Shown piece by piece: positions 1 through 64,000 of a stretch of 64,000 nucleotides of DNA; position 1 is the stretch's first letter, and the number at the start of each line of letters is the position of its first letter. The notes under the pieces are model-generated. The model made no database searches and was not told the origin of the DNA. It saw only the letters and a program-made list of their open reading frames with translations. The stretch lies in NCBI GenBank assembly GCA_945893365.1, contig CAMDED010000009.1:1-64000 (forward strand), given 5' to 3'. Origin of the DNA: Candidatus Sulfopaludibacter sp. SbA3 (GTDB lineage Bacteria > Acidobacteriota > Terriglobia > Bryobacterales > Bryobacteraceae). Made by a program: the position numbers and the translations under genes.

Positions 1-2
1 CC

Positions 3-80
3 GTGCTGCGGTTGGCGACGACAGCGCGGCGAATCATCGAATGGCTGGAAGCGACGAGACTGCTGCCGATCTCCGTCTGA
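3..80 (+). CDS. 3' end of an unidentified gene (partial)
   Basis: An open frame enters from the left edge and stops with TGA at 78-80. Its 25 residues are rich in Leu, Arg, Ala and Ile, as in an amphipathic C-terminal helix, and end in LLPISV. The other two plus frames also stay open here, so the choice rests only on protein-like composition and a clean stop. No family can be named. It could equally be non-coding. Confidence 0.25.
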   Translation: MLRLATTARRIIEWLEATRLLPISV

Positions 81-430
81 CGCCGCCTGGCCGAAGATTC
101 TACACTTTCTTGCTTATCGACGGATTTGCAGGCCCTATTTCGCCCCAAAACCGGTATTCTTGCGTGCGGAGTGTCAGCAAAGCCACTGAATACCGGAGAA
201 ACGCTCGCAAGCGGCATCGGACTGGCGCAGACGAAGCCGGATCGACGCGGGGACTTGCTCGGGACTGCGCCATCTACCCTCCCGCCCCCCCGTCCGCTAC
301 GCTATCGACGGATTAGGGGATAGTAATAGTGCTCCCCGGCCAGACGGCCCTCGCGTGGAAGTTGGCGCTACCTTCTCCACGCTAAGGCCTCTCTCGGTCA
401 TGTTGACGGGAAAACGAATTCGAGTTGTTG
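81..430. other. Intergenic stretch, no gene seen
   Basis: This stretch lies between the possible gene end at 80 and the folC terminator. The short open frames are Arg/Pro-rich and look like GC-driven chance frames. I see no RNA gene and no mobile-element end. Confidence 0.5.
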
Positions 431-452
431 CAAACAAGAGGCTTAGCTCTTG
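431..452 (-). terminator. Probable Rho-independent terminator of the accD-folC transcript
   Basis: Read on the minus strand, a 6-bp stem CAAGAG/CTCTTG (447-452 with 435-440) and a 6-base loop are followed by a short T run opposite 432-434. It starts 9 bases after the folC stop codon. The stem is short and the T tract is only three bases, so strength is uncertain. Confidence 0.5.
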
Positions 453-460
453 CCGTCCGG

Positions 461-1759
461 TCACGTTGACCGGGACTGCCCACCCGGCCCTTTATCCGCC
501 GCATCACCCGCTGCGCGCAGCTCGAGCGCTTCGGCCACCAGGAACAGCGATCCCGCGATGAAAACGACATCCTCCGGCGGGGCGTCGCGTACCATGTCGA
601 GCGCCGCGGCCAGGTCAGCTGCGATCCGCACGCGCGGGTGATCCGTCGAATCGCGTAAAGCTTCCGGGCGCAGCGATCGAGGCTGCTTCGGAGCCGTCAG
701 GATGACTTCATGCGCTCGCGTGAACAGGGTTCCGGCAATTTCTTCCACCGCCTTGTCGCGCATCGTGCCGTAGATCAGGCGGACGCGGCGGTTCGCGTAA
801 AAGCGGCCGATATAAGCAGCCAGAGCCCGCGCTCCCGACGGGTTATGCGCGCCGTCGGCCACGATCTCCGGGGCTTCGGAAATCCACTCCAGGCGGCCCG
901 GCCAGCGTACGCCGCGGATTCCCGCTTCAATCGCCGCGTCCGGAACCCGCAGGCATCTCAGCGCCGCGACCGCCGACAGGGCGTTCTCCACCTGATGCTC
1001 GCCGGCGAGCGGGCATTCCACCTGAACTCCCTCAACCTTGAAGCGCGATCCGCGCGCGTGCAACTCAACGTCCTCAGCCGACGCCGAGCCGGCCACTTCG
1101 ACCCCAAGTTCCGCGGCGCGAGCCGTAAGCACTTCCAGTGCCTCCGGGCGTTGGCGGGCAAATACCGCGGGCACGCCTGCTTTCAGGATGCCCGCTTTTT
1201 CGGCGGCGATCGAAGCGAGACTCGTCCCCAGGTAGCCCTCATGGTCGAATTCCACGGGCGTGATCACCGCGAGCGCGGGTTCCACGACGTTCGTGGCGTC
1301 GAGCCGGCCGCCAAGCCCCACTTCGAGCACGGCAATGTCCACGCGCGCCTCGGCGAACAGCAGGAAAGCCATCGCCGTGACGGTTTCGAAGTACGTCGGG
1401 TGGTAGTCGATCGCGCCGCTCTCAAGCAGTTCCTCGGCCTTTTCGTGGACGCACCGGAACGCCCCGGCGAAGCGCTCTTCCGACACCTCCGCGCCGGCAA
1501 TGCGAATCCGTTCCGTGGGAGAGAGCAGGTGCGGCGACGTATACAGTCCGGTTAGCGAACCCTTCGCCCTGAGCGCGGATTCGATCATCGCGCACGTGGA
1601 GCCTTTTCCGTTTGTCCCGGCCACATGGACGAACTTCGTAAGCCGATGCGGATTACCCAGCGCGTCAAGCACCGTGCGAATGCGTTCCAGTCCGAATTTG
1701 ACGGTCTTGCGCTCGTTTCCGAGTGAATAGAGGAACCGGACGGAATCCGGATAGTTCAT
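461..1759 (-). CDS. folC: Bifunctional folylpolyglutamate synthase / dihydrofolate synthase
   Basis: FolC is a cytoplasmic, ATP-dependent ligase that adds L-glutamate to dihydropteroate and to folates. The 432-residue protein has the Mur-ligase-like P-loop AGTNGKGST at residues 47-55. It also has a conserved stretch TNVVEPALAVITPVEFDHEG in the middle and DGAHNPSG at the start of the C-terminal domain. The length is normal for the family. The ATG overlaps the accD stop region by 4 bases, so the two genes are translationally coupled; accD and folC are neighbours in many bacteria. A hairpin follows the stop codon. Nothing is missing, and the assignment is secure. Confidence 0.95.
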   Translation of the reverse strand: MNYPDSVRFLYSLGNERKTVKFGLERIRTVLDALGNPHRLTKFVHVAGTNGKGSTCAMIESALRAKGSLTGLYTSPHLLSPTERIRIAGAEVSEERFAGAFRCVHEKAEELLESGAIDYHPTYFETVTAMAFLLFAEARVDIAVLEVGLGGRLDATNVVEPALAVITPVEFDHEGYLGTSLASIAAEKAGILKAGVPAVFARQRPEALEVLTARAAELGVEVAGSASAEDVELHARGSRFKVEGVQVECPLAGEHQVENALSAVAALRCLRVPDAAIEAGIRGVRWPGRLEWISEAPEIVADGAHNPSGARALAAYIGRFYANRRVRLIYGTMRDKAVEEIAGTLFTRAHEVILTAPKQPRSLRPEALRDSTDHPRVRIAADLAAALDMVRDAPPEDVVFIAGSLFLVAEALELRAAGDAADKGPGGQSRST

Positions 1760-2616
1760 ACCGGGCCGCAGAAGAAGCGCAGGGCCCGGGCGATGTAGTC
1801 TTTCAGCTCGCCCCTGGGCACAACCGCGTCGAGCATGCCGTGGCGCAGCAGAAATTCCGCGCGCTGGAAGCCGTCCGGCAATTTCTGGCGGATGGTTTGT
1901 TCGATCACGCGCGGTCCGGCGAAGCCGATCAGCGCGCCGGGCTCGGCGATGTTCAAATCGCCCAGCATGGCGAAACTGGCAGTGACGCCGCCCGTGGTTG
2001 GGTCCGTCAGCACGCTGATGTAGGGGACTTTGCCTTCATCGAGGCGCATGAGCGCCGAGGAAATCTTCGCCATTTGCATCAGACTCACAGCGCCTTCCTG
2101 CATGCGCGCGCCCCCGGAGGCCGATACGATCACGATCGGCGTGCGCTCGGCGTGCGACCTCTCGATGGCCTTCGTGATCTTTTCTCCCACCACAGCGCCC
2201 ATGCTCCCGCCGATGAATTTCATCTCCATGGCGCAGATGTTCACCAGGCGTCCGTGCAGCTTGCCGCTGGCCGAAATGATGGCGTCGGAAAGCGAGGTCG
2301 CGCCCTGGTTCGAGGCCAGGCGCTCGCGATAAGGCTTGCTGTCGGAGAAGTTGAGGGGGTCGGTCGAGGTGAGCAGCGTGTCGTGCTGTTCATATTCCCC
2401 GTCGAACAGAAGGCGGAGCCGGGTCCGTGCGTCGATCCGTGAGTGTGCTCCGCACTGAGGGCAGACGTTGAAGTTATCTTCCAGGTCCTTACGCCAGATG
2501 ATCTGGCGGCAGCCTTCGCACTTGAGCCAGAGGCCCTCGGTGCGAACGCGCCGCGCGCCTTCCGCCGGCTGGGATGTGGTTCCGTTGGCCGGCCGCTCTC
2601 GCTTAAACCAGCTCAT
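1756..2616 (-). CDS. accD: Acetyl-CoA carboxylase carboxyltransferase subunit beta
   Basis: AccD forms the carboxyltransferase with AccA and moves CO2 from biotin carboxyl carrier protein to acetyl-CoA, giving malonyl-CoA for fatty acid synthesis. The 286-residue protein starts with a basic tail, then the family's N-terminal zinc ribbon with Cys33, Cys36, Cys52 and Cys55. The crotonase-fold domain follows, including the GGARMQEG stretch that forms the acyl-CoA oxyanion site. Length is typical. It is upstream of folC with a 4-base overlap and 80 bases downstream of rlmH. Two 10-bp direct repeats lie just upstream (2642-2668) and could be a control site. accA is not in this window. Confidence 0.96.
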   Translation of the reverse strand: MSWFKRERPANGTTSQPAEGARRVRTEGLWLKCEGCRQIIWRKDLEDNFNVCPQCGAHSRIDARTRLRLLFDGEYEQHDTLLTSTDPLNFSDSKPYRERLASNQGATSLSDAIISASGKLHGRLVNICAMEMKFIGGSMGAVVGEKITKAIERSHAERTPIVIVSASGGARMQEGAVSLMQMAKISSALMRLDEGKVPYISVLTDPTTGGVTASFAMLGDLNIAEPGALIGFAGPRVIEQTIRQKLPDGFQRAEFLLRHGMLDAVVPRGELKDYIARALRFFCGPV

Positions 2617-2641
2617 GCTTCGACCGGATCGTGCCTAAAGC

Positions 2642-2668
2642 AAATCATGTGTAAACCGAAATCATGTG
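2642..2668. promoter_or_regulatory. Pair of 10-bp direct repeats upstream of accD
   Basis: The sequence AAATCATGTG occurs at 2642-2651 and again at 2659-2668, so the repeats are 17 bases apart start to start. They sit 25-52 bases upstream of the accD start codon in the short rlmH-accD gap. Tandem identical 10-mers near a promoter can be a regulator site, but no known operator is recognised. Function is inference. Confidence 0.35.
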
Positions 2669-2696
2669 ATGTAGCGCCCATGTAACAGTCCTTACG

Positions 2697-3116
2697 TTAG
2701 CGCGGGTACGGATGGCCGCGCAACGTGGTGAATGCGCGGTAGATCTGTTCGGCGAGCATGGCGCGCGCCAGTTCGTGGGGCCAGGTCATGGCGGATAGCG
2801 AGAGCAGGAGGTCGGCTCGCGCGGTCCAGCCGGCCGGGAGGCCGTCGGAACCGCCCACGGCAAACACCAAGTCGCGGCCGTCCATTTCGGCTTTCGCGAC
2901 CAGCGTTGTAAATCGCGCCGAATCGAGCGGCTGCCCGGAGGGGTCGAGCAGGATTTTGGCAGCGGCCGGATGCCTTGCCCAAAGGTCGGTGCGATCCGGC
3001 CGGATTTCCCGCATTTCACACGTTGCGTAGCGGCCGGAGCGCTTCAGGTATTCCTCAGCGAGTGCGTTAGCATGAGCGTCCCGCTGCTTTCCGATGTAGT
3101 AAAGGTAGAGCTTCAC
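2697..3116 (-). CDS. rlmH: 23S rRNA (pseudouridine(1915)-N(3))-methyltransferase RlmH
   Basis: RlmH is a SPOUT-class methyltransferase that uses S-adenosylmethionine to methylate pseudouridine 1915 in helix 69 of 23S rRNA. I choose the GTG at 3116, which gives 139 residues beginning VKLYLYYIGK. A longer frame adds 39 residues unlike the family. The knot motif FAVGGSDG is at residues 85-92, and the C-terminal stretch WPHELARAMLAEQIYRA plus LRGHPYPR is characteristic. The GTG overlaps the rsfS stop as GTGA, so translation is coupled. The rsfS-rlmH pair is widely conserved. Confidence 0.93.
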   Translation of the reverse strand: MKLYLYYIGKQRDAHANALAEEYLKRSGRYATCEMREIRPDRTDLWARHPAAAKILLDPSGQPLDSARFTTLVAKAEMDGRDLVFAVGGSDGLPAGWTARADLLLSLSAMTWPHELARAMLAEQIYRAFTTLRGHPYPR

Positions 3117-3517
3117 TCGTTCGGGATTGCGAGCGACTTGGCGTTCTTCCAGAGGCGTTCGAGGTCGTAGTTGACGCGGGCCTTCTCGGAAAAGACATGC
3201 AGCAGGAAGTCGCCGTAGTCGGCCAGAATCCACTCCCCCTGCTCGTAGCCTTCCACGCTCATGGGCAGTTCGCCGCGCTCCTTAAGCGTGAGCCCCACAT
3301 CGTCCGCAATCGCCTGAATCTGCCGCTGGTTCGAGCCGGTGCAGATGACGAAATAGTCTGTAAAAGAGGTGATGCCGGTCAGGTCGAGGACCTTGATTTC
3401 GGTAGCCTTCTTCGATTCGGCCGCGCGAACGGCAACGAGCCAGGAGGGCTGTTGTTGAGTTGTATCCGGGATGATTAACTCCTGCTTGTATCGTACTACA
3501 ATAGAAAGGATGTGCAA
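3113..3517 (-). CDS. rsfS: Ribosome silencing factor RsfS
   Basis: RsfS binds ribosomal protein L14 (uL14) and blocks subunit joining when nutrients are short. The diagnostic core is present: ITSFTDYFVICTGSN, then QGEWILADYGDFLLHVF near the C-terminus. The start is unclear. A TTG at 3517 gives 134 residues. A strong CAGGAG lies at 3479-3484 but is followed by TTA ATC ATC, so a rare ATC start at 3475 (120 residues, the usual family length) is possible. The ATG-initiated longer frame at 3739 is rejected because it runs through the divergent neighbour. It overlaps rlmH by 4 bases. Confidence 0.88.
   Translation of the reverse strand: MHILSIVVRYKQELIIPDTTQQQPSWLVAVRAAESKKATEIKVLDLTGITSFTDYFVICTGSNQRQIQAIADDVGLTLKERGELPMSVEGYEQGEWILADYGDFLLHVFSEKARVNYDLERLWKNAKSLAIPNE
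3497..3502 (+). promoter_or_regulatory. -10-like hexamer for the coiled-coil gene
   Basis: TACAAT lies 7 bases before the ATG at 3510. It supports that start over an upstream ATG at 3471 and implies an almost leaderless mRNA. No clear -35 element is visible. Confidence 0.5.
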
Positions 3518-4382
3518 AAAGCCGCTTAAGATGCCCGGGAGGTTTGCGCTGGCGTTTGTCTGCGCGGCCGGCCTGGCCCTTGAGGCGCAGACGGCGGACA
3601 GCCCCGAAATCGAGAAAGCGAAGGCGGATATCCAGGCGTTGAAATCGCTTGTGGAAGAGGGCGCGATGCCCCGTGCGCGCCTCGAAACCGCCGAACGCGA
3701 GCTGGCGGACGCCAGAGACGCGGCGTTCCTCCGGCGCACGCTTTACGGCGAGGATTTGACGGAAGGACAATCCGCTGAGATGATCGCCGTGGCGAAGCGG
3801 CGACTTGCGCGGCAGAGAGAAGCGGTCGAATCCACCAAGAGGTTGGTCGAAGAAGGCGTGATTCCCCGACTGCGGCTCACCGAGCCTCTGGAACGGGCCG
3901 ACCGTGCGCGGAAGGAATTGGACCTGGCCGAATCGCGCGCGCGGCTTGTCCAGGAAATCGCGGCGATGGCAAGAGCTGAAATACAGGCGATGGAAGCCGC
4001 CGCGGCGGCGCCGGCGCCGAGCAGGGCCGATGGGCCGGCGTCCGAGCGGTACGATGGCGACGGCTTCCTGAGCGCGCATGAAATCAAGCAGATGGTGCTC
4101 GCATTTGAGGGGCGCTTTGCGAAGCCGCTGCCCGTAAGCGCAAACGGCGACACGGCCGTGCATCGGGCGATGGGTTTCGACCACCGCAGCCGCATCGACG
4201 TGGCCGTGCATCCGGATCAGGCGGAGGGAGTTTGGCTTCGGCGGTATCTGGAGTTCCGGCGGGTTCCATTTTTTGCGTTCCGCAGCCGCGTTCCGGGGAA
4301 AGCGACGGCGGCGCACATCCACGTGGGTCCGCCGAGCGCTCGAATTGTGAAGACTGCGCAAACTTCCTCCGGCGGCCAGTAA
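3510..4382 (+). CDS. Secreted coiled-coil protein with a possible LAS-peptidase-like C-terminal region
   Basis: The 290-residue product has an N-terminal signal-like segment (basic start, hydrophobic core, then LALEAQ). Two Ala/Glu/Arg-rich helical blocks with coiled-coil character follow (about residues 30-165), sharing the near repeat 'K-LVEEG-(A/V)-(M/I)-PR-RL'. An Ala/Pro linker leads to a C-terminal domain of about 110 residues. That domain holds GDTAVHRAMGFDHRSRID and, near the end, AAHIHVG. The spaced His/Asp and final HxH recall LAS-type (M15/VanY) metallopeptidases, but the exact motif spacing does not match. The start is set by the -10 hexamer 7 bases upstream. The protein may act on or bind the cell wall; that is inference. 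Confidence 0.6.
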   Translation: MCKKPLKMPGRFALAFVCAAGLALEAQTADSPEIEKAKADIQALKSLVEEGAMPRARLETAERELADARDAAFLRRTLYGEDLTEGQSAEMIAVAKRRLARQREAVESTKRLVEEGVIPRLRLTEPLERADRARKELDLAESRARLVQEIAAMARAEIQAMEAAAAAPAPSRADGPASERYDGDGFLSAHEIKQMVLAFEGRFAKPLPVSANGDTAVHRAMGFDHRSRIDVAVHPDQAEGVWLRRYLEFRRVPFFAFRSRVPGKATAAHIHVGPPSARIVKTAQTSSGGQ

Positions 4383-4397
4383 CCGGGCGCACTGCGC

Positions 4398-4403
4398 TAC
4401 ACT
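4398..4403 (+). promoter_or_regulatory. -10-like hexamer for hpt
   Basis: TACACT lies 7 bases before the hpt ATG at 4411. No Shine-Dalgarno sequence fits in between, which is consistent with a leaderless transcript. Confidence 0.5.
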
Positions 4404-4410
4404 AACCTGC

Positions 4411-4938
4411 ATGCCCGGATCGTCGCTACGAGTGTTGCTGTCGAACGAGCGGATTCATGCCAGAATCGCCGAGATGGGTGCGAAGATCGCGGCCGACTAC
4501 CCGAGTGGAGAACTGCACATGGTCTGCATCCTCAAGGGGGCCTGCATCTTTCTGTCGGACCTGGCAAGGGCCACGCCGCGCAACGTCTGCATCGACTTCA
4601 TGGGAATTTCGAGCTACGGAAAGGGCAAGTCGAGTTCCGGCGAAGTGAAGCTGACGAAGGATCTCGACCATTCCGTGGAAGGAGCGGACGTGCTGATCGT
4701 CGAAGATATCGTCGATACGGGGATCACGGTGAACTACCTGATCCACGTGATCCAGCAGCGCAAGCCGCGGTCGGTCCGAATCGCGGCGCTGCTCGACAAG
4801 CCAACCCGCCGCGTCCGGCCCGTTGACGTCGCCTACACCGGTTTTCAGATTCCGGACGAGTTCGTCGTCGGTTTCGGTTTGGACTTCGCCGAAAAGTACC
4901 GTAATCTGCGGGATGTGTGCGTTCTCGAAGGCGAGTAG
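4411..4938 (+). CDS. hpt: Hypoxanthine phosphoribosyltransferase
   Basis: The enzyme salvages purines by joining hypoxanthine (and usually guanine) to PRPP, giving IMP or GMP, in the cytoplasm. The 175-residue protein has the PRPP-binding loop VLIVEDIVDTGIT at about residues 95-107. Upstream is LKGACIFLSDLAR, and near the C-terminus VVGFGLDFAEKYRNL; both are conserved in bacterial Hpt. Length is normal. A -10-like hexamer ends 7 bases before the ATG. The last codons and stop are followed by an imperfect 16-bp tandem copy of themselves. The gene stands alone, with degraded sequence after it. Confidence 0.95.
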   Translation: MPGSSLRVLLSNERIHARIAEMGAKIAADYPSGELHMVCILKGACIFLSDLARATPRNVCIDFMGISSYGKGKSSSGEVKLTKDLDHSVEGADVLIVEDIVDTGITVNYLIHVIQQRKPRSVRIAALLDKPTRRVRPVDVAYTGFQIPDEFVVGFGLDFAEKYRNLRDVCVLEGE

Positions 4939-4956
4939 CGTCTCGAAGGCGATTAG
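4923..4956 (+). repeat. Imperfect 16-bp tandem duplication at the hpt stop codon
   Basis: TCTCGAAGGCGAGTAG at 4923-4938 contains the end of hpt and its TAG. It is followed after two bases by TCTCGAAGGCGATTAG at 4941-4956, which differs at one position. The second copy also ends in TAG in the same frame. It looks like a small slippage or repair duplication and probably has no effect on Hpt. Confidence 0.7.
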
Positions 4957-5019
4957 GTTGCAGTGGTTTAGATCCGTTCCGCAGATGCGGGACGGACACC
5001 GCTCGGCGTCGCACCACAA

Positions 5020-5350
5020 ATTCCGACGGTACGAGCGGATCGCGCGATTCCATTTGAGCCAGCTTGCGCATATCGCGCCTCGAAGCTCGATGCGATGCGC
5101 GAGGGCAACGGCACGGTTCCCGATAACTCCCGTCCGATGTTCTATCCAACATGTGAATTGGGGGGAAGCGCGACAACACGAGGGTGCGTGTGGTAATCGC
5201 GGGCGGGTTGGGCGGAACGCTTTGAAACGGGGATTATTCCGGGGCCGGCGACGAGAATCGAACGATGCGCAGCCTGTACCTGTCGATCATGGATCGTATG
5301 GGTGTGAAGGTGGATCGCTTCGGCGACGCGGAGACGCGCCTCGAAACGGT
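5020..5350 (+). pseudogene. Remnant of a DUF1552 protein (C-terminal part, frameshifted)
   Basis: Fragments of one protein appear in order in different plus-strand frames. First comes RYERIARFHLSQLAHIA near 5030, then SKLDAMREGNGTVPDNS near 5082, then VIAGGLGG near 5190, and last RSLYLSIMDRMGVKVDRFGD at 5268-5330. From memory of the family, this series matches the C-terminus of DUF1552 proteins, which are common in Acidobacteria, Planctomycetes and Verrucomicrobia. At least two frameshifts separate the blocks, and the N-terminal two thirds are absent. In the living family the gene often sits beside a DUF1592/DUF1588 cytochrome partner. No partner is seen here. Confidence 0.65.
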
Positions 5351-5364
5351 TGTACGTAACGCCC

Positions 5365-6190
5365 TCAGGCGACACGGTATTTTTCGAGCGCGTTCTCATC
5401 CAGGCCGACGCCGAGTCCGGGCTTTGCGGGTAAGCGGTAGAAGGCGTCCGTCATCGCGAACGGCGCCATCACCAGGTCGTCTTCGAGACAATGCACGATG
5501 CCGATCGTGTACTCGATTCCTGGAAACGCGGCGGCCTGATGGGCCTGGAAAACCTGGCCAAGGCCGGTTTCGGAGGCGTTCTCGACCCAGAGCCCGACGC
5601 CTTCAAGCGAGGCCATCGCGTTGTAGCGCGTCATGGTCTCACCGAATCTCGGCGCGCCAACGATGCACGCGTCGAGCGGCATTTTCCGAATCCACTGCAT
5701 CGCGTCAAGCCCGTCGATGTGCACTCGATATCCGGGCTCGTAACCGAGCTTGGCTTCGGATGCCATGACGGCCGGTCGGTAGCACCGGCTCCCACCAGGT
5801 CTGGACCATCTTATCTTTCGGACGCGGCGAGAACAGCCGTGCGACGGGCAGACCGGCGGCCTTTCCCATGAGGTCGTACACATGGCGATGCCGCCGATAT
5901 TGTCGTCGAGCGGTATTCCCAAGGAGAACGCCCCACCATGCCACTCAGGATCGCTTGCGCCTTCAGAAGCGGCAGATCGGTCTCGCCGATGCCCGTCAAT
6001 CCATCGTCGTGGAGCTTCACCTACATGAACGAGAAGTGAGTCTGGTTGCGGCCTGTTTTCGAAAGATCGAGATCCAGGGGTCGCGAATGCGCCGCCATCG
6101 GCATGCTCACCGGGTCGCTTCAAAACGGGTGATCGGCGGCTTCGATGCGGACGCCGGCATCCCCGCGCCCGCGGCAAGGGAAACGATCCG
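5365..6190 (-). pseudogene. Decayed enolase-superfamily (mandelate racemase/muconate lactonizing type) gene
   Basis: The C-terminal part is still open (5365 to about 5765). It contains GYRVHIDGLDAMQWIRKMPL, APRFGETMTRYNAMA and the ending KPGLGVGLDENALEKYRVA, typical of mandelate racemase/MLE family C-termini. The N-terminal part continues in other frames: VYDLMGKAAGLPVARLFSP (within 5705-5944) and MKLHDDGLTGIGETD (from 6020). Both match the capping domain and the start of the barrel. At least two frameshifts and missing barrel segments make it a pseudogene. The ancestor was probably a sugar-acid or organic-acid dehydratase or racemase. It lies between the DUF1552 remnant and mtaB. Confidence 0.75.
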
Positions 6191-6218
6191 GCCAACTGCG
6201 TCTCGTCCGTTCACGGGG

Positions 6219-7514
6219 TTACGCGAGCACTCGAAACAAGGCGGGCGCGGCTTCTCGCAAGCCGCTTGCGGTAACGGCTCCGATCTCGACGTCGCCAAGC
6301 GAGCTCGCCGGGCGCGGCCGCGCTAGTTCCACATTAAGAAAATTACAAGTAAGCGCGTTCGATCCACGTTCGAGCGTCACGGCGGAGAGCGTTCTGCCCA
6401 ACATGCTTTGCCGGAAGTCGAGATTCTTCGCGGCGGCTAGCTCGCGCAGGATACGGTTGCGCTCCCTCCGCACCGGCATTGCGACCTGCCCCGGCAACCC
6501 GGCGGCGGGTGTTCCGGGACGCACCGAATAGGTGAACACGTGCAGATAAGTGAACGGCATGCGCTCGATGAAGCGGCGGCTTTCCTCGAATTCCTCGTCC
6601 GTTTCGCCGGGAAACCCGGCCATGACATCCGCGCCGATCGCGGCGTCGGGAATCCACTGCCGCGCTTTCAGGATGCGATCCGCGTAATGCCTGGGGCCGT
6701 ACTTCCGGTGCATCCTGCGAAGCACCGTGTCGGAGCCCGACTGCAAGGGGGCGTGGACGTGTCTCGCCATGCGCGGCGAATCGGCGATCAGGCGCAACAG
6801 ATCGTCTGAAAAATCCATGGGCTCAACCGAGCTCAACCGGAGCCGCTCAATCGGCGTCTCATTGAGCAGCCGCCGCACCAGGTCCGCAAGGCGCATCCGG
6901 CTGCCCGGTTCACGGCCCCAGCGGCCTAGATTGATCCCGCTCAAGACGACTTCACGATGATGGGCGGACAAGCGCCGCACCTGCACCACAACTTGATCCG
7001 CTTCGGCACAGCGGCTCCGGCCGCGCACGAACGGAATGATGCAGAATGCGCAGCGGTTGTTGCAGCCATCCTGGATCTTGAGGTTTGGGCGCGTGCGGTC
7101 GCCCGTCAGATCTTCGACAGGCGCGGAGAGAAATTCCCGCTGCTCGAAAATGTCGCCAACGTGTATCTGGCCATGAAAGGGCACGCCCGTGACCATGGCG
7201 GCAATTTCCGTTTTGTGAGAATTCCCCACCACTCATTCGACGCCGTCGAGCGCGGCAAGTTCGCCGGGAGCCCGCTGCGCGTAACATCCGGTTACCAGGA
7301 TTCGCGCCAGCGGATTTTCCCTGTGCACCCGGCGCACGGTTTGCCGAACGTCGTTGTCGGCCTCGGAGGTGACGGTGCAGGTGTTGAGTACGACGAGCTC
7401 CGCACTCGACCGGTCAAGCGCCGGGGAGAGCCCGCGCGAGGCGAGCTGCGCTTCAATCGCCGCCCCATCGGCCTGCTCGGCGCGGCATCCGAAACTCTGC
7501 ACGAAAAAGTTCAC
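6219..7514 (-). pseudogene. mtaB: tRNA t6A37 methylthiotransferase MtaB, interrupted by one in-frame TGA
   Basis: MtaB is a radical-SAM enzyme with two 4Fe-4S clusters that turns t6A37 of tRNA into ms2t6A37. The reading frame is intact except for TGA at 7233-7235 (codon 94). Before it are the UPF0004 cysteines Cys10, Cys46 and Cys77. After it are the radical-SAM cysteines at codons 151, 155 and 158 (CNNRCAFC) and a TRAM-like tail. The two parts join without a gap as ...GVE-stop-VVGN..., where the family normally has one residue, and TGG to TGA is one change. Total length would be 431 codons. Options are a recent nonsense mutation, a sequencing error, UGA readthrough, or restart at the GTG right after the stop. 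The ATG overlaps the upstream phosphatase stop as ATGA. Confidence 0.85.
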
Positions 7515-8956
7515 GTCTTTGGGAAGACCCGGCGATTGACCACGTTCCCGAGCACGTCGCAGTGCTCGACCACCAGAGCCTCATCCTTCGACTTGGGATT
7601 GACCGCGACGTTCACGAATCCGCCCTTGATTCGCAGGAACCGGTGGTACCGTTTGTCTTCTCCACGGCTTGGCGGAACGGCGTGAGCGTCGCTCGCGGGT
7701 CCGCACCCGAACTCCTCCACGCCGTATTCCGGATCGACGGAATGATACTGCCAATGGCGGTCGCCATTCATCAGGATCACCCTTCCCTCGACGTTCGCCT
7801 TCAGCCACTTCCGGAACGCCAGGCCTTCGGTGGCAAAGGCGGGATTCGAATGATTGTCGTTCTTGCGCGCATGATCGGGACCGACGATCGGATTGGGGTT
7901 GATGAGGAACTTCCAATGGGCCGTGCTGTTACGCAACGCGTCTTCGATCCACTTCTTCTGCGTCGCGCCCCAAATCGTTTTGCCGGGGCCATCGGGCGCG
8001 TCGTTTGGTGAGCGGAAGTCGCGCGAGTCGGGAAGAATGATTTCAACGCCGGTCCCCCAGCGGAACCGGCGATACATTGGCTGTCCCAGCGGAGGGGAGG
8101 GTACCTGCTCGCGGAACATTCGCTGCCCTTGCTCGAAGTTGAAGGGCAGCATTTTTGGATTCGAATAACCGAGCCAGCCATCGTCGGTATAGAGATCGTG
8201 GTCGTCCTTTTGCCAGTAGGCGGGCACGTTGCGCAGACAGGAATGCAATGACGGCAAGCTGTACATTCGCTGCCAGTGATAACGCGCGGCCTTTAGGCTG
8301 TTTGCCACGGGATCTTCGGAATCGTAGTAGACGTTGTCGCCACAAGAGAGGAGGAACGCTGGTTTGCGTTTCTCGATCGCATTGTAGATTGCAAAGCCGT
8401 CGGGGCGATCCATCCGGCAGTAGATCTGGCAACTGCTGAGCGCGAATTGAAGCGGGGATGTGTCGTTGGCAAGGGCCGCCGTGCGAAAGCCGCCGGTCAG
8501 AATATCGTCCGCGCGCTTTGAGGCAGCGCCGCGCGTTTCGACCGAGAAGCGGTACGCGGCGGATGGTTCGAGTCCCTCGATGCGGAATTGGCGACTGAAG
8601 TCGGCGTCGGGCCGTACTTCGGTCCATGCCAGAGTGCGGCGGCGGCCGCGCCCGCTGACGGGCTCAATCTGAAGGCGAATGGCGCCCGCCGCACCTGGAC
8701 AGGCCCCTTCGAATTTGTCGACGTTCTCTTCGGGTTTGACAGGCCAAGCTGCTGGGAGGTTACCCTTACGCACAATTCCGTCCGCCAAACGAAAAGAGCG
8801 ATCCGTCCGCCGAGTCCAGATCACCGCCGAGTTCGCCGTGATCTCGCCGATCCTCACACCCGTTGCCTGGCGCGTATTGGGCGGCGGAGCGGCTTTGAGA
8901 GCGACTCCGGCAAACATTGCGCCGATGGCTTGGCGGCGGCTGAGACGGCTTTCCAT
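7511..8956 (-). CDS. PhoD-like alkaline phosphatase / phosphodiesterase, Tat-exported
   Basis: PhoD-family enzymes are metal-dependent, secreted phosphodiesterases or phosphatases. The chosen start (8956) gives 481 residues beginning MESRLSRRQAIGAMFAG, a twin-arginine signal. A -10-like TAAACT ends 10 bases upstream, which rejects the longer frame from 9004. A fibronectin-like N-terminal domain (residues 30-150, with TGVRIGEITANSAVIWTR) leads to the metallophosphatase core. Core motifs include SCQIYC, SCGDNVYYDSEDP, YWQKDDHDLYTDDG, LINPNP and LMNGDRHW. It is the first gene of a two-gene unit with mtaB (4-base overlap). Substrate is unknown. Confidence 0.85.
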   Translation of the reverse strand: MESRLSRRQAIGAMFAGVALKAAPPPNTRQATGVRIGEITANSAVIWTRRTDRSFRLADGIVRKGNLPAAWPVKPEENVDKFEGACPGAAGAIRLQIEPVSGRGRRRTLAWTEVRPDADFSRQFRIEGLEPSAAYRFSVETRGAASKRADDILTGGFRTAALANDTSPLQFALSSCQIYCRMDRPDGFAIYNAIEKRKPAFLLSCGDNVYYDSEDPVANSLKAARYHWQRMYSLPSLHSCLRNVPAYWQKDDHDLYTDDGWLGYSNPKMLPFNFEQGQRMFREQVPSPPLGQPMYRRFRWGTGVEIILPDSRDFRSPNDAPDGPGKTIWGATQKKWIEDALRNSTAHWKFLINPNPIVGPDHARKNDNHSNPAFATEGLAFRKWLKANVEGRVILMNGDRHWQYHSVDPEYGVEEFGCGPASDAHAVPPSRGEDKRYHRFLRIKGGFVNVAVNPKSKDEALVVEHCDVLGNVVNRRVFPKT

Positions 8957-8966
8957 GGTAGCGATC

Positions 8967-8972
8967 AGTTTA
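8967..8972 (-). promoter_or_regulatory. -10-like hexamer for the PhoD-like gene
   Basis: On the minus strand TAAACT ends 10 bases before the ATG at 8956. It supports the shorter start and a very short leader. Confidence 0.4.
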
Positions 8973-9031
8973 CACCAACGAGCCGGCTTGATCTGCGAAG
9001 GCATGAGCCGGAAAATAGGTTGAAGCGTGTC

Positions 9032-10276
9032 TTAACGGCCCGTGCGAAATACCAGCCGCGTGCCGCGCGGCAATTGGAGGCGTCCCGTGCGCACGTAGAA
9101 CGTCGGCCCGGCGGTTTCGTTCTCGACGATGCCGTAATCGGCGATCGCGCTCGGCAACCGCCCCATCCGCGGATTCCGCATCCCCAATATCGGTCCCACC
9201 TCGGTCAACACGACCTTCAACTTCGCGCGCGAATTGTCGAAAGTCAGTTCCTGGAAATCCACGCTCACCAGAAACGTCGAGTCCTGTCTTGCCAGTCTCG
9301 TGATGCGCCCATGCAACACCGCTCCCCGCGGCAGCAGCACCTGCTTGTTCCTCTTCACCGCGGATCGCAGCGTCGCCGTGATTTCGTCGCCTGCCGCCGC
9401 GTTCGCCGAATCGATGGAAGTATCGAGGGACACGTCCAGCCACACACCATCCGGAATCTGAAACTCCGCCGCTACCTCCGGACCCGCCGGCGCGGCCGTT
9501 TCCTCCGGAGCGTCCGCAAAAGACAACGTCGATTCGCCCGAGTACTGGTGGCAGTTGCTGAACCGTGTCACGTTCCGGCTCTCGCTGCCGTCGCTATCGA
9601 TCATCACGAGCTCCGAACTTGCCGGAAGATTGAAATCCGATTCGCCGATCCTCGCAATTTTGTACTCCATCGCGTCGCTCGCCGCCGTCAGTTGGAGAAA
9701 CGGCGGAATGTCGTCGGCGAAGATTTCCAGGCGGATCAGGTCGAGCGTCCCGGCGTCCACCCAGAACGACCCGCGATAGCCTACCACCGCTTTCGCCTGC
9801 CCCACTTTCACCTGATATCCGCTGCGGAACTGCGGCACCTTGAAGTCGTACCGCACCGTGCTGCGATCGCCTCGCTCCTCTTCGCCCCGATATGTGAAAG
9901 TGGGAACGTTCGAGAGAAAGACGCTTCGCGCGTGCAGGGCAAAACTGCCGTTCCCGATCGCTCCTCCGCCCACCATCTCACTTATGTCGCGGTCCTCAAA
10001 CTTGCCGGCGCCCGGCCACGCGAACAGTTCCTTCCCTTCGACCAACGCGACCTCGAGCCGCAGCGTGTCCTGAAATTCAAAGCGGCGCGAGGGCACGCGG
10101 CGGCGCGATCGCTGGATGGTCTGCTGGCACGTGTAATTCGGAAGGTTGCCGAGGTTCTGCGCCATGCGCGCGCGGATGCGCGATAGCTTCGCCGGATCGG
10201 GCGCAACGGGCGCGGTACTCTGCGCGCACAAGACTGCTAGGTGAAACAGGGCGGCGCAATAGAACGGCGAATGCAT
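9032..10276 (-). CDS. Secreted protein of unknown function (acidobacterial type)
   Basis: I do not recognise a named family. The 414-residue product starts with a hydrophobic signal-like segment ending near LAVLCAQS. It then carries NLGNLPNYTCQQTIQR (about residues 40-56), a motif I associate with secreted Acidobacteria proteins. The first domain (to about 260) is beta-rich. The second (about 280-414) contains GDEITATLRSAVKRNKQVLLPRGA and resembles the outer beta barrel seen in VirB10/TrbI-like proteins, ending in QLPRGTRLVFRTGR. Three Cys are present after the signal. It is transcribed alone. A cell-envelope role is inference. Confidence 0.65.
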   Translation of the reverse strand: MHSPFYCAALFHLAVLCAQSTAPVAPDPAKLSRIRARMAQNLGNLPNYTCQQTIQRSRRRVPSRRFEFQDTLRLEVALVEGKELFAWPGAGKFEDRDISEMVGGGAIGNGSFALHARSVFLSNVPTFTYRGEEERGDRSTVRYDFKVPQFRSGYQVKVGQAKAVVGYRGSFWVDAGTLDLIRLEIFADDIPPFLQLTAASDAMEYKIARIGESDFNLPASSELVMIDSDGSESRNVTRFSNCHQYSGESTLSFADAPEETAAPAGPEVAAEFQIPDGVWLDVSLDTSIDSANAAAGDEITATLRSAVKRNKQVLLPRGAVLHGRITRLARQDSTFLVSVDFQELTFDNSRAKLKVVLTEVGPILGMRNPRMGRLPSAIADYGIVENETAGPTFYVRTGRLQLPRGTRLVFRTGR

Positions 10277-10356
10277 GGAAGTTTCTTAGGAACAAATCGA
10301 GTGCTCGTTCGTATTAGTCATTGTAGTTCGAAACCACTTCGAGGAGATTGCGATTC

Positions 10357-10668
10357 ATGAAGACTCTGCTGTGCGCGTTTGCGCTGCTCACCGCTTCAAT
10401 GGCTTTCGCCAAGTCATATTCCGTTACGCTCTATCAGAACTCGATTCTTGGCGCGACGGAGCTAAAGGCCGGCACTTACAAGTTGGACCTTAAAGACGAC
10501 AAGGCCATTTTCACCGATGGCAAGAAGACGGCGGAGGCTCAGGCGAAGGTTGAATCGGCGCCCGATAAGTTCGGCTCGACCACCGTCCGCTTTCAGAATG
10601 GCGATGGCAAGTACCGAATCCAGGAGATTCGCATCGGCGGCACCAACATGAAAGTTGTGTTCAACTAA
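10357..10668 (+). CDS. Small secreted protein of unknown function
   Basis: The 103-residue product begins MKTLLCAFALLTASMAFAKS, a classical signal peptide with cleavage after AFA. About 80 residues of predicted beta structure rich in Lys, Thr, Gly and Asp follow, with the end IRIGGTNMKVVFN. I start at the ATG at 10357 because GAGGAG at 10341-10346 is 10 bases upstream; the TTG at 10348 would be too close to it. Similar small secreted beta proteins are frequent in Acidobacteria. Function is unknown. The next gene follows after 21 bases and may be co-transcribed. Confidence 0.75.
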   Translation: MKTLLCAFALLTASMAFAKSYSVTLYQNSILGATELKAGTYKLDLKDDKAIFTDGKKTAEAQAKVESAPDKFGSTTVRFQNGDGKYRIQEIRIGGTNMKVVFN

Positions 10669-10689
10669 GGCCGGTGTTTCACTAGTCTT

Positions 10690-11055
10690 GTGCTCGAACA
10701 ACTGAGGCGGACGATCCGCCGCATTCCGAAAGGCAAGGTGTCCACTTACGGGGACATCGCGCGCGCCGCGGGACATGAAGGCGCGGCGCGCCAGGTGGTG
10801 TGGGCGCTGCACAAGGCGGGCGCGGACCTGCCGTGGCACCGTGTGCTCGGCGCGGGCGGCCGCATTCTGCTGCGGGGCGAACATGCCCTCGAACAGCGCC
10901 TGCGGCTTCAAAGTGAAGGCGTCGCTTTCGAGGGCGAGCGCGTTCGCATGAGCGCGCATCAATTCCGGTTCAAGGCTTCTTCAGCTCGACCCATTGGGTC
11001 AGCGCGTTCCCCGCGCGGAGGCCCGGCAAAGAAATCGCCGACGCCGGACCGCTGA
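10690..11055 (+). CDS. Alkyltransferase-like protein (MGMT-family DNA-binding protein)
   Basis: The product has the DNA-binding half of O6-methylguanine-DNA methyltransferase: IPKGKVSTYGDIARAAG, then RQVVWALHKAG and PWHRVLGAGGRI. In true methyltransferases the acceptor is the Cys of PCHR. Here the tetrapeptide is PWHR, so it cannot be an alkyl acceptor and fits the ATL (Atl1-like) group, which binds O6-alkylguanine and recruits nucleotide excision repair. The GTG start gives 121 residues. The last 25 or so are basic and Pro-rich and lie antisense to the end of the serine hydrolase gene (overlap 10970-11055). Confidence 0.85.
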   Translation: MLEQLRRTIRRIPKGKVSTYGDIARAAGHEGAARQVVWALHKAGADLPWHRVLGAGGRILLRGEHALEQRLRLQSEGVAFEGERVRMSAHQFRFKASSARPIGSARSPRGGPAKKSPTPDR

Positions 11056-12415
11056 GCGTCTCACCGCGCAGCTTCAGCGCGAGGCTCAGCGTGTATGGCC
11101 GCCGGTTTGCATCCGCGGTTCCAATGTCGCCCGTCATTGCGCCGCGAAGTTCGTTTTCGCTCCAGACGGCGCCGCTCAACAGCGTCTCAAGTTGATTCCC
11201 GATTTTCGCGTGAACATCGCCCGAAGCGAAAATGCGCAGCGTCAGAGGAAGGTCTTTCTCATAAGTGTGCAGGCTGCCCCGCCATTCACCCGCGAGTTCG
11301 GGCGGCGGTTGAAACGTGCGTTTCTCCGCGGCCTGATCGGACGGCGCGAGGGGCGCCGGAGCCTTCCAGCCCGGAATCATCTTTTCCAGAATGCGGTCCG
11401 CGATGCGATGCGGCAGTTGGCTCGCGCCATTGCACAACACCACCACCGCAAGGTTTTCCGAAGGAACGAGGCGCAGCGTGGTTGCCACTCCTCCCATCCC
11501 GCCCGTATGTGAAACCACCTTCCCCTGCGTCGCCCAACCGATGCCGTAGCCGCTGTCGATCCCCGCCGCCATCGTCGAAACCCGCATGGCGTCGATACTC
11601 GCATCGCTGAGGATCGCCGCCTGATCCGTCAGATGCGCCTTCAAATGAAACATTCCGAAACGCACCAGATCGTGCGCGCTCGAATACACGGCCGACGCGG
11701 CGGGGTGGTCGAAATCGTAGAACGGGATCGGCAGCCCATCCGGCCCATACCGGATGGCGTGAAAGTTCTCGAGGCCCGGTCCGATATTCACCGAAGTGCG
11801 CGAGAGGCCGAGCTTGAGAAATACTTCGCTCCTCATGAAGTCGACGTACGGCCGCCCGGACACGCGCGAAATCAAGTAGCCGAGCACGCCGTATCCGATG
11901 TTTGAGTACTGATATTTCTCACCCGGGACGGTTACAAGTTGACCGTACCTCAGTATCGTCTCGTCCGCGGACGGCGCGCGGTACGGCTCGTCCTCGTAGA
12001 AGAACTGGTAGTGCAGCGGCAATCCCGACGAGTGGTTCGCCACGCGTCGAACCGTGGCTTCACGCGCGCCGCCCACTCTCGCGCGCAGCTTCGCGTTGCC
12101 CAAGTAATCGTTGACCGGTTTGTCGAGATCGACTTTGCCCGCCTGGACAAGAATCATCAGCCCGGTCGCCGTGATCGGCTTCGAAATCGACGCGAGCGAG
12201 TACATGGTGTGTTCGCTCGCCGGTATGCGCTTTTCTCGATCGGCCCAGCCGAAGCCTTCTTCCCACAGAATTTTTCCATCCCGCGCGACCGCCACGGCGA
12301 TCGACGGCATCCCCGTCGAGACGAGCCCCGTTCTTATGGAGTCGCGAACGGAATCGAACGCGTCCGCCGCAAGCCCGCGGAGCGTGAGAATCAGGATCAG
12401 GACAAGCTGTTTCAT
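10970..12415 (-). CDS. Exported serine hydrolase, beta-lactamase class C / penicillin-binding-protein type
   Basis: The family includes class C beta-lactamases, D-aminopeptidases and esterases. The ATG at 12415 gives 481 residues starting MKQLVLILILTLRGLAAD, a signal peptide. A longer frame from 12676 runs through aceE and is rejected. Active-site motifs are Ser76-I-S-Lys79 (SxxK), Tyr-Ser-Asn at about 180 and His-Thr-Gly-Gly at about 315 in place of KTG. A beta-rich C-terminal domain of about 110 residues (from PPPELAGEWRG) resembles lipocalin-like extensions of such hydrolases. It is divergent from aceE with 58 bases between start codons. The true substrate is unknown; a resistance role should not be assumed. 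Confidence 0.85.
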   Translation of the reverse strand: MKQLVLILILTLRGLAADAFDSVRDSIRTGLVSTGMPSIAVAVARDGKILWEEGFGWADREKRIPASEHTMYSLASISKPITATGLMILVQAGKVDLDKPVNDYLGNAKLRARVGGAREATVRRVANHSSGLPLHYQFFYEDEPYRAPSADETILRYGQLVTVPGEKYQYSNIGYGVLGYLISRVSGRPYVDFMRSEVFLKLGLSRTSVNIGPGLENFHAIRYGPDGLPIPFYDFDHPAASAVYSSAHDLVRFGMFHLKAHLTDQAAILSDASIDAMRVSTMAAGIDSGYGIGWATQGKVVSHTGGMGGVATTLRLVPSENLAVVVLCNGASQLPHRIADRILEKMIPGWKAPAPLAPSDQAAEKRTFQPPPELAGEWRGSLHTYEKDLPLTLRIFASGDVHAKIGNQLETLLSGAVWSENELRGAMTGDIGTADANRRPYTLSLALKLRGETLSGPASAISLPGLRAGNALTQWVELKKP

Positions 12416-12456
12416 GAGAACCCGTCCGGTTTCCAGTCCCGGCGTCAAGTGTCGAT

Positions 12457-12462
12457 TATAAT
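12457..12462 (+). promoter_or_regulatory. -10 hexamer for aceE
   Basis: A perfect TATAAT lies 11 bases before the aceE ATG. The upstream TTTCCA is a poor -35 candidate. Confidence 0.6.
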
Positions 12463-12473
12463 GGAAGTTACCC

Positions 12474-15152
12474 ATGCACCAAAAATTAAGTGTCAACGTG
12501 TCGGGCCTGGACGCCGATCCTCGCGAAACAGCGGAGTGGCTTGAGGCTTTCGACCAGATTATCGACGAAGCCGGCCCTGAACGAGCCGCGTTTCTGCTCG
12601 AATCCCTGTCCAGCCGCGCGGCGCTCTCCGGAGTGCCCGTCGTGGCGGCGCGGAATACGCCATACCTCAACACCATCCCTCATGAGAGCGAAGTGCCATA
12701 TCCGGGCGACCGCGCCATCGAACGCCGCATCAAGAGCCTCACCCGCTGGAACGCGATGGCGATGGTGGTGAAGCAGAACAAACACGACAAAAGCATTGGC
12801 GGCCACATCTCCACCTACGCCTCGCTCGCCACGCTGCTCGAAGTGGGTTTCAATCATTTCTTCCGCGGAAGTTATGGCGACGAGCCCGGAGACCTGGTCT
12901 ATTTCCAGGGCCACGCTTCTCCCGGCGTCTATGCGCGGGCGTTTCTCGAAGGGCGGCTCACCGAGAAGCACCTTTCGAACTTCCGGCGCGAGCTTCAGGA
13001 TCATCCCGGCCTTTCTTCCTATCCCCACCCGTGGCTGATGCCCGATCTCTGGCAGTTTCCCACCGTATCCATGGGAATCGGGCCGATCAACGCGATCTAC
13101 CAGGCCCGTTTCATGCGCTATCTGGAGAACCGCGGACTTCTCAAGGCCTCGCCGCGCAAAGTGTGGGCCTTCATCGGCGACGGCGAAACGGACGAGCCGG
13201 AATCCATGGGTTCGCTCACTCTTGCCTCGCGCGAAAAGCTGGATAATCTGATCTTCGTCGTCAACTGCAACCTGCAGCGGCTCGACGGACCGGTGCGCGG
13301 CAACGGCAAGATCATCAACGAGCTCGAAGCCGCGTTTCTCGGCGCGGGCTGGAACGTCATCAAGGTCGTCTGGGGCGAGGATTGGGACGGCCTTCTCGCC
13401 CGCGATACAACCGGACTCCTTCTCAAACGCATGGAGGAGTGCGTCGATGGCGAATACCAGAGCTTCAAAGCCCGGGGCGGCGCATTCATCCGCAACGCGT
13501 TCTTCGGAAAGTATCCGGAGCTGCTGCATCTTGTGGAGCACCTCAGCGACGAGGAAGTAGGCAAGCTGCGGCGCGGCGGGCACGATCCGAAGAAGGTCTA
13601 CAACGCTTACAAGGCTGCCGTGGAACACGCCGGCAGGCCTACCGCGATTCTGGCGAAAACCGTGAAGGGCTACGGTCTCGGCGAGGCCGGCGAAGGCCGT
13701 AACGTCACCCACTCCCAGAAGAAGCTCAACGAGAAGGAAATCGAATACTTCCGCGGCCGCTTCGACATTCCAATTCCGGATAAAGCGGCGCGCAACGCCG
13801 AATTCTACCGCCCTCCGGCGGACAGCCCGGAGATCGCTTACATGCAGGAGCGGCGACGCGTGCTCGGGGGGTATCTGCCGAAGCGCTCGCACCCGAAGAG
13901 CTCGATTGAGGCGCCGTCTCTGGATTACTTCAACGAATCTCTTCACGGCTCGGGCAGCCGCGAGGTTTCGAGCACCATGGCTTTCGTGGCTCTCCAGAAA
14001 GCGCTGTTGAAGCACCCCCAATTGGGCAAGCGCGTCGTGCCGATCATTCCCGACGAAGCCCGCACCTTCGGCATGGAATCGCTCATCCGCGAGTTCGGCA
14101 TTTACGCGAGCCAGGGCCAGCTATACAAGCCGCACGACGCCGAATATCTTCTTTACTATAAGGAAGCGAAGGACGGCCAGATTCTCGAAGAGGGCATTAC
14201 GGAAGCGGGGTCGATGGCGTCGTTCGCGGCCGCAGGCACGGCCTATTCGAACTACGGTATCGAGACCATTCCGTTCTTCACCTATTATTCGATGTTCGGC
14301 TTCCAGCGCGTGGGCGATCTCATTTGGGCTTTCGCCGATTCGCGGGGCAAGGGTTTTCTGGTGGGCGGCACCGCCGGACGCACAACGCTCGCGGGCGAAG
14401 GTTTGCAGCACCAGGACGGTCACAGCCACGTATTGTCGAGCACGGTTCCGACCTGCGCGGCCTACGACCCGGCTTACTCTTACGAGCTTGCCGTAATCAT
14501 TCAGGACGGAATCCGCCGGATGTATCAGGAAGGGGAAGACCTCTTCTATTACCTCACTATTTACAACGAAGAGTACGCGATGCCCGCCATGCCGGAAGGC
14601 AGCCGCGACGGCATCCTGAAGGGTATCTACCTATTCAAGCGGGCGGAAGGCGGCGAGGCCACGCTGCAATTGTTCGGCAGCGGGGCAATCCTGAACGAAG
14701 CCCTCAAGGCGCAAAAGATCTTGTCGGAGAAGTACGGCGTGTTCGCGGACGTGTGGAGCGTGACAAGCTACAACGAGCTCAGGCGCGAGGCTCTCGCCGT
14801 TGAACGCTGGAACCGGCTGCATCCCACCGAGCCTGAAAAAGCGCCGTACATCGTAACGGCCCTTGGCGCGGCGAAAGGACCCATCGTCGCGGCAAGCGAC
14901 TACATGAAGATCGTCCCCGACCAGCTCTCGCCGTGGCTCGGGAGCCGCCTCTCGACTCTCGGCACCGACGGCTTCGGGCGCAGCGACAGCCGCGAATCGC
15001 TAAGGCGGCACTTTGAAGTGAACGCGGTCTCGATCGCCGCGGCCGCACTCTCCCGGCTCGCTCGCGAGGGCAAGTTCGACCCGGCGGCGGCCGCGAAGGC
15101 GATGACTGACTTGGGGGTCGACCCTGAGAAGGTTGATCCGGCCCGCGCCTAG
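12474..15152 (+). CDS. aceE: Pyruvate dehydrogenase E1 component, homodimeric type
   Basis: AceE decarboxylates pyruvate with thiamine diphosphate and passes the acetyl group to lipoyl-E2. At 892 residues it is the single-chain E1 of the E. coli type. Visible marks are HISTYASLATLLEVGFNHFF (near residue 108), the ThDP/Mg motif GDGETDEPES at about 233-242 with VNCNLQRLDGPVRGN after it, and AGRTTLAGEGLQHQDGHSH in the central domain. Length is normal. kgd follows after 20 bases, so the two E1-type decarboxylases probably form one transcript. E2 (aceF) and E3 are not in the window. A TATAAT ends 11 bases before the ATG. Confidence 0.96.
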   Translation: MHQKLSVNVSGLDADPRETAEWLEAFDQIIDEAGPERAAFLLESLSSRAALSGVPVVAARNTPYLNTIPHESEVPYPGDRAIERRIKSLTRWNAMAMVVKQNKHDKSIGGHISTYASLATLLEVGFNHFFRGSYGDEPGDLVYFQGHASPGVYARAFLEGRLTEKHLSNFRRELQDHPGLSSYPHPWLMPDLWQFPTVSMGIGPINAIYQARFMRYLENRGLLKASPRKVWAFIGDGETDEPESMGSLTLASREKLDNLIFVVNCNLQRLDGPVRGNGKIINELEAAFLGAGWNVIKVVWGEDWDGLLARDTTGLLLKRMEECVDGEYQSFKARGGAFIRNAFFGKYPELLHLVEHLSDEEVGKLRRGGHDPKKVYNAYKAAVEHAGRPTAILAKTVKGYGLGEAGEGRNVTHSQKKLNEKEIEYFRGRFDIPIPDKAARNAEFYRPPADSPEIAYMQERRRVLGGYLPKRSHPKSSIEAPSLDYFNESLHGSGSREVSSTMAFVALQKALLKHPQLGKRVVPIIPDEARTFGMESLIREFGIYASQGQLYKPHDAEYLLYYKEAKDGQILEEGITEAGSMASFAAAGTAYSNYGIETIPFFTYYSMFGFQRVGDLIWAFADSRGKGFLVGGTAGRTTLAGEGLQHQDGHSHVLSSTVPTCAAYDPAYSYELAVIIQDGIRRMYQEGEDLFYYLTIYNEEYAMPAMPEGSRDGILKGIYLFKRAEGGEATLQLFGSGAILNEALKAQKILSEKYGVFADVWSVTSYNELRREALAVERWNRLHPTEPEKAPYIVTALGAAKGPIVAASDYMKIVPDQLSPWLGSRLSTLGTDGFGRSDSRESLRRHFEVNAVSIAAAALSRLAREGKFDPAAAAKAMTDLGVDPEKVDPARA

Positions 15153-15172
15153 GGCGCGGCGAGAGTTTTCAA

Positions 15173-18100
15173 ATGTCTGTAAAACCCGATGCCACTCAGG
15201 GGATTAACAGTTGGCTCGAAGACGAGCTGCACCAGCAGTTTCTGCGCGATCGCGGAGCCGTGGACGAATCCTGGCGGCAGATCTTCGAGAATGGCGGCAC
15301 GGCGCAGCCGGCAGCCGCTTCCAGGTCTGCCGCGACGCAGCCCGCCGTGCACGAGTCTGCCGCGGCGAAGCCGATCGCACCTGCGCAGTCCGCCGCGCCC
15401 AAGTCCGCCGTGCCCGAGGACCCCGCACGCGCCCCTGCCGCGTCGAACTCAGGGGCCCTTGCGCCGCCCCCCGCGCCCGAATTCCCGGCGCCCGCATCGG
15501 CCGCGTCCGAGCCTGCCGCGCCCCAGCCAGCCGCGCCCAGCGCATCCCCCGAACTCTCCCCGCTTCGCGGAGCCGCCGCCCGCGTCGCGCTGAACATGAC
15601 CGCGAGCCTCTCGGTACCGCTCGCTACTTCCCAGCGCATCGTACCGGTAAAGGTCATCGACGAGAACCGGCGCATCATCAACCAGCACCGTACGCTCGTC
15701 GGGAAGAGCAAAGTCTCCTACACGCATTTGGTCGGCTGGGGTATCGTGCGTTCACTTGAAGCCCATCCGGCAATCAATCACGCCTACGTCGAGAGCGGCG
15801 GGCAGCCGTTCCGGGCGCTGCATCCGCAAATCAATTTGGGAATCGCGGTCGACGTGGCGGCTAAGGACGGCTCCCGGAATCTGGTTGTCCCCAACATCAA
15901 GAACGCCGGTGAACTCGACTTCCAGCAATACGTCACAACCTTTGACGACCTGGTATCGCGCGCGCGGGGCGGAAAGCTGACGCCGGCCGATTTCGCCGCC
16001 ACCACGATTTCCCTCACCAACCCGGGCACGGTCGGCACCATGGGTTCGATCCCTCGACTGATGCCCGGGCAGGGCGCGATCATCGCCGTGGGCGCGATCG
16101 ATTATCCCGCCGAATACCAGGGCGTAGCGCCTGAAACCCGCGCCATGCTGGGCATCAGCAAAGTGATGTCGGTCACCTGCACCTACGACCACCGCATCAT
16201 TCAGGGCGCCGAATCCGGCATGTTCCTCGGCAAGCTGCAAGGCCTGCTCGACGGCGAGGACGGATTCTACGAAGAGATATTCGCGCATTTGAAGATGCCC
16301 CATAGCCCGGTGCTGTGGGCGCCGGACCGGCAGTCCGCGACGCTTGGAATGGGCGGGCAGACGGCGGACGGCGTGAAAGCGGCGGCTGTTATTCAATTGA
16401 TCAACGCCTACCGCGTGCGCGGCCACCTCATCGCCGATCTCGATCCGCTCGGCGCCGAACCGAGCTACCACCCCGAGCTCGATCCGCTCACCTACGGGCT
16501 CACCATTTGGGATCTGGATCGTCAGTTTCTGACCGGCACGCTCGGCGAGGCGATCGGCGAAGGCGCGCCCAAACCAGTCGCCACGTTACGTGAGATTCTC
16601 GAGACCCTGCGACAGACCTACTGCGGCAAGATCGGCTGCGAGTACATGAATATTCAGCATCCGGAGCAGAAAGCCTGGCTGCAGAAGCGGATGGAACCCG
16701 AAGCCAATAACTGGCCGCTCGAAAAACCGGTCCGGCTGCGGATTCTGGAACGCCTTCTCGAAGCCGAAGAGTTCGAACATTTCCTGCATGCCCGGTTCGT
16801 GGGACACAAGCGATTCTCGCTCGAAGGCGCGGAAACCGCGATCGCTATTCTTAGTGAAACGCTCGACCGCGCCGCGGATCGCGACGTTCACGAAGCCGTC
16901 ATCGGCATGGCGCACCGCGGCCGTCTCAACGTGCTGGCGAATATCGTGGGCAAGCCGCTGTCGCAGGTCTTTTCGGAGTTCGAAGGCGACGATCCGGCGA
17001 GCATGCAGGGCTCGGGCGACGTGAAGTACCACCTGGGCGCGAGCGGTGTGAGGCGCTCGGCTTCCGGACGCGAGATTCGAGTTTCCGTCGCGCCGAATCC
17101 GAGCCACCTCGAAGCGGTCAACCCCGTGGTGGAAGGCATTGTCCGCCCGAAGCAGGACCACCTGGGAGACGCCGCGCGCGCGCGTGTGATCCCCATTCTG
17201 GTGCACGGCGACGCCGCTTTCGCCGGCCAGGGCGTGGTGGCCGAAACGCTGAACCTTTCGCAGCTCGACGGCTACCACACCGGAGGTACGATCCATCTGA
17301 TCGTCAACAACCAGATCGGCTTCACCACCATGCCGGACGAGGCCCGCTCGACGCCTTATTCGACCGATGTCGCGCGCATGGTGCAGGCGCCCATCTTCCA
17401 CGTGAACGGCGACGATCCGGACGCGGCCATCCGGGTTGCGCAGATCGCCTTCGACTACCGGCAGCAGTTCAAGCGGGACGTGGTGATCGACATGTTCTGC
17501 TACCGCCGCCATGGTCACAACGAGGGCGACGATCCGAGCTACACCCAGCCGATTCTCTACCGGAAGATTCGCCAGCAACCCTCCGCCGCCACGCTCTACG
17601 CCGCGCGCCTGGTTCGCGAAGGCGCAATAGACGAAGACGCGGCCGCGGCGCTGCGCGCGCGGATCGGCAAGGAGTTTTCAGACGCCTACGACGCGGCCGA
17701 GGCGAACGCCGAGCGTTACGAAGTGCAGGAATTGAGCGCGGTCACGACGGAGGAAATCGCGGCTTTTTGCACGCGGACCGGGATCGACTCCGGCACGCTC
17801 GCGAAAGTCGTCGAAGGCGTGACGAGCTTTCCTGAGAACTTCCATCTGCATCCGAAGCTGCGCGCCTTCACCGGGAAGCGCAAGGAAGCGCTTGAGAAGG
17901 GCGGGCCGATCGACTGGGCTTTTGCGGAAACGCTGGCCTTCGGCAGTCTGGTCCTCGAAGGCACGCCGATCCGCTTGAGCGGGCAGGACAGCGGCCGGGG
18001 CACGTTCTCGCAGCGCCATCTGGTGTTCTACGATTCCGAAACCGGACGAGCGCTCGTGCCATTGAAGCATCTCGCGCCCGAACAAGCCCGCTTCGACGTT

Positions 18101-19021
18101 TTCGACAGCTCGCTCAGCGAGTACGCCGTGCTCGGGTTTGAATTCGGCTACAGCGTGGCGGATCCGCTGACGCTGGTTTTGTGGGAGGCGCAGTTCGGCG
18201 ATTTCGTGAACGGAGCGCAGATCATGATCGATCAGTTCATCGCCAGCGCGGAGTCGAAATGGGGACAGCCGAGCGGCCTGGTGCTGTTGCTGCCGCACGG
18301 ATACGAAGGGCAGGGCCCGGAGCATTCAAGCGCGCGCATCGAGAGATTTCTCACGTTGTGCGCCGAACAGAACATGCAGGTCTGCAACTGCACTACGCCC
18401 GCGCAGTATTTTCATCTGCTGCGCCGCCAGATGCTGGGCGGCCGGGACCGGCGCGGCGTGCGCAAGCCGCTGATCGTTTTCACACCCAAGAGCCTGCTGC
18501 GGCACGTGAAGGCCGTCTCGACCGTCGGCGATCTCACCTCCGGCGGATTCCGCGAAGTGCTGCCGGACACGGCAACGGATCCGGCCGCCGTGACGCGCGT
18601 GGTTTTCTGTTCCGGCAAGGTCTACTACGACCTGATCGCCGCCCGCGAGGAGCGCCGCGTCAACCACGTCGCCATCGTCCGCCTGGAGCAGTTGTACCCC
18701 TTCCCGGCCGAGCAGATTACCGCGGTGCTGGCCGATTATCCAGGCGCCTCGGAGCTGGTCTGGGCGCAGGAAGAGCCAAAGAACATGGGCCCGTGGAGGT
18801 TTGTGAACGAGCTGTTTGCGAATGAACTGAGGCAGCCGCTCGGGCCACCGAACCGCCGCACGCTGCGCTATGCCGGCCGCGCGGAAAGCGCCAGCCCGGC
18901 AACGGGCTCCCACAAGCGGCACCAGCAGGAACTGGCGGACATGCTGACCGAAGCGCTGATGCCGGCCGCGATGGGCGAAAAGCGAAAGGTGCGTCTGGTG
19001 GAGCGCCGGAAATCGAAGTAG
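15173..19021 (+). CDS. kgd: Multifunctional 2-oxoglutarate decarboxylase/dehydrogenase (fused E2-like and E1 domains)
   Basis: This 1282-residue protein feeds 2-oxoglutarate into the TCA cycle. Residues 1-45 match the usual N-terminus of E1o. Residues 46-138 are an Ala/Pro-rich linker. Residues 150-375 are an E2 succinyltransferase catalytic domain with YDHRIIQGAESG at about 338. From about 380 it is the thiamine-dependent E1o, with GMAHRGRLNVLANI, HGDAAFAGQGVVAETLNLSQ near 678 and ERFLTLCAEQNMQVCNCTTP. No lipoyl domain is present. This is the Kgd/OdhA architecture of Actinobacteria. An E3 and a lipoyl-carrying partner must be encoded elsewhere, possibly AceF. It probably shares a transcript with aceE. 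Confidence 0.93.
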   Translation: MSVKPDATQGINSWLEDELHQQFLRDRGAVDESWRQIFENGGTAQPAAASRSAATQPAVHESAAAKPIAPAQSAAPKSAVPEDPARAPAASNSGALAPPPAPEFPAPASAASEPAAPQPAAPSASPELSPLRGAAARVALNMTASLSVPLATSQRIVPVKVIDENRRIINQHRTLVGKSKVSYTHLVGWGIVRSLEAHPAINHAYVESGGQPFRALHPQINLGIAVDVAAKDGSRNLVVPNIKNAGELDFQQYVTTFDDLVSRARGGKLTPADFAATTISLTNPGTVGTMGSIPRLMPGQGAIIAVGAIDYPAEYQGVAPETRAMLGISKVMSVTCTYDHRIIQGAESGMFLGKLQGLLDGEDGFYEEIFAHLKMPHSPVLWAPDRQSATLGMGGQTADGVKAAAVIQLINAYRVRGHLIADLDPLGAEPSYHPELDPLTYGLTIWDLDRQFLTGTLGEAIGEGAPKPVATLREILETLRQTYCGKIGCEYMNIQHPEQKAWLQKRMEPEANNWPLEKPVRLRILERLLEAEEFEHFLHARFVGHKRFSLEGAETAIAILSETLDRAADRDVHEAVIGMAHRGRLNVLANIVGKPLSQVFSEFEGDDPASMQGSGDVKYHLGASGVRRSASGREIRVSVAPNPSHLEAVNPVVEGIVRPKQDHLGDAARARVIPILVHGDAAFAGQGVVAETLNLSQLDGYHTGGTIHLIVNNQIGFTTMPDEARSTPYSTDVARMVQAPIFHVNGDDPDAAIRVAQIAFDYRQQFKRDVVIDMFCYRRHGHNEGDDPSYTQPILYRKIRQQPSAATLYAARLVREGAIDEDAAAALRARIGKEFSDAYDAAEANAERYEVQELSAVTTEEIAAFCTRTGIDSGTLAKVVEGVTSFPENFHLHPKLRAFTGKRKEALEKGGPIDWAFAETLAFGSLVLEGTPIRLSGQDSGRGTFSQRHLVFYDSETGRALVPLKHLAPEQARFDVFDSSLSEYAVLGFEFGYSVADPLTLVLWEAQFGDFVNGAQIMIDQFIASAESKWGQPSGLVLLLPHGYEGQGPEHSSARIERFLTLCAEQNMQVCNCTTPAQYFHLLRRQMLGGRDRRGVRKPLIVFTPKSLLRHVKAVSTVGDLTSGGFREVLPDTATDPAAVTRVVFCSGKVYYDLIAAREERRVNHVAIVRLEQLYPFPAEQITAVLADYPGASELVWAQEEPKNMGPWRFVNELFANELRQPLGPPNRRTLRYAGRAESASPATGSHKRHQQELADMLTEALMPAAMGEKRKVRLVERRKSK

Positions 19022-19249
19022 CGCGGCCTCCGAACGAAACGCCCGGAAGACAACCTTCCCCGCGGGCGCGCTGCCGGCGCGGTGACCTCCCCCGCGCCCC
19101 CGTCTCCACCCGTGCGCCGCAGCGCTCGAAAACGCGGTCGACACGCTTCCTCACGGCATTACTCGCAGTCGCCACCGGCGCCAGGACGGACCTGACACGC
19201 CGGGAGGCTCTACTTCCCGCCTTCCCCGAGCGCGCACCGCGCCGCCCGC

Positions 19250-19255
19250 TATACT
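19250..19255 (+). promoter_or_regulatory. -10-like hexamer for the spermidine-synthase-like gene
   Basis: TATACT lies 11 bases before the ATG at 19267. The 228 bases between kgd and this element show no other signal. Confidence 0.5.
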
Positions 19256-19266
19256 GGCGGTTTGTC

Positions 19267-21528
19267 ATGGTGAGCGAAAAACCGGTCTTCCGCTGGCTGC
19301 TGGGTCTGATGTTCTTCTGTTCGGGGTTCCCCGCGCTTCTCTACCAGATCGTATGGCAGCGCGCGCTATTCGCGATCTATGGCGTCAACATCGAATCGGT
19401 GACGATGGTGGTGAGCGCGTTCATGCTGGGATTGGGCCTCGGCGGTCTCGCCGGCGGCCGCATCTCCCGGTTACCGGGCGCGCCGCTGCCGGCCATCTTC
19501 GGCATGGTCGAAGTGGGCATCGCGATATTCGGATTCTTTTCCCTGAGCCTGTTTCATTGGGTGGAGACGTTCACCGCCGGACGCTCGCCGCTTGAGACGG
19601 GAATCGCCGCCTTCGGCCTCGTCGCCGCGCCCACGGCGCTGATGGGCGCGACGCTTCCGCTCCTTGCGGCGCACTGGGTGCGGATATCGGGAAACGTCGG
19701 GCGGTCCGTTGGGATCCTCTATTTCGTCAATACTCTCGGATCCTCGGCGGCATGCTTCCTGGCCGCCGGGTTTGCGATGCCGGCACTCGGAATGTCAGGC
19801 ACGGTCAGGTTGGCCGCCACCCTCAACATCGTTGTGGGTTCCGTGGTGCTTTCGATCTACTTCATCGGGCGGCGGAGCGCGCCGGCGCGGGACATCAAGG
19901 AAACACCGGAGGAAGCACTGGCGCCGGGAGCCGCGGGCATGGCCGCTTTCCCTGTGGCCCTGGCGTTCGCCGCTCTCTCCGGATTCATCTCGCTCTCTTA
20001 CGAAATCGTCTGGTACAGGACCTACGCATTCGTCAGCGGAGCGAGGCCGCGGGGCTTCGCTTTCGTGTTGGGGGCCTTTCTCGCGGGCATCGCGTGCGGT
20101 TCGCTGCTAAGCCGCCGTCTCTGCCGCGAACCGTCCGCGAGTAACACGCCGGTGTTCATCCGCCGCATCGCCCTGCTCGCCGTCCTCGGCAACTTGTTCG
20201 GATTCGTCACTGTTCCGCTGCTCTCGCTCGCGGTGCGGCACATGGACTATTCGTATACTCTGCCTCTCATTTCGCTCGCGGCCGGACTGATGGCCGCCAC
20301 TTTTCCTCTTGTCTGCCACATTTCGATCCCTCCCGACGCGCGCGCGGGCGCCGCCCTCGGACGCGTTTACCTGTCCAACATCGCCGGTTCCACTCTGGGT
20401 AGTTTTCTTGTCGGATACGTCCTGATGGACGTCTGGGGGCTACGCGAGATCCAGGTGTTCCTGGCGCTGCTGGGCGTCATCTCCGCGCTTGGTCTCTACC
20501 TGGCCTATGGAAGCGGCCTTCCGGAGCGTGTTGCGGCACTCGCCCTCGGAGTTCTCCTCTGCGCGGCTGCCGTCCCCGCCTCCCATTCGATGTTCGACGG
20601 CGTCTACGAGCGGCTTCAGAGAAAAGCCGAGTACGCGCCCGGGGAACGCTTTACCGATATCGTCGAAACCAAGAGCGGCGTCGTCACCGTGGACGCCGAA
20701 CTGGCTATCTACGGCGACGGCGCTTACGACGGGTATCTGGAAACGAGCGCGCGGAAATCGAGCACGGTCATCCGCCCGCTTTCCCTCAGCCTGCTGCATG
20801 CGAATCCAAGGGAGATTCTGATTATCGGCGCTTCCGGCGGGGCTTGGACCCAGGTAACCGCCAATCATCCTCAGGCGGAGAAGGTGACCGTCGTTGAAAT
20901 CAATCCAGGCTATCTCACGATCATGAAGCGGTATCCTCAGGTAACGCCGCTGCTGTCGAATCCGAAGGTCGAGATCTTCATCGACGACGGCCGACGCTGG
21001 CTGGTAGGTAATCCGTGCCGTTTGTACGACATGATCCTGATGGACACAACTTACCACTGGCGGGCGCATGCTACTAATCTGCTCTCCCGCGAGTTCCTGG
21101 AATTGGCGCGCGGGCATCTAAAACCGGGAGGCATTCTTTATTACAACACCACCCACTCCGCCGATGCCCAGCTTACCGGCGCGAGCACCTTCCCCTACGC
21201 GTTCCGCTTCGGACCCTTCCTGGCCGTGAGCGACAGCCCGATCGTCCCGGACAAGGCGCGGTGGCGCGAAACGCTGCTTGCGTATCGCATGGACGGGCTG
21301 CCGGTTCTGGATGCCTCCGATCCCCGCGATCGCGATCTCCTGGAGGAAATAGTGGATGCGGCCGACGATGTGGAAGACGGCGTGGAATGGGGCGCGGGCG
21401 TCCCCGCCTATGACCGCTGGGGAATGGAAACGGGCGAGTGCGTGCGCCGGCGAAACCGGAACAGGCGCGTCATTACGGACGATAACATGGCTTGCGAGTG
21501 GACAGTACCTGGCGCGCTAGTACCCTAG
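19267..21528 (+). CDS. Membrane protein with C-terminal spermidine-synthase-like domain
   Basis: The first 440 or so of 753 residues form about a dozen hydrophobic helices in two bundles (first FFCSGFPALLYQIVWQRALF; second starting FAALSGFISLSYEIVWYRTY). This is the fused 'MFS/spermidine synthase' arrangement. The C-terminal part (about 500-690) is a Rossmann domain with ILIIGASGGAWTQVTANHP and VTVVEINPGYLTIMKRYPQV. These are the nucleotide-binding features of aminopropyltransferases; DDGRRWL and LMDTTYHW follow. In the family such proteins are often not true polyamine synthases. No speD or speA lies nearby, so substrate is open. It is monocistronic, with a short leader. Confidence 0.8.
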   Translation: MVSEKPVFRWLLGLMFFCSGFPALLYQIVWQRALFAIYGVNIESVTMVVSAFMLGLGLGGLAGGRISRLPGAPLPAIFGMVEVGIAIFGFFSLSLFHWVETFTAGRSPLETGIAAFGLVAAPTALMGATLPLLAAHWVRISGNVGRSVGILYFVNTLGSSAACFLAAGFAMPALGMSGTVRLAATLNIVVGSVVLSIYFIGRRSAPARDIKETPEEALAPGAAGMAAFPVALAFAALSGFISLSYEIVWYRTYAFVSGARPRGFAFVLGAFLAGIACGSLLSRRLCREPSASNTPVFIRRIALLAVLGNLFGFVTVPLLSLAVRHMDYSYTLPLISLAAGLMAATFPLVCHISIPPDARAGAALGRVYLSNIAGSTLGSFLVGYVLMDVWGLREIQVFLALLGVISALGLYLAYGSGLPERVAALALGVLLCAAAVPASHSMFDGVYERLQRKAEYAPGERFTDIVETKSGVVTVDAELAIYGDGAYDGYLETSARKSSTVIRPLSLSLLHANPREILIIGASGGAWTQVTANHPQAEKVTVVEINPGYLTIMKRYPQVTPLLSNPKVEIFIDDGRRWLVGNPCRLYDMILMDTTYHWRAHATNLLSREFLELARGHLKPGGILYYNTTHSADAQLTGASTFPYAFRFGPFLAVSDSPIVPDKARWRETLLAYRMDGLPVLDASDPRDRDLLEEIVDAADDVEDGVEWGAGVPAYDRWGMETGECVRRRNRNRRVITDDNMACEWTVPGALVP

Positions 21529-21563
21529 GGAATTCACTTAGCTGCCTTAGTACAACTTACCCG

Positions 21564-21592
21564 TTGCTAATATATCATTGCCCCTTTACACT
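21564..21592 (+). promoter_or_regulatory. Promoter of the subtilase gene
   Basis: TTGCTA (21564-21569) and TACACT (21587-21592) are separated by 17 bases, the best -35/-10 pair I see in the window. Transcription would start near 21600, with AAGGAG at 21614-21619 serving the ATG at 21624. The region is clearly more AT-rich than its surroundings. Confidence 0.65.
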
Positions 21593-21623
21593 GGTCATGT
21601 AGTTATTATCTTCAAGGAGCTAA

Positions 21624-23429
21624 ATGAATCATTTCCTAAAGCGCGCGACACTCTCAATTCTTGTTCTATCGGCTGGCATCGCCTCGGCAAAGCATCCAAA
21701 AGTGGCTCCGGACATCTCCGGCACGGCGTCCGGAGCCATGGTGAACGTAATTGTGCAGTATGTGCGCGCTCCATCGGGGAGCCACCATCGGAAAGTGACA
21801 AACAGGGGCGGACGTCTGGTCGCCGACCTCAGCGGCATTGTCAACGCGTCGGCCTATTCCATGCCGGCAAACGCCGTGAACGCGTTGGCTGACGATGCGG
21901 AAGTAGAGTACGTCGTACCCGACCGTCCCGTCCATGCCAAGCTCGACTACGCGAACCCCACGGTGAACGCAAATCTGGCGCTACAACACGGATTTAACGG
22001 CGCGGGTGTGGGAATCGCGGTGATCGACAGCGGGATCGACGACCGCCCCGATCTGACGAAGTCGAAGCCCGGCGACCCGAGCTCGGTGTCGCGCGTCATC
22101 GCCGAGCGGAGCTTTCTGCCCGGGCGTCCTTCGACTTCCGACGAATACGGCCACGGAACACACATTGCGGGTATTCTGGCCGGAAACGGATTCCGGTCGA
22201 CGGGATCGGGCTACACGCGCAGCTTTATCGGCATCGCGCCCAATGCCAAGCTCATCAATTACCGCGTGTTAGACGAGAACGGAGGCGGGACGGATAGCGG
22301 TGTGATCGCGGCCATTCGCCAAGCCATACTCGACAAAGACAGGTACGACATTCGGGTAATTAATCTGTCGCTCGGCCGTCCGGTCGTGGAGGACTATACG
22401 AAAGACGTTCTCTGCAGAGCTGTAGAGGCAGCTTGGCGGGCAGGCATCGTGGTGGTAGTGGCGGCGGGTAATGAGGGGCGGAACGATACGTTCGGCACAA
22501 GCGGTTATGGAACTATCATGTCGCCCGGAAACAGCCCCTACGTCATCACGGTTGGGGCGATGAAGGACATGAGCACGAACCCGAGGGGAGACGACTTAGT
22601 GGCAAGCTACAGTTCGAAGGGCCCGACGCAGATCGATCACATCGTCAAGCCGGACCTGGTGGCTCCCGGCAACCGCATCATTTCGCTGGCGCGGCCGGGT
22701 AACGGACTGTACACGCAATCGGACGAGATGAATCTGGTTCCGAACGCCTATTACACTTCCGGCGGAACCGGCACTTCGACGAACTACTTCAAGCTCAGCG
22801 GAACGAGCATGGCGGCTCCGATGGTGAGCGGCGCGGCCGCTCTGATGATCGAGAAAGACCCGTCGCTAACGCCCGATCAAGTGAAAGCGCGTCTGATGAA
22901 AACGGCTACCAAGGAATTTCCGGCCTTCAGCGTCGCGGTAGATCCGCTGACGGGAGCGAGCTATACGAGCCAGTACGATATCTTTACGGTCGGCGCCGGT
23001 TACCTGGATGTCTGGGCCGCGCTCAACAATAGCGATCGCGCCGAGGGGAGCGCTCTTTCGCCAACGGCCGACTTCGACGCGAGTACGGGCAATGTCTATA
23101 TCCGGAACACGCTGGACCGGGGCGCCGGAAGCGCGATGTGGGGTACGTCGGCGGTGTGGGGCAATTCAGCGGTGTGGGGCAATTCAGCGGTGTGGGGCAA
23201 CCAAGTGTTCGTGAATGGCAACTCCGCCGTGTGGGGCAATTCAGCGGTGTGGGGCAACTCCGCGGTGTGGGGCAACACAGCGCTCGCCGGCTACAGCGCG
23301 GTCTGGGGTAACTCGGCAGTCTGGGGTAACTCGGCGGTCTGGGGTAACTCGGCGGTCTGGGGTAACTCGGCGGTATGGGGTAACTCGGCGGTATGGGGTA
23401 ACGGCGTGGCGCTCAGAGGGGAGAACTAA
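21624..23429 (+). CDS. Secreted S8 (subtilisin-family) serine protease with a WGNSAV repeat tail
   Basis: The 601-residue protein has a signal peptide (MNHFLKRATLSILVLSAGIASA) and an I9-like propeptide region to about 105. The peptidase domain carries Asp135 (VIDSGID), His177 (YGHGTHIAG) and Ser395 (SGTSMAAP). After the catalytic domain, residues about 503-597 are built almost only of the six-residue unit SAVWGN or close variants (about 14 units), broken once by NQVFVNG and once by TALAGY. This tail is known from some environmental subtilases, and its function is unclear. It could be a surface-binding solenoid or a secretion signal. The gene has its own promoter and a strong ribosome binding site. 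Confidence 0.93.
   Translation: MNHFLKRATLSILVLSAGIASAKHPKVAPDISGTASGAMVNVIVQYVRAPSGSHHRKVTNRGGRLVADLSGIVNASAYSMPANAVNALADDAEVEYVVPDRPVHAKLDYANPTVNANLALQHGFNGAGVGIAVIDSGIDDRPDLTKSKPGDPSSVSRVIAERSFLPGRPSTSDEYGHGTHIAGILAGNGFRSTGSGYTRSFIGIAPNAKLINYRVLDENGGGTDSGVIAAIRQAILDKDRYDIRVINLSLGRPVVEDYTKDVLCRAVEAAWRAGIVVVVAAGNEGRNDTFGTSGYGTIMSPGNSPYVITVGAMKDMSTNPRGDDLVASYSSKGPTQIDHIVKPDLVAPGNRIISLARPGNGLYTQSDEMNLVPNAYYTSGGTGTSTNYFKLSGTSMAAPMVSGAAALMIEKDPSLTPDQVKARLMKTATKEFPAFSVAVDPLTGASYTSQYDIFTVGAGYLDVWAALNNSDRAEGSALSPTADFDASTGNVYIRNTLDRGAGSAMWGTSAVWGNSAVWGNSAVWGNQVFVNGNSAVWGNSAVWGNSAVWGNTALAGYSAVWGNSAVWGNSAVWGNSAVWGNSAVWGNSAVWGNGVALRGEN
23131..23403 (+). repeat. In-gene tandem repeats encoding SAVWGN units
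   Basis: An 18-base unit of the form (tcg/tcc/tca)-gc(g/a/c)-gt(g/c/a)-tgggg(c/t)aa(t/c/a) is repeated through the end of the subtilase gene. Two sub-blocks differ in codon choice. Before 23280 the units use 'gtgtggggcaa', and after 23300 they use 'gtctggggtaac'. The second block therefore probably expanded later from a single unit. Length variation between strains is expected. Confidence 0.8.
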
Positions 23430-23873
23430 GGACGGGTCCTGGAGTGGGCCGGACGAGTCGCGAGCTTGGACTCGTCCGGCGCTATGACCGCGCCAGCATG
23501 AACACGCCCGGGCAGCGTGCAAATCGTGCGCTTTTGAGGCCGGGCGTTTTGATCGGATTTGCGTAGTCCTCGGCGGAGGTGTCCATGCCGTGGCCCACGA
23601 AAGATTGGTTCGAATGGCCACAGGCAACGCGGGTCATGAGCGATGCGGCGATAGGCCTATCGGCATTCAGCGGCCAGCCGGGGCGGATCGCGAGAGGTTG
23701 TCCGAGCCCAGGATGTCCAACCCGCGGAAAGACGTTCCTGAGCCCCCCGTTACCGGGCTACCGCCTGCCTTTCGGGCTTCGCACAGGCCCACCCTCAACA
23801 CGGTCATTGCCAGCTCACGTACTTGTTTGCGACTCTTGCGGTTCTCGGCCGCAGCCCTTGCGCTTGGCCTCCG
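23430..23873. other. Gap without a supported gene
   Basis: This gap lies between the convergent subtilase and cytochrome genes. On the minus strand a 91-codon frame without a good start (23482-23757) has protein-like composition, including SNQSFVGHGMDTSAEDYANP and the end FARCPGVFMLARS. It could be the tail of a lost gene, but I cannot place it in a family. No terminator hairpin with a T run was found. Confidence 0.35.
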
Positions 23874-25274
23874 CTATAAAACCCGTAGAAAAGCCACCAG
23901 ATCGGTCTTTTCGGACTGCGCCAACTGAAGTTCCAGCACCAAATTGAAGAATTCCACTGTGTCTTCCAGAGTAAGCAAGCGCCCATCGTGCAGGTACGGT
24001 GGCGAATCCTTCACCCCACGGAGAGGGAACGTTTTGATCGGCCCATCCGCGTATGCCATCATTCCATTGACCAAATGCGGCTTAAAGAATCTTTCCGTCT
24101 GGAGATTATGCATGAGATTGTCGGTGTAATACGGCGCTTGATGACATTCCGCGCAGCGCGCCTTACCGAAGAACAATTGCTGGCCGCGCATCTCCGCCGG
24201 ATTCGCCTTCTTGGGATGGAGTTTACCATCGACACCCAGCTTGGGCGCGGGGGGGAAATCCAGCAATTCTTGAAACTCCGCCATGGCATGCACTTGGCTC
24301 CCGCGGTCGAGAATGTTCACGCCCTTCTTCTGCGCGATCACGGGGTCCCCGTCGAAATACGCGGCGCGCTGCTCGAATTCGGTGAAGTCCTCGACGCTCT
24401 TCAGCGCTCGCTGCGACCCGAACAAGCGCTGAATATTCACCCCGCGCAGCGACGGCGTGTTGATCCGATGCCTGAACTCCTGCGGCCGCGCGTCACCCGC
24501 CAAGTGCGTGGCCCGATTGGTGTGACCGTTGGCATGGCAGTCGAAGCATGACACTCCCCGGCTCGCGCGCTCCGAGCGCCGGTCTTCGGTGGAGTTGAAC
24601 TGCTGCTGCGGGAACGTGCCGACCAGCAGCCGTAACCCCTCTAACTGCTTGGGATTCAGAATACCGTTGAATAACTCGTAAAAATTATCCATCGTGACCA
24701 GCTTGCCGCGCGACACATCGCCCAGATCCACGCGCGTAGTTAGATAGATCGGCGGCGGAAATTCCGGAATAAGATGGTCCGGAAAATCGAAGTCGAGATC
24801 GAAACGAGTCAAGTCGCGGCCTTCCTGTTTCTTTATCTCGTCAATTTGGAATTTCGGAAAGAGCATGCCGCCTTCGGGATGATTCGGATGGGGCAGAGGC
24901 TCGAAGCCGGCCGGGAACAGATTCCGTTCTTTGATTTGCTCGGGGCTTAACTTAGAAAGCTGATCCCAGGCCGTCCCGCCGGCGAGTTTGACGCGCACGC
25001 CCTGTTGCACTGCCTTGCCGCCCGACATCTTAACTCCCTGAGCCGGACGGTCGCTCAAATCATAGCGCCGCTCAAGCAAGGCCATGTGCCGCTTCATGAT
25101 CTCCGGCTTAGCCGCGGTCATTCGGCTCAGGATGGCCTGGAAACTTTCGTGAAGGTCGACCGGCGCGTAGCTCGACGGCTTCTTTCCGGTGTCTTGGGAA
25201 CGCCCCGCGGGGACACTCATCAGCAGCCCGGCTGCGAGAACCACCCATTTCAGACTGCGGATTTTCGTTTTCAT
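23874..25274 (-). CDS. Di-heme cytochrome c peroxidase-family protein
   Basis: The ATG at 25274 gives 466 residues beginning MKTKIRSLKWVVLAAGLLMS, a Sec signal; the longer frame from 25493 is rejected. Two CxxCH haem sites are visible: Cys243-Phe-Asp-Cys246-His247 and Cys374-Ala-Glu-Cys377-His378. Around them are INTPSLRGVNIQRLF, MRGQQLFFGKARCAECH and TFPLRGVKDSPPYLHDGRLL, typical of the CcpA/MauG family. The protein is longer than classical CcpA (about 320), with an extra N-terminal region. It should act in the periplasm, on peroxide or on oxidation of a partner. It stands alone. Confidence 0.85.
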   Translation of the reverse strand: MKTKIRSLKWVVLAAGLLMSVPAGRSQDTGKKPSSYAPVDLHESFQAILSRMTAAKPEIMKRHMALLERRYDLSDRPAQGVKMSGGKAVQQGVRVKLAGGTAWDQLSKLSPEQIKERNLFPAGFEPLPHPNHPEGGMLFPKFQIDEIKKQEGRDLTRFDLDFDFPDHLIPEFPPPIYLTTRVDLGDVSRGKLVTMDNFYELFNGILNPKQLEGLRLLVGTFPQQQFNSTEDRRSERASRGVSCFDCHANGHTNRATHLAGDARPQEFRHRINTPSLRGVNIQRLFGSQRALKSVEDFTEFEQRAAYFDGDPVIAQKKGVNILDRGSQVHAMAEFQELLDFPPAPKLGVDGKLHPKKANPAEMRGQQLFFGKARCAECHQAPYYTDNLMHNLQTERFFKPHLVNGMMAYADGPIKTFPLRGVKDSPPYLHDGRLLTLEDTVEFFNLVLELQLAQSEKTDLVAFLRVL

Positions 25275-26065
25275 CGGTTGAACGAACACCTCCGCCCCGA
25301 TGCAAAGCACGCCATTGGCCGCGCCCGGAACGAAAATGGCGGACCAGATCGCGAGCGGGCTGGGGTCTGAAATCGAACGCTCAGAAAGGGAGCGCAGGGC
25401 ATGGGCTCTTTTCCCAAAACGGGACTCGGGACTGCCAAAAGCATGGCGCCGCGCGGTCGGTATGCCCCTTTGTGGTACTTGGCAAGGCGCCAATCGAGCC
25501 TATGTCGCGTTCTCAATATTGGCGGGGCCGCCCCGGTGAACGACCCCGACGCTCGGCGATAGCGCCTTTCGTCAACGCGTTACACCGGCTTCATCTCCTT
25601 TTTCCTAACTCGCCGGAGGAATGCGCGGCGGCCTTGGGCGGCGGACGAATGACCGCCGATGGTCATGTGACGAGGGGTGGTCGAGAGTTTTTTCGTCGGA
25701 TGCCGGTTGGCTGGGACCTTAGGCGCCGCGCCGGCGACATAAACGGAGCCGTTCCACGATTTACACCACTTAGGAAGATACCTTACCGCAAACAGTACCT
25801 TTGGTCTCTAACAATTTGTCTGTCGCGCCCCTACACTGGAGATGCGTTGTAACAGCTTCGGATATCTGGAAGTGTGTATGTTGCTGAGAATCGCAGCACC
25901 TATCGACGGTTTACCCCGAGCGGCTACCGCCGCCAGGGGACGGAACAGCACGCCGATCAGGCTGCTACCTCCGGCCGGCGCGGCTGTTTGGGCGACGGGG
26001 GGACGCTCGGCAGTGAGAGCTAAGCGGGAGGTCGAGTTAGGGCCCTAATCGGGCTTGCCACGGTC
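25275..26065. other. Long upstream region of the c-di-GMP gene, no gene seen
   Basis: These 791 bases separate two divergent genes. No frame shows recognisable protein features. CCCCTACACTGGAGATG at 25829-25845 resembles the CCCTTTACACTGGTCATG block of the subtilase promoter (21582-21599), so a promoter may lie there, but no matching -35 is placed 17 bases upstream. That would leave a leader of about 220 bases. I cannot assign it to a known riboswitch. Confidence 0.4.
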
Positions 26066-28522
26066 ATGACTCTCAAAGCGAAGATATACGTTTATTCGAT
26101 GATAGTCGGCGGGGGGAGCCTGCTCGTCTACGACATGCTCCAGTGGCGGAACGAGCAAATGCCGCGGTTCCTCGTATACCTGACGGTCGCGCTGCTTGGC
26201 TCCGGGATGAAAGTGAACCTGCCTTCCATCACCGGAACGTTGTCGGTAAACTTCTTCTTCATCCTGGTAGGAGTGGTCGAGATGAACCTGACGCAGACTC
26301 TCGTAGTCGGCGTCGGGTCGATCCTGGCACAGTATATCTGGAAGAACAAGGGCGGCAAGAACGTGATTCAGGCCTTGTTCAACGTGGGCAGCGTTTCGCT
26401 GGCAATTACGCTTTCGCATTCCGCTTTCCACTCGAGGTGGCTCGATCCTTTACCGATCGAATACCCTTTAAGACTTGCTCTGGTGGGGTGCGTCTACTTT
26501 GTTGCGAATACGGTGCCCGTGGCGCTCGTCATATCGCTCACGGAAGGCAAGGTAGCGGGGAGGGTGTGGCGCGATTGTTATTTCTGGTGCCTTCCCTATT
26601 ACCTGCTTGGCGCGGGCGGAGCGGGATTGTTCAGTTTTGTAAACCGCACCGTCGGCTGGCAGAGCGCGGTCTTGGGGCTTCCCGCGGTCTACGTGATGTA
26701 CCGTTCTTATTTTCTCTATCTGGGCAGGCTTACGGCCGAGAAAACGCGAGCTGAAGATCAGCGGCACCATGCGGATGAGATGTCGCTGCTGCATCTGCGA
26801 ACGATTGAGGCTTTGGCTCTGGCCATCGAGGCGAAGGACCATACGACGCACGATCACCTGGCGCGGGTGCAGGTCTACGCGGTCGAGATCGGAAGGGAGA
26901 TGGGGCTTGACGAGAACCATCTGGAAGCGATCCGCGCGGCATCCCTTCTGCACGACATCGGGAAGCTAGCCGTGCCGGAGCACATCATCTCAAAGCCGGG
27001 ACGGCTGACGCCCGAGGAATTCGAGAAGATGAAGATCCATCCCGTTGTGGGAGCGGAGATTCTGGCGCGGGTCAAGTTTCCCGGGCCTGTGGTTCCTATC
27101 GTGCGCTCGCACCACGAGCGCTGGAACGGAACGGGGTATCCGGACGGGCTCGTGGGCGCGGACATTCCTATCGGGGCGCGGATTCTGTCGGCGGTGGACT
27201 GCCTGGACGCGCTAGCCACGGACCGCCAATACCGCAGGGCGCTTCCGCTCGACGAAGCCATGGCCATGGTTGAGAAAGAATCGGGAACGAGCTTCGACCC
27301 GGAAGTGGTGAAGGTTCTCCTCCGCCGCTATAAAGATCTTGAGATCAAGGCGAAGGACACCTGCGTGGACATGGGCAAGCTGTCGACCGGCATCAAGGTG
27401 GAACGGGGCGGGGCGCCGGCCACGGGTTTCGAGAGCACCGGCCATCCGGATATTGCCGTGAAGGACGCGAAGGACTCCATGCAGTTCGTGCATTCGATCA
27501 GCGCGGCGCGGCACGAGGCGCATGTGTTGTTCGAGATGGCGCAGGACATGGGCAACTCGCTGAGTCTGAACGAGACTCTTTCCGTCCTCGCGCTACGTCT
27601 CAAGAACATTGTACCGTACGATGGGATGGCGGTTTACCTGAGGAAGGACGACCATCTGGTACCGGAGTTCGTTACCGGCGACGAGTTCCGCCTCTTCTCT
27701 TCGCTGCGGATTCCCTTTGGGCAGGGTCTTTCGGGCTGGGTGGCGGAGAACAAGAAGCCGATCGTGAACGGAAACCCGTCGGTCGAGCCAGGCTACCTGA
27801 ACGACCCAAAGAAGTTCAGCCTGCTGCGTTCGGCGCTGGCTGTGCCGCTTGAAGGGACGGCGGGAGTGGTGGGAACCCTGGCGCTCTACGACGCGAAGAA
27901 GGACGCCTTTACGCAGGACCATTTGCGTATCCTGCTGGCCGTGAGTTCAAAGCTCGGGCTTTCGATCGAGAACGGTCTGAAATTCAAGAAAGCCGAGGAT
28001 TCGGCGACTATGGATTTCCTTACCGGGTTGCCGAACGCCCGGGCGCTGTTCCTGCATCTCGAACAAGAAGTGACGCGCTGTCACCTGCTGGGCGAGCCGC
28101 TGACGGTGGCGGTGGGCGATCTGAACGGATTCAAGATGGTGAACGACCGTTTCGGCCATCTGGTGGGCAACCAGCTTCTTCAAGCCGTGGCGAAGGGGCT
28201 GAAGCGGAATTGCAGGGAGAGCGACTTCGTGGCGCGCATGGGCGGGGACGAGTTCGTGGTCGTGCTGCCCGGCGTCCTGCCGCAGCCGGTGGAGCGCGTA
28301 ATCGAACGATTCCAGCTGGCCTGCGAAGAGGAGGCGGCGCCATTGTGCGGAGCGGGCGTCGTATCGCTGAGTCTGGGAATCGCGACTCTTGGGAAGGAGA
28401 GAATCGCGGCCGAGGAGCTGCTCTCCGAAGCCGACCGGAACATGTACACGGCCAAGCGGAACAGCAAGCGCGCGGCGGAGGAACATAAGCTGACGCTGGT
28501 GCCGAAGAAGAGTGTCGCGTAA
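26066..28522 (+). CDS. Membrane c-di-GMP protein: HD-GYP, GAF and GGDEF domains
   Basis: At 818 residues this joins making and breaking of cyclic di-GMP. Residues 1-220 hold about 6-7 membrane helices (MASE-like sensor). The HD-GYP phosphodiesterase domain (about 235-425) is complete, with HDIGK near 295 and HHERWNGTGYPDG near 349. A linker to 480 leads to a GAF domain (about 485-645). The GGDEF cyclase domain (about 655-810) has intact MGGDEF near 725. Five residues upstream is an RxxD inhibitory site (RESD). Both activities therefore look competent. The dpp-type transporter starts within about 50 bases downstream, so co-transcription is likely. Confidence 0.92.
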   Translation: MTLKAKIYVYSMIVGGGSLLVYDMLQWRNEQMPRFLVYLTVALLGSGMKVNLPSITGTLSVNFFFILVGVVEMNLTQTLVVGVGSILAQYIWKNKGGKNVIQALFNVGSVSLAITLSHSAFHSRWLDPLPIEYPLRLALVGCVYFVANTVPVALVISLTEGKVAGRVWRDCYFWCLPYYLLGAGGAGLFSFVNRTVGWQSAVLGLPAVYVMYRSYFLYLGRLTAEKTRAEDQRHHADEMSLLHLRTIEALALAIEAKDHTTHDHLARVQVYAVEIGREMGLDENHLEAIRAASLLHDIGKLAVPEHIISKPGRLTPEEFEKMKIHPVVGAEILARVKFPGPVVPIVRSHHERWNGTGYPDGLVGADIPIGARILSAVDCLDALATDRQYRRALPLDEAMAMVEKESGTSFDPEVVKVLLRRYKDLEIKAKDTCVDMGKLSTGIKVERGGAPATGFESTGHPDIAVKDAKDSMQFVHSISAARHEAHVLFEMAQDMGNSLSLNETLSVLALRLKNIVPYDGMAVYLRKDDHLVPEFVTGDEFRLFSSLRIPFGQGLSGWVAENKKPIVNGNPSVEPGYLNDPKKFSLLRSALAVPLEGTAGVVGTLALYDAKKDAFTQDHLRILLAVSSKLGLSIENGLKFKKAEDSATMDFLTGLPNARALFLHLEQEVTRCHLLGEPLTVAVGDLNGFKMVNDRFGHLVGNQLLQAVAKGLKRNCRESDFVARMGGDEFVVVLPGVLPQPVERVIERFQLACEEEAAPLCGAGVVSLSLGIATLGKERIAAEELLSEADRNMYTAKRNSKRAAEEHKLTLVPKKSVA

Positions 28523-28573
28523 GCCGCGGCCGTGGCTAAACTTTCGCCGCGGTTCGGCCGATTGATTTGCTGT

Positions 28574-29446
28574 ATGGCCTTCGCGCGCCGCATATCGATT
28601 CTGTTCGTTACACTACTCCTGGCGGGGCTGGGGGGGGCAACCTTGTTGCGTCTCTCTCCCGGCTTCGGCGTGGACGAGAGGGACCTCGATTCCAGGCTGA
28701 ATGCCGCGAGTCTCGAAGCGTCCCAGGCGGCTCGCGCCGGGGAACGGAATCTGGGGCGGTTTTACGCGTCGTATCTCAGCGGACTGGCCAGAGGCGATCT
28801 GGGAACTTCCCGCCTTTTCGGGCGTCCGGTGGTGGATCTCCTGAAGGAGCGCCTGCCCCTAACGCTTGGCACGGTCCTCGCCGGATTCGTCATGGCATGG
28901 GTCGTGGGTATTACTCTTTCCGCGGTATCGGCGATGGTCCGCAATCAGGCTCTTCCTTTCGCTCTCGACAGCTTTAGCTCGGCGCTCCTTTGCATACCCT
29001 CGGCCCTGCTAGCCGTGCTGTTTTACCGGATGGACGTCCCTGCCAGCGCCGGAGTGGCCGCTGTAATTTTTCCGAAAGTGTTCTTCTATTCGAAGCGGTT
29101 GTTTTCCTCGTCTCTCGCCAAGCCGCACGTGGTAACGGCCCGGGCGAAGGGACTCGGCGACGTTCGGGTGTTCGTCTGGCACGCGGTTCCACCGGTCGCT
29201 GGCGAGCTCATCGCGCTGGTCGGCGTTACTTTGGCGCTCGGCCTGAGCGCGACGATACCGCTTGAAGTGATTCTGGATTTGCCTGGAATCGGCCAGCTGG
29301 CCTGGAACGCGGCCCTCGGCCGGGACATGCCGCTGCTCGTCAGCCTGACGCTTCTGATTGGCGCGTTCACGCTGGTGGCGAATGCTTTGGCGGATGCCGT
29401 GGCGCATGCCGCGACGGGAGCGGGATCGAATGACAACAGCCGGTAA
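28574..29446 (+). CDS. ABC transporter permease, oligopeptide/dipeptide (DppB) type
   Basis: The protein is an inner-membrane permease subunit of a peptide/nickel/opine-class importer. From the ATG at 28574 it has 290 residues. It has one N-terminal membrane helix, a periplasmic segment containing FYASYLSGLARGDLGTSRLF (the DppB signature region) and then five helices. The cytoplasmic EAA-type loop reads VVTARAKGLGDVRVFVWHAV. A GTG at 28532 would add 14 residues; no ribosome binding site favours either. It overlaps the next permease by 17 bases. Confidence 0.85.
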   Translation: MAFARRISILFVTLLLAGLGGATLLRLSPGFGVDERDLDSRLNAASLEASQAARAGERNLGRFYASYLSGLARGDLGTSRLFGRPVVDLLKERLPLTLGTVLAGFVMAWVVGITLSAVSAMVRNQALPFALDSFSSALLCIPSALLAVLFYRMDVPASAGVAAVIFPKVFFYSKRLFSSSLAKPHVVTARAKGLGDVRVFVWHAVPPVAGELIALVGVTLALGLSATIPLEVILDLPGIGQLAWNAALGRDMPLLVSLTLLIGAFTLVANALADAVAHAATGAGSNDNSR

Positions 29447-30230
29447 GAGCGCGGGGGTACTTCTTTTCGCGATCGTCGCCGCCTCTCTGGCGGCCGGTTA
29501 TCTGGCTCCAGCGTCCTATGAGACGCAGTTTCGGGAATCGCCGAACGCATCTCCGTGCCGGCAGTTTCCGTTGGGCACGGATGAGTTGGGGCGCGACCGC
29601 CTGGCGCGGCTGCTTTATGGAAGCCGCGTTTCTCTGCTGCTTGCGCCGGCCGCCGCCGCGCTTTCGGTTGCCCTTTCGGCCCTGATAGGCATCACGGCCG
29701 GATACGCGGGCGGCTGGCTGGAGCGCGCGGCAATGGCCGCGGCGGACCTCTTTGTTTCGCTGCCATGGCTGTTCCTGCTCCTGACGGTGCGGGCGCTGCT
29801 CCCTTTGAACGTCACGCCGTGGGCTTCCATCCTAATTACTTTCCTGCTGCTTGGCGCGCTGAGTTGGGCGCCGGGGGCGCGCGTGATCCGCTCCGGCGCG
29901 GCGGCGCTGAAGCATTCTGAATTTGCGCTTCTCGCCCGTGCGAGCGGGTGCCCGGGCCCGCGTCTGCTGTGGAAGCACATTCTGCCGAACCTCCGCCCGC
30001 TGATGGCCGCCCAGTTTTGGATCGCGATTCCGATGTTCATCCTGAGCGAGGCGAATCTGGGCATGCTGGGACTAGGTATTGCGGAACCGCTGCCTTCCTG
30101 GGGCGGCCTGCTCGCCGAGATTCAGGATCCGGGGCGGATTGCCGGGAATCCGGTCCTGCTTGCTCCCGCGATCCTGCTGACGGTGTTTCTCAGTTGTTTT
30201 CAATTCGTGTTCTCGAAAGGGGATCGATGA
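29430..30230 (+). CDS. ABC transporter permease, DppC type
   Basis: This is the second permease of the same importer. The ATG at 29430 gives 266 residues with an N-terminal helix and then FPLGTDELGRDRLARLLYGS, the DppC hallmark. Five further helices and the coupling loop LLARASGCPGPRLLWKHILP follow. It begins inside the end of the DppB gene and ends in an ATGA overlap with the binding-protein gene, so all three are translationally coupled. Confidence 0.88.
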   Translation: MTTAGKSAGVLLFAIVAASLAAGYLAPASYETQFRESPNASPCRQFPLGTDELGRDRLARLLYGSRVSLLLAPAAAALSVALSALIGITAGYAGGWLERAAMAAADLFVSLPWLFLLLTVRALLPLNVTPWASILITFLLLGALSWAPGARVIRSGAAALKHSEFALLARASGCPGPRLLWKHILPNLRPLMAAQFWIAIPMFILSEANLGMLGLGIAEPLPSWGGLLAEIQDPGRIAGNPVLLAPAILLTVFLSCFQFVFSKGDR

Positions 30231-31852
30231 GCTTCCGTATGATACTGCGTGTGTTTCTGACCGTATTTCTCTGTCTCCGGGCGAGCGGACAAGGCGGCGG
30301 TGAACTGCGGTTTTCGATTCGCAACGACCCGAAGACCTTCGACCCGTTGCTCGCCGAGGATGAAGCTTCGGGGACCGTCCGGTACTTGACGGGTGCAACG
30401 CTGATTCGCATCGATCGCAAGACCCAGAAGTTCGCGCCGGAGCTTGCCGAATCGTGGCGGATACTGGCGGGCGGAACCAGCATCGTATTCAAGCTGCGTC
30501 AGGGGATATTGTTCTCGGACGGCACGCCGTTCTCGTCCGATGATGTCGCCTACACGTTTCGCCGCATGACGGATCCGAAGATGCACTCTCCGGTCGGCGA
30601 CTCCTTTCGAGGGGGGCCCGGCGAGATCAAGACGCTGGTTCAGGGACCGGCGCAGGTCACGGTCACGTTTCCCGCGGCGATTGCCGGGGTGGAAAGCCTA
30701 TTCGATCAGTTGACGATCGTTTCGTCCCACTCTCCGAAGAAGGAACTGGCTACGCTCGGCCCGTTCGTTTTGGGGGAGCACAAGCCTGGGTCTCACGTCC
30801 TATTCCGCCGGAATCCGAACTATTGGAAGAAGGACGCAACCGGGCGAAGACTTCCCTATCTCGATTCGGTTCGCGCCGACATCCAGCAGAACGGCGACCT
30901 GGAGCTGCTGCGATTCAAACGCGGGGAAGTTCATATGATCGATACGCTGGACCCCGAGCTGTTCGACCGTCTATGGGCGGGTTCGCCTGGAGAGACGAGG
31001 AACGCCGGCGCGTCGCTTGAGTCGGAGATGCTTTGGTTCAACCAGGTGTCCGGGGCGCCGCTGCCTGCACACAAGAAAGCCTGGTTCCGGTCGAAAGACT
31101 TTCGCCGGGCGTTCTCAAGCGCCATTAACCGCTCCGATCTTTGCCGGCTGGCCTTCAAGGGGCACGCGGATCAGGCTGCGGGGCCGATTTCCGGGGCGAA
31201 CCGTCTTTGGGCGAACGCGAAGCTCGCGCCCCATGTTTACGATCCGAAGGCTGCGCTCGCCCGGCTACACCGAGACGGCTTCCGTCTGGAGAAGGGGACC
31301 CTCCGCGACCGCCAAGGCAATGCGGTCGAGTTCTCCCTCACGACGAACTCAGGCAACAAGGCCCGCTCGAGGATGGCGGCCCTGGTTCAACAGGACCTGG
31401 CGAAGATTGGAATCCGGCTGAACGTGGTTCCGCTCGATCTTCCGTCTCTCATCGAACGCATTACACGAACTCACGACTATGAAGCCTGTCTGCTCGGTTT
31501 GGTCAATGTGGACCTGGATCCGAACAGCCAGATGAACGTGTGGCTGAGTTCGGCGGCGAACCACCCATGGAACCCAAAACAGAAAACGCCCGAGACGGCG
31601 TGGGAAGCGGAAATCGACCGGCTGATGCGGGCGCAATCGTCGGCTCTGGACCCGAAGAAGCGAAAAGCCGCCTTCGACCGCGTACAGGAGATCGTGTGGG
31701 AGGAGGCGCCGATACTCTATCTGGTGAACAAGCACGCTCTATCGGCCGTCTCGCGCAGAGTGCTAAACGTCTCGCCGGTTTCGCTGTGGCCGAGGTTGTA
31801 CTGGAATCCGGAGTATCTTCGGGTTACGAACCAGGTAGCGCAGAGCCGGTGA
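30227..31852 (+). CDS. Extracellular solute-binding protein, family 5 (peptide/nickel type)
   Basis: The protein captures the substrate in the periplasm. The start at 30227 (ATGA overlap with the permease) gives 541 residues beginning with a signal peptide (MSFRMILRVFLTVFLCLRASG, no lipobox Cys). Family 5 features include RNDPKTFDPLLAEDEAS, LAESWRI, VFKLRQGILFSDGTPFSSDD and AYTFRRM. Later come RRNPNYWK and a C-terminal EEAPILYLVNKHALSAVSRR. Substrate cannot be read from sequence; oligopeptides are the default. Confidence 0.88.
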   Translation: MSFRMILRVFLTVFLCLRASGQGGGELRFSIRNDPKTFDPLLAEDEASGTVRYLTGATLIRIDRKTQKFAPELAESWRILAGGTSIVFKLRQGILFSDGTPFSSDDVAYTFRRMTDPKMHSPVGDSFRGGPGEIKTLVQGPAQVTVTFPAAIAGVESLFDQLTIVSSHSPKKELATLGPFVLGEHKPGSHVLFRRNPNYWKKDATGRRLPYLDSVRADIQQNGDLELLRFKRGEVHMIDTLDPELFDRLWAGSPGETRNAGASLESEMLWFNQVSGAPLPAHKKAWFRSKDFRRAFSSAINRSDLCRLAFKGHADQAAGPISGANRLWANAKLAPHVYDPKAALARLHRDGFRLEKGTLRDRQGNAVEFSLTTNSGNKARSRMAALVQQDLAKIGIRLNVVPLDLPSLIERITRTHDYEACLLGLVNVDLDPNSQMNVWLSSAANHPWNPKQKTPETAWEAEIDRLMRAQSSALDPKKRKAAFDRVQEIVWEEAPILYLVNKHALSAVSRRVLNVSPVSLWPRLYWNPEYLRVTNQVAQSR

Positions 31853-32667
31853 TGTCCGAGACCCTACATCCCATGAACGGCTCCCACCCTCTGCTGTCGG
31901 TTTCGCTCAGCGCCAACTATCCGAACCGGCCCGGCGTCCTTGACAACGTCTGTTTCGACGTCAAGTCGGGCGAGATCCTCGCTCTGGTAGGGCAGAGCGG
32001 CTCCGGAAAAAGCACGGTTGCGCTTTGTATCCTGAAACTTCTTGAAGTGAAGGGTGGCTCCTCCTCGGGCGCTATCATGTTCCAAGGCCGCGACATCGAG
32101 AAGGCGACGGAACGCGAAATGCGCGGCATCCGGGGACGTGAGATTTCGCTCGTCCCGCAGAGCCCTCATTCCGCGCTGAATCCCGCGCTACGCATTGGCA
32201 CTCAGCTCAAGGAAGCCTGGCGCGCGCATGCGGAAGACAAGTGGGAATCCGGAAAGCAGGGGATACTCCGGCTTCTTGAGAATGTCGATCTGCCGGCCGA
32301 CGAGGCGTTTCTACGGCGTTACCCAAGTCAGGTCAGCGTCGGGCAGGCGCAGCGCGTTCTGATAGCCATGGCCGTCATCCACCGTCCGCGCCTGCTGATT
32401 GCGGACGAACCGACGAGCGCGCTCGATCTCCTTACCCAGCGCGAAGTGCTCGATCTGTTTGCCCGCTTGAACCGCGAGCTGAACATGGCTATCCTCTATA
32501 TCTCGCACGACCTTCTTTCCGTCGCGTCACTGTGCCATCGCGCCGCCGTTCTCGAACGGGGCCGGATCGTCGAATGCGGCGCCGCCGAGCAGATCTTCGA
32601 GCACCCCTCGCATCCTTACACCAAACGATTGATCGACGCTCTGCCTCACCTGCAGAGAACGCCATGA
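31852..32667 (+). CDS. ABC transporter ATP-binding protein, DppD/OppD-like
   Basis: The start at 31852 shares one base with the binding-protein stop (TGATG) and gives 271 residues. Walker A is GQSGSGKST (47-55), Walker B is LLIADEPTSALD, and the switch His is in ISHDL. The signature that is normally LSGGQ reads VSVGQAQR, an unusual change at the second and third positions. The usual C-terminal oligopeptide extension is short (HPSHPYTKRLIDALP is present). Dpp systems normally have two ATPases (DppD and DppF). Only one is here, so it may homodimerise or pair with a subunit encoded elsewhere. Confidence 0.88.
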   Translation: MSETLHPMNGSHPLLSVSLSANYPNRPGVLDNVCFDVKSGEILALVGQSGSGKSTVALCILKLLEVKGGSSSGAIMFQGRDIEKATEREMRGIRGREISLVPQSPHSALNPALRIGTQLKEAWRAHAEDKWESGKQGILRLLENVDLPADEAFLRRYPSQVSVGQAQRVLIAMAVIHRPRLLIADEPTSALDLLTQREVLDLFARLNRELNMAILYISHDLLSVASLCHRAAVLERGRIVECGAAEQIFEHPSHPYTKRLIDALPHLQRTP

Positions 32668-32932
32668 TACTCAATCCCGCGGTTTGATCGCCGAGCCTCG
32701 CGGATAGCGACGTTAACCTCTCGCAGGGGGACCGTCCGCGACTTGGTCAACCGCCGTAAATCCGATAACCGCCCGGGACTCAGGGCCAACTTGGGAAGCC
32801 GGATTTTCCTGCCATGCCTCAGTATCCTCGCCATGGCAAGCGGCAGACAGGCGACCAAGGGATCCGGGATCGCGAAACTACAATACGGGGTATTTCGCCA
32901 GGCCCGCGCGCCCCGCGGCGTCGCGCGAATCC

Positions 32933-34708
32933 TTAGTGCGAATGCCGCGGCACTGTCTTGCGCAGATCCCGGTACTTGACGGCAAATTCCAGGCAGGCCC
33001 CGGTTTCAAGCTGCCCCACGTTCGCGCGGTAGAATTCCTGCCACGGTGAATCGTGCTTCAGCGGCGCGGGCTTGAAATTCGCCCGTCGGCGCTCGATTTC
33101 TTCATCGCTCACCTGGAGGTCGACACGGCGATTGCGAAGGTCCACCTTTACCCGGTCGCCGGTTTCGAGGATTGCCAGATTGCCGCCCGCCGCAGCTTCT
33201 GGCGACGCGTTGAGAATCGACGGACTGTCCGATGTCCCGCTCTGGCGGCCGTCCCCCATGCAAGGCAGCATCCGGAAGCCGCGCTTGATCAGCGCATCGG
33301 GAGGCGTCATGTTTACGACCTCGGCCGACCCCGGATAGGCGATCGGCCCGGCGCCGCGCACCACAAGCATGCAGGTTTCGTCGATCTCAAGCGACGGATC
33401 GTTAATCCGCCGCCGGTAGTCTTCGGGCCCGTCGAACACAATCACACGGGCGATGAAACATTCCTCGGAACCGGGCGTCGAGAGGAAGCGCCGGCGGAAA
33501 TCCTCGCTGATTACCGAGGTCTTCACCAAAGCCGAATCGAAGAGATTCCCCGAAACCACCATGAAACCGGCGTTGTCCAGCAGCGGTTCTTCGCAGGAGC
33601 GGATCACACGCGCGTCGAGACTGCGCCAGCGCGCGTAGTTCTCTCCGGCGGTCTTCCCCGTGACCGTGAGCGCATTCGTTCGAATCTTACCCGCCGCCAT
33701 CAGTTCGCCGAAGACGGCAGGCACGCCTCCCGCGCGGTGGAATCCTTCGCCTAAGAACTCGCCGGCCGGCTGCACATTGACCAGTAGCGGAATCTCGTGG
33801 CCGATCGTCTCCCACTCCTTGATATCGAGCGGCACCCCAATGTGCCGTGCAATCGCATTGATATGGGGCGGACAGTTGGTGGACCCGCCGATCGCCGAAT
33901 TCACGACAATCGCGTTTTCGAAGGCCCCCCGCGTCAGAATCCGGCTGGGTGTGAGGTCTTCATGCACCATGCCGACGATGCGCCGCCCGGTTTCATAGGC
34001 CATCTTGGCGCGTTCCCCGTAGGGGGCGGGAATGGCGGCGCAGCCGGGGAGCGACATGCCCAGAGCCTCGGCGAGCGAGTTCATCGAAAGGCCCGTTCCC
34101 ATGGTGTTGCAGTGTCCGGCGCTGGGCGTCGAGGCGCAGACGATGTCGCACAACTCGTTCTCGTCGATCGTCCCTTCGGCGAGCGACCGCCGAGCTTCCC
34201 AAAGAGCCATTCCCGAACCGGCAAGCTTCCCCTTGTAGTAGCTGTCGATCATGGGGCCGCCCGAGAGAACGATCGCCGGAAGATTCACCGTGGCGGCCGC
34301 CATCAGGCACGCGGGCGTCGTCTTATCGCACCCGGTCAGCAGCACGACGCCATCAAGCGGGTAGCCGCACATCACTTCGACCAGACCGAGGTAGGCGAGG
34401 TTGCGGTCGAGCGCGGCCGTCGGGCGGCGGCAGCTTTCCTGAATGGGGTGGACCGGAAACTCGAAGGCGATGCCGCCCATGTCCCGAATCCCGTCCTTGA
34501 CGCGCTCCGCAAGTTCGACGTGGATGCGGTTGCAAGGCGTGAGATCGCCGCCGGTTTGGGCGATGCCGATCACCGGACGGCCGGACTGAAGTTCTCCCCT
34601 CGTAATGCCGTAGTTCCCATACCGCTCGATATAGACGGGGGTTTCACCGGGCTCGGTCTTGTCGTTAAACCAGATCTCACTGCGCAGGCGTTTCGGTTGA
34701 TCGCTCAT
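32933..34708 (-). CDS. IlvD/Edd-family dehydratase, sugar-acid type
   Basis: The family uses an Fe-S cluster to dehydrate dihydroxy acids. At 591 residues with an N-terminus like SEIWFNDKTEPGETPVYIER it is closest to the sugar-acid branch (arabonate, xylonate or galactonate dehydratases), not to IlvD (about 560) or Edd. Cluster Cys candidates are Cys59 (LTPCNRIH), the Cys of LTGCDKTTPAC near 130, and AGHCNTMGTGLSMN. SGTSDSPSILNASPEAAAGG is the conserved C-terminal dehydratase motif. It follows the tandem-MBL gene by 44 bases. The neighbourhood also has a UxuA-like protein and a dead ManD-like gene, which supports a sugar-acid catabolic role. Confidence 0.88.
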   Translation of the reverse strand: MSDQPKRLRSEIWFNDKTEPGETPVYIERYGNYGITRGELQSGRPVIGIAQTGGDLTPCNRIHVELAERVKDGIRDMGGIAFEFPVHPIQESCRRPTAALDRNLAYLGLVEVMCGYPLDGVVLLTGCDKTTPACLMAAATVNLPAIVLSGGPMIDSYYKGKLAGSGMALWEARRSLAEGTIDENELCDIVCASTPSAGHCNTMGTGLSMNSLAEALGMSLPGCAAIPAPYGERAKMAYETGRRIVGMVHEDLTPSRILTRGAFENAIVVNSAIGGSTNCPPHINAIARHIGVPLDIKEWETIGHEIPLLVNVQPAGEFLGEGFHRAGGVPAVFGELMAAGKIRTNALTVTGKTAGENYARWRSLDARVIRSCEEPLLDNAGFMVVSGNLFDSALVKTSVISEDFRRRFLSTPGSEECFIARVIVFDGPEDYRRRINDPSLEIDETCMLVVRGAGPIAYPGSAEVVNMTPPDALIKRGFRMLPCMGDGRQSGTSDSPSILNASPEAAAGGNLAILETGDRVKVDLRNRRVDLQVSDEEIERRRANFKPAPLKHDSPWQEFYRANVGQLETGACLEFAVKYRDLRKTVPRHSH

Positions 34709-34726
34709 GGGAAGTCTAGGACTTCC

Positions 34727-34732
34727 AGTGTA
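34727..34732 (-). promoter_or_regulatory. -10-like hexamer upstream of the IlvD/Edd-family gene
   Basis: On the minus strand TACACT ends 18 bases before the ATG at 34708, in the 44-base gap after the MBL gene. It may give the dehydratase its own promoter. Confidence 0.4.
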
Positions 34733-34752
34733 GCCTGTATGCGTTCAGCCGG

Positions 34753-36732
34753 TTAGACGGAATGCCCGGCGGTCTCGACCACGGCCTCGGAAATCTGCCC
34801 GAGATACTTGCCGTCGCACATCACGTCCGCCGCGATCGCGAAGCGAGGCGCCGCCGGCGCCCAGTCCTTCGGAATCGAGATCTCGAACGATCGCGCGCCT
34901 TTCGCGTTCGCGGGCACGTCGAACTTGAGCACGCCGGGCTCGATGCGCCACTCCGCCGGGGCCACCAGCGACACCTCGACCTTCATCGCCGACGGCTTGT
35001 AGTTCTGCACGCGCACTTCGGCCTTCTGCCGGCTCCCCGCGGCGAGCAGCATCTGATAAGGATAGATCTTGAGCCAGCTTGGATCGAGCCCGAAATTCAC
35101 TTCTCCCTCAGGCAAAATCTGAGCGAAAAGCTGCTGCTGCTTGCGGAACTTCTGCTCGGTTGCGAGCAAGGTCGTTTTATCGATCGCATACGGTTTTCCG
35201 TGTCCCGGGGCGATCATCGTGGGCTCATGCTGAATCATGTTGTGGATCGATTTCATATGGCTGTCGTTCTCCACGTGATTGCGGAAGATCAGGTTATGGC
35301 GCAGCGTGCCGTCGTTGCGGGGATTCGGAAAGAACGCGTCGCCCGTGAATGCCAGACGGTTGCCATCGATGGTTGTAAACAACGCCATCTGGTACTCCGT
35401 GTGACCCGGCGAATGCGTGATTTCGAATTCGAATTCCTCCCACTTGAACCGCTCGCCGTGCTTGAAAGACCGCGAGACTTTGAACGGCTCGCCGAGCGTG
35501 CAGCCGAGATTGTGCCCGCGCGGGTTTTCGAAAATGTCCACCATGTTTTCGTAGCACCAGACCTTCGTGCCATGATGGCGCGCGAGATGGGGGAACCCGT
35601 TCATGTGGTCGTCATGCATATGGCTGGGCATGGCGACGTCGACGGACTTCACGCCGTAGGCTCGCTTTAATTCATCGATCGAATGCTCCACGAAACGGAT
35701 TCGGTCCGTAGCGGCGGTGGCGCGCTCGAAGTTGCCGAAGTGGAGGCCGGAAGCCGAGCCGTAGTCGATGAACATCGCCTTTCCGCTGTTGCTGACGATG
35801 GCGTAGAACGACGATGTGGTTTGGAAGTGGGCAATGAAATGGGGGCTCACCGCGTAGGGCCGGTTTTCTTCAACCGGATCGGCGCCGGTTTGGAAGCGGT
35901 AGTAATCGGTGAGGCCGCGGATGGTTTGGGCGATTGCCGAATCGGGGTCCGGGACCGCGTCGCCGTGCGAGGGGCACAACAGCGCCGGCTTCTGCTCGCG
36001 CAGGCGCGCAAGCGAGTAGATGCCAAGGTCGATTCCTTCGGAACCGCCGTAGTTGACCTGCGTGTCGTAAAGGTTCGGAATCTTGCCCGCGGAATGCATC
36101 AGGTCGCCCGAGAAAGCCACCCGCCGGCCGTCGATCGTGGCAAGCAGAGTGATCGCGCCGAGCGTATGGCCGGGCGTGGGGAGAACGAAGAAATCCGTGG
36201 TGTTCCAGCGGAAGGTCGAGTAGTCGGCGAGGTCGCGCGCGACGGGAATGTTTTCCGTGATCGTATTGAAGTCGTTGCGAACGTAGTAGAGGTGAAACAC
36301 GCGCCGGTTGCGCCAGAAATTCTCGGCGTCGGCGAAGAGGTGGCGCTCATGCGCTGGGACGGCGATCGGGATGCCGCGCGCGGCGGCCTTGTAGTCGCCC
36401 TGGCATTGGTCGCGATGATGGTGGGTGTGGAGAATCCAATCGACTTTCGAAATGCCGAGATCGCGCAGATGGTCGAGAATCTTGCCCGAACCGAAATCGA
36501 CCAGAACCGCGGAGGAGCCGTTGCGAATAACGTAAACACGGCAGGTGTCGTCAAACGCGAACAGGTTTTCCGACAGGCGCTGTGGCTTGCCGGATGGAGC
36601 AAACGAGGTGCGGCCGTAGGAACGCCGGACGCTCGATTTGTCCTGTGAGGGCGTGCTTTGGGCTTGGGCGGAGAGAGGGGCGGCGAGTCCGGCCGTCGTC
36701 CCCAGAAAGTTGCGTCGCGTGGGGGTGGACAT
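34753..36732 (-). CDS. Exported protein with two tandem metallo-beta-lactamase-fold domains
   Basis: The 659-residue product starts MSTPTRRNFLGTTAGLAAPL, a twin-arginine signal. Domain 1 (about 50-280) has the metal motif HTHHHRDQCQG, then PTPGHTLG and FSGDLMHS. Domain 2 (about 300-520) has SHMHDDHMNG, SPGHTEYQ, FTGDAFFP and PGHGKPYAI. Both sets look able to bind metal. In domain 1 the last HxHxD His is replaced by Gln (HHHRDQ). A C-terminal beta domain (about 560-650) resembles an Ig/NEW3-like fold. Two MBL domains plus a beta domain in one exported chain is uncommon. Its reaction is unknown; lactone or ester hydrolysis is possible. Confidence 0.8.
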   Translation of the reverse strand: MSTPTRRNFLGTTAGLAAPLSAQAQSTPSQDKSSVRRSYGRTSFAPSGKPQRLSENLFAFDDTCRVYVIRNGSSAVLVDFGSGKILDHLRDLGISKVDWILHTHHHRDQCQGDYKAAARGIPIAVPAHERHLFADAENFWRNRRVFHLYYVRNDFNTITENIPVARDLADYSTFRWNTTDFFVLPTPGHTLGAITLLATIDGRRVAFSGDLMHSAGKIPNLYDTQVNYGGSEGIDLGIYSLARLREQKPALLCPSHGDAVPDPDSAIAQTIRGLTDYYRFQTGADPVEENRPYAVSPHFIAHFQTTSSFYAIVSNSGKAMFIDYGSASGLHFGNFERATAATDRIRFVEHSIDELKRAYGVKSVDVAMPSHMHDDHMNGFPHLARHHGTKVWCYENMVDIFENPRGHNLGCTLGEPFKVSRSFKHGERFKWEEFEFEITHSPGHTEYQMALFTTIDGNRLAFTGDAFFPNPRNDGTLRHNLIFRNHVENDSHMKSIHNMIQHEPTMIAPGHGKPYAIDKTTLLATEQKFRKQQQLFAQILPEGEVNFGLDPSWLKIYPYQMLLAAGSRQKAEVRVQNYKPSAMKVEVSLVAPAEWRIEPGVLKFDVPANAKGARSFEISIPKDWAPAAPRFAIAADVMCDGKYLGQISEAVVETAGHSV

Positions 36733-36738
36733 TCCGAG

Positions 36739-36744
36739 ATACTA
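36739..36744 (-). promoter_or_regulatory. -10-like hexamer for the tandem-MBL gene
   Basis: TAGTAT on the minus strand ends 6 bases before the ATG at 36732, the spacing expected of a leaderless mRNA. The divergent CoA-transferase promoter lies about 30 bases away. Confidence 0.45.
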
Positions 36745-36771
36745 CCACGGCCGGCGTGATGGCGGGCAAGA

Positions 36772-36777
36772 TAGAAT
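36772..36777 (+). promoter_or_regulatory. -10-like hexamer for the CoA-transferase operon
   Basis: TAGAAT ends 9 bases before the ATG at 36787. GAGGAG at 36778-36783 lies between them but is only 3 bases from the ATG. Confidence 0.45.
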
Positions 36778-36786
36778 GAGGAGCCG

Positions 36787-37899
36787 ATGCGGCCGCTCGA
36801 TGGAATTCGCGTACTGGATCTGACCCGGCTGCTGCCCGGAGCCTCCGCAACGCAGACACTGGCGAATTTCGGCGCCGAAGTCGTCAAAGTGGAGCAGCCG
36901 GGCCGCGGCGATTATGCGCGCTTCATGCCGCCGCTGATCGAGGGCCAGGGCGCAATGTTCACGCTGCTGAACCGGGGGAAGAAATCCGTCGCTCTCGATT
37001 TGAAGAATCCGCGCGGGCGAAACGCCTTGTTGACGCTTGCGGAATCGGCCGATGTACTGATCGAAAGCTTCCGGCCCGGCGTGCTCGATCGTCTGGGCGT
37101 TGGATGGGACGCGCTCCGCGCACGGAATCCGCGCCTCATCTACGTGCCGCTCACAGGATACGGACAAACGGGCGCGCGGGCGCTCGATGCGGGGCACGAC
37201 GTGAACTACATGGCGCTCGGTGGCGCGCTCGGAGAAATGGAAGGGATTCCCGGCGTGCAGTTCGCGGACCTCGCGGGTGGAGCCATGCAGACCGTCATCG
37301 GCGTCCTTCTGGCCCTTGCGGCGCGCGAGAAAACCGGCCGGGGACAACTGGTGGATGTCGCGATGCTTGATGGCGTAGTCTCCCTGCTGACCATCCCCCT
37401 CACATGGCTCAATGCGGGCGCGGGAGAGAACATCCTGACGGGGCGCTACGCCTGTTACAGCGTTTATGGGACTGCGGACGGGCGCAGTCTCGCCGTCGGC
37501 GCGCTTGAACCGAAGTTCTGGAATTCGGTGTGCGAGGCGCTCGGGTTCCCGGAGTTCGCCCCCGACCAGTTTGCGGGCGATCCCCGGCGCACCGGGATTA
37601 AGGACGCCGTGAGCGCGGCGTTTCTTACGCGGACCGCTGAGGAATGGCTCGCGGCATTCGCGCGCGCCGACGCCTGCGTCACGCTGGTACGCTCCATCGC
37701 CGAGACGTTCGCCGATGAAGAGCTTCGCGCGCGTGGAACGGTGGTGAGGCTCGACGGCATGGACCACATCGGAGTCACTCCGAAACTCGAAGAAACGCCG
37801 GGCGAATTGGGCGGGACGCCGCCTGCGCTTGGCGAACACACCCGCGAAGTGCTCCGCGCGGCCGGGATAACGGAGAACGAATTGGAGGAATCATGTTGA
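36787..37899 (+). CDS. CaiB/BaiF-family CoA transferase or alpha-methylacyl-CoA racemase
   Basis: The 370-residue protein has the class III fold marks IRVLDLTRLLPG (start), VKVEQPGRGDYAR, KKSVALDLKNPRGR and ESFRPGVLDRLGVG. The active-site region AGHDVNYMALGGALG has the His-Asp pair and the 'NY..L.G.L' pattern of alpha-methylacyl-CoA racemases, in place of the GxD...Q region of formyl-CoA transferases. A racemase of branched acyl-CoA thioesters is therefore favoured, but not certain. It is cytoplasmic. It overlaps the next gene by 7 bases and heads a three-gene unit. Confidence 0.88.
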   Translation: MRPLDGIRVLDLTRLLPGASATQTLANFGAEVVKVEQPGRGDYARFMPPLIEGQGAMFTLLNRGKKSVALDLKNPRGRNALLTLAESADVLIESFRPGVLDRLGVGWDALRARNPRLIYVPLTGYGQTGARALDAGHDVNYMALGGALGEMEGIPGVQFADLAGGAMQTVIGVLLALAAREKTGRGQLVDVAMLDGVVSLLTIPLTWLNAGAGENILTGRYACYSVYGTADGRSLAVGALEPKFWNSVCEALGFPEFAPDQFAGDPRRTGIKDAVSAAFLTRTAEEWLAAFARADACVTLVRSIAETFADEELRARGTVVRLDGMDHIGVTPKLEETPGELGGTPPALGEHTREVLRAAGITENELEESC

Positions 37900-38969
37900 C
37901 ACGCCGCGCGCTGCTTGCGGCCGCTTCCCTGCCCCGGTTACTCGCCCAGAAGCCGGGCCCGAACAAGCCGGCGATCAAGATCGCGATGGGAGTCGGCGAC
38001 CTGTTGCCGGACACCCTGCGTTTTGTGAAGCAGATCGGAGTCGACTGGATTGCCGCGCCGGCGCGCCTCGGGGGCGAAGGCCCCTACCGCCCGCTGGTTC
38101 CCCCTCCTGGCCGCCCACCTGGCGGAACGCCGCAACCTTGGCAGGAGAGCGAAATCCGGCGCATCAAGGAACACGCCGAAGCGTCGGGCCTTCACGTAGG
38201 ATCGCTTCCGCTGCCCGCCTGTCCGAACGCGGTGCTCGGCAAACCCGAGCGCGACCGCGATCTGGAGAACGCGCGCGACGCCATTCGCATCGCAGGTCGC
38301 GTGGGTATTCCGGTGCTCGAATACAATTTTCTCGCCGTCCGGGCGAGCGCCGGCTACTACAGTACCGAAGGCCGGGGCGGAGCCGCCATGCGCGCCTACG
38401 ACTACAACCGCGTCAAGGATCAGCCGCCGTTTCCGGAACTGGGAGAGGTTTCGAAAGAACGGATGTGGGAAAGGCTGACCTACTTTCTGAAAGCTCTCGT
38501 GCCTGCGGCGGAGGAAGCCGGCGTGCTGCTCGCGATGCATCCGAACGATCCTCCCGTCGCGAAATTCAGAGGCGCGGAACAGCCCGTGCGCAGCATCGCC
38601 GATATGAGGCGGCTGATCGAAACGGTCCCCGGCAAGGCCAACGGCATCACGCTCGACACTGGCGTGATCACTGAAATGGGCGGAAACGCGGCCGCGGAAA
38701 TTCGCTATTTCGGGACCCGTGGACGCATCCACCACGTCCACTTCCGTAACGTGCAAGTGGACACGCCGAACGAAAAGTACCTCGAAACCTTCATCGACGA
38801 GGGACAGGCCAACCTCCTCGCGGCGATGCGCGCCTTCCACGAAACCGGCTATTCGCAAATGATTATCCCGGATCATACGCCGGAAATCACAGGCGATACG
38901 AAAGGAAACTACGCGGGTTGGGCGTTCTCCATCGGGTACATGAAGGCGCTTCACAGGGCGGCGCTGTGA
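37893..38969 (+). CDS. Exported mannonate dehydratase (UxuA)-like TIM-barrel protein
   Basis: UxuA converts D-mannonate to 2-keto-3-deoxygluconate. This 358-residue homologue keeps VLEYNF (about 150), AMHPNDPP (about 215, metal region), GITLDTGVITEMGG, IHHVHFRNVQ (His metal ligands) and IIPDHTPE near the end. Unlike cytoplasmic UxuA it begins MLTRRALLAAASLPRLLA, an arginine-pair signal like those of Tat or lipoprotein-free export. Thus it may work in the periplasm, or the family member may have changed substrate. It lies between a CoA transferase (7-base overlap) and an M28 peptidase (4-base overlap). Confidence 0.8.
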   Translation: MLTRRALLAAASLPRLLAQKPGPNKPAIKIAMGVGDLLPDTLRFVKQIGVDWIAAPARLGGEGPYRPLVPPPGRPPGGTPQPWQESEIRRIKEHAEASGLHVGSLPLPACPNAVLGKPERDRDLENARDAIRIAGRVGIPVLEYNFLAVRASAGYYSTEGRGGAAMRAYDYNRVKDQPPFPELGEVSKERMWERLTYFLKALVPAAEEAGVLLAMHPNDPPVAKFRGAEQPVRSIADMRRLIETVPGKANGITLDTGVITEMGGNAAAEIRYFGTRGRIHHVHFRNVQVDTPNEKYLETFIDEGQANLLAAMRAFHETGYSQMIIPDHTPEITGDTKGNYAGWAFSIGYMKALHRAAL

Positions 38970-39778
38970 GAATCCCGCTTCTGTCGCTGTGTTTCGTCTC
39001 GTATGGCTTCGCGCAAGTCACGGTGCTTACGCTTGCTCAGGTGAAACTCCAGAGCCGCCTTGAGCGATATGAAGGAAAGAACGAAGTCCGTGGGGACACG
39101 CTGAAGAGCCTCTTCGAAGAAGCCGGCTGCGCGGGCGAGTGGCTTACAGCGCAGGGAATCAAGAGCAACCCGAGACCGAATGTGATCTGCACGTTGAAAG
39201 GGCAACAGGAGAACGTCATCGTAGTAGGCGCGCATTACGACAAGACCTACGACGGCGACGGCGTGGTCGACAATTGGAGCGGCGCCGGGCTCCTGCCCAG
39301 CCTCTATGAAAGTTTGGCCGGTAAGCCGCGGAGGCATACGTTCGTGTTCGTGGGCTTCACGGACGAGGAGAAAGGCCTTGTCGGCTCGGAGTATTACGTG
39401 AAGTCCCTGAAGCCCGAGGATCTCGCGAGAACTCGTGCCATGGTGAACATCGATTCGGTGGGATTATCCTCGACGAAAATCTGGACGAGCCGGGCCGACA
39501 AGGCTTTGCTCGACTATCTGTTTCGCGCCGCCGCGGCGCTGAACCTTCCCGTCGACGGAATTGACGTCGACAAGGTGGGCGATTCGGATTCGCATCCGTT
39601 CGCCCGGCGCAAGATCCCAGTGATCGATTTCCATTCCATCACTCAGGACACGCTGCGCATACTTCATTCGCGTTACGACAAACTCAGCGCAATCAGCCGT
39701 GACGACTACTACGCCACCTACAGATTGATTTCCGTGTATCTGGCCTATCTCGACTCGAAGCTCGACGCCGGCGACTAG
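38966..39778 (+). CDS. Secreted M28-family zinc peptidase
   Basis: The GTG at 38966 overlaps the upstream stop as GTGA and gives 270 residues. The start MRIPLLSLCFVSYGFAQ is a short signal peptide. M28 metal ligands appear in order: VVGAHYDK (His, Asp nearby), VVDNWSGAGLLPSLYE (bridging Asp), FTDEEKGLVGSEYYV (catalytic Glu-Glu) and VNIDSVG. Then come DSDSHPF and VIDFHSIT with the last His. This is an aminopeptidase-like exopeptidase, probably processing peptides outside the inner membrane. It is the last gene of its unit, and a strong hairpin follows. Confidence 0.88.
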   Translation: MRIPLLSLCFVSYGFAQVTVLTLAQVKLQSRLERYEGKNEVRGDTLKSLFEEAGCAGEWLTAQGIKSNPRPNVICTLKGQQENVIVVGAHYDKTYDGDGVVDNWSGAGLLPSLYESLAGKPRRHTFVFVGFTDEEKGLVGSEYYVKSLKPEDLARTRAMVNIDSVGLSSTKIWTSRADKALLDYLFRAAAALNLPVDGIDVDKVGDSDSHPFARRKIPVIDFHSITQDTLRILHSRYDKLSAISRDDYYATYRLISVYLAYLDSKLDAGD

Positions 39779-39825
39779 ACCTTGGAACGAAGCAACTGTT
39801 GCAATCGGCATCCGGTGGTGGTGGT

Positions 39826-39857
39826 GAGGCAGGCGATCGTCTTTCGTCGCCTGCCTC
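39826..39857. terminator. Hairpin between convergent genes, possible bidirectional terminator
   Basis: An 11-bp perfect stem GAGGCAGGCGA (39826-39836) and TCGCCTGCCTC (39847-39857) encloses a 10-base loop. It sits in the 104-base gap between the M28 gene and the UlaG-like gene, which converge. There is no T run on either side, so it may act by pausing or Rho. Confidence 0.6.
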
Positions 39858-39882
39858 CTGACGGCGATGGCCTGCGCCACCA

Positions 39883-40668
39883 CTAAACCCCGAACAGGAA
39901 AGGTTTCCCGTGTTCCATCTCCTGGTACCCGACGTCCGGCGCGCGCAGGCGTAGGGAGGCCCGGAACTGCTTCGGGTCCACGGCGTTATCGGCGAACATG
40001 TCATAGTGGCACGGAATGGCCGCTTTGGGGCCGATTTTGCCCACCAATTGCGCTGCCTCCCAATGCGAGAGATTGTTGAAGCCTCCGTTGATGCAGGTGA
40101 TCATGATATCGGGCTTGTGCCGCGCGGCGGACGCGAGCAACTCCGTGTAATCGGTATCGCCCGTCATGTACACGCACGGACCGTTCGCGAACTTGAACAC
40201 ATAACCCATGTGATTGAGATCCGTGTCGTCCGTGGGCAGAGCGAAAGCGCCGTGTATGAGGACCTCGTGGAACTCGAGTTCGCAATCGGGCCACGCGGGA
40301 ACGATGCGGCCGCTCTCGACGCCCTCCGCGCGATAGACATCGCAGCTCGGATGGGGGCCGATGAACTTCATTGTCTCCTTGTTTCGCAGACCCCGAATCG
40401 TCGACGGATCGGTGTGGTCGCGGTGGTTGTGGGTGCAGGCGTAGAGATCGACGTCGAGATCTTCGGGCGGGATCAGGACGGGTACGCGGCGCGCCAGATC
40501 GACGCCGCAGTCCGCGTAGACCGTGGCGCAGCTATCGGTAAGGTACATGTCCGTCGAGAGCAGCGTGCCCTCGGGCGTCTTGAAAATGAAGCCGTTCTGG
40601 CCGAGCCACCAGATTCCCAGAGATCCGCGCGGCACGGGATACGCGCGGATTTTCCGCATGAGTGTCAT
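39883..40668 (-). CDS. MBL-fold hydrolase, UlaG (L-ascorbate-6-phosphate lactonase)-like
   Basis: The 261-residue cytoplasmic protein has ARGSLGIWWLGQNGF-like opening text (PRGSLGIWWLGQNGFIF) and the metal motif THNHRDHTDPST near residue 80. Later it has MTGDTDYTELL and ITCINGGFNNLSHWEAAQL, and near the end IPCHYDMFADNAVDPKQF. This set is specific for the UlaG lactonase group. UlaG opens L-ascorbate-6-phosphate, but no ula transport genes are near, so another sugar lactone is possible. A TACAAT ends 6 bases before the ATG, supporting a leaderless start at 40668. Confidence 0.85.
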   Translation of the reverse strand: MTLMRKIRAYPVPRGSLGIWWLGQNGFIFKTPEGTLLSTDMYLTDSCATVYADCGVDLARRVPVLIPPEDLDVDLYACTHNHRDHTDPSTIRGLRNKETMKFIGPHPSCDVYRAEGVESGRIVPAWPDCELEFHEVLIHGAFALPTDDTDLNHMGYVFKFANGPCVYMTGDTDYTELLASAARHKPDIMITCINGGFNNLSHWEAAQLVGKIGPKAAIPCHYDMFADNAVDPKQFRASLRLRAPDVGYQEMEHGKPFLFGV

Positions 40669-40674
40669 GAACGT

Positions 40675-40680
40675 ATTGTA
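40675..40680 (-). promoter_or_regulatory. -10-like hexamer for the UlaG-like gene
   Basis: TACAAT on the minus strand ends 6 bases before the ATG at 40668, with no room for a ribosome binding site. Confidence 0.5.
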
Positions 40681-40781
40681 GCGGGGCCTTTCCTGAAAGG
40701 GCCGCGTGGATGGCGCGCTGGCATCCGCCGCAGACCTGCAATTTCCTCCCTGTAGGCGAGGCGCAAGTAGGGCCGGAAGCC

Positions 40782-41154
40782 TTGTCGATGGCGGCGGCGC
40801 TCAGGATGCCGAGTTTCAGCAGGGGCTATGCTTCGACTTCATCCGCATCCATTGCTCCGTCGTGCGTGGTCTCAACAGGCGCCGCAGGTCGCCAACTGCT
40901 GTGAGTGCTCCGCACGGCCCGGCACAGCCTCGGCTACGCCGACTCCGGCGCCCACGCCGTCAAAAGCACATCGACCTCGTCGCGTTCAACGTCGGCATCC
41001 AGAAGCAGAACCTTCTTTTCGGATACGTTCCACGAAGTTTACCGGCTCACCGGATTGAGGAAGGTACAAGTACTCGAACGACAGGCCGGGCTTTGGTATC
41101 GACATCAAAGAAGCGCTCGCCGCCAAGTCCACCTTTAGTATCCCTTGCGGTTAG
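40782..41154 (+). pseudogene. Remnant of a ManD/RspA-type mannonate dehydratase (enolase superfamily), frameshifted
   Basis: Pieces of one C-terminal barrel half follow one another in several plus-strand frames. They are FDFIRIHCSVV (near 40830), SAPHGPAQP (near 40908), HIDLVAFNVGIQKQN (near 40970), FSDTFHEVYRLTG (near 41018) and YSNDRPGFGIDIKEALAAK ending with TAG at 41154. The order and content match the end of D-mannonate dehydratase/RspA proteins: the H-GP catalytic loop, the FGIQE segment, and 'NDRPGLGIDIDE'. The N-terminal half is absent and there are at least two frameshifts. It stands close to UlaG- and UxuA-like genes, so it was likely part of the same sugar-acid cluster. Confidence 0.7.
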
Positions 41155-41179
41155 TCTCGGAGAACGAGGCCGAAGCCTT

Positions 41180-43594
41180 TTAATACTCAGAGGTTGTCCG
41201 GCGGCCCACGGGCTCGCCGCGAAGCCAGATATAGAGTGGCGAGCGGGGAGCGGGGGAAGGCCAAGAGAGCAAAATCTTCAGGTTTTGTTTGCTCGGTTCG
41301 GCGGCGGGCGAGGGGAGGCCCTGAACGGGAAGGCCAATGGAGGGATCCCAGCCGGTCTTCTCGATGGTTTCCAGATGCCAGCCGTTCAGAACGCCGATAA
41401 AGGCCTGTTCGCCAGCCCGTTCGGCGGTCATCCGGAAAGATTCGATGCGAGGGAGGCCAACGATTTTGCCAATGATACGCGGGTCCGAGGTTCCTTGCTC
41501 GGCGGTTGCCACGGTGGCTGAAAGGGAACAACCAGGTTGACCAACGGCGCCGGGATCGAGGGAGAAGAAGATGGATTCACTGCCATTGTTCATCAGGGGG
41601 GTGGAGCGGAGGGTTTCTTTGCGCAGCAACAATGCGGGCTCGAAGCAGAACAAATGCAGCGTGGGCTGGCCTTCCAGAGGACCGGTGGGAAGGGAGAAGC
41701 TGGAGGCGAGGCCCGCCGGAAGTTCACCGGGGCGCAGCTCTATGCCGAGGTTTTCCGGCAGTGAAACCGTTAGGTTCCCGATGCGAGGGCGCGGAGGAAG
41801 GATCTGCAAAGCCTCGGGCAGGCGCACAGGCTGCTGGACGCCTTCGATTCGGAGAGCCAGTTCGAGGCGGTCGCCCTTGAAGAGACCATCGCCGAGCCGG
41901 ATGAGGATCGGGCGGCCGCCGGCGGTGGGGTCGAATAGAGTGATCGTTGCGTCGGAACACTCGATGGCTTGGATGCGGTCCAGTCCCGTACCCTGGAGCG
42001 TGAAGCGCTGCTCGGTCTGACCGAGATTGGCGCGCAGGGGGAGGGAGGAAACGACCGGATGCGGAGGCAGGATGCGAACGGGTACCTCTTCCTCACGCCC
42101 ACCCGACTGTGTGAGAAGGAGGCGGTAGGCGCCGGCGCTCAGCCGGGAGGTGTTCAGGAAGATCTCAAGGTGCGCTTGGGGGGACTCGGGGAGGGTGAAT
42201 TCCAGCGGAAGGGAGACGGAGTTGCGTTCGCCGGTTCTTTGGAGAACCACCTTCCGGAGGAATTGGAAATCTGGCCCTTCCAGGCGCAGCACCATTTCAC
42301 CGGCGCCGGCGATGAGGCGGTCGCGGGAGACCGGGGCTAGACGAGCCAAGGTGAGATCGGGGAGCTTATGGAGGTGGATCTCGCCTGCAACCTGAACCGT
42401 GTCCCAATCCCAATTCGCGGCGAGCCGGTAGAGACCCGGGGGCGGGTTGAGTCCGCTGAGATCGATTTCCAGAGCCTGCGATTCGGGAATGGGGCGTACT
42501 TTGACGGGTACCGGTTCGCCTGCTTGCGGCACGAGACGCCACTGCTCCAGACGGTCGAGCCAGCGCCATTCCGAGGTACTGGCCAGCCGAATGTAGGCGG
42601 TAGACTTGGTACCGGCGGGAAGGTGGGCGGCGCGGGGGAAGGTGACGGCCGGGGCGGCGGTGTCCGGGATCCGCACAGCCCAGAGGTAGGCTACGCGGGT
42701 TTTGGATTTTTGCGGTTCTCGTTTGGCGCAAAGGGTGAGGTTGGCAGGTTCGGGCGAGTTGACCAGGGCGGAACGGAAGTCGGTGCCTGGGAAGAGCATG
42801 GTGCGAAGGCTGAGGAACATCGAAGCGCCACCGGCGGCAAGCCCGACGGTGTTGCCGAGAAAGAGCCCTGCGACCGAGGCGGCCAAGGCGGCGGATTGTT
42901 GCATGCGAAGCGCGGGGTCGGGGGCGAGCGGATCAAACGTGGACAGGGATGGATTGAGCGCGTGCATGAGAACCGTTGCCTGCTGGTCCGTGGGCGCGTT
43001 GCGGTCCAGCTTGGGAAGGGCGACCCCATATCGCGTGGAGAAGCCGAGCAGGGCGGAGTTCATGTTCTCGGTGGCGTTGGGGGTGCGGTCCCAGGCGGCG
43101 AGGGTGTCGATGAGAGCTTCGGTCTGGGCGGTTTTCTCCGCGTAATCGGCCATCTGGGCAATCAACTCCCGGTCCTTCTTCAGCAGCGAATTGAGTTTGC
43201 CTTTGTCCAGACCCTGGGGTCCGAACACGAGCCCGACGGAGCGAGTACGGAAGGGGATGGTCCATTCGGCGGAACCGGAGGCGGGTTTGGGATCGAGGAT
43301 GGCGAGTTCGGGACGGTTTGGGGAGGAGGAATCCGAGGGGATTAGAATCATTGCGACGCGGGCTTGTTTGGACCGGTCATTGGGGAGATCGAGCGGGGCG
43401 TAAACGAGTTTTTGACCCGGCTGGAGAATGTTCATGGAGCGCAAGGGACGGGCGGTACGGTCCATGGCCGAGGGAAATACAGCGATCTGAAAGCCTGCCA
43501 AGGGGATGCCTGCGGAGCATCCGCGTGGTACGGCCGGATGAGCTAACGGGATAAGGGAGGCGATAGCCAGAAGCCGTAGCAAGTCACTCAGCAT
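41180..43594 (-). CDS. Large secreted protein of unknown function
   Basis: From the ATG at 43594 the product has 804 residues and starts MLSDLLRLLAIASLIPLAHPA, a signal peptide. The frame extends further to 43990, but that part is basic and not protein-like. It shows an N-terminal beta domain, then a helical region (about 120-230) with a Gly/Ala-rich hydrophobic stretch, ALAASVAGLFLGNTVGLAAG. Several Ig/IPT-like beta domains follow, with the repeat theme 'PVRILPPHPVVSSLPLRANL...' and 'ALQILPPRPRIGNLTVSL...'. No catalytic motif is visible. Weak CATACT ends 7 bases before the ATG. It may be an extracellular or outer-surface adhesin-like protein; that is inference. Confidence 0.65.
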   Translation of the reverse strand: MLSDLLRLLAIASLIPLAHPAVPRGCSAGIPLAGFQIAVFPSAMDRTARPLRSMNILQPGQKLVYAPLDLPNDRSKQARVAMILIPSDSSSPNRPELAILDPKPASGSAEWTIPFRTRSVGLVFGPQGLDKGKLNSLLKKDRELIAQMADYAEKTAQTEALIDTLAAWDRTPNATENMNSALLGFSTRYGVALPKLDRNAPTDQQATVLMHALNPSLSTFDPLAPDPALRMQQSAALAASVAGLFLGNTVGLAAGGASMFLSLRTMLFPGTDFRSALVNSPEPANLTLCAKREPQKSKTRVAYLWAVRIPDTAAPAVTFPRAAHLPAGTKSTAYIRLASTSEWRWLDRLEQWRLVPQAGEPVPVKVRPIPESQALEIDLSGLNPPPGLYRLAANWDWDTVQVAGEIHLHKLPDLTLARLAPVSRDRLIAGAGEMVLRLEGPDFQFLRKVVLQRTGERNSVSLPLEFTLPESPQAHLEIFLNTSRLSAGAYRLLLTQSGGREEEVPVRILPPHPVVSSLPLRANLGQTEQRFTLQGTGLDRIQAIECSDATITLFDPTAGGRPILIRLGDGLFKGDRLELALRIEGVQQPVRLPEALQILPPRPRIGNLTVSLPENLGIELRPGELPAGLASSFSLPTGPLEGQPTLHLFCFEPALLLRKETLRSTPLMNNGSESIFFSLDPGAVGQPGCSLSATVATAEQGTSDPRIIGKIVGLPRIESFRMTAERAGEQAFIGVLNGWHLETIEKTGWDPSIGLPVQGLPSPAAEPSKQNLKILLSWPSPAPRSPLYIWLRGEPVGRRTTSEY

Positions 43595-44091
43595 GAGAAC
43601 AAGTATGGCAGACGTGTTCGCGCGGATACCGGTTACAGCGGCTGCCGGGCGAGGGTTACCAGGCGGAGCCTTTCGAGCGCTTATTGAAATCGGGCGGTTA
43701 GCCGGGACATCGACCACCCTGGCCGCGCCGTTTGTAGATTCCGCAACCTCACTGAGCCAACGCCATACCGGCTCTCCGCCGCTCTCAAATTGACGGCCGC
43801 GTTGAGGAGTACTGGGAGGCTCGTCCGTTATGCGCCTGGCGACGCCATTCTTGTGCGTCCTCGTACCGCCGCCCGGCAACTCTTTCTGAAGGCAAGACCG
43901 GCAATCGTGCGGTGTTTTGCGCCGGCGCCGGCACACATATCGGGTCATATCGGTCCGGTGCTCAAAGTGGCCGTGCGGTGGCGTAATCAAGCACCGCGGA
44001 GAGGTTTTTGTCTTCGCCGATGCACCGCTATCACCGGCGCGTAACTGGTACCATATAATACTGAGTCCGAGTTAATCGGCTTCGGCGTGTC
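43595..44091. other. Intergenic region between divergent secreted-protein genes
   Basis: No gene is supported. A perfect TATAAT at 44054-44059 lies 32 bases before the DUF3124 gene and is its likely -10. CATACT ending 7 bases before the minus-strand ATG at 43594 may serve the other gene. Confidence 0.45.
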
Positions 44092-44637
44092 ATGATGCGT
44101 CACAAACTGAGAATCGCGAACCTTTGCACGAGCGGCATCTTGCTCCTCGGATGTTCGCGAGAGGCTCCGGATCCGAAAATGCACGGAAGTGCATCCCTTC
44201 GCCTTAGACCAATCACCACCCCGCTGGCAGAGCCCGCGATTCGGCGAACCGTCTATGTGTCGATCTATTCGAGTATCTATTGGGGCATTGATGCCGGAGA
44301 GAAACCGGTGGAACTCGCGGCCACGGTTAGTATCCGCAATGTCAGTTCGCGATTCCCGTTAGTCTTGGAATCGGTGCGCTACTACGACTCGGCTGGCAAA
44401 CAAGTGCGTGAGTACGTCAGCACCCCGTCGGAGTTGGGATCGCTCGCAACGGTGGAGTTCGTAATTCAGAAACGAGATACGACGGGGGGACCGGGCGCAA
44501 ACTTTCTGGTGCGGTGGGCCGGGGCCCCCGATATGGACGAGCCGCTGATTGAAGCGGTCATGGTCGGCCAGACCGGAAACGCTGGAATCTCCTTTACAAG
44601 TGTTGGGCGAGTCGTGAAGGACGAACCAATACGATAG
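44092..44637 (+). CDS. DUF3124-domain lipoprotein
   Basis: The 181-residue protein has a lipoprotein signal (LCTSGILLLGC, with the lipobox Cys at about 21). A single domain follows, with YVSIYSSIYWG, ELAATVSIRN, VRYYDSAGKQVREY, LGSLATVEFVI and GPGANFLVRW. The last conserved pieces are IEAVMVGQTGNAGISFTSVGR. These are the features I know for DUF3124, whose function is unknown. It should sit on the periplasmic side of a membrane. It is monocistronic and faces a comM remnant. Confidence 0.85.
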   Translation: MMRHKLRIANLCTSGILLLGCSREAPDPKMHGSASLRLRPITTPLAEPAIRRTVYVSIYSSIYWGIDAGEKPVELAATVSIRNVSSRFPLVLESVRYYDSAGKQVREYVSTPSELGSLATVEFVIQKRDTTGGPGANFLVRWAGAPDMDEPLIEAVMVGQTGNAGISFTSVGRVVKDEPIR

Positions 44638-44864
44638 ACGCCTTTGCGAATCCGGACGATAGGAAACCTGAGCGGGACGCGGGCTAGCGCCTGTCGAACT
44701 CTTCGCCGGGCTCGCCACAAATACGCACCTAATTCTCTCCTGGCTTTGGGGCAAGCGGTAGTGCCGCAACAGTTGAGGTGTTAGCGGCTGTCGAACGTTT
44801 TCAGGGCGGTAGGCGGCCGAGGGCAGGCACGGAATAACCCGTGCTTCCGCAAGCAAGCAGCGGC

Positions 44865-45345
44865 TCAACTCCAATAATTCCGGTCGAGACTCCTGTACTG
44901 CACGGCTTCGGCGATATGCTTCGCGGCGATATTTCCCGCGCCTTCCAGATCCGCCGCCGTGCGCGCGACTTTCAGGATGCGGTCGTGCGCGCGCGCCGAT
45001 AGCCCCATCCGCCGCACCGCCATCTCGAGCGTCCGTTCCCCTGTGTCGTCGAGCCCGCACAGCTTCCGGATGAGCGCCGAAGGCATCCGCGCATTGTAGA
45101 ATCCCCGCCCCTGCTGCACCTGGCGGGCGCGCTCGACGCGTCCGCGAATATCCGCCGAGGACTCGCACGTCCCGTTCCCGCGCAGCTCTTTGTACGCCAC
45201 CGCCGGCACTTCCATGTGGATGTCGATCCTGTCAAGCAGCGGCCCGCTGATCTTCCCGAGGTACCGCTGAATGATCCCCGGCGTGCAGCGGCATTCGCGC
45301 GTCGTATCCCCGTAGAACCCGCACGGGCACCCGTGCAGATATCAA
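44865..45345 (-). pseudogene. comM: Truncated comM / Mg-chelatase-like ATPase (C-terminal third)
   Basis: The frame encodes only the end of a ComM/YifB protein. It begins with the Cys-rich insert GCPCGFYGDTTRECRCTP at about 45331, then GIIQRYLGKISGPLLDRIDI and HMEVPAVAYKELRG. It ends with the helical lid RMGLSARAHDRILKVARTAADLEG and YWS. The frame is blocked by TGA just upstream (about 45345), and the AAA+ core (Walker A and B) and the Lon-like N-terminal domain are missing. ComM normally has about 500 residues, so some 340 are gone. The break lies beside the kinase gene, which suggests a deletion or insertion at that point. Intact ComM is a branch-migration helicase in natural transformation. 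Confidence 0.85.
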
Positions 45346-45728
45346 CTGCAACGGAATATGAACCCGGAGTGCCGGGCGGCTTGAGACGAAGGCGCAGCCA
45401 GATTTCGCAGTCGTGACCGGACAGCGGGCGCGCTGGAGTACGGGACTCCTTGTGGGTGCTGGAACTGGGTCGAGTAGGCGCACGCGTTTCCGCGCGGCCA
45501 TTCCGCTGATCTCTGCCCATCCGCACCCACTCGATCCTTGCATCGCCTTATTCCGCAGCGGGAGACAGACGATGCAACGTCAGGACCGACTTGCTGAAAA
45601 GGCTTGGCCCGCACACGGCGAAAACTGTGGTACATTGTTTGATCGGCCCGTCAAGTGGTTGTCTACGGCTGTGAATTACGAGGAACGCAGAATCAAGACG
45701 ATTCGCGTCAGCCTCGACTGGTTTCAGA
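45346..45728. other. Junction region between comM remnant and kinase gene
   Basis: No gene is supported in these 383 bases. It contains the break point of comM and the upstream region of the kinase. I see no inverted-repeat ends or target-site duplication of an insertion sequence. Confidence 0.4.
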
Positions 45729-46892
45729 GTGCAAATCGGCTCCTATCTACTTAAGTCTCAGCTTGGCAAAGGCGCTATGGGCACTGTCCACCTCGCCCTA
45801 GACACGAAGTTGAACCGGCTCGTCGCGATAAAGCTTCTTTCCGGTTATCTGGCCGATGCGGTCGCTTGCCGCCGATTCCAGCGCGAAGCGCAGTTGGCGT
45901 CGTCACTCAACCATCCGCACATCGTCACGGTCCACGACGTAGGGGAATTCAAGGGCCGCCAATTCCTGGTAATGGAATATGTGGACGCCGGAACGCTCAA
46001 GGATTGGAGGCTGCACGAACAGCACGAGTGGCGCGACGTGCTTGAAATGCTGGTGGGCGTCGCCGATGGCTTGGCTGCGGCGCACGATGCCGGGATCCTG
46101 CATCGCGACATCAAGCCGACGAACATTCTAATCACCAGGAGCGGCTATGCGAAGCTCGCGGATTTCGGTTTAGCAAAGCTGGCCGCACAGCCCGCTTACG
46201 AGGACGGAACTACGCGCACGATGAGCGTCGAACTCACCCGCCCGGGCACGCTCGTCGGGACCATCGCGTACATGTCGCCGGAGCAGGCGTCCGGCCGAGC
46301 AATAGACGCGCGCACCGACATTTTCTCATTCGCTGTTATGCTTTACGAGATGCTCGCGGGCCGTCGGCCGTTCGAGGGCGCGACGGATTTGGAGATTCTA
46401 CAAAAGATCATCGGCGGTTCGCCTTTACCACTGGGCCTTGAAATCCCATCCTCGGTCCGCGCGATGGTGGAAAAGGCGCTGGTGAAGGACCCGGCCCAAC
46501 GCTATCAGTCGATGCGCCTCATGGTGGCGGAGATGCGCCGTCTAATGCGTCTCAGTACAGATGGAGTTGGTGACGCGGTGAAGAGATTTTTATTTTTCGT
46601 TGGAAAACACCAACAGGATGAACCAGCGGAGGCCCTGTGGCCCTTGTACGGCGTTTCAGATCGTGCATCAGCATTTTTTCAAAGAATTCAACTTGGTGTG
46701 ACTCTCACTCCGGAACTTGATAGCCTCCGTACAGAGCTAGGGCACGATGTGTTTAACTCGACGATGAGATATTTGCAGGAGCAACGCTTAGTTGAGCCGA
46801 AGGGTTTTCAGACAAGGACTGGATTGTCCTTGTTCCTGAAATTGACTGAAACCGGGCAGCGCGAATTCGATAAGATCACCGAGGCTCGTTAG
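45729..46892 (+). CDS. Serine/threonine protein kinase with a winged-helix-like C-terminal region
   Basis: The GTG start gives 387 residues. The kinase domain (about 1-270) is complete: LGKGAMGTV glycine loop, VAIK Lys35, HRD 125-127 with KPTN, DFG 145-147, and GTIAYMSPEQ activation segment. There is no transmembrane helix and none of the usual TPR, WD40 or PASTA tail. Residues about 275-387 form a separate region ending TPELDSLRTELGHDVFNSTM, RYLQEQRLVEP and LFLKLTETGQREFDKI. These look like a winged helix-turn-helix with a wing and C-terminal helix. DNA in the tail (near 46580-46640) is more AT-rich than the kinase part, which hints at a recent fusion. Targets are unknown. Confidence 0.88.
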   Translation: MQIGSYLLKSQLGKGAMGTVHLALDTKLNRLVAIKLLSGYLADAVACRRFQREAQLASSLNHPHIVTVHDVGEFKGRQFLVMEYVDAGTLKDWRLHEQHEWRDVLEMLVGVADGLAAAHDAGILHRDIKPTNILITRSGYAKLADFGLAKLAAQPAYEDGTTRTMSVELTRPGTLVGTIAYMSPEQASGRAIDARTDIFSFAVMLYEMLAGRRPFEGATDLEILQKIIGGSPLPLGLEIPSSVRAMVEKALVKDPAQRYQSMRLMVAEMRRLMRLSTDGVGDAVKRFLFFVGKHQQDEPAEALWPLYGVSDRASAFFQRIQLGVTLTPELDSLRTELGHDVFNSTMRYLQEQRLVEPKGFQTRTGLSLFLKLTETGQREFDKITEAR

Positions 46893-47833
46893 CTGATTAA
46901 CGCCCAGCGAACGGGTTGAGGGTGGCGCGGTTGGGAACGTGAAGCCCGACGATGCGTTATCGGACAGCAACAGATCCGGCTTGCGCCTCGCTGGTGTGAG
47001 GTCGACACGTATTTTAAAATGGGCAAGTTTTTGGGACTGCGCAGGACGCCCGCGGCAGCAGGCTTCCGAAAATCTCCGTGCTGGAAACACCCGCACGAGC
47101 GACCATGTAGGATTAATGACACCGACCCTATGCCGTTTAGCGAAAGGCTTGATGGTCGCGGAGGCGAAGTATGGTTCGGAAACTGGATGCGCATGAATCT
47201 GCGATGGGTCCTACCTTAGCGCCGTGTTCGCGATAGGGGGCTTCGAAGACGCACGGAGTTCTCCGACCCCTTCCGGTTTATGCTGATCGTCGCTTCGGGT
47301 GGATGAACAACCGCCAACTGGCCGTTGACGGCCTTCACGTCGAGAACCGAGTGTTACGCGAGCAAGCGGCGACCGCGCATCAATGACAAATCAGCGCCGC
47401 CGATTAGCCGTCAGTGCCAAAAGCTTGAGACGGAAGATTCTGGCCGAGGTGGCCACGATAGTCACGCACGAGACCTTGCAGTGAAGACTCGCTTACCAGA
47501 TCTCGTCATGAACCGTCGAGCGGAGTCGCTACTCCGGGCGAGCCCAAAGAAACGGCTTTTGGTAAAGTTGGCGAGGGATAAGCTTGGCAGGGCAAGTCGG
47601 ACGTCGAAACAGAACGGAGAGAGCCGAGAGTCCTCAAATGGCCGCCAGTTGCGCACCTCACACGGGGCCACGCTGTCAATCAAACCGCAAGATTAGCAGC
47701 GAGAGAATTTGCGGCTCCGCCTTTCTGACGGAACAGTGGTACTGCATCGGCCGCAAATGGTTCAATAGGGCGGGAGAGTGGAATCTCTCTGGCACGGGCA
47801 AATATCTCCATGTAATGCCACGCAGGAAACAGT
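46893..47833. other. Long gap without a supported gene
   Basis: In these 941 bases the open frames (for example 47325-47696, 123 codons, basic and low in hydrophobics) do not look like real proteins, and no decayed family could be recognised. It may be former coding DNA or long spacer between accessory genes. Confidence 0.4.
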
Positions 47834-47839
47834 TAGAAT
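47834..47839 (+). promoter_or_regulatory. -10-like hexamer for the FG-GAP gene
   Basis: TAGAAT ends 9 bases before the ATG at 47849, again with no separate ribosome binding site. Confidence 0.45.
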
Positions 47840-47848
47840 ATCTAGGTC

Positions 47849-50800
47849 ATGATGAGCGTCAGCCAGTTGCTCACATCAGCGATCCTCGTCCTCCTGGGTC
47901 CGCTTCAGGTTCTTGCGGCTGCGCCCTCCTCCGTCTCGCTCGCGTGTTCGCCGAATCCAGCGCGATTCGGGCAACAGGTGACTCTGACGGCGATCATCTC
48001 GCCTGGCACCGCTACCGGAAGAGTCACGTTTTACGATGGCGTGACGGTGCTGGGGATGGGCTCTATCATCAACGAGACGGCTAGTTTGAAGACCAACGCC
48101 ATTACAACCGGCACGCGTTCGCTGCGCGCTTTCTACGGCGGCGACTCGGCTTACGCGCCATCTGGTTCCGTACTGGTGCCGTTAACCGTGACGCCATCGC
48201 CCGCTAACGGCTTTCTTCCTCCGCTCAGCTACCGCACACGGGATAGCGCCACCGGGTCGGTGACCGTGGATGATTTCAATGGGGATGGAAAGCCGGACTT
48301 GGCAGCGACAGGCGTCGGTTCCGTCTGGATTCGGCTAGGGAACGGCGACGGGACCTTCGGGGCTCTCAGTTCCTACAGCGCAGAGTCTTTCCCACATTTC
48401 GTGTTGACCGGGGACTTCAACGGGGATGGGAAGAGGGATCTCGCGATTTCGGGACAAGTAGGAGGACAGAGTACCGTGGCCATCGGACTCGGCAACGGCG
48501 ATGCGACGTTTTCTCCAGCAGTGATCTATCCTACTCCGGATTCCGGCTTGAACGCGACGACCGGTGATTTCAACGGAGACGGTCTTACTGACATCGACAC
48601 CGGTTCCGGGGTCCTCCTTGGCAACGGCGATGGCACTTTCAAGCCTTTCATAAGCCACGGTTTGGGAAACTTCGCATTCTTCGTTGTTGCAGGCGATTTC
48701 GACGCCGATGGCAAGACCGATTTGGCAGGCGACACGTCCCCAGAGCGTTCAGTTTTCGTCTTGCCTGGCAAAGGCGACGGAACATTCGGTGCCACAGTGA
48801 GAGGGGCTGTTTTGGCTGACGCCTGGAGCATCGCAACCGGGGACTTCAACGGCGACGGGAGGAGCGACCTCGTAATCGCCGATCACCAGAACAAGGCGGT
48901 CCGAGTCCTTCTCGGCAACGGCAATCGTACGTTCCGGCCTGCCGTCACGTACGCAACGGGATCCAGTCCCTACGACTTGGCCGTCATCGATTTCGACGGT
49001 GACGGAAACCCCGACATAATGACCGCGAATTTGGACGACGACACCGTTAGCGTGCTGCGGGGTAATGGTGATGGCACGTTCCAACCGGCCGCCGCGTTTT
49101 CAGCCGGCACGCATCCGCAGTACATGGCGACTGGCGACTTCAATGGCGACGGGCGGATCGACCTCGTTCTGGTAAGCAACGGAGTACCGACTGTCACCAT
49201 TCTGCTCGGTTCGCGGACGGCTACCGTTACAACTCCTGCGATCGACCTGGGCGGCATTATCAGCGCAACCGGTAATACTCAGTTAAAGTCCGCATCCCCA
49301 GGGTCTCTCATTTCTATCTACGGTGTACGACTGGCCGCCTTGTCGCAGGCGGCGACCGCGAGTGCGACTGGCCGTCTCCCACTATCCCTCGCTGGCACAT
49401 CGGTCACGATCGGAACTACGAGCGCACCACTGCTATACGTCAGCGCCAGCCAAGTCAATGCTCTTGTGCCATTCGATCTGGTATCCGGTATCTACCCTGT
49501 GACTGTCACCACCGCTGCGGGGGGCCCAAGCGCACCCCAAAATCTGAAGGTGACGGCCACGGCGCCCGAAGTGTTCGGTGGTGCCGTCGTCAAGTTGCCT
49601 GACTATTCAGTCGTTAGCAGCGCCAACCCGTTTCGGCAGGGAGACGTACTGGTGATTTACTGCACGGGTCTTGGCGCCGTTTCACCGGCTGTGGCGACCG
49701 GTCAATTGGCCCCGGCGAGTCCCCTGTCGAGCACGGTGTCATTGCCATCTGTCACGATCGGAGGCCGAGCCGTTCAAGTGGCAAATGCGGTTCTGAGTCC
49801 GGGATTCGTCGGGTTGTATCAGATCGGGATTATCATTCCGTCGGGGATTCCCAGTAATGCGCAGTCGCTGGTCGTGAGCATCGGAGGAATATCGTCTCCT
49901 TCCTTCACGGTCTATTCAGGTCCGGCAGCGAGTCCGGCCTGCGCTGACGTCTCGGGGTTGTGGAATGTGAAAGAAACAGTCAACATAACCTGGCGCATTA
50001 CTGTCATGGGACAGACTCAGGTGGATACCGAAACTGGCAGCGGGAGTGGAACTGTGACGGTCGTTCAGAACGGCTGTTCGATCAACTACGATCCGGTCGC
50101 GACTTCTGGCCTCATCCCTGAGCAACTCACAGCTGCTCAAATCGCTTCTCTTCAGCGCACGGGGACGGTATCAGGGAACACGGTGATCGTCAAGGGGCTG
50201 CTTGCGCTTATCGACTTCGTTGCCGCCAACACGTCGGGCGTCACCGTCAGTACGAACACAGCTAGCGGGACGGGGCAGTTTTCTGGTTCCGTGATCCAGT
50301 TTCAGTGGACCGGGAAGCTCGCGTTCTCCGGCAATTTCGCCGGTGTTGGTTTCGCTTCGGTTACGGGTGATGCGACGTCGACGGCGACGTTCAGACGACC
50401 TATCACTACCGTTGACAATCTTGAGGTGACGTTGCCAGCGACCCCGAATGCGGTAAGTGGCGCCGCGCCGACCGTTGTTCCCGCCATTTCCAACAACAGC
50501 TCATCGGCTTTTGCGAGTGATACCTCAAGCGATCTTGTAACCGTGCTAAAGGATTCCGGTGCAGTCACAGTGACCGCCAAGAATGTGCAACCACAAGCGA
50601 ATACCAACCAGATTCAATGGCGTCTGGATCGCGATCCGACGGACACGATTGATACAGCAATGCCCGCTCTCGGCGACTCCACAGGCCCGCAAACAACGTT
50701 TAAACCGAGTGCGGCTGGAAACTTCAGGCTAATTGCCTACGTCGATGTCAACGGAAACGGCACGTTTGATGAAGGCGAACAGTTGCGGGTTCTGCGGATG

Positions 50801-51538
50801 GCAATTGTCAAGGCCACATTGCAACCTAACTCCTCATTCTTTCTGCAGAATACCGTGACCGGGATTGGGCTGACGAAAGTGACAACTTTAGACTCCAGCC
50901 GGGTACCCATGAAGCTGCAAGCAGCGTACCTTCTCGAGGGAGGTGGACCCGGACGAGACATTGGCACCCGAGCCATCACGATTGGTGACATCGGTAATCT
51001 GGTCAGTGACACTTTCGCGATCAACTATCCGGTGCCATCTGGGGGCGCGCCGCCACCGGGCAACGTGGCCGGTACAGAGGTGGAACAGCCGGGGGGGCCG
51101 ATGCCTATGGTTGATACTCTCAATGTACAGAAGGATGCAGAACCCAACGGCGGCACAACGGCGTTTCGAGCCAACTCGAACATGAGCGAACTGCCCGCCC
51201 CGAGCGGCGGACGGCTGGTGCAACTGAGCAGCTTCGACGCGCCTGAATTCAGTTGGGACAGTAATCACCCGACAACAACCAACTCTTGGGGTTCAACTGC
51301 GGGCGCAAATTCGTTCCGCGAGCTAGTCGTAGCTTTCTCAAATAGTTTTAGACGCACATATCTGCTCTTGCATCAGGCTGCATGGACCGTCAACGTGGTC
51401 GGCGTTAACAAAGGAAGCGTGTGGGTTGACGCTGGCTCGAGCGTGACCGGCGATACAGCGTTTCAAGCCCCGACAGCACCAGTTCAAGCGGTGGGGTTGT
51501 CCTTCGTCAGACAGGTTGGTTTAAGTCATACGCCATAG
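47849..51538 (+). CDS. Large secreted protein: Ig-like domain, FG-GAP/VCBS repeats, TIGR03437-type domain
   Basis: The 1229-residue protein has a signal peptide (to about residue 25). An Ig-like domain (about 28-112) includes RVTFYDGVTVLG and YGGDSAYAPS. At least six FG-GAP/VCBS units (about 125-455), each with a Ca-binding core such as DFNGDGKPDLA or DFNGDGRSDLV, would form a beta-propeller. Residues about 470-690 match the TIGR03437 Acidobacteria-type domain (GSLISIYGVRLA, SASQVNALVPFDL, GDVLVIYCTGLGAVSP). The C-terminal 500 residues are beta-rich and unassigned, with a DVNGNGTFDEGEQL calcium loop. It is likely cell-surface or extracellular, in binding or adhesion. The next gene follows after 11 bases. 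Confidence 0.88.
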   Translation: MMSVSQLLTSAILVLLGPLQVLAAAPSSVSLACSPNPARFGQQVTLTAIISPGTATGRVTFYDGVTVLGMGSIINETASLKTNAITTGTRSLRAFYGGDSAYAPSGSVLVPLTVTPSPANGFLPPLSYRTRDSATGSVTVDDFNGDGKPDLAATGVGSVWIRLGNGDGTFGALSSYSAESFPHFVLTGDFNGDGKRDLAISGQVGGQSTVAIGLGNGDATFSPAVIYPTPDSGLNATTGDFNGDGLTDIDTGSGVLLGNGDGTFKPFISHGLGNFAFFVVAGDFDADGKTDLAGDTSPERSVFVLPGKGDGTFGATVRGAVLADAWSIATGDFNGDGRSDLVIADHQNKAVRVLLGNGNRTFRPAVTYATGSSPYDLAVIDFDGDGNPDIMTANLDDDTVSVLRGNGDGTFQPAAAFSAGTHPQYMATGDFNGDGRIDLVLVSNGVPTVTILLGSRTATVTTPAIDLGGIISATGNTQLKSASPGSLISIYGVRLAALSQAATASATGRLPLSLAGTSVTIGTTSAPLLYVSASQVNALVPFDLVSGIYPVTVTTAAGGPSAPQNLKVTATAPEVFGGAVVKLPDYSVVSSANPFRQGDVLVIYCTGLGAVSPAVATGQLAPASPLSSTVSLPSVTIGGRAVQVANAVLSPGFVGLYQIGIIIPSGIPSNAQSLVVSIGGISSPSFTVYSGPAASPACADVSGLWNVKETVNITWRITVMGQTQVDTETGSGSGTVTVVQNGCSINYDPVATSGLIPEQLTAAQIASLQRTGTVSGNTVIVKGLLALIDFVAANTSGVTVSTNTASGTGQFSGSVIQFQWTGKLAFSGNFAGVGFASVTGDATSTATFRRPITTVDNLEVTLPATPNAVSGAAPTVVPAISNNSSSAFASDTSSDLVTVLKDSGAVTVTAKNVQPQANTNQIQWRLDRDPTDTIDTAMPALGDSTGPQTTFKPSAAGNFRLIAYVDVNGNGTFDEGEQLRVLRMAIVKATLQPNSSFFLQNTVTGIGLTKVTTLDSSRVPMKLQAAYLLEGGGPGRDIGTRAITIGDIGNLVSDTFAINYPVPSGGAPPPGNVAGTEVEQPGGPMPMVDTLNVQKDAEPNGGTTAFRANSNMSELPAPSGGRLVQLSSFDAPEFSWDSNHPTTTNSWGSTAGANSFRELVVAFSNSFRRTYLLLHQAAWTVNVVGVNKGSVWVDAGSSVTGDTAFQAPTAPVQAVGLSFVRQVGLSHTP

Positions 51539-51549
51539 GAGATTGCGCT

Positions 51550-52479
51550 ATGAAGTTTCTCTTGAGTCTGATTTTTATCGCCGGTAGTGTTCACATGTTT
51601 TATCTTGTGGCCCAGGTTCGCAGCCACCTGGACGAAGATTACGGTGTTGGCTTGGCGGTAGGGCGATGCCTAGTAGCGAAGTGTAAGGTCTTTCGCGGAT
51701 TTCTGGCGACAGATTCTCCAAAATCTGGGACACCTGTGACGGTAAAAGTGCAGGAGGAACTGTTCGGGATGTCCCACCAGACGGCGATAGTGAGCGTGCC
51801 ATACTCAACCGAAATCTTGCCAAAAGCCCCGTCGGAAAGCCCTGGGTATGTGTGGGAGAAAGTCAGACTTTCAAAAAACGCCCCTCTCACTATCGTCCTT
51901 GCAACGGAACGTGTTGGACACGTCGAGCCGGGTGCAGCGGTTTTTGTGACCTCGGACGAACGGACCGCCGAAGAGATCCGTTCACTCACGGACGTCGCGA
52001 AGCGACTCGCCGTCTCACCGGACAGCATCTCCGAAGTCGTAGCATCACTTGCCAGCATCATCAATCCCACCTTAGCTGGTTACGTGCACATGTATCTCGT
52101 CCACTTTGAAACCAGAAGAAATCCGGATCGGGGTTCGGCGCTGCTCGTCGAGTTGGTAGGAAGCCCGAGTATACCCTCAGGGTCTTGGGAGTCAGTCGCT
52201 GTGGACGCACAAGCAAACTATTATCGGTCGTCTTTGGCGGGCCGGGCGACAGTCGTTGGCCGCTTTGCTGAAATAGCCCAGAATTCAGATGTCCGGGCTG
52301 CAAGTGCAGCTTTACGCGGGCTGGAAAGAATTGCCAACGATGACCAGTCTGTTCGGAGTCTGCTGCCTCCTGCGGCGTTGAGCGGGCTTGGCGACTCGTA
52401 TCGAGCCCTAGTAACGAAGGGAAGCATTCAAAGAATTCGAACGCTGGAGTCAGAGTTTGGGATCGCATATCGGCCTTAG
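51550..52479 (+). CDS. Secreted or membrane-anchored protein of unknown function
   Basis: The 309-residue product begins MKFLLSLIFIAGSVHMFYLV, a signal peptide or anchor. TAGGAG is 9 bases before the ATG, and the gene starts 11 bases after the FG-GAP gene, so the two are probably co-expressed. The first half (about 25-150) is beta-rich with Cys39 and Cys45, and resembles domains that bind in the envelope (GTPVTVKVQEELFG). The second half (about 150-309) is helical, with AASAALRGLERIA recalling a HEAT-like repeat. I do not recognise a family. Confidence 0.65.
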   Translation: MKFLLSLIFIAGSVHMFYLVAQVRSHLDEDYGVGLAVGRCLVAKCKVFRGFLATDSPKSGTPVTVKVQEELFGMSHQTAIVSVPYSTEILPKAPSESPGYVWEKVRLSKNAPLTIVLATERVGHVEPGAAVFVTSDERTAEEIRSLTDVAKRLAVSPDSISEVVASLASIINPTLAGYVHMYLVHFETRRNPDRGSALLVELVGSPSIPSGSWESVAVDAQANYYRSSLAGRATVVGRFAEIAQNSDVRAASAALRGLERIANDDQSVRSLLPPAALSGLGDSYRALVTKGSIQRIRTLESEFGIAYRP

Positions 52480-52775
52480 AGAGCGGTAGGCGACGAACGA
52501 TAGACCAAATGCCCTGACGTGTGAAGTTGTCCGTCTTGGGCCAACATTGTCTCTTCAGTGTTGAACCGGCGTCGATAATCTTCCGGAGAGCCCGGAGAAA
52601 CGGCCGTCGGCAGAGCTGGAAAAAGGGTAGACTTGGCGGGGCACGTCGACTTCCAGGAACCGGAAGGGTCACGACTCCTACCAGGCGGCGTTTCAGCGGC
52701 TGGTGAGGGATCTCAAGGCCGAAGAGGAAAACGGGAGGGGTTACCTCCGACTTCCGCTCAGTACGAACCGCAGAA

Positions 52776-53300
52776 TCAAAGCGAGTCGCCGCAACTCGGC
52801 CTCACCGAACAACCGCGGCACTTTTGCGGAATCCGATGGCTTCTTTCGACGGGGACGCCGCCCTTCGCAGCCCGAATGGAGAGAATGATCCCAAGAACCC
52901 ATTCGCGTTTCTTCTGAGTGAAGGGAACCCGTACCTCGCGGTCCCGATAGCGCAGGATGCCCTCTGGAACCGGCCTTCCCATGCTGTCTTCCACCAGCAG
53001 GCAATAGCCCATCAGCTGCGCGACGTGATTGTCGAACGGGCCGCGTGCCGGGCAACGTGAGCTCTTGAGCTCCACCGGCACAAGGCCTTGATCCGTCTCG
53101 ACGAGGTAGTCCGGCCTTCCTACAATACCGTGTCGATAGGATACCAGCCTGGGGACCATCGCTCCCGCATCTATGGTGTCCTGATAGATGATTTCTCCGT
53201 CCGGGAGCCCTGCCTGCCGGGATGCCCGCGCCGCAAACAGGTGCGCGAGCGATGCGGCTGCCAGGAGCAGTCCAACCGCGATCACCAGCACCCAGATCAT
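52776..53300 (-). CDS. Cas4-like nuclease, C-terminal half (catalytic PD-(D/E)XK core) with N-terminal membrane helix
   Basis: The 174-residue product starts with a membrane helix (WVLVIAVGLLLAAASLAHLF, 3-22). The catalytic part of a Cas4/Dna2-type RecB nuclease follows: GRPDYLV with Asp64, PVELKS with Glu77 and Lys79, and QLMGYCLLVE (Gln95, Tyr99). The C-terminal Fe-S type cysteines are Cys161, Cys164 and Cys170 (CRGCSVRPSC). The N-terminal Cys and the His region of Cas4 are absent here and lie in the preceding gene. The ATG overlaps that gene's stop as ATGA with AGGAG just before it, so the halves are coupled. No cas1, cas2 or CRISPR array is in the window. A longer frame from 53423 lacks family features. 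Confidence 0.8.
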   Translation of the reverse strand: MIWVLVIAVGLLLAAASLAHLFAARASRQAGLPDGEIIYQDTIDAGAMVPRLVSYRHGIVGRPDYLVETDQGLVPVELKSSRCPARGPFDNHVAQLMGYCLLVEDSMGRPVPEGILRYRDREVRVPFTQKKREWVLGIILSIRAAKGGVPVERSHRIPQKCRGCSVRPSCGDSL

Positions 53301-53581
53301 ACTCCTGCTCGCCACAGCGTCACGAGAAATGCAGCCAATCCCAACGCAATCGCGATGCACCAATTTCGAACGCGCCTCGCCTTGATCGAACGGGCAGCCG
53401 TTCGTCCATGTGCCACATGCCACTGCCGGCCCGCTTCGATTTTGGGTTCACTCTCGACGGCGGGTTGCACGCCTTGAATCCGGAGCTTCCAGGCGAGGTT
53501 GCAGTAAACCCAATCGCCGAGTTCCGAGACTCTGATCAAGCTGTATGGCTCCCTTGTTGGCGGCAACGGTGGGTTGCTCAT
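53297..53581 (-). CDS. Cas4-like nuclease, N-terminal half with C-terminal membrane helix
   Basis: From the ATG at 53581 the product has 94 residues. IRVSELGDWVYCNLAWKLR (Cys27) and EAGRQWHVAHG (His55, His58) correspond to the N-terminal part of Cas4 proteins, which carries the first cluster Cys and the active-site His. A basic stretch (SIKARRVRN) and a membrane helix (WCIAIALGLAAFLVTLW, 74-90) end the protein. An upstream ATG at 53611 would add ten residues. With the next gene it reconstitutes one Cas4 domain interrupted by a two-helix hairpin. I recall single-chain homologues with such a hairpin in environmental genomes; here the chain is cut between the helices. Confidence 0.72.
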   Translation of the reverse strand: MSNPPLPPTREPYSLIRVSELGDWVYCNLAWKLRIQGVQPAVESEPKIEAGRQWHVAHGRTAARSIKARRVRNWCIAIALGLAAFLVTLWRAGV

Positions 53582-54242
53582 GAAGATAAGAGTGCCACTT
53601 CTCATCGGCATCTCGCACGGATCGACCGAGTTCGTGACACCGCTTCCCGGTACCCGAAGGGCGAGTCAGAGTTCGAGCCTGAAGGCGGCCTCGGCACTGG
53701 ACACCTCGTGGCCATAAGGTACGGAGATGGTACTGAACGCTCGTCTGCGTCGTCTTAACCGGCAGGTGCTTCAGCTGCAGTGGGTGACGTAGTCGTAGAC
53801 GTTCTATCAGCCCGAGGACCGCGAAGTCCTCTGCGGCCTGGAAAATGCCGGGAATGGAAAGACGCCCGTTTCGTTTCTATGGCGTCGTGGAGCGTGGTAG
53901 TCGCGGCGAGCCCACCGAAACCCGCAACTGGATGTTGCGGCGCGGGCCGAAGAACGGAAGCGGTTCTGAAGGATGGAGCCCGGGGTTGGGTTCAGTCAAA
54001 AGGACGCAGCAACCTGCGAGGCGCTACGATGGGGATGCGTTTCGCGGATGCGGTCATCGACAATTGATCCTCGCCGATAATGGGATTGCGGTTTCCGCGC
54101 CACTTTTGGATGAATACATGTAACGCCATGTTAAATCCGGCTTGCACCGGCTTTCTCGCAAAAGCTGTTTTTCGCTTCTATGAGGGGATTCGCTGCGAAG
54201 AGCCTTGGGGCCATTACGACCGGGGTCGGACGCCGTGGGAGC
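53582..54242. other. Gap between the Cas4-like pair and the surface-polymer genes
   Basis: In these 661 bases no gene is supported. Open frames of 90-95 codons (53780-54123) are Gly/Arg-rich and show no family features. No direct repeats of CRISPR type are seen near the Cas4-like genes. Confidence 0.4.
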
Positions 54243-55376
54243 ATGATCAAGCAGGCAACGTTGATCTGGAGTAAGCCCGCAAATCCGGCCGCCATCTTGC
54301 GCGCTGTCAAATGGTGTCGCAATGCCAACGGTGTTACGTTCTATGCCGAAAGTCGGGCTGATTGCGCTCACTTCGCTGAGATAATCACCACTCTGACCAG
54401 CCATTGCGATATACCAGTCTGTTACCTCACCTCGGACCCCGCGGATCCGGCCCTCGAGCGAACGGAGGACCTGTTCCGGTCCGCGTATGTTGGTTCAGGC
54501 GTGATCCGCACATGGTTGTTTCAGACTATCGATTGCCGTGTTGTGGTAATGACCATGCCCGAACTGAACCTCTACCACCTCAAGCGATCTCACTACCCGG
54601 TCCACTACGTGTACCTGTTTCATGCGCTCAACAGCACGCATATGATCTACCGCAATCGTGCATTCGATCACTACGATTCCGTGCTCTGCGTTGGCCCTCA
54701 CCACGTGCGGGAACTTCGTCGTTCCGAACAATTGTACTCGACGCACGGCAAGCAGTTGATCGAGTGCGGGTATCCGCGCCTGGACCGTATCGTCCGGGAG
54801 TCCACCAGGACCAACGTACGCAGCACTGACGTGGTCGTGGCGCCAACGTGGGGGCCGAGTTCGTTTATTGAGAAGCCCTACGGGCCCGACGTAATTGAGG
54901 CTATCCTCGACGCCGGGTGCACAACGCGGTTGCGGCTCCATCCCATGACGCTTCGTCACCACCCTAAGCTCCCGGCGCAACTTCTCAAGCGATTCCAGCG
55001 CGACACTCGGTTTGAACTGCAATTGGATATGAGCGAAACAGACTCATTGATGAAAGCAGGCCTTATGATTACCGACTGGTCCGGCGCAGGACTGGAGTAT
55101 TTTCTCGGGACTGGACGTCCGGTCATCTTCATCGATCTGCCGCCGAAGATCAACAATCCCGACTATGCGCAGCTCGGCTGCATGCCGATCGAACTATTGA
55201 TTCGCAATGAACTAGGGACCAACATCAGCGTCGGCGATTGGCGAAGTCTCACCCTTTGTATCAGACGGGCGCCCGACGTTGTTCCGGGTGCGCTGGAGTT
55301 CCGGCGGCATTGGGTCTTTCATAACGGTGACAGCGTCAAGGCGGCCGCGGACTACATTCGCTCACTTGTCCGGTAA
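54243..55376 (+). CDS. CDP-glycerol glycerophosphotransferase-like protein (TagB/TagF family)
   Basis: The family polymerises or primes polyol-phosphate chains from CDP-activated alcohols on the inner membrane face. I start at the ATG at 54243 (377 residues); the frame opens 21 codons earlier. Conserved features are YLFHALNSTHMIYR (the FHG-like His), CVGPHHVRELRRSE, ECGYPRLDRIV and VVVAPTWGPSS. Next come LRLHPMTLRH and MITDWSGAGLEYFLGTGRPVIFIDLP, the TagB/F nucleotide-binding end. It is shorter than full TagF (about 700), like a single-unit primase or transferase. It converges with, and overlaps by 15 bases, the next membrane enzyme gene. Confidence 0.82.
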   Translation: MIKQATLIWSKPANPAAILRAVKWCRNANGVTFYAESRADCAHFAEIITTLTSHCDIPVCYLTSDPADPALERTEDLFRSAYVGSGVIRTWLFQTIDCRVVVMTMPELNLYHLKRSHYPVHYVYLFHALNSTHMIYRNRAFDHYDSVLCVGPHHVRELRRSEQLYSTHGKQLIECGYPRLDRIVRESTRTNVRSTDVVVAPTWGPSSFIEKPYGPDVIEAILDAGCTTRLRLHPMTLRHHPKLPAQLLKRFQRDTRFELQLDMSETDSLMKAGLMITDWSGAGLEYFLGTGRPVIFIDLPPKINNPDYAQLGCMPIELLIRNELGTNISVGDWRSLTLCIRRAPDVVPGALEFRRHWVFHNGDSVKAAADYIRSLVR

Positions 55377-57029
55377 AGTTCTCTCGACCAACCAGGCGTT
55401 TGCGTCCTCTGCGCTCTTTACGGTCCCTCGCAAGATCTCCAGGATCAGATCTCCGGTCACCGCCGCGTTCATCGGGCGACCGAAGACCACACCTCGGTCC
55501 TGACCCGGCATCTTGAGAATAAATATCGATCGATGATCGGTCTTACCGTCAAATACTTGGGAGGATCGGCTGCGGTGGTCCGAAGCAACCAGTACAGCGG
55601 TACGATCCCAGAGCCCCCGTTGTTCCATCGCAAGGCGGAGTCGGCCTAGCGTGAGATCGCAAAGCGCTAGGCTATCGGGATAGCCAGTGATCGGACTATT
55701 GACGAGCGAGAAGTCCCGCTTTTGCCGGTCGTAGACGTGCGGCGGGTGCGCGCCGTGCAAATGGAGAAAAGCAAGATCTATGTCATCGTTAATCGCCAAC
55801 TTTATGGCTTCCCGCGTCAGGTTCGCCACGTCTTCGATGTGCTGGCGAAGGCAGATCGATTGCCCGAAAGGTGAGAAATTCTTAGTTTCAAGCAAACTAC
55901 GCAGACCATCGATAGTCGCTCCCGTGAGCCCAGCGCGAATGCTATTGTCCGGACGCACGGACTCACACCACCAGCAGTGGTCCAAGTCTCTTCCGAAGAG
56001 CCGGCAATACGGCATGCCCCATCCCGCCACCGCCGAACTGAACCCCAGAGCCCCGGCGCGCCCGAACAGATGTACTGTTTCCGCAAACTCCGACTCCACC
56101 GGGCTACCCTCGAAGCTCAGTCCCAGGCGCGCCGGCCCTAACTCCCGTGTGCGCAAAACAGTTCTGCCCGTGAGCAGTGACGTGACGGCCGTATCGGTGT
56201 TCTCACCAGCCTCGTGGACGGCGTTCGCGTAGATAGCCGTTGATCGCAGCCGGTCAAACTCCGGCATCTCAAGGACCCTTGGGCGGTCCTCAAACGTGAT
56301 GCGCTGATCCATCTCATCGAACAAAAGCCAGACGACTCGCGACCCCGAGGTGCGGCCATGTCCCCGATGCGCGCGGGCTGCATCGGAAACGGCGAAGGCC
56401 GCGGGAGGAGAGAAGAAGTTCCATAATGCCTGCCCGGTCGTAATCAAGGCGAATGGCGATGTGAGGAGCAGCAGAAAGCAAAAGACTCGGCAAGTTTGCC
56501 GTCCCAACCGCATTATCACTGCCACGGCAAAGACGAGCGCCAGAACGCATAGTACTTTCACTGCAAGTGGCCCGTAAGCGCGTACGAGCCCAAAGCGGAG
56601 CATCGGGAAATATCGTGCCCCGACGACATCGCGCATGGCGTTTAGCGGGACCGCGGACAGCGCCAACAGCGCCGCGGAGCATACCGTTCCTATAACGTCT
56701 GGGCGCGAAATCTGTCGAACTATTGGCCAGATCAGTAAGGCAATCACAAGAAGATCTACCAATGCGCCCGCGAAGTGAGTCCATGGAGGAGAGGCTTTCA
56801 TTTCGAACGCGTCTGATTCACTGAAACCAAACAAGTCCGTCCAAACCCGCAGCAGCGTGAGGTTCGCGAACGAAAGGGCAATAAGCGCACCAGAAATGCC
56901 CCGCGACGGATCGCTCGTTAAGAACTGGTGAAGTTTGGAGTAACCGCGCCGGAGCACAAGATACAGGGCCACGCCCGTAGAGACGAGTAGTTGGCCAAGC
57001 AGCGCGCCCACACTGGGATCGATGTACAT
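55362..57029 (-). CDS. Membrane-anchored alkaline-phosphatase-superfamily (sulfatase/phosphoalcohol transferase-like) enzyme
   Basis: The 555-residue protein has about six membrane helices in residues 1-205. A catalytic domain in the alkaline phosphatase superfamily follows. Features are VVWLLFDEMD (metal Asp/Glu), AVTSLLTGR (Thr nucleophile position), HLHGAHPP and VLVASDHRSRS (metal Asp-His). This topology matches lipoteichoic-acid synthase and phosphoethanolamine transferases, although the overall length and motifs are not those of LtaS. The neighbouring TagB/F-like and LicC-like genes support transfer of a phospho-alcohol to an envelope glycan. Donor and acceptor are not known. Confidence 0.75.
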   Translation of the reverse strand: MYIDPSVGALLGQLLVSTGVALYLVLRRGYSKLHQFLTSDPSRGISGALIALSFANLTLLRVWTDLFGFSESDAFEMKASPPWTHFAGALVDLLVIALLIWPIVRQISRPDVIGTVCSAALLALSAVPLNAMRDVVGARYFPMLRFGLVRAYGPLAVKVLCVLALVFAVAVIMRLGRQTCRVFCFLLLLTSPFALITTGQALWNFFSPPAAFAVSDAARAHRGHGRTSGSRVVWLLFDEMDQRITFEDRPRVLEMPEFDRLRSTAIYANAVHEAGENTDTAVTSLLTGRTVLRTRELGPARLGLSFEGSPVESEFAETVHLFGRAGALGFSSAVAGWGMPYCRLFGRDLDHCWWCESVRPDNSIRAGLTGATIDGLRSLLETKNFSPFGQSICLRQHIEDVANLTREAIKLAINDDIDLAFLHLHGAHPPHVYDRQKRDFSLVNSPITGYPDSLALCDLTLGRLRLAMEQRGLWDRTAVLVASDHRSRSSQVFDGKTDHRSIFILKMPGQDRGVVFGRPMNAAVTGDLILEILRGTVKSAEDANAWLVERTLPDK

Positions 57030-57293
57030 TAGCAGCCCTCGGGAGGGTTACTATTGAGACCCGAATAGCGGCGCGACCAAAGAGTGGCGCGAGCATTGAA
57101 GTCACCCGCGGAGCCGGGAGGGAACCGAAGAGCCCCACTCAAACTGCGCGGCACTCTAATATTGACCGGGACACCGAAAGGCTCCCCGCTCATGTGTTCA
57201 CCGCAACGGCGATGTGGCTGTGCTGAATTCGAGTGAAACGACCCGCCCATCGCCGCGGGCCACGAACGTAGTGTCTGTGATGTGGCGTCCAAG

Positions 57294-58580
57294 TCAGTTG
57301 GCCTCTGCTGCGTCGTGCCATAGTGGGATGAGAAAAGCTGCGGAAACGAAGGCTGCAAGCGTCCAAGAATTGAACACGGCATTCCAACCGACAACATCAA
57401 CCAGAACACCAGTTAGGACGGTATTCGCTGCGACACCAACATATCCGATCGAATCAACGAAGCCTGTTGCTGAGGCGACGGTCTTCCCGAAAGCGAAGTC
57501 CATAGGCGCAACGCCGACGATGAGCATGTGAGCGCCGAAGATGCCGGCGCCGATCACACCAAGCACAATGAGACCAAGGCTGCCATTACCACTGAGCACG
57601 CTTCCTCGGTATGCCAGAGTCAGTAATCCGGCGGAAACTAGGCACACGAATGCGATGGGTGCACGCCGGCCCGCGAGCATGCGATCGCTTAGCCAGCCGC
57701 AGCCCACGACGCCAGCGCACCCCGCAAGAGGAAATACTAGTGATGAAAATGCAGCCTTGGTAATGCTGACGTGTGTAACTTCGAAGAGGAATGAGGGCGC
57801 CCAGAGAAGAAATCCGTAGCGTACGAGGTTCAGGAACAAGAGGGATAAAGCCAACAGGCGAAGCCGGGGAGTTCTGATCGTCTGCCATAGAGTCTGACGG
57901 ATGCTCTTTGACACGCCCATCGTTCCACGTGGGTCTTTCGAATCTGTGAGACCCAGGTCCTCCGGTGGTTGATCTCTTAGGACAAATGCGATGCCGACCG
58001 CAACCAAGATCATCAGACCCGCCGGAGCAAGAAAAGAGGAACGCCAACCCGCGCGACCGGCGAAGTAGCCGGCAAGCCCCACAGAAATTGCGCCACCTAA
58101 TATGTAGCTCGTGCTGACGGCAGCGGCCGCGCGGCCACGCGATCGGGCTGGAAACCATAAAGCAAGGGTTTTGATCACAAGGGGCCAAGCGAAAGCCTGT
58201 ACATATCCGTTAGCGGCCCAGAGAATTTTTACCGTCAATACCGAATTCTGCGTGGCTAGAAGTACGTTGATCGCCGCGGAGACACCGAGAGCGATCGGAA
58301 GGGAGATCCTCGCACTTAAGCGCTCCGCTAATTGACCATTGAGCAACAATCCTGCAAGATATGACCAATAAAACGCGGAAGCAACTGCGCCCGCCTGAGC
58401 GGCTGTCCAATTGTATTCAGAACGTAGTCCCGGAAGCGCAACAGAGATATTAAGCCTTCCAAGATAAAAGCTTGCGTAAGCGAGCCACAGAGTACATAAA
58501 ATCAGAAGTTGACTGCGAGTCGTGTGGCATCCCTGCAGCGGCAGTCGAGTCTCATGGTGTCCGGCGGCCGGAGCCATCAT
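57294..58580 (-). CDS. MFS transporter, organophosphate/hexuronate-like
   Basis: The 428-residue protein has about 12 membrane helices. LWLAYASFYLGRLNISVALP, early loop EYNWTAAQAGAVASAFYWSY and the second-half GWLSDRMLAGRRAP fit the anion:cation symporter and organophosphate:phosphate antiporter (GlpT/UhpC) groups. The ATG overlaps the nucleotidyltransferase stop by 4 bases (ATGA), so the two are coupled. In such a pair it may import the alcohol or its phosphate (choline, glycerol phosphate or similar) for activation. Direction and substrate are inference. Confidence 0.82.
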   Translation of the reverse strand: MMAPAAGHHETRLPLQGCHTTRSQLLILCTLWLAYASFYLGRLNISVALPGLRSEYNWTAAQAGAVASAFYWSYLAGLLLNGQLAERLSARISLPIALGVSAAINVLLATQNSVLTVKILWAANGYVQAFAWPLVIKTLALWFPARSRGRAAAAVSTSYILGGAISVGLAGYFAGRAGWRSSFLAPAGLMILVAVGIAFVLRDQPPEDLGLTDSKDPRGTMGVSKSIRQTLWQTIRTPRLRLLALSLLFLNLVRYGFLLWAPSFLFEVTHVSITKAAFSSLVFPLAGCAGVVGCGWLSDRMLAGRRAPIAFVCLVSAGLLTLAYRGSVLSGNGSLGLIVLGVIGAGIFGAHMLIVGVAPMDFAFGKTVASATGFVDSIGYVGVAANTVLTGVLVDVVGWNAVFNSWTLAAFVSAAFLIPLWHDAAEAN

Positions 58581-59347
58581 CGTACCTTCGCCGACGCGTG
58601 CAGCCGATCCCTTACGCGTTTTACGTCCTCTGGCGTGTCGAGTTCATCCCACATACCGAGTACTGGAACAGGCTTAACCTTGAGGCCCGATTCTATCAAT
58701 TCCTTGATCATGTCCGTTAGGTAGGCTTGCCGAAGGCTTCGTGAAGAATGAAAAGGAGAATTTCGCGCCGAATTCTTCAGCGCCACGTACCGGAGCCGCA
58801 TTTCGACCGCAGCCCGCGCCGAAAAATAAGACAAACCGATGAACTCGCCCTGCACGGCGTGCGCGTCCAAGTGCTTGCCTATGTCGCATACGTAGCCGCC
58901 AGAGACCGCGGTCTTTTCCGCCTCTCCCTCGGGGTGGAGGGATCTTCCTGTATATCTACGGCGCCAGTCCGGATCCGTGGCAAGAGCGACGTCGGCGTCA
59001 GTCGCCACGAGTCTCTTTACAACATCGGCTTCGTACAAAATGTCGGAGTACGAAACGACGATCGGCCGATCGAGGTCTTCGGAGGCACACATGAGCGATT
59101 CCAGGATGTTGTTGTGCCTCCAAAGTGAGTTCCTTATGAACCTGAGATCGGGGTAGGCTTTCCGGATAGCATTCATGCGGAAGCCACCGACGAATACAAT
59201 TTCGTCGATCCCTGCTGCGCGCAACGCATCAAGGATCCAGTCCAGTACACGTCGTCCATCGAACCCCGCCAGCATGCACTTGGGAAGGTCCCGCGTCTCG
59301 GGCATCATTCGCCTTCCGCGACCCGCGCCGATAATGATTGCCTTCAT
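58577..59347 (-). CDS. LicC-like nucleotidyltransferase (phosphocholine cytidylyltransferase type)
   Basis: The start at 59347 gives 256 residues beginning MKAIIIGAGRGRRMMPETRD, the nucleotide-binding loop GxGxGxRM of sugar-phosphate nucleotidyltransferases. The following LPKCML is the usual PK-Pocket. VVSYSDILYEADVVKRL holds the metal-binding Asp. ALATDPDWRRRYTGRS and the end MWDELDTPEDVKRV match LicC-type phosphocholine or phosphoalcohol cytidylyltransferases better than glucose-1-phosphate enzymes. It would make the CDP-activated donor for the polymer genes next to it. An earlier ATG at 59380 is possible. Confidence 0.82.
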   Translation of the reverse strand: MKAIIIGAGRGRRMMPETRDLPKCMLAGFDGRRVLDWILDALRAAGIDEIVFVGGFRMNAIRKAYPDLRFIRNSLWRHNNILESLMCASEDLDRPIVVSYSDILYEADVVKRLVATDADVALATDPDWRRRYTGRSLHPEGEAEKTAVSGGYVCDIGKHLDAHAVQGEFIGLSYFSARAAVEMRLRYVALKNSARNSPFHSSRSLRQAYLTDMIKELIESGLKVKPVPVLGMWDELDTPEDVKRVRDRLHASAKVR

Positions 59348-59380
59348 TGCTCGGTTGTTTGCAGACAAAAGAGGCATCAC

Positions 59381-59989
59381 GACCTAAATTCAATGACTTG
59401 AGAGTACGCCGCTTCTAGTCGGCGGCGTTACGGTTTCCCGTGTATCAGGGTGAGTTTCGTGCTCGACTTCATCCTCTCATTCTTCGCCGCCATCTGCATC
59501 TTCCCTCAGAAGGCGGGCTTGCTCCAAACACAAACGGCCGCGCCGAATATTGGAGCTCCAGGACCGACCGCCTTTGGTCCGGAGGCCGACGTCCGTCATC
59601 GGTTGGCACCGCGTCGGTCTTTCGGATCATGCAAGACAAACCGCACGGCCCGCTCGCCGCCGCTCCCACGCCAACACCGGATAAGCGTCGACCCACAGCC
59701 TCCGACGCGCCTACGTGGCCTGACTTTGCCGAGCCCACGACAAATGGTCTACGATTCAACCATGCAGATCCGGCTGGCCCGTCTTATTCTGCCTCTCTGC
59801 GGTTTTCTGGTCCCGCTCCTGGCCTGGGCTTTCGGGGAACCGCCGATAATCCCGAAAGCACGGGTTCGCGTCAGCCCCGTCGGGGGTCGAGTGCTCTCGT
59901 TGTGGCTTCAATTGTTGCCGCTCTTAAGTCGGCATCACATCAGGCGATTCCAGGTAGACGTATAACGCCCAAACCGTGGAAGTGGCATT
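59381..59989. other. Gap at the edge of the methyltransferase island, one doubtful small frame
   Basis: A plus-strand frame at 59761-59965 encodes 67 residues starting MQIRLARLILPLCGFLVPLLAWAF, which looks like a signal peptide, but the rest lacks protein character. It may be the 5' end of a secreted-protein gene cut at the island boundary. No tRNA, integrase or inverted repeat was found here. Confidence 0.35.
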
Positions 59990-60268
59990 ATGAGATTCGC
60001 GTTAGACGTGCCATGAACAACCGACGGAGGCGATCCTCCGGATGAGAGCGCTGGGGGAAACCCGTCGATCTGAGCCAACTGGCATTGGGGTTGGCGTCGA
60101 GGGCTTGGCCGTTGGCCGGTGGCTCGAGGAATAGGTACGGCGTGATCCTCCAATTCCCAACCATTGTCTGTGTAGGCCTGTAGGCCCGGTATCTGGAGCG
60201 GATCAGATCTCCACAACCAGATGCTCAGCGGCTTTCCCGATTTCGAGATCAGGGATCGCCTCGACCAT
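59990..60268 (-). pseudogene. Possible remnant of a small PD-(D/E)XK-like nuclease gene behind the methyltransferase
   Basis: Right after the methyltransferase stop (TGAATG) a frame begins MVEAIPDLEIGKAAEHLVV and stops after 21 codons. In another minus frame (from 60216) it seems to go on as DPLQIPGLQAYTDNGWELED. Together this resembles the opening of group-I-intron-type PD-(D/E)XK nucleases ('IGKAAEHLV-ADLI..G-AY..'), with a frameshift. The later catalytic part is not seen. Because the match is from memory and short, confidence is low. Confidence 0.35.
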
Positions 60269-61519
60269 TCACGCCACCACTGCCATTCGGCTTTCGGCTA
60301 CGTGTCGGAAAGACCGGCCATCGGAAGCGAGGGTGGCAACTTCGCCAGTGAATTCCTCCCAGCGCTTCAGGATGACGTCGCAATAGGCTGGATCTATTTC
60401 CAGGCCATAGCAGATCCGCCCGGTGGTGTTTGCCGCGATGATGCTGGTTCCGCTACCCAGGAACGGATCGTAGACGACCTGGCCAGGTCTGGAATTGTTC
60501 AGCATTGGACGCCGCATGCACTCGACCGGCTTCTGTGTGCCATGTCCGTGCCCGCCGTCTTCACGGGAATTGATGGACCACAAGGTCGTCTGAGAGCGGT
60601 CGCCGGTCCAGTGCCCGTTGTTCTTGACGGCGTACCAGCATGGCTCGTGCTGCCAATGGTAGTGCCCACGGCTCAGCGCGAACCGATCTTTTGCCCAGAT
60701 GATTTGGCTGCGGATCTCAAATCCACAGGCCTCGATGGACTGTTGCACGGTCGCCGCGTGCCTGCCCGCATGCCAGATGTACATTACGTCGCCTGGAAAC
60801 AGCGCCCATGCCTCGCGCCAGTCTGCGCGATCATCGTTTTCAACCCGTCCCAGCTTGGACCGATTCTTGTTCACGCCAGCCGTTGCGCGCCATTCCGGAT
60901 CGTACTCGACCCCGTACGGAGGATCTGTCGCCATCAGAACTGGGGCGACGCCGTTGAGCAACCGCCCGACGTCGCACATCAGCGTGGCGTCGCCGCACAG
61001 CAATCGGTGCTGGCCAAGGAGCCAGATATCTCCATGGACAGTGACAGCGGTCTCTGGCACTTCCGGAACCGCATCCTCGTCCGTGAGTCCTTCCGCGGGA
61101 CTGAGCAATTCTTCGAGTTCCGCGTCTGTGAAGCCGACGATATCGAGGTCGAATCCCTCCTGCTGGAGAGATTCGAGTTCGACGGCAAGCATTTCCGTAT
61201 CCCAGCCGGCGCTTAAAGCAAGACGATTGTCCGCGAGGACGAGAGCGCGCCGTTGCGTTGCCGAGAGGTGGTCGAGCACGATTACCGGCACCTCAAGCAT
61301 GCCAAGCTTCCGTGCAGCCATGAGTCGCGCGTGGCCGGCGATTATCACTCCGTCCGCACCGGCCAGGATTGGATTTGTCCACCCGAATTCGACGATGCTG
61401 GCGGCAACCTGCGCTACTTGCTCCTCCGAATGCGTCCGGGCGTTCCGGATGTATGGCAGAAGGCGATCCGTGCTCCAGTTTTGGACTTGCAGCTTCTGAA
61501 TGTCGATTATCTTGCTCAC
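60269..61519 (-). CDS. ParB-like/DNA methyltransferase fusion, DPPY (adenine-N6 type)
   Basis: The GTG at 61519 follows a GGGGGTGA ribosome binding site and gives 416 residues. Residues 15-110 are a ParB/Srx-like N-terminal domain (LLPYIRNARTHSEEQVAQVA, AGHARLMAARKLGM). A linker with DEDAVPEVPETAVTVHGD leads to the methyltransferase: LLGQHRLLCGDAT, ATDPPYG with Asp199, and FLGSGTSIIAA near the end. The catalytic motif precedes the SAM motif, the beta-class order; DPPY is usual for adenine-N6. No restriction enzyme gene is adjacent, so it is probably an orphan modifier of phage or mobile-element type. The window-end methyltransferase has a related linker. Confidence 0.9.
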   Translation of the reverse strand: MSKIIDIQKLQVQNWSTDRLLPYIRNARTHSEEQVAQVAASIVEFGWTNPILAGADGVIIAGHARLMAARKLGMLEVPVIVLDHLSATQRRALVLADNRLALSAGWDTEMLAVELESLQQEGFDLDIVGFTDAELEELLSPAEGLTDEDAVPEVPETAVTVHGDIWLLGQHRLLCGDATLMCDVGRLLNGVAPVLMATDPPYGVEYDPEWRATAGVNKNRSKLGRVENDDRADWREAWALFPGDVMYIWHAGRHAATVQQSIEACGFEIRSQIIWAKDRFALSRGHYHWQHEPCWYAVKNNGHWTGDRSQTTLWSINSREDGGHGHGTQKPVECMRRPMLNNSRPGQVVYDPFLGSGTSIIAANTTGRICYGLEIDPAYCDVILKRWEEFTGEVATLASDGRSFRHVAESRMAVVA

Positions 61520-61625
61520 GTTTTCACCCCCCGTTTCACATTCGCCTTTTCATCGGTTAAATCTTCGCTACAGAAGTCGATTTCCCTTGATCGTTTTGCC
61601 AAACAGAGTGATGAATGGTGATGCC

Positions 61626-61781
61626 ATGAAAACTAACAAAGCCAATACACCCGAGACCGAGCCTTTCGCCAAGTGCCAGCGTTGCCACAACCGCGAAGCG
61701 GACCTGACGACAGCCGCCGGAGAAAAAGTTTGCGCAAACTGTGCCACGCCCACTGAAGTGGCGAACGGGAACGCAGCGTGA
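61626..61781 (+). CDS. Small zinc-ribbon-like protein
   Basis: The 51-residue product has two CxxC pairs 15 residues apart (CQRC and CANC), the pattern of a small zinc ribbon. The N-terminus is polar (MKTNKANTPETEPF). It is divergent from the ParB-methyltransferase. The stop overlaps a GTG of the next gene as GTGA. Such ribbons in mobile elements often bind nucleic acid or protein partners; no specific role is known. Confidence 0.65.
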   Translation: MKTNKANTPETEPFAKCQRCHNREADLTTAAGEKVCANCATPTEVANGNAA

Positions 61782-62029
61782 GAGCTACGATGACGCCCCC
61801 TGAATACAAAGACGTCGACATCTTCCAAAACGGTCGGAGCATCAAGCTGGACGACTTGGCGAGGGAGCAGGCGATCATCAACAGCGAGAACGAAACCGAG
61901 ATGAGCGGCGACCTGGCGGCCCAGCTAAACGCCGCCAGCTTCCGCAACCAGGGCGAACGCAACTTCTTCAAGAATCAGTTCCTCCGGCACGCCCGCAACA
62001 TCGCGCAAGGCAACCGCTTTTACCTGTAA
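61778..62029 (+). CDS. Small conserved-looking protein of unknown function
   Basis: The GTG at 61778 gives 83 residues; an ATG at 61790 would give 79. The text TPPEYKDVDIFQNGRSIKLD, REQAIINSENETEM and LNAASFRNQGERNFFKNQFL is acidic/amide-rich and mostly helical, with no Cys. The 4-base overlap with the zinc-ribbon gene shows coupling. I do not recognise a family. A GC-rich hairpin follows the stop. Confidence 0.6.
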   Translation: MRATMTPPEYKDVDIFQNGRSIKLDDLAREQAIINSENETEMSGDLAAQLNAASFRNQGERNFFKNQFLRHARNIAQGNRFYL

Positions 62030-62058
62030 GGTTGAGCCGCGCGCAGAATCGACGCCCG

Positions 62059-62081
62059 AGCCCGCCCGGAATTGGCGGGCT
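62059..62081 (+). terminator. GC-rich hairpin after the 83-residue gene
   Basis: AGCCCGCC (62059-62066) pairs with GGCGGGCT (62074-62081) over a 7-base loop and is followed by TGCC. It lies 30 bases after the upstream stop and 22 bases before the next ATG. The T run is too weak for a strong intrinsic terminator. Confidence 0.45.
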
Positions 62082-62102
62082 TGCCTCCGTGAAGGAGCGC
62101 TC

Positions 62103-62330
62103 ATGCAGAAACAAAACGTAACTATCGGAACAACCTACATCGTCAAGGTCAGCGGCTCGCTGGCCAAAGTCCGCCTCACCCGCGAACACGGCCGCAGAGG
62201 GTGGTACGGAACCAATCTGGCCACCGGGCGCGAGATTCGCATCCGCACCGCCGCCCGCCTCCGCAACGTGCACGCGCAGGCAATCAGCTCCGGCGAGGCG
62301 CGCAAGATCGTCGACAACATCAAGTTTTGA
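62103..62330 (+). CDS. Small beta-rich basic protein of unknown function
   Basis: The 75-residue product has an SH3-like pattern: TTYIVKVSGSLAKVRLTREH, then GWYGTNLATGREIRIRTAARL, and a short C-terminal helix. GAAGGAG is 7 bases upstream of the ATG. It is basic and may bind nucleic acid. It lies 15 bases before the DUF3489 gene and is probably co-transcribed. No family is named. Confidence 0.65.
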   Translation: MQKQNVTIGTTYIVKVSGSLAKVRLTREHGRRGWYGTNLATGREIRIRTAARLRNVHAQAISSGEARKIVDNIKF

Positions 62331-62345
62331 AAAAGGAGAACACCA

Positions 62346-62939
62346 ATGCCAACATTCACAATCACCGCTGACAACAACATCACCGCATTTGAAAGCGAAG
62401 CGCGTGTCCTGGCGAACACCCCGCCGGACGGCTTCGAAGTAATCGCTACCACGAAGAAGGAGTTCGATAAGGCTACCGCGAACTGGCCCATCGCCCGCTA
62501 CGCCGAGGTTTGGAACTCCTTCGCGGGCGTACCGCCCTTCGGAGAGATCCAGCCGGTCAAGAAGTTCACTGACCGTAAGACGGCGGCTACCCGAATCTGG
62601 AAGACTATCCAGGTGCTCGCAGAAGACCTGCTGCGCGGCAACATCCGCGATACCGAAGCGCCACACGCGCCCGCCCTCGCGCCGAAGAAGGCCAAGCCGT
62701 CCAAACAGGCCACCGCCAAGGAGGCCGCGCCCACAGCGCGCGAGGGCAGCAAAAAAGCCATCGTCCTCAAGATGATGGCACGCAAAGGCGGCGCAATTCT
62801 CACAGACATCATGGCAACTACTGGCTGGCAGGCGCACACCGTGCGCGGATTCATGGCCGGTACCCTGAAAAAGGCGGGCATGGCCGTCGAGTCCAGCAAG
62901 AGCGAGGCTGGCGAACGCATCTACCGGCTGGCCAAGTAG
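62346..62939 (+). CDS. DUF3489-domain protein
   Basis: The 197-residue protein has an N-terminal part (1-95) ending in FTDRKTAATRIWKTIQ, a Lys/Ala/Pro-rich linker (105-135) and a C-terminal DUF3489 domain (about 138-197). Domain marks are SKKAIVLKMMARKGG, ATTGWQAHTVRGFMAGTLKK and GERIYRLAK, a winged-helix-like fold. DUF3489 genes are typical passengers of integrated elements with serine recombinases in Proteobacteria and Acidobacteria. No recombinase is in this window, so it may lie just to the right. AAAGGAG precedes the ATG. Function is not known. Confidence 0.88.
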   Translation: MPTFTITADNNITAFESEARVLANTPPDGFEVIATTKKEFDKATANWPIARYAEVWNSFAGVPPFGEIQPVKKFTDRKTAATRIWKTIQVLAEDLLRGNIRDTEAPHAPALAPKKAKPSKQATAKEAAPTAREGSKKAIVLKMMARKGGAILTDIMATTGWQAHTVRGFMAGTLKKAGMAVESSKSEAGERIYRLAK

Positions 62940-62941
62940 CA

Positions 62942-64000
62942 TCAGTTCGATTCCCCGGACCCGCCAACCCCTACGAGGGCTGGCGGGTTCTTGCGTTGTG
63001 GCGATCCCTTCCTCTCTTCCGGGTCCACTCCTCGCTTTGCGGCCACGTCCGCGAACGAATCGCCGTTGGACTCAAGAACCGCATCGATGCCGAGGTTCAT
63101 CATGCGGCGCACGATCACGTCGCAATACCCGGGCGAGATTTCGCAACCGTAACCCCTCCGGCCAAGCACGTGCGCCGCGGCCATCGTCGTTCCACTCCCC
63201 ATGAACGGATCGAAGACCACGTCGCCGGCGTCCGAAAATGCCTTGACGAAGAAAGCCACCAGCGCGCGTGGGAACGGAGCGGAGTGTGATCCCTGGCTCG
63301 ATTCGCTCTTCACCTCGAGCACGTTGCTGGGACGCGCCAGCCCGGTGTGCCTGCCGTCCGAGTCGTCGGCGCCCGGCTTCGCTGCCGCATTTCCCCGTGC
63401 CCCGGTGCCAAGTAGTCCGCTACCCGATGTCGATTTCGGATTGTTCGGGGAGTAGTCGAAGCAATCCTCCGATTCGTGACTCACCGCCTCTGCACGGAAC
63501 TTGATCGATTGCTGCCGGCAGAAGTGGAAGATCGGCTCCCAGGCGTTCTTGAAGCGATTGCCCCACCCGCCAGGGACACCGTTATCTGTCTTGCGCCAAC
63601 AGAATTCATCCACGAATCGCCAGCCCCACTGCCGCTTGTGTGCCGTCACCAAGTCCATCACGTACAGATTCCGCTCGCCCTCGTCGGCGTGCGCCTTGAT
63701 GTTAAGGAAGTAGGATCCGTCTGCCGCCAAGACCGACCGGATGCCGGCTGCCACGGCCCGGAACCATTCCACGTACGTCTCGGGCGGTACCGGCTCGAAC
63801 CCGCTCAAGGCGTCGTACTCGCGCTGCGTGGCGTAGGGTGGCGACGTGATCGCCATGTTCGCCATGGCGCCTGCCATTACCATCTCGACGACGCCCGTGT
63901 CCCGGCAATCGCCACAGATTAGGCGGTGCTTGCCGATCAACCACACGTCTCCGGGCTGCGTTACCGGCTGGGCCGGCCGTTCGGGGACATCCTCCTCTGT
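62942..64000 (-). CDS. DNA methyltransferase with SPPY motif (5' end outside window)
   Basis: The frame is open to the right edge, so the start lies outside. Near the edge the text PERPAQPVTQPGDVWLIGKH parallels the linker of the methyltransferase at 60269-61519, so an upstream ParB-like domain is likely. Motifs in order are HRLICGDCRD, ITSPPYATQREYD (SPPY), a target-recognition region, and FDPFMGSGTTMAAAHVLGRRG (SAM site). This is beta-class order; SPPY favours N4-cytosine, but adenine is not excluded. About 350 residues are visible. It converges with the DUF3489 gene, leaving 2 bases between stop codons. It is probably an orphan methyltransferase of a mobile element. Confidence 0.88.
   Translation of the reverse strand, partial: TEEDVPERPAQPVTQPGDVWLIGKHRLICGDCRDTGVVEMVMAGAMANMAITSPPYATQREYDALSGFEPVPPETYVEWFRAVAAGIRSVLAADGSYFLNIKAHADEGERNLYVMDLVTAHKRQWGWRFVDEFCWRKTDNGVPGGWGNRFKNAWEPIFHFCRQQSIKFRAEAVSHESEDCFDYSPNNPKSTSGSGLLGTGARGNAAAKPGADDSDGRHTGLARPSNVLEVKSESSQGSHSAPFPRALVAFFVKAFSDAGDVVFDPFMGSGTTMAAAHVLGRRGYGCEISPGYCDVIVRRMMNLGIDAVLESNGDSFADVAAKRGVDPEERKGSPQRKNPPALVGVGGSGESN
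62959..62988. terminator. Hairpin inside the 3' end of the second methyltransferase gene
   Basis: ACCCGCCA (62959-62966) pairs with TGGCGGGT (62981-62988), with a further CCC/GGG inner pairing. On the plus strand it is followed by TCTTG and would end the DUF3489 transcript, although it overlaps the coding end of the opposite gene. Confidence 0.5.

Follow-up and report, generated by a model that had tools for sequence, protein, structure and literature searches.

The nucleases closest to the locus described here are the Cas4 proteins (PF01930/TIGR00372; structures 8d3l and, for Cas4-Cas1, 7mi4), in which a PD-(D/E)XK core with the residues D, E-x-K and Q-x3-Y is accompanied by one N-terminal and three C-terminal cysteines, the latter spaced C-x2-C-x5-C. 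Cas4-type nucleases have so far been regarded as soluble single chains. In the Cas4 Pcal_0546, as far as the available part of that study goes, Cys64 and Cys200/203/209 bind the cluster, the residues of motifs II and III and of QhXXY are required for cutting, and the cysteines are required for the cluster and not for cutting; Cas4-type enzymes act there on single-stranded DNA (PMC4176176). The accessible text of Hudaiberdiev et al. (2017) attributes four conserved cysteines to every Cas4 and describes a monophyletic group of solo-Cas4, located outside CRISPR loci, in many Chloroflexi (PMC5704561). Here we describe a gene pair that probably encodes the two subunits of one membrane-anchored iron-sulfur nuclease of the Cas4/Dna2 type, with a housekeeping role at the membrane.

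The pair lies in the window, that is, the whole stretch of 64,000 nucleotides that was analysed, and its features are collected in Table 1. Both frames, the ATGA overlap and all the residues named in a preliminary description of this DNA were present when we rechecked them, as was the division of the four cysteines between the chains, with C27 on one and C161, C164 and C170 on the other. The active site of chain 2 is complete (D64, E77-x-K79, Q95-x3-Y99) and its cysteines are spaced C161-x2-C164-x5-C170, so that one N-terminal and three C-terminal cysteines are found only when both chains are taken together, and in two genes instead of the single polypeptide of a Cas4. Together with C27 this is the arrangement given for Pcal_0546 in the available part of its description (PMC4176176). 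Translation of chain 2 would be coupled to that of chain 1 through the ATGA. An alternative in-frame start at 53611 would extend chain 1 to 104 aa.

Table 1. Features of the gene pair, in positions of the window.
Feature	Position	Strand	Remarks
Chain 1, 94 aa	53297..53581	minus	N-terminal part of Cas4-type nuclease, then membrane helix
Chain 1 motif residues C27, A30-W31, G51, H55, H58		minus	Read from frame 53297..53581
Cys27 of chain 1	53501..53503	minus	Presumed sole N-terminal ligand of the cluster, from the Cas4 pattern
Membrane helix of chain 1, residues 76-94	53300..53356	minus	5 K/R in the 15 residues before, none after; N-terminal half predicted cytoplasmic
ATGA overlap	53297..53300	minus	Start of chain 2 over stop of chain 1
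Chain 2, 174 aa	52776..53300	minus	Membrane helix, then PD-(D/E)XK core, C-terminal cysteines
Membrane helix of chain 2, residues 1-19	53244..53300	minus	Falls in a predicted helix (2-30) that no K/R precedes; C-terminal half predicted cytoplasmic
Asp64 to Lys79 of chain 2	53064..53111	minus	Catalytic motifs II and III
Cys161/Cys164/Cys170 of chain 2	52791..52820	minus	Presumed three C-terminal ligands of the cluster, from the Cas4 pattern

Chain 2 scored above the Pfam cut-offs of both families against which the preliminary description had proposed to search it, Cas_Cas4 (PF01930; 32.3 bits, cut-off 22.7) and PDDEXK_1 (PF12705; 29.8 bits, cut-off 22), and reached 55.2 bits with the NCBIfam Cas4 model TIGR00372, below the equivalog cut-off of 65. 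Chain 1 of the window had no family match in Pfam or NCBIfam, and PF01930 was matched weakly by 7 of 19 chain-1 relatives (window included; best E 0.00099). The split explains why chain 2, with only three of the four cysteines, is automatically annotated as 'Cas4' and chain 1 receives no name. Profiles of the two chains nevertheless tile one and the same Cas4. The top PDB match of the chain-1 profile, a weak one (E 0.065), is to residues 3-59 of the type I-C Cas4 8d3l_I, of which the chain-2 profile matches residues 102-201 (E 1.4e-8). The canonical one-chain Cas4 of the window's own genome is covered likewise, by the chain-1 profile at residues 12-58 and by the chain-2 profile at residues 105-204, and PADLOC models tile one Chloroflexota pair over Cas4 in the same N- and C-terminal way.

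Structure prediction pointed in the same direction. For window chain 2 alone (27 rows), AlphaFold2 gave a confident nuclease core (pLDDT 85.4, pTM 0.71), with the pLDDT falling to 59, 58 and 44 in the three final blocks, where the cysteines lie. In the relative L036 the chains share one frame with a single TAA between them, and the pair read through this TAA (61 mostly unpaired rows) was modelled with a pLDDT of 93.3, a pTM of 0.89 and about 95 at the cysteines. The better predicted cysteine region of the read-through model is suggestive, sequence and depth (61 versus 27 rows) also differing between the two predictions. Comparison with known structures in VIA showed that this composite has a Cas4 fold: it matched 7mi4_A with a Z of 19.3 and an rmsd of 3.0 over 182 residues (model 2..281 on chain 5..202) and aligned end to end with 8d3l_I (Z 18.2). 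After the Cas4 chains came AdnA (Z 14.8), EXO5 (Z 13.0) and Dna2 (Z 11.2), and the Argonaute-associated ACE1 (9iab, 9iac) was found with a Foldseek E of 4.0e-4 and a VIA Z of 10.8. The proposal that the two polypeptides together rebuild one Cas4-type nuclease is hence borne out by both the tiling and the fold.

Whether the helix hairpin and the split recur in homologues had been set as a test beforehand, and we found both in Acidobacteriota and Chloroflexota. Among 200 genomes of the order, two carried strong copies beyond the window's own (G150 and G081), both with the chains in different frames and ATGA at the join, the G081 pair having frame breaks elsewhere; 297 genomes of the phylum yielded one more (G488), again with ATGA. 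Scanning the contigs of GTDB species turned up 27 loci (9 from Acidobacteriota, 17 from Chloroflexota and 1 from another bacterium), two of which are the G150 and G081 records again. Chain 2 is a separate frame beginning at the membrane helix in each of the 26 readable loci. The pattern goes beyond chance, since motifs, helices and gene order are kept in 26 relatives; their chain 2 and that of the window are 36-50% identical. The partly masked L058 and L059, which has frame breaks, are absent from the 27-row alignment A3, where the D, E-x-K and Q-x3-Y residues are intact in every row. The ATGA join occurs also in L016, L034, L039, L040 and L047 (some records are duplicates: L005 = L040, L006 = L059, L080 = L035 and L082 = L044). 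A single-sequence scan of genome contigs with chain 2 confirmed no relative.

Comparison of genomes also showed that the two halves occur together. In the Acidobacteriota loci chain 1 is directly upstream of chain 2, whereas in Chloroflexota it is adjacent (as in G501, locus L064), one gene away or distant; in the 12 Chloroflexota genomes tested with a chain-1 profile chain 1 was always found, although in 7 it was not adjacent to chain 2. A count over 301 Chloroflexota genomes gave 87 with both chains, 3 with chain 2 only, 1 with chain 1 only and 210 with neither, that is, membrane-type chain 2 in 90 and chain 1 in 88 (Fisher test, kinship ignored, p 5e-71). The chain-2 figure counts genomes whose best match looked membrane-type, and the classes were made by hand: 25 of 115 chain-2 genomes were taken to have soluble Cas4 and excluded (G524, G650 and 23 others whose E-values were weaker), and likewise 4 of 92 chain-1 genomes (G518, G529, G580 and G633), among which G580, whose two matches are neighbours, is probably a divergent true pair dropped by the sorting rule. 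In the 87 genomes the chains are adjacent in 73 (two of them single-frame), have one gene between them in 5 and are far apart in 8, two of these on one contig (G712 and G792); G783 was classed as 'one gene between' (6 in the class), yet its chains overlap when read.

In the two single-frame cases, G776 (L118, 330 aa) and G527 (L124, 353 aa), the chains are naturally fused and two membrane helices form a hairpin in the middle of the protein; the figure of 2 in 87 judges unread loci by their unequal open-frame lengths. The fused proteins score 60.0 bits (L118) and 50.6 bits (L124) with TIGR00372, the cut-off again being 65. They are not sisters in the chain-2 tree, where L124 groups with the split L125 (100/99), and two separate fusions are therefore the shortest reading; the fused form looks derived within this split-Cas4 family. 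The clade that contains them belongs, we presume, to the class Ktedonobacteria. In this tree, from which we excluded L123, a broken second copy with no letters at the four cysteines, the branch of the window copy is long (1.09).

C27 is kept in all 60 chain-1 rows that cover it and C161, C164 and C170 in all 73 covering chain-2 rows, the duplicates L080 and L082 being excluded from this set. Among 74 chain-2 rows the catalytic residues are found in 74 (K79), 69 (D64) and 70 (E77). D64 is lost in L118, L124, L125 and L128 and E77 in L119 and L121, all in one divergent clade that keeps its cysteines. Not all members can therefore be active nucleases, and in this clade the scaffold may have a second, non-catalytic use. 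In valid close pairs dN/dS was about 0.05-0.25, which corresponds to purifying selection; two L036 chain 1 comparisons, whose coordinates were out of frame, are left out of this range.

Each chain has a single membrane helix, at the end of chain 1 and at the start of chain 2, as first noticed in the window, and this recurs in the relatives. By the positive-inside rule, positively charged residues mark the cytoplasmic flank of such helices. We observed an excess of K/R before the chain-1 helix in 59 of 62 rows and after the chain-2 helix in 72 of 76, in a set that includes L080 and L082; of the four chain-2 exceptions L109 is a true one, and L119, L120 and L121 have starts set inside the helix. 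The soluble nuclease parts of both chains are hence predicted, from these charges, to lie on the cytoplasmic side, in which case the cut between the genes would correspond to the outer turn of a membrane hairpin.

The company that the genes keep was examined in 75 loci. The recurrent neighbours are NadK (14 loci), a TPR-like or B-box-like gene (14), a translin-like gene (11), an HD-domain gene (10), YkuD (8), HisS (5), SSB (4) and DUF3467 (4); in L110, recN follows beyond NadK (TIGR00634, 9e-91, piece cut by the locus end). The translin-like assignment comes from weak Pfam matches (22 and 21 bits, cut-off 25.9), and two other members had no Pfam match. This gene is found just upstream of chain 1 in L046 (3932-4663), L058 (4070-4741), L106 (618-1265) and L068 (1851-2552), and the NCBIfam name of its family, 'haloacid dehalogenase superfamily protein' (PRK14562), looks a misnomer. 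The YkuD gene encodes a membrane-anchored L,D-transpeptidase-like protein, a wall enzyme inside a nuclease operon, and lies between the two chains in all eight of its loci (L043, at 305-1075, L046, L049, L050, L057, L058, L096 and L107), to which reading of L035 adds a ninth. A 210-residue gene outside the YkuD family occupies the same place in L088 (2045-2677) and L091 (2032-2664). The neighbours of the window's own pair are a glycerophosphotransferase-like gene, a sulfatase-like gene and a gene for a 309-residue protein with no family; none is SSB, translin-like or NadK, and the evidence from context is therefore borrowed from Chloroflexota. Because these genes belong to the core genome and include single-strand DNA proteins, with no defence island, we favour a housekeeping single-strand nuclease at the membrane over a role in CRISPR.

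The preliminary description had suggested that the pair could process DNA at the envelope, for example during uptake or phage entry. In such a role it would trim or degrade single strands as they pass the inner membrane in transformation, conjugation or the ejection of phage DNA. We regard this as unlikely. An anchored nuclease at the cytoplasmic face would be in the right place, and single-stranded DNA is the target of Cas4-type enzymes according to the portion of the Pcal_0546 study available (PMC4176176), but genes for competence, conjugation or defence are not among the recurrent neighbours in the 75 loci, neither is Argonaute, and none of the 42 pattern matches obtained in one scan of viral contigs was a relative. 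ComEC is present in 270 of the 301 Chloroflexota genomes, and co-occurrence therefore cannot test DNA uptake. Two related candidates were rejected: a mobile or phage origin, given the lack of a viral relative in that scan, and a defence system, given that PADLOC assigns chain 2 only Cas4-type, DruK and similar nuclease models and gave no match for the two neighbours tested, the L,D-transpeptidase-like and the translin-like one.

That the pair aids CRISPR adaptation in trans, as a Cas4 away from its cas locus, seems to us quite improbable. The best PADLOC scores of chain 2 are indeed with Cas4 models, and Cas1 is more frequent where the pair is present (67 of 87 genomes) than where it is absent (55 of 214; odds ratio 9.7), an association confounded by relatedness and genome size. 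On the other hand, 20 of the 87 have no Cas1 match, and no cas gene recurs among the neighbours of the 75 loci. The absence of a CRISPR array or cas gene near the pair, claimed from the window, held up as well. Families of direct repeats in 44000-62000 occur only at 48271-49167, inside a repeat-rich gene, and are unlike a CRISPR array, and the genome's Cas1 is found, next to a Cas4 of its own, on contig C204, the split pair being on C9 and not beside cas1/cas2. The gene in question (47849-51538) encodes a large secreted-looking protein and is the source of all the repeats near the pair, which we take to be of FG-GAP type. The locus on C204 (L160, 1-3550) comprises repeat-like DNA, Cas2-like and Cas1 genes and a one-chain Cas4 (223 aa) that scores 96 bits with TIGR00372, showing that this genome has both kinds of Cas4. 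Contig C186 of the same genome carries a further Cas4-like protein (L002, 1501-1845; 192-residue frame), 35% identical to residues 57-172 of chain 2.

It is also very doubtful that chain 2 is the working enzyme alone, chain 1 being only a membrane partner or regulator and no cluster being shared. The confident core predicted for chain 2 by itself would fit such an arrangement, as would the finding, in the part of the report at hand, that loss of the cluster in one Cas4 left DNA cleavage intact (PMC4176176). Against it, the four cysteines are invariant in all covering rows even though they are on separate genes, which are distant from each other in eight genomes, chain 1 matches the N-terminal piece of Cas4 that chain 2 lacks, and nature has fused the two chains twice.

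An artefact is extremely improbable, whether a sequencing error, a frameshift or a pseudogene affecting the window copy or programmed frameshifting that yields one protein: the frames do differ by one step at the overlap and the window copy is on a long branch, but the same split spans Acidobacteriota and Chloroflexota, the chains are on separate contigs or parted by other genes in some genomes, the window keeps all motif residues and the relatives are under purifying selection. As an account of the family it is refuted by the recurrence in two phyla, and as a general mechanism programmed frameshifting is ruled out by the same separated chains. The single-chain form in all close relatives, which the preliminary description had named as the sign of an artefact, is not what we observed, and no one-base error at 53297-53300 is needed to explain the window. 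Since other Acidobacteriota, as well as 87 of 301 Chloroflexota genomes, share the two-gene form, the split in the window is not a sequencing error.

The two-subunit nuclease that we favour would be built as follows. Chain 1 would contribute the N-terminal part of the fold, including the H-x2-H helix and the first of the four cluster cysteines, and would be anchored by its C-terminal helix, running out of the cell. Chain 2 would be anchored by its N-terminal helix, running back in, and would supply the catalytic D, E-x-K and Q-x3-Y and the last three cysteines. The halves would meet on the cytoplasmic face and, both being there, the 'iron staple' cluster would join two proteins, tying together two polypeptides and not two ends of one; such a cluster, shared across chains 1 and 2, is suggested by the conservation of the cysteines. 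The substrate would be single-stranded DNA, with ends or flaps processed at the membrane and not spacers acquired for CRISPR. More speculatively, and we hold this to be rather unlikely, the cluster could be an assembly switch, the nuclease forming only where and when iron and redox state close the staple at the membrane; if so, cells could make the halves from separate loci and hold a dangerous single-strand nuclease inactive until its activity is required at that site.

That two phyla retain a form cut at a membrane hairpin, with its four presumed cluster ligands divided between two genes, would imply a role for Cas4 folds at the membrane and outside CRISPR. The pair offers a ready test of a cluster common to two nuclease subunits and a defined pair of genes through which the function of solo-Cas4 can be addressed. 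If it is a housekeeping enzyme, genome surveys that count chain 2 as CRISPR machinery are misled.

With respect to known systems, the pair is a Cas4 homologue outside CRISPR and known mobile contexts, as solo-Cas4 are, and chain 2 is probably among the Chloroflexi solo-Cas4 of Hudaiberdiev et al. (2017). That survey states four cysteines, of which chain 2 alone carries three; in its main text, as far as available, neither 'split' nor 'two proteins' occurs and 'membrane' occurs only in a legend (PMC5704561). No report of a split, membrane-anchored, membrane-bound or transmembrane Cas4 was found in the literature searched, most subscription journals and all preprints being outside its coverage, and the split membrane-anchored form is apparently undescribed so far. 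Next in structural likeness are the iron-staple nucleases AdnA/AddB, EXO5 and Dna2 (for the latter two we follow the general view of their substrates), from which the pair differs in having no helicase part, in being split and in its membrane helices. ACE1 is likewise a Cas4-family enzyme outside CRISPR, but the match is weaker and ACE1 is a single chain in the list of structures. The closest likeness remains that to Cas4 itself, with which the pair shares the nuclease core and the cysteine pattern, and from which it is set apart by its two polypeptides, by the two membrane helices at the cut and by its location outside a cas locus.
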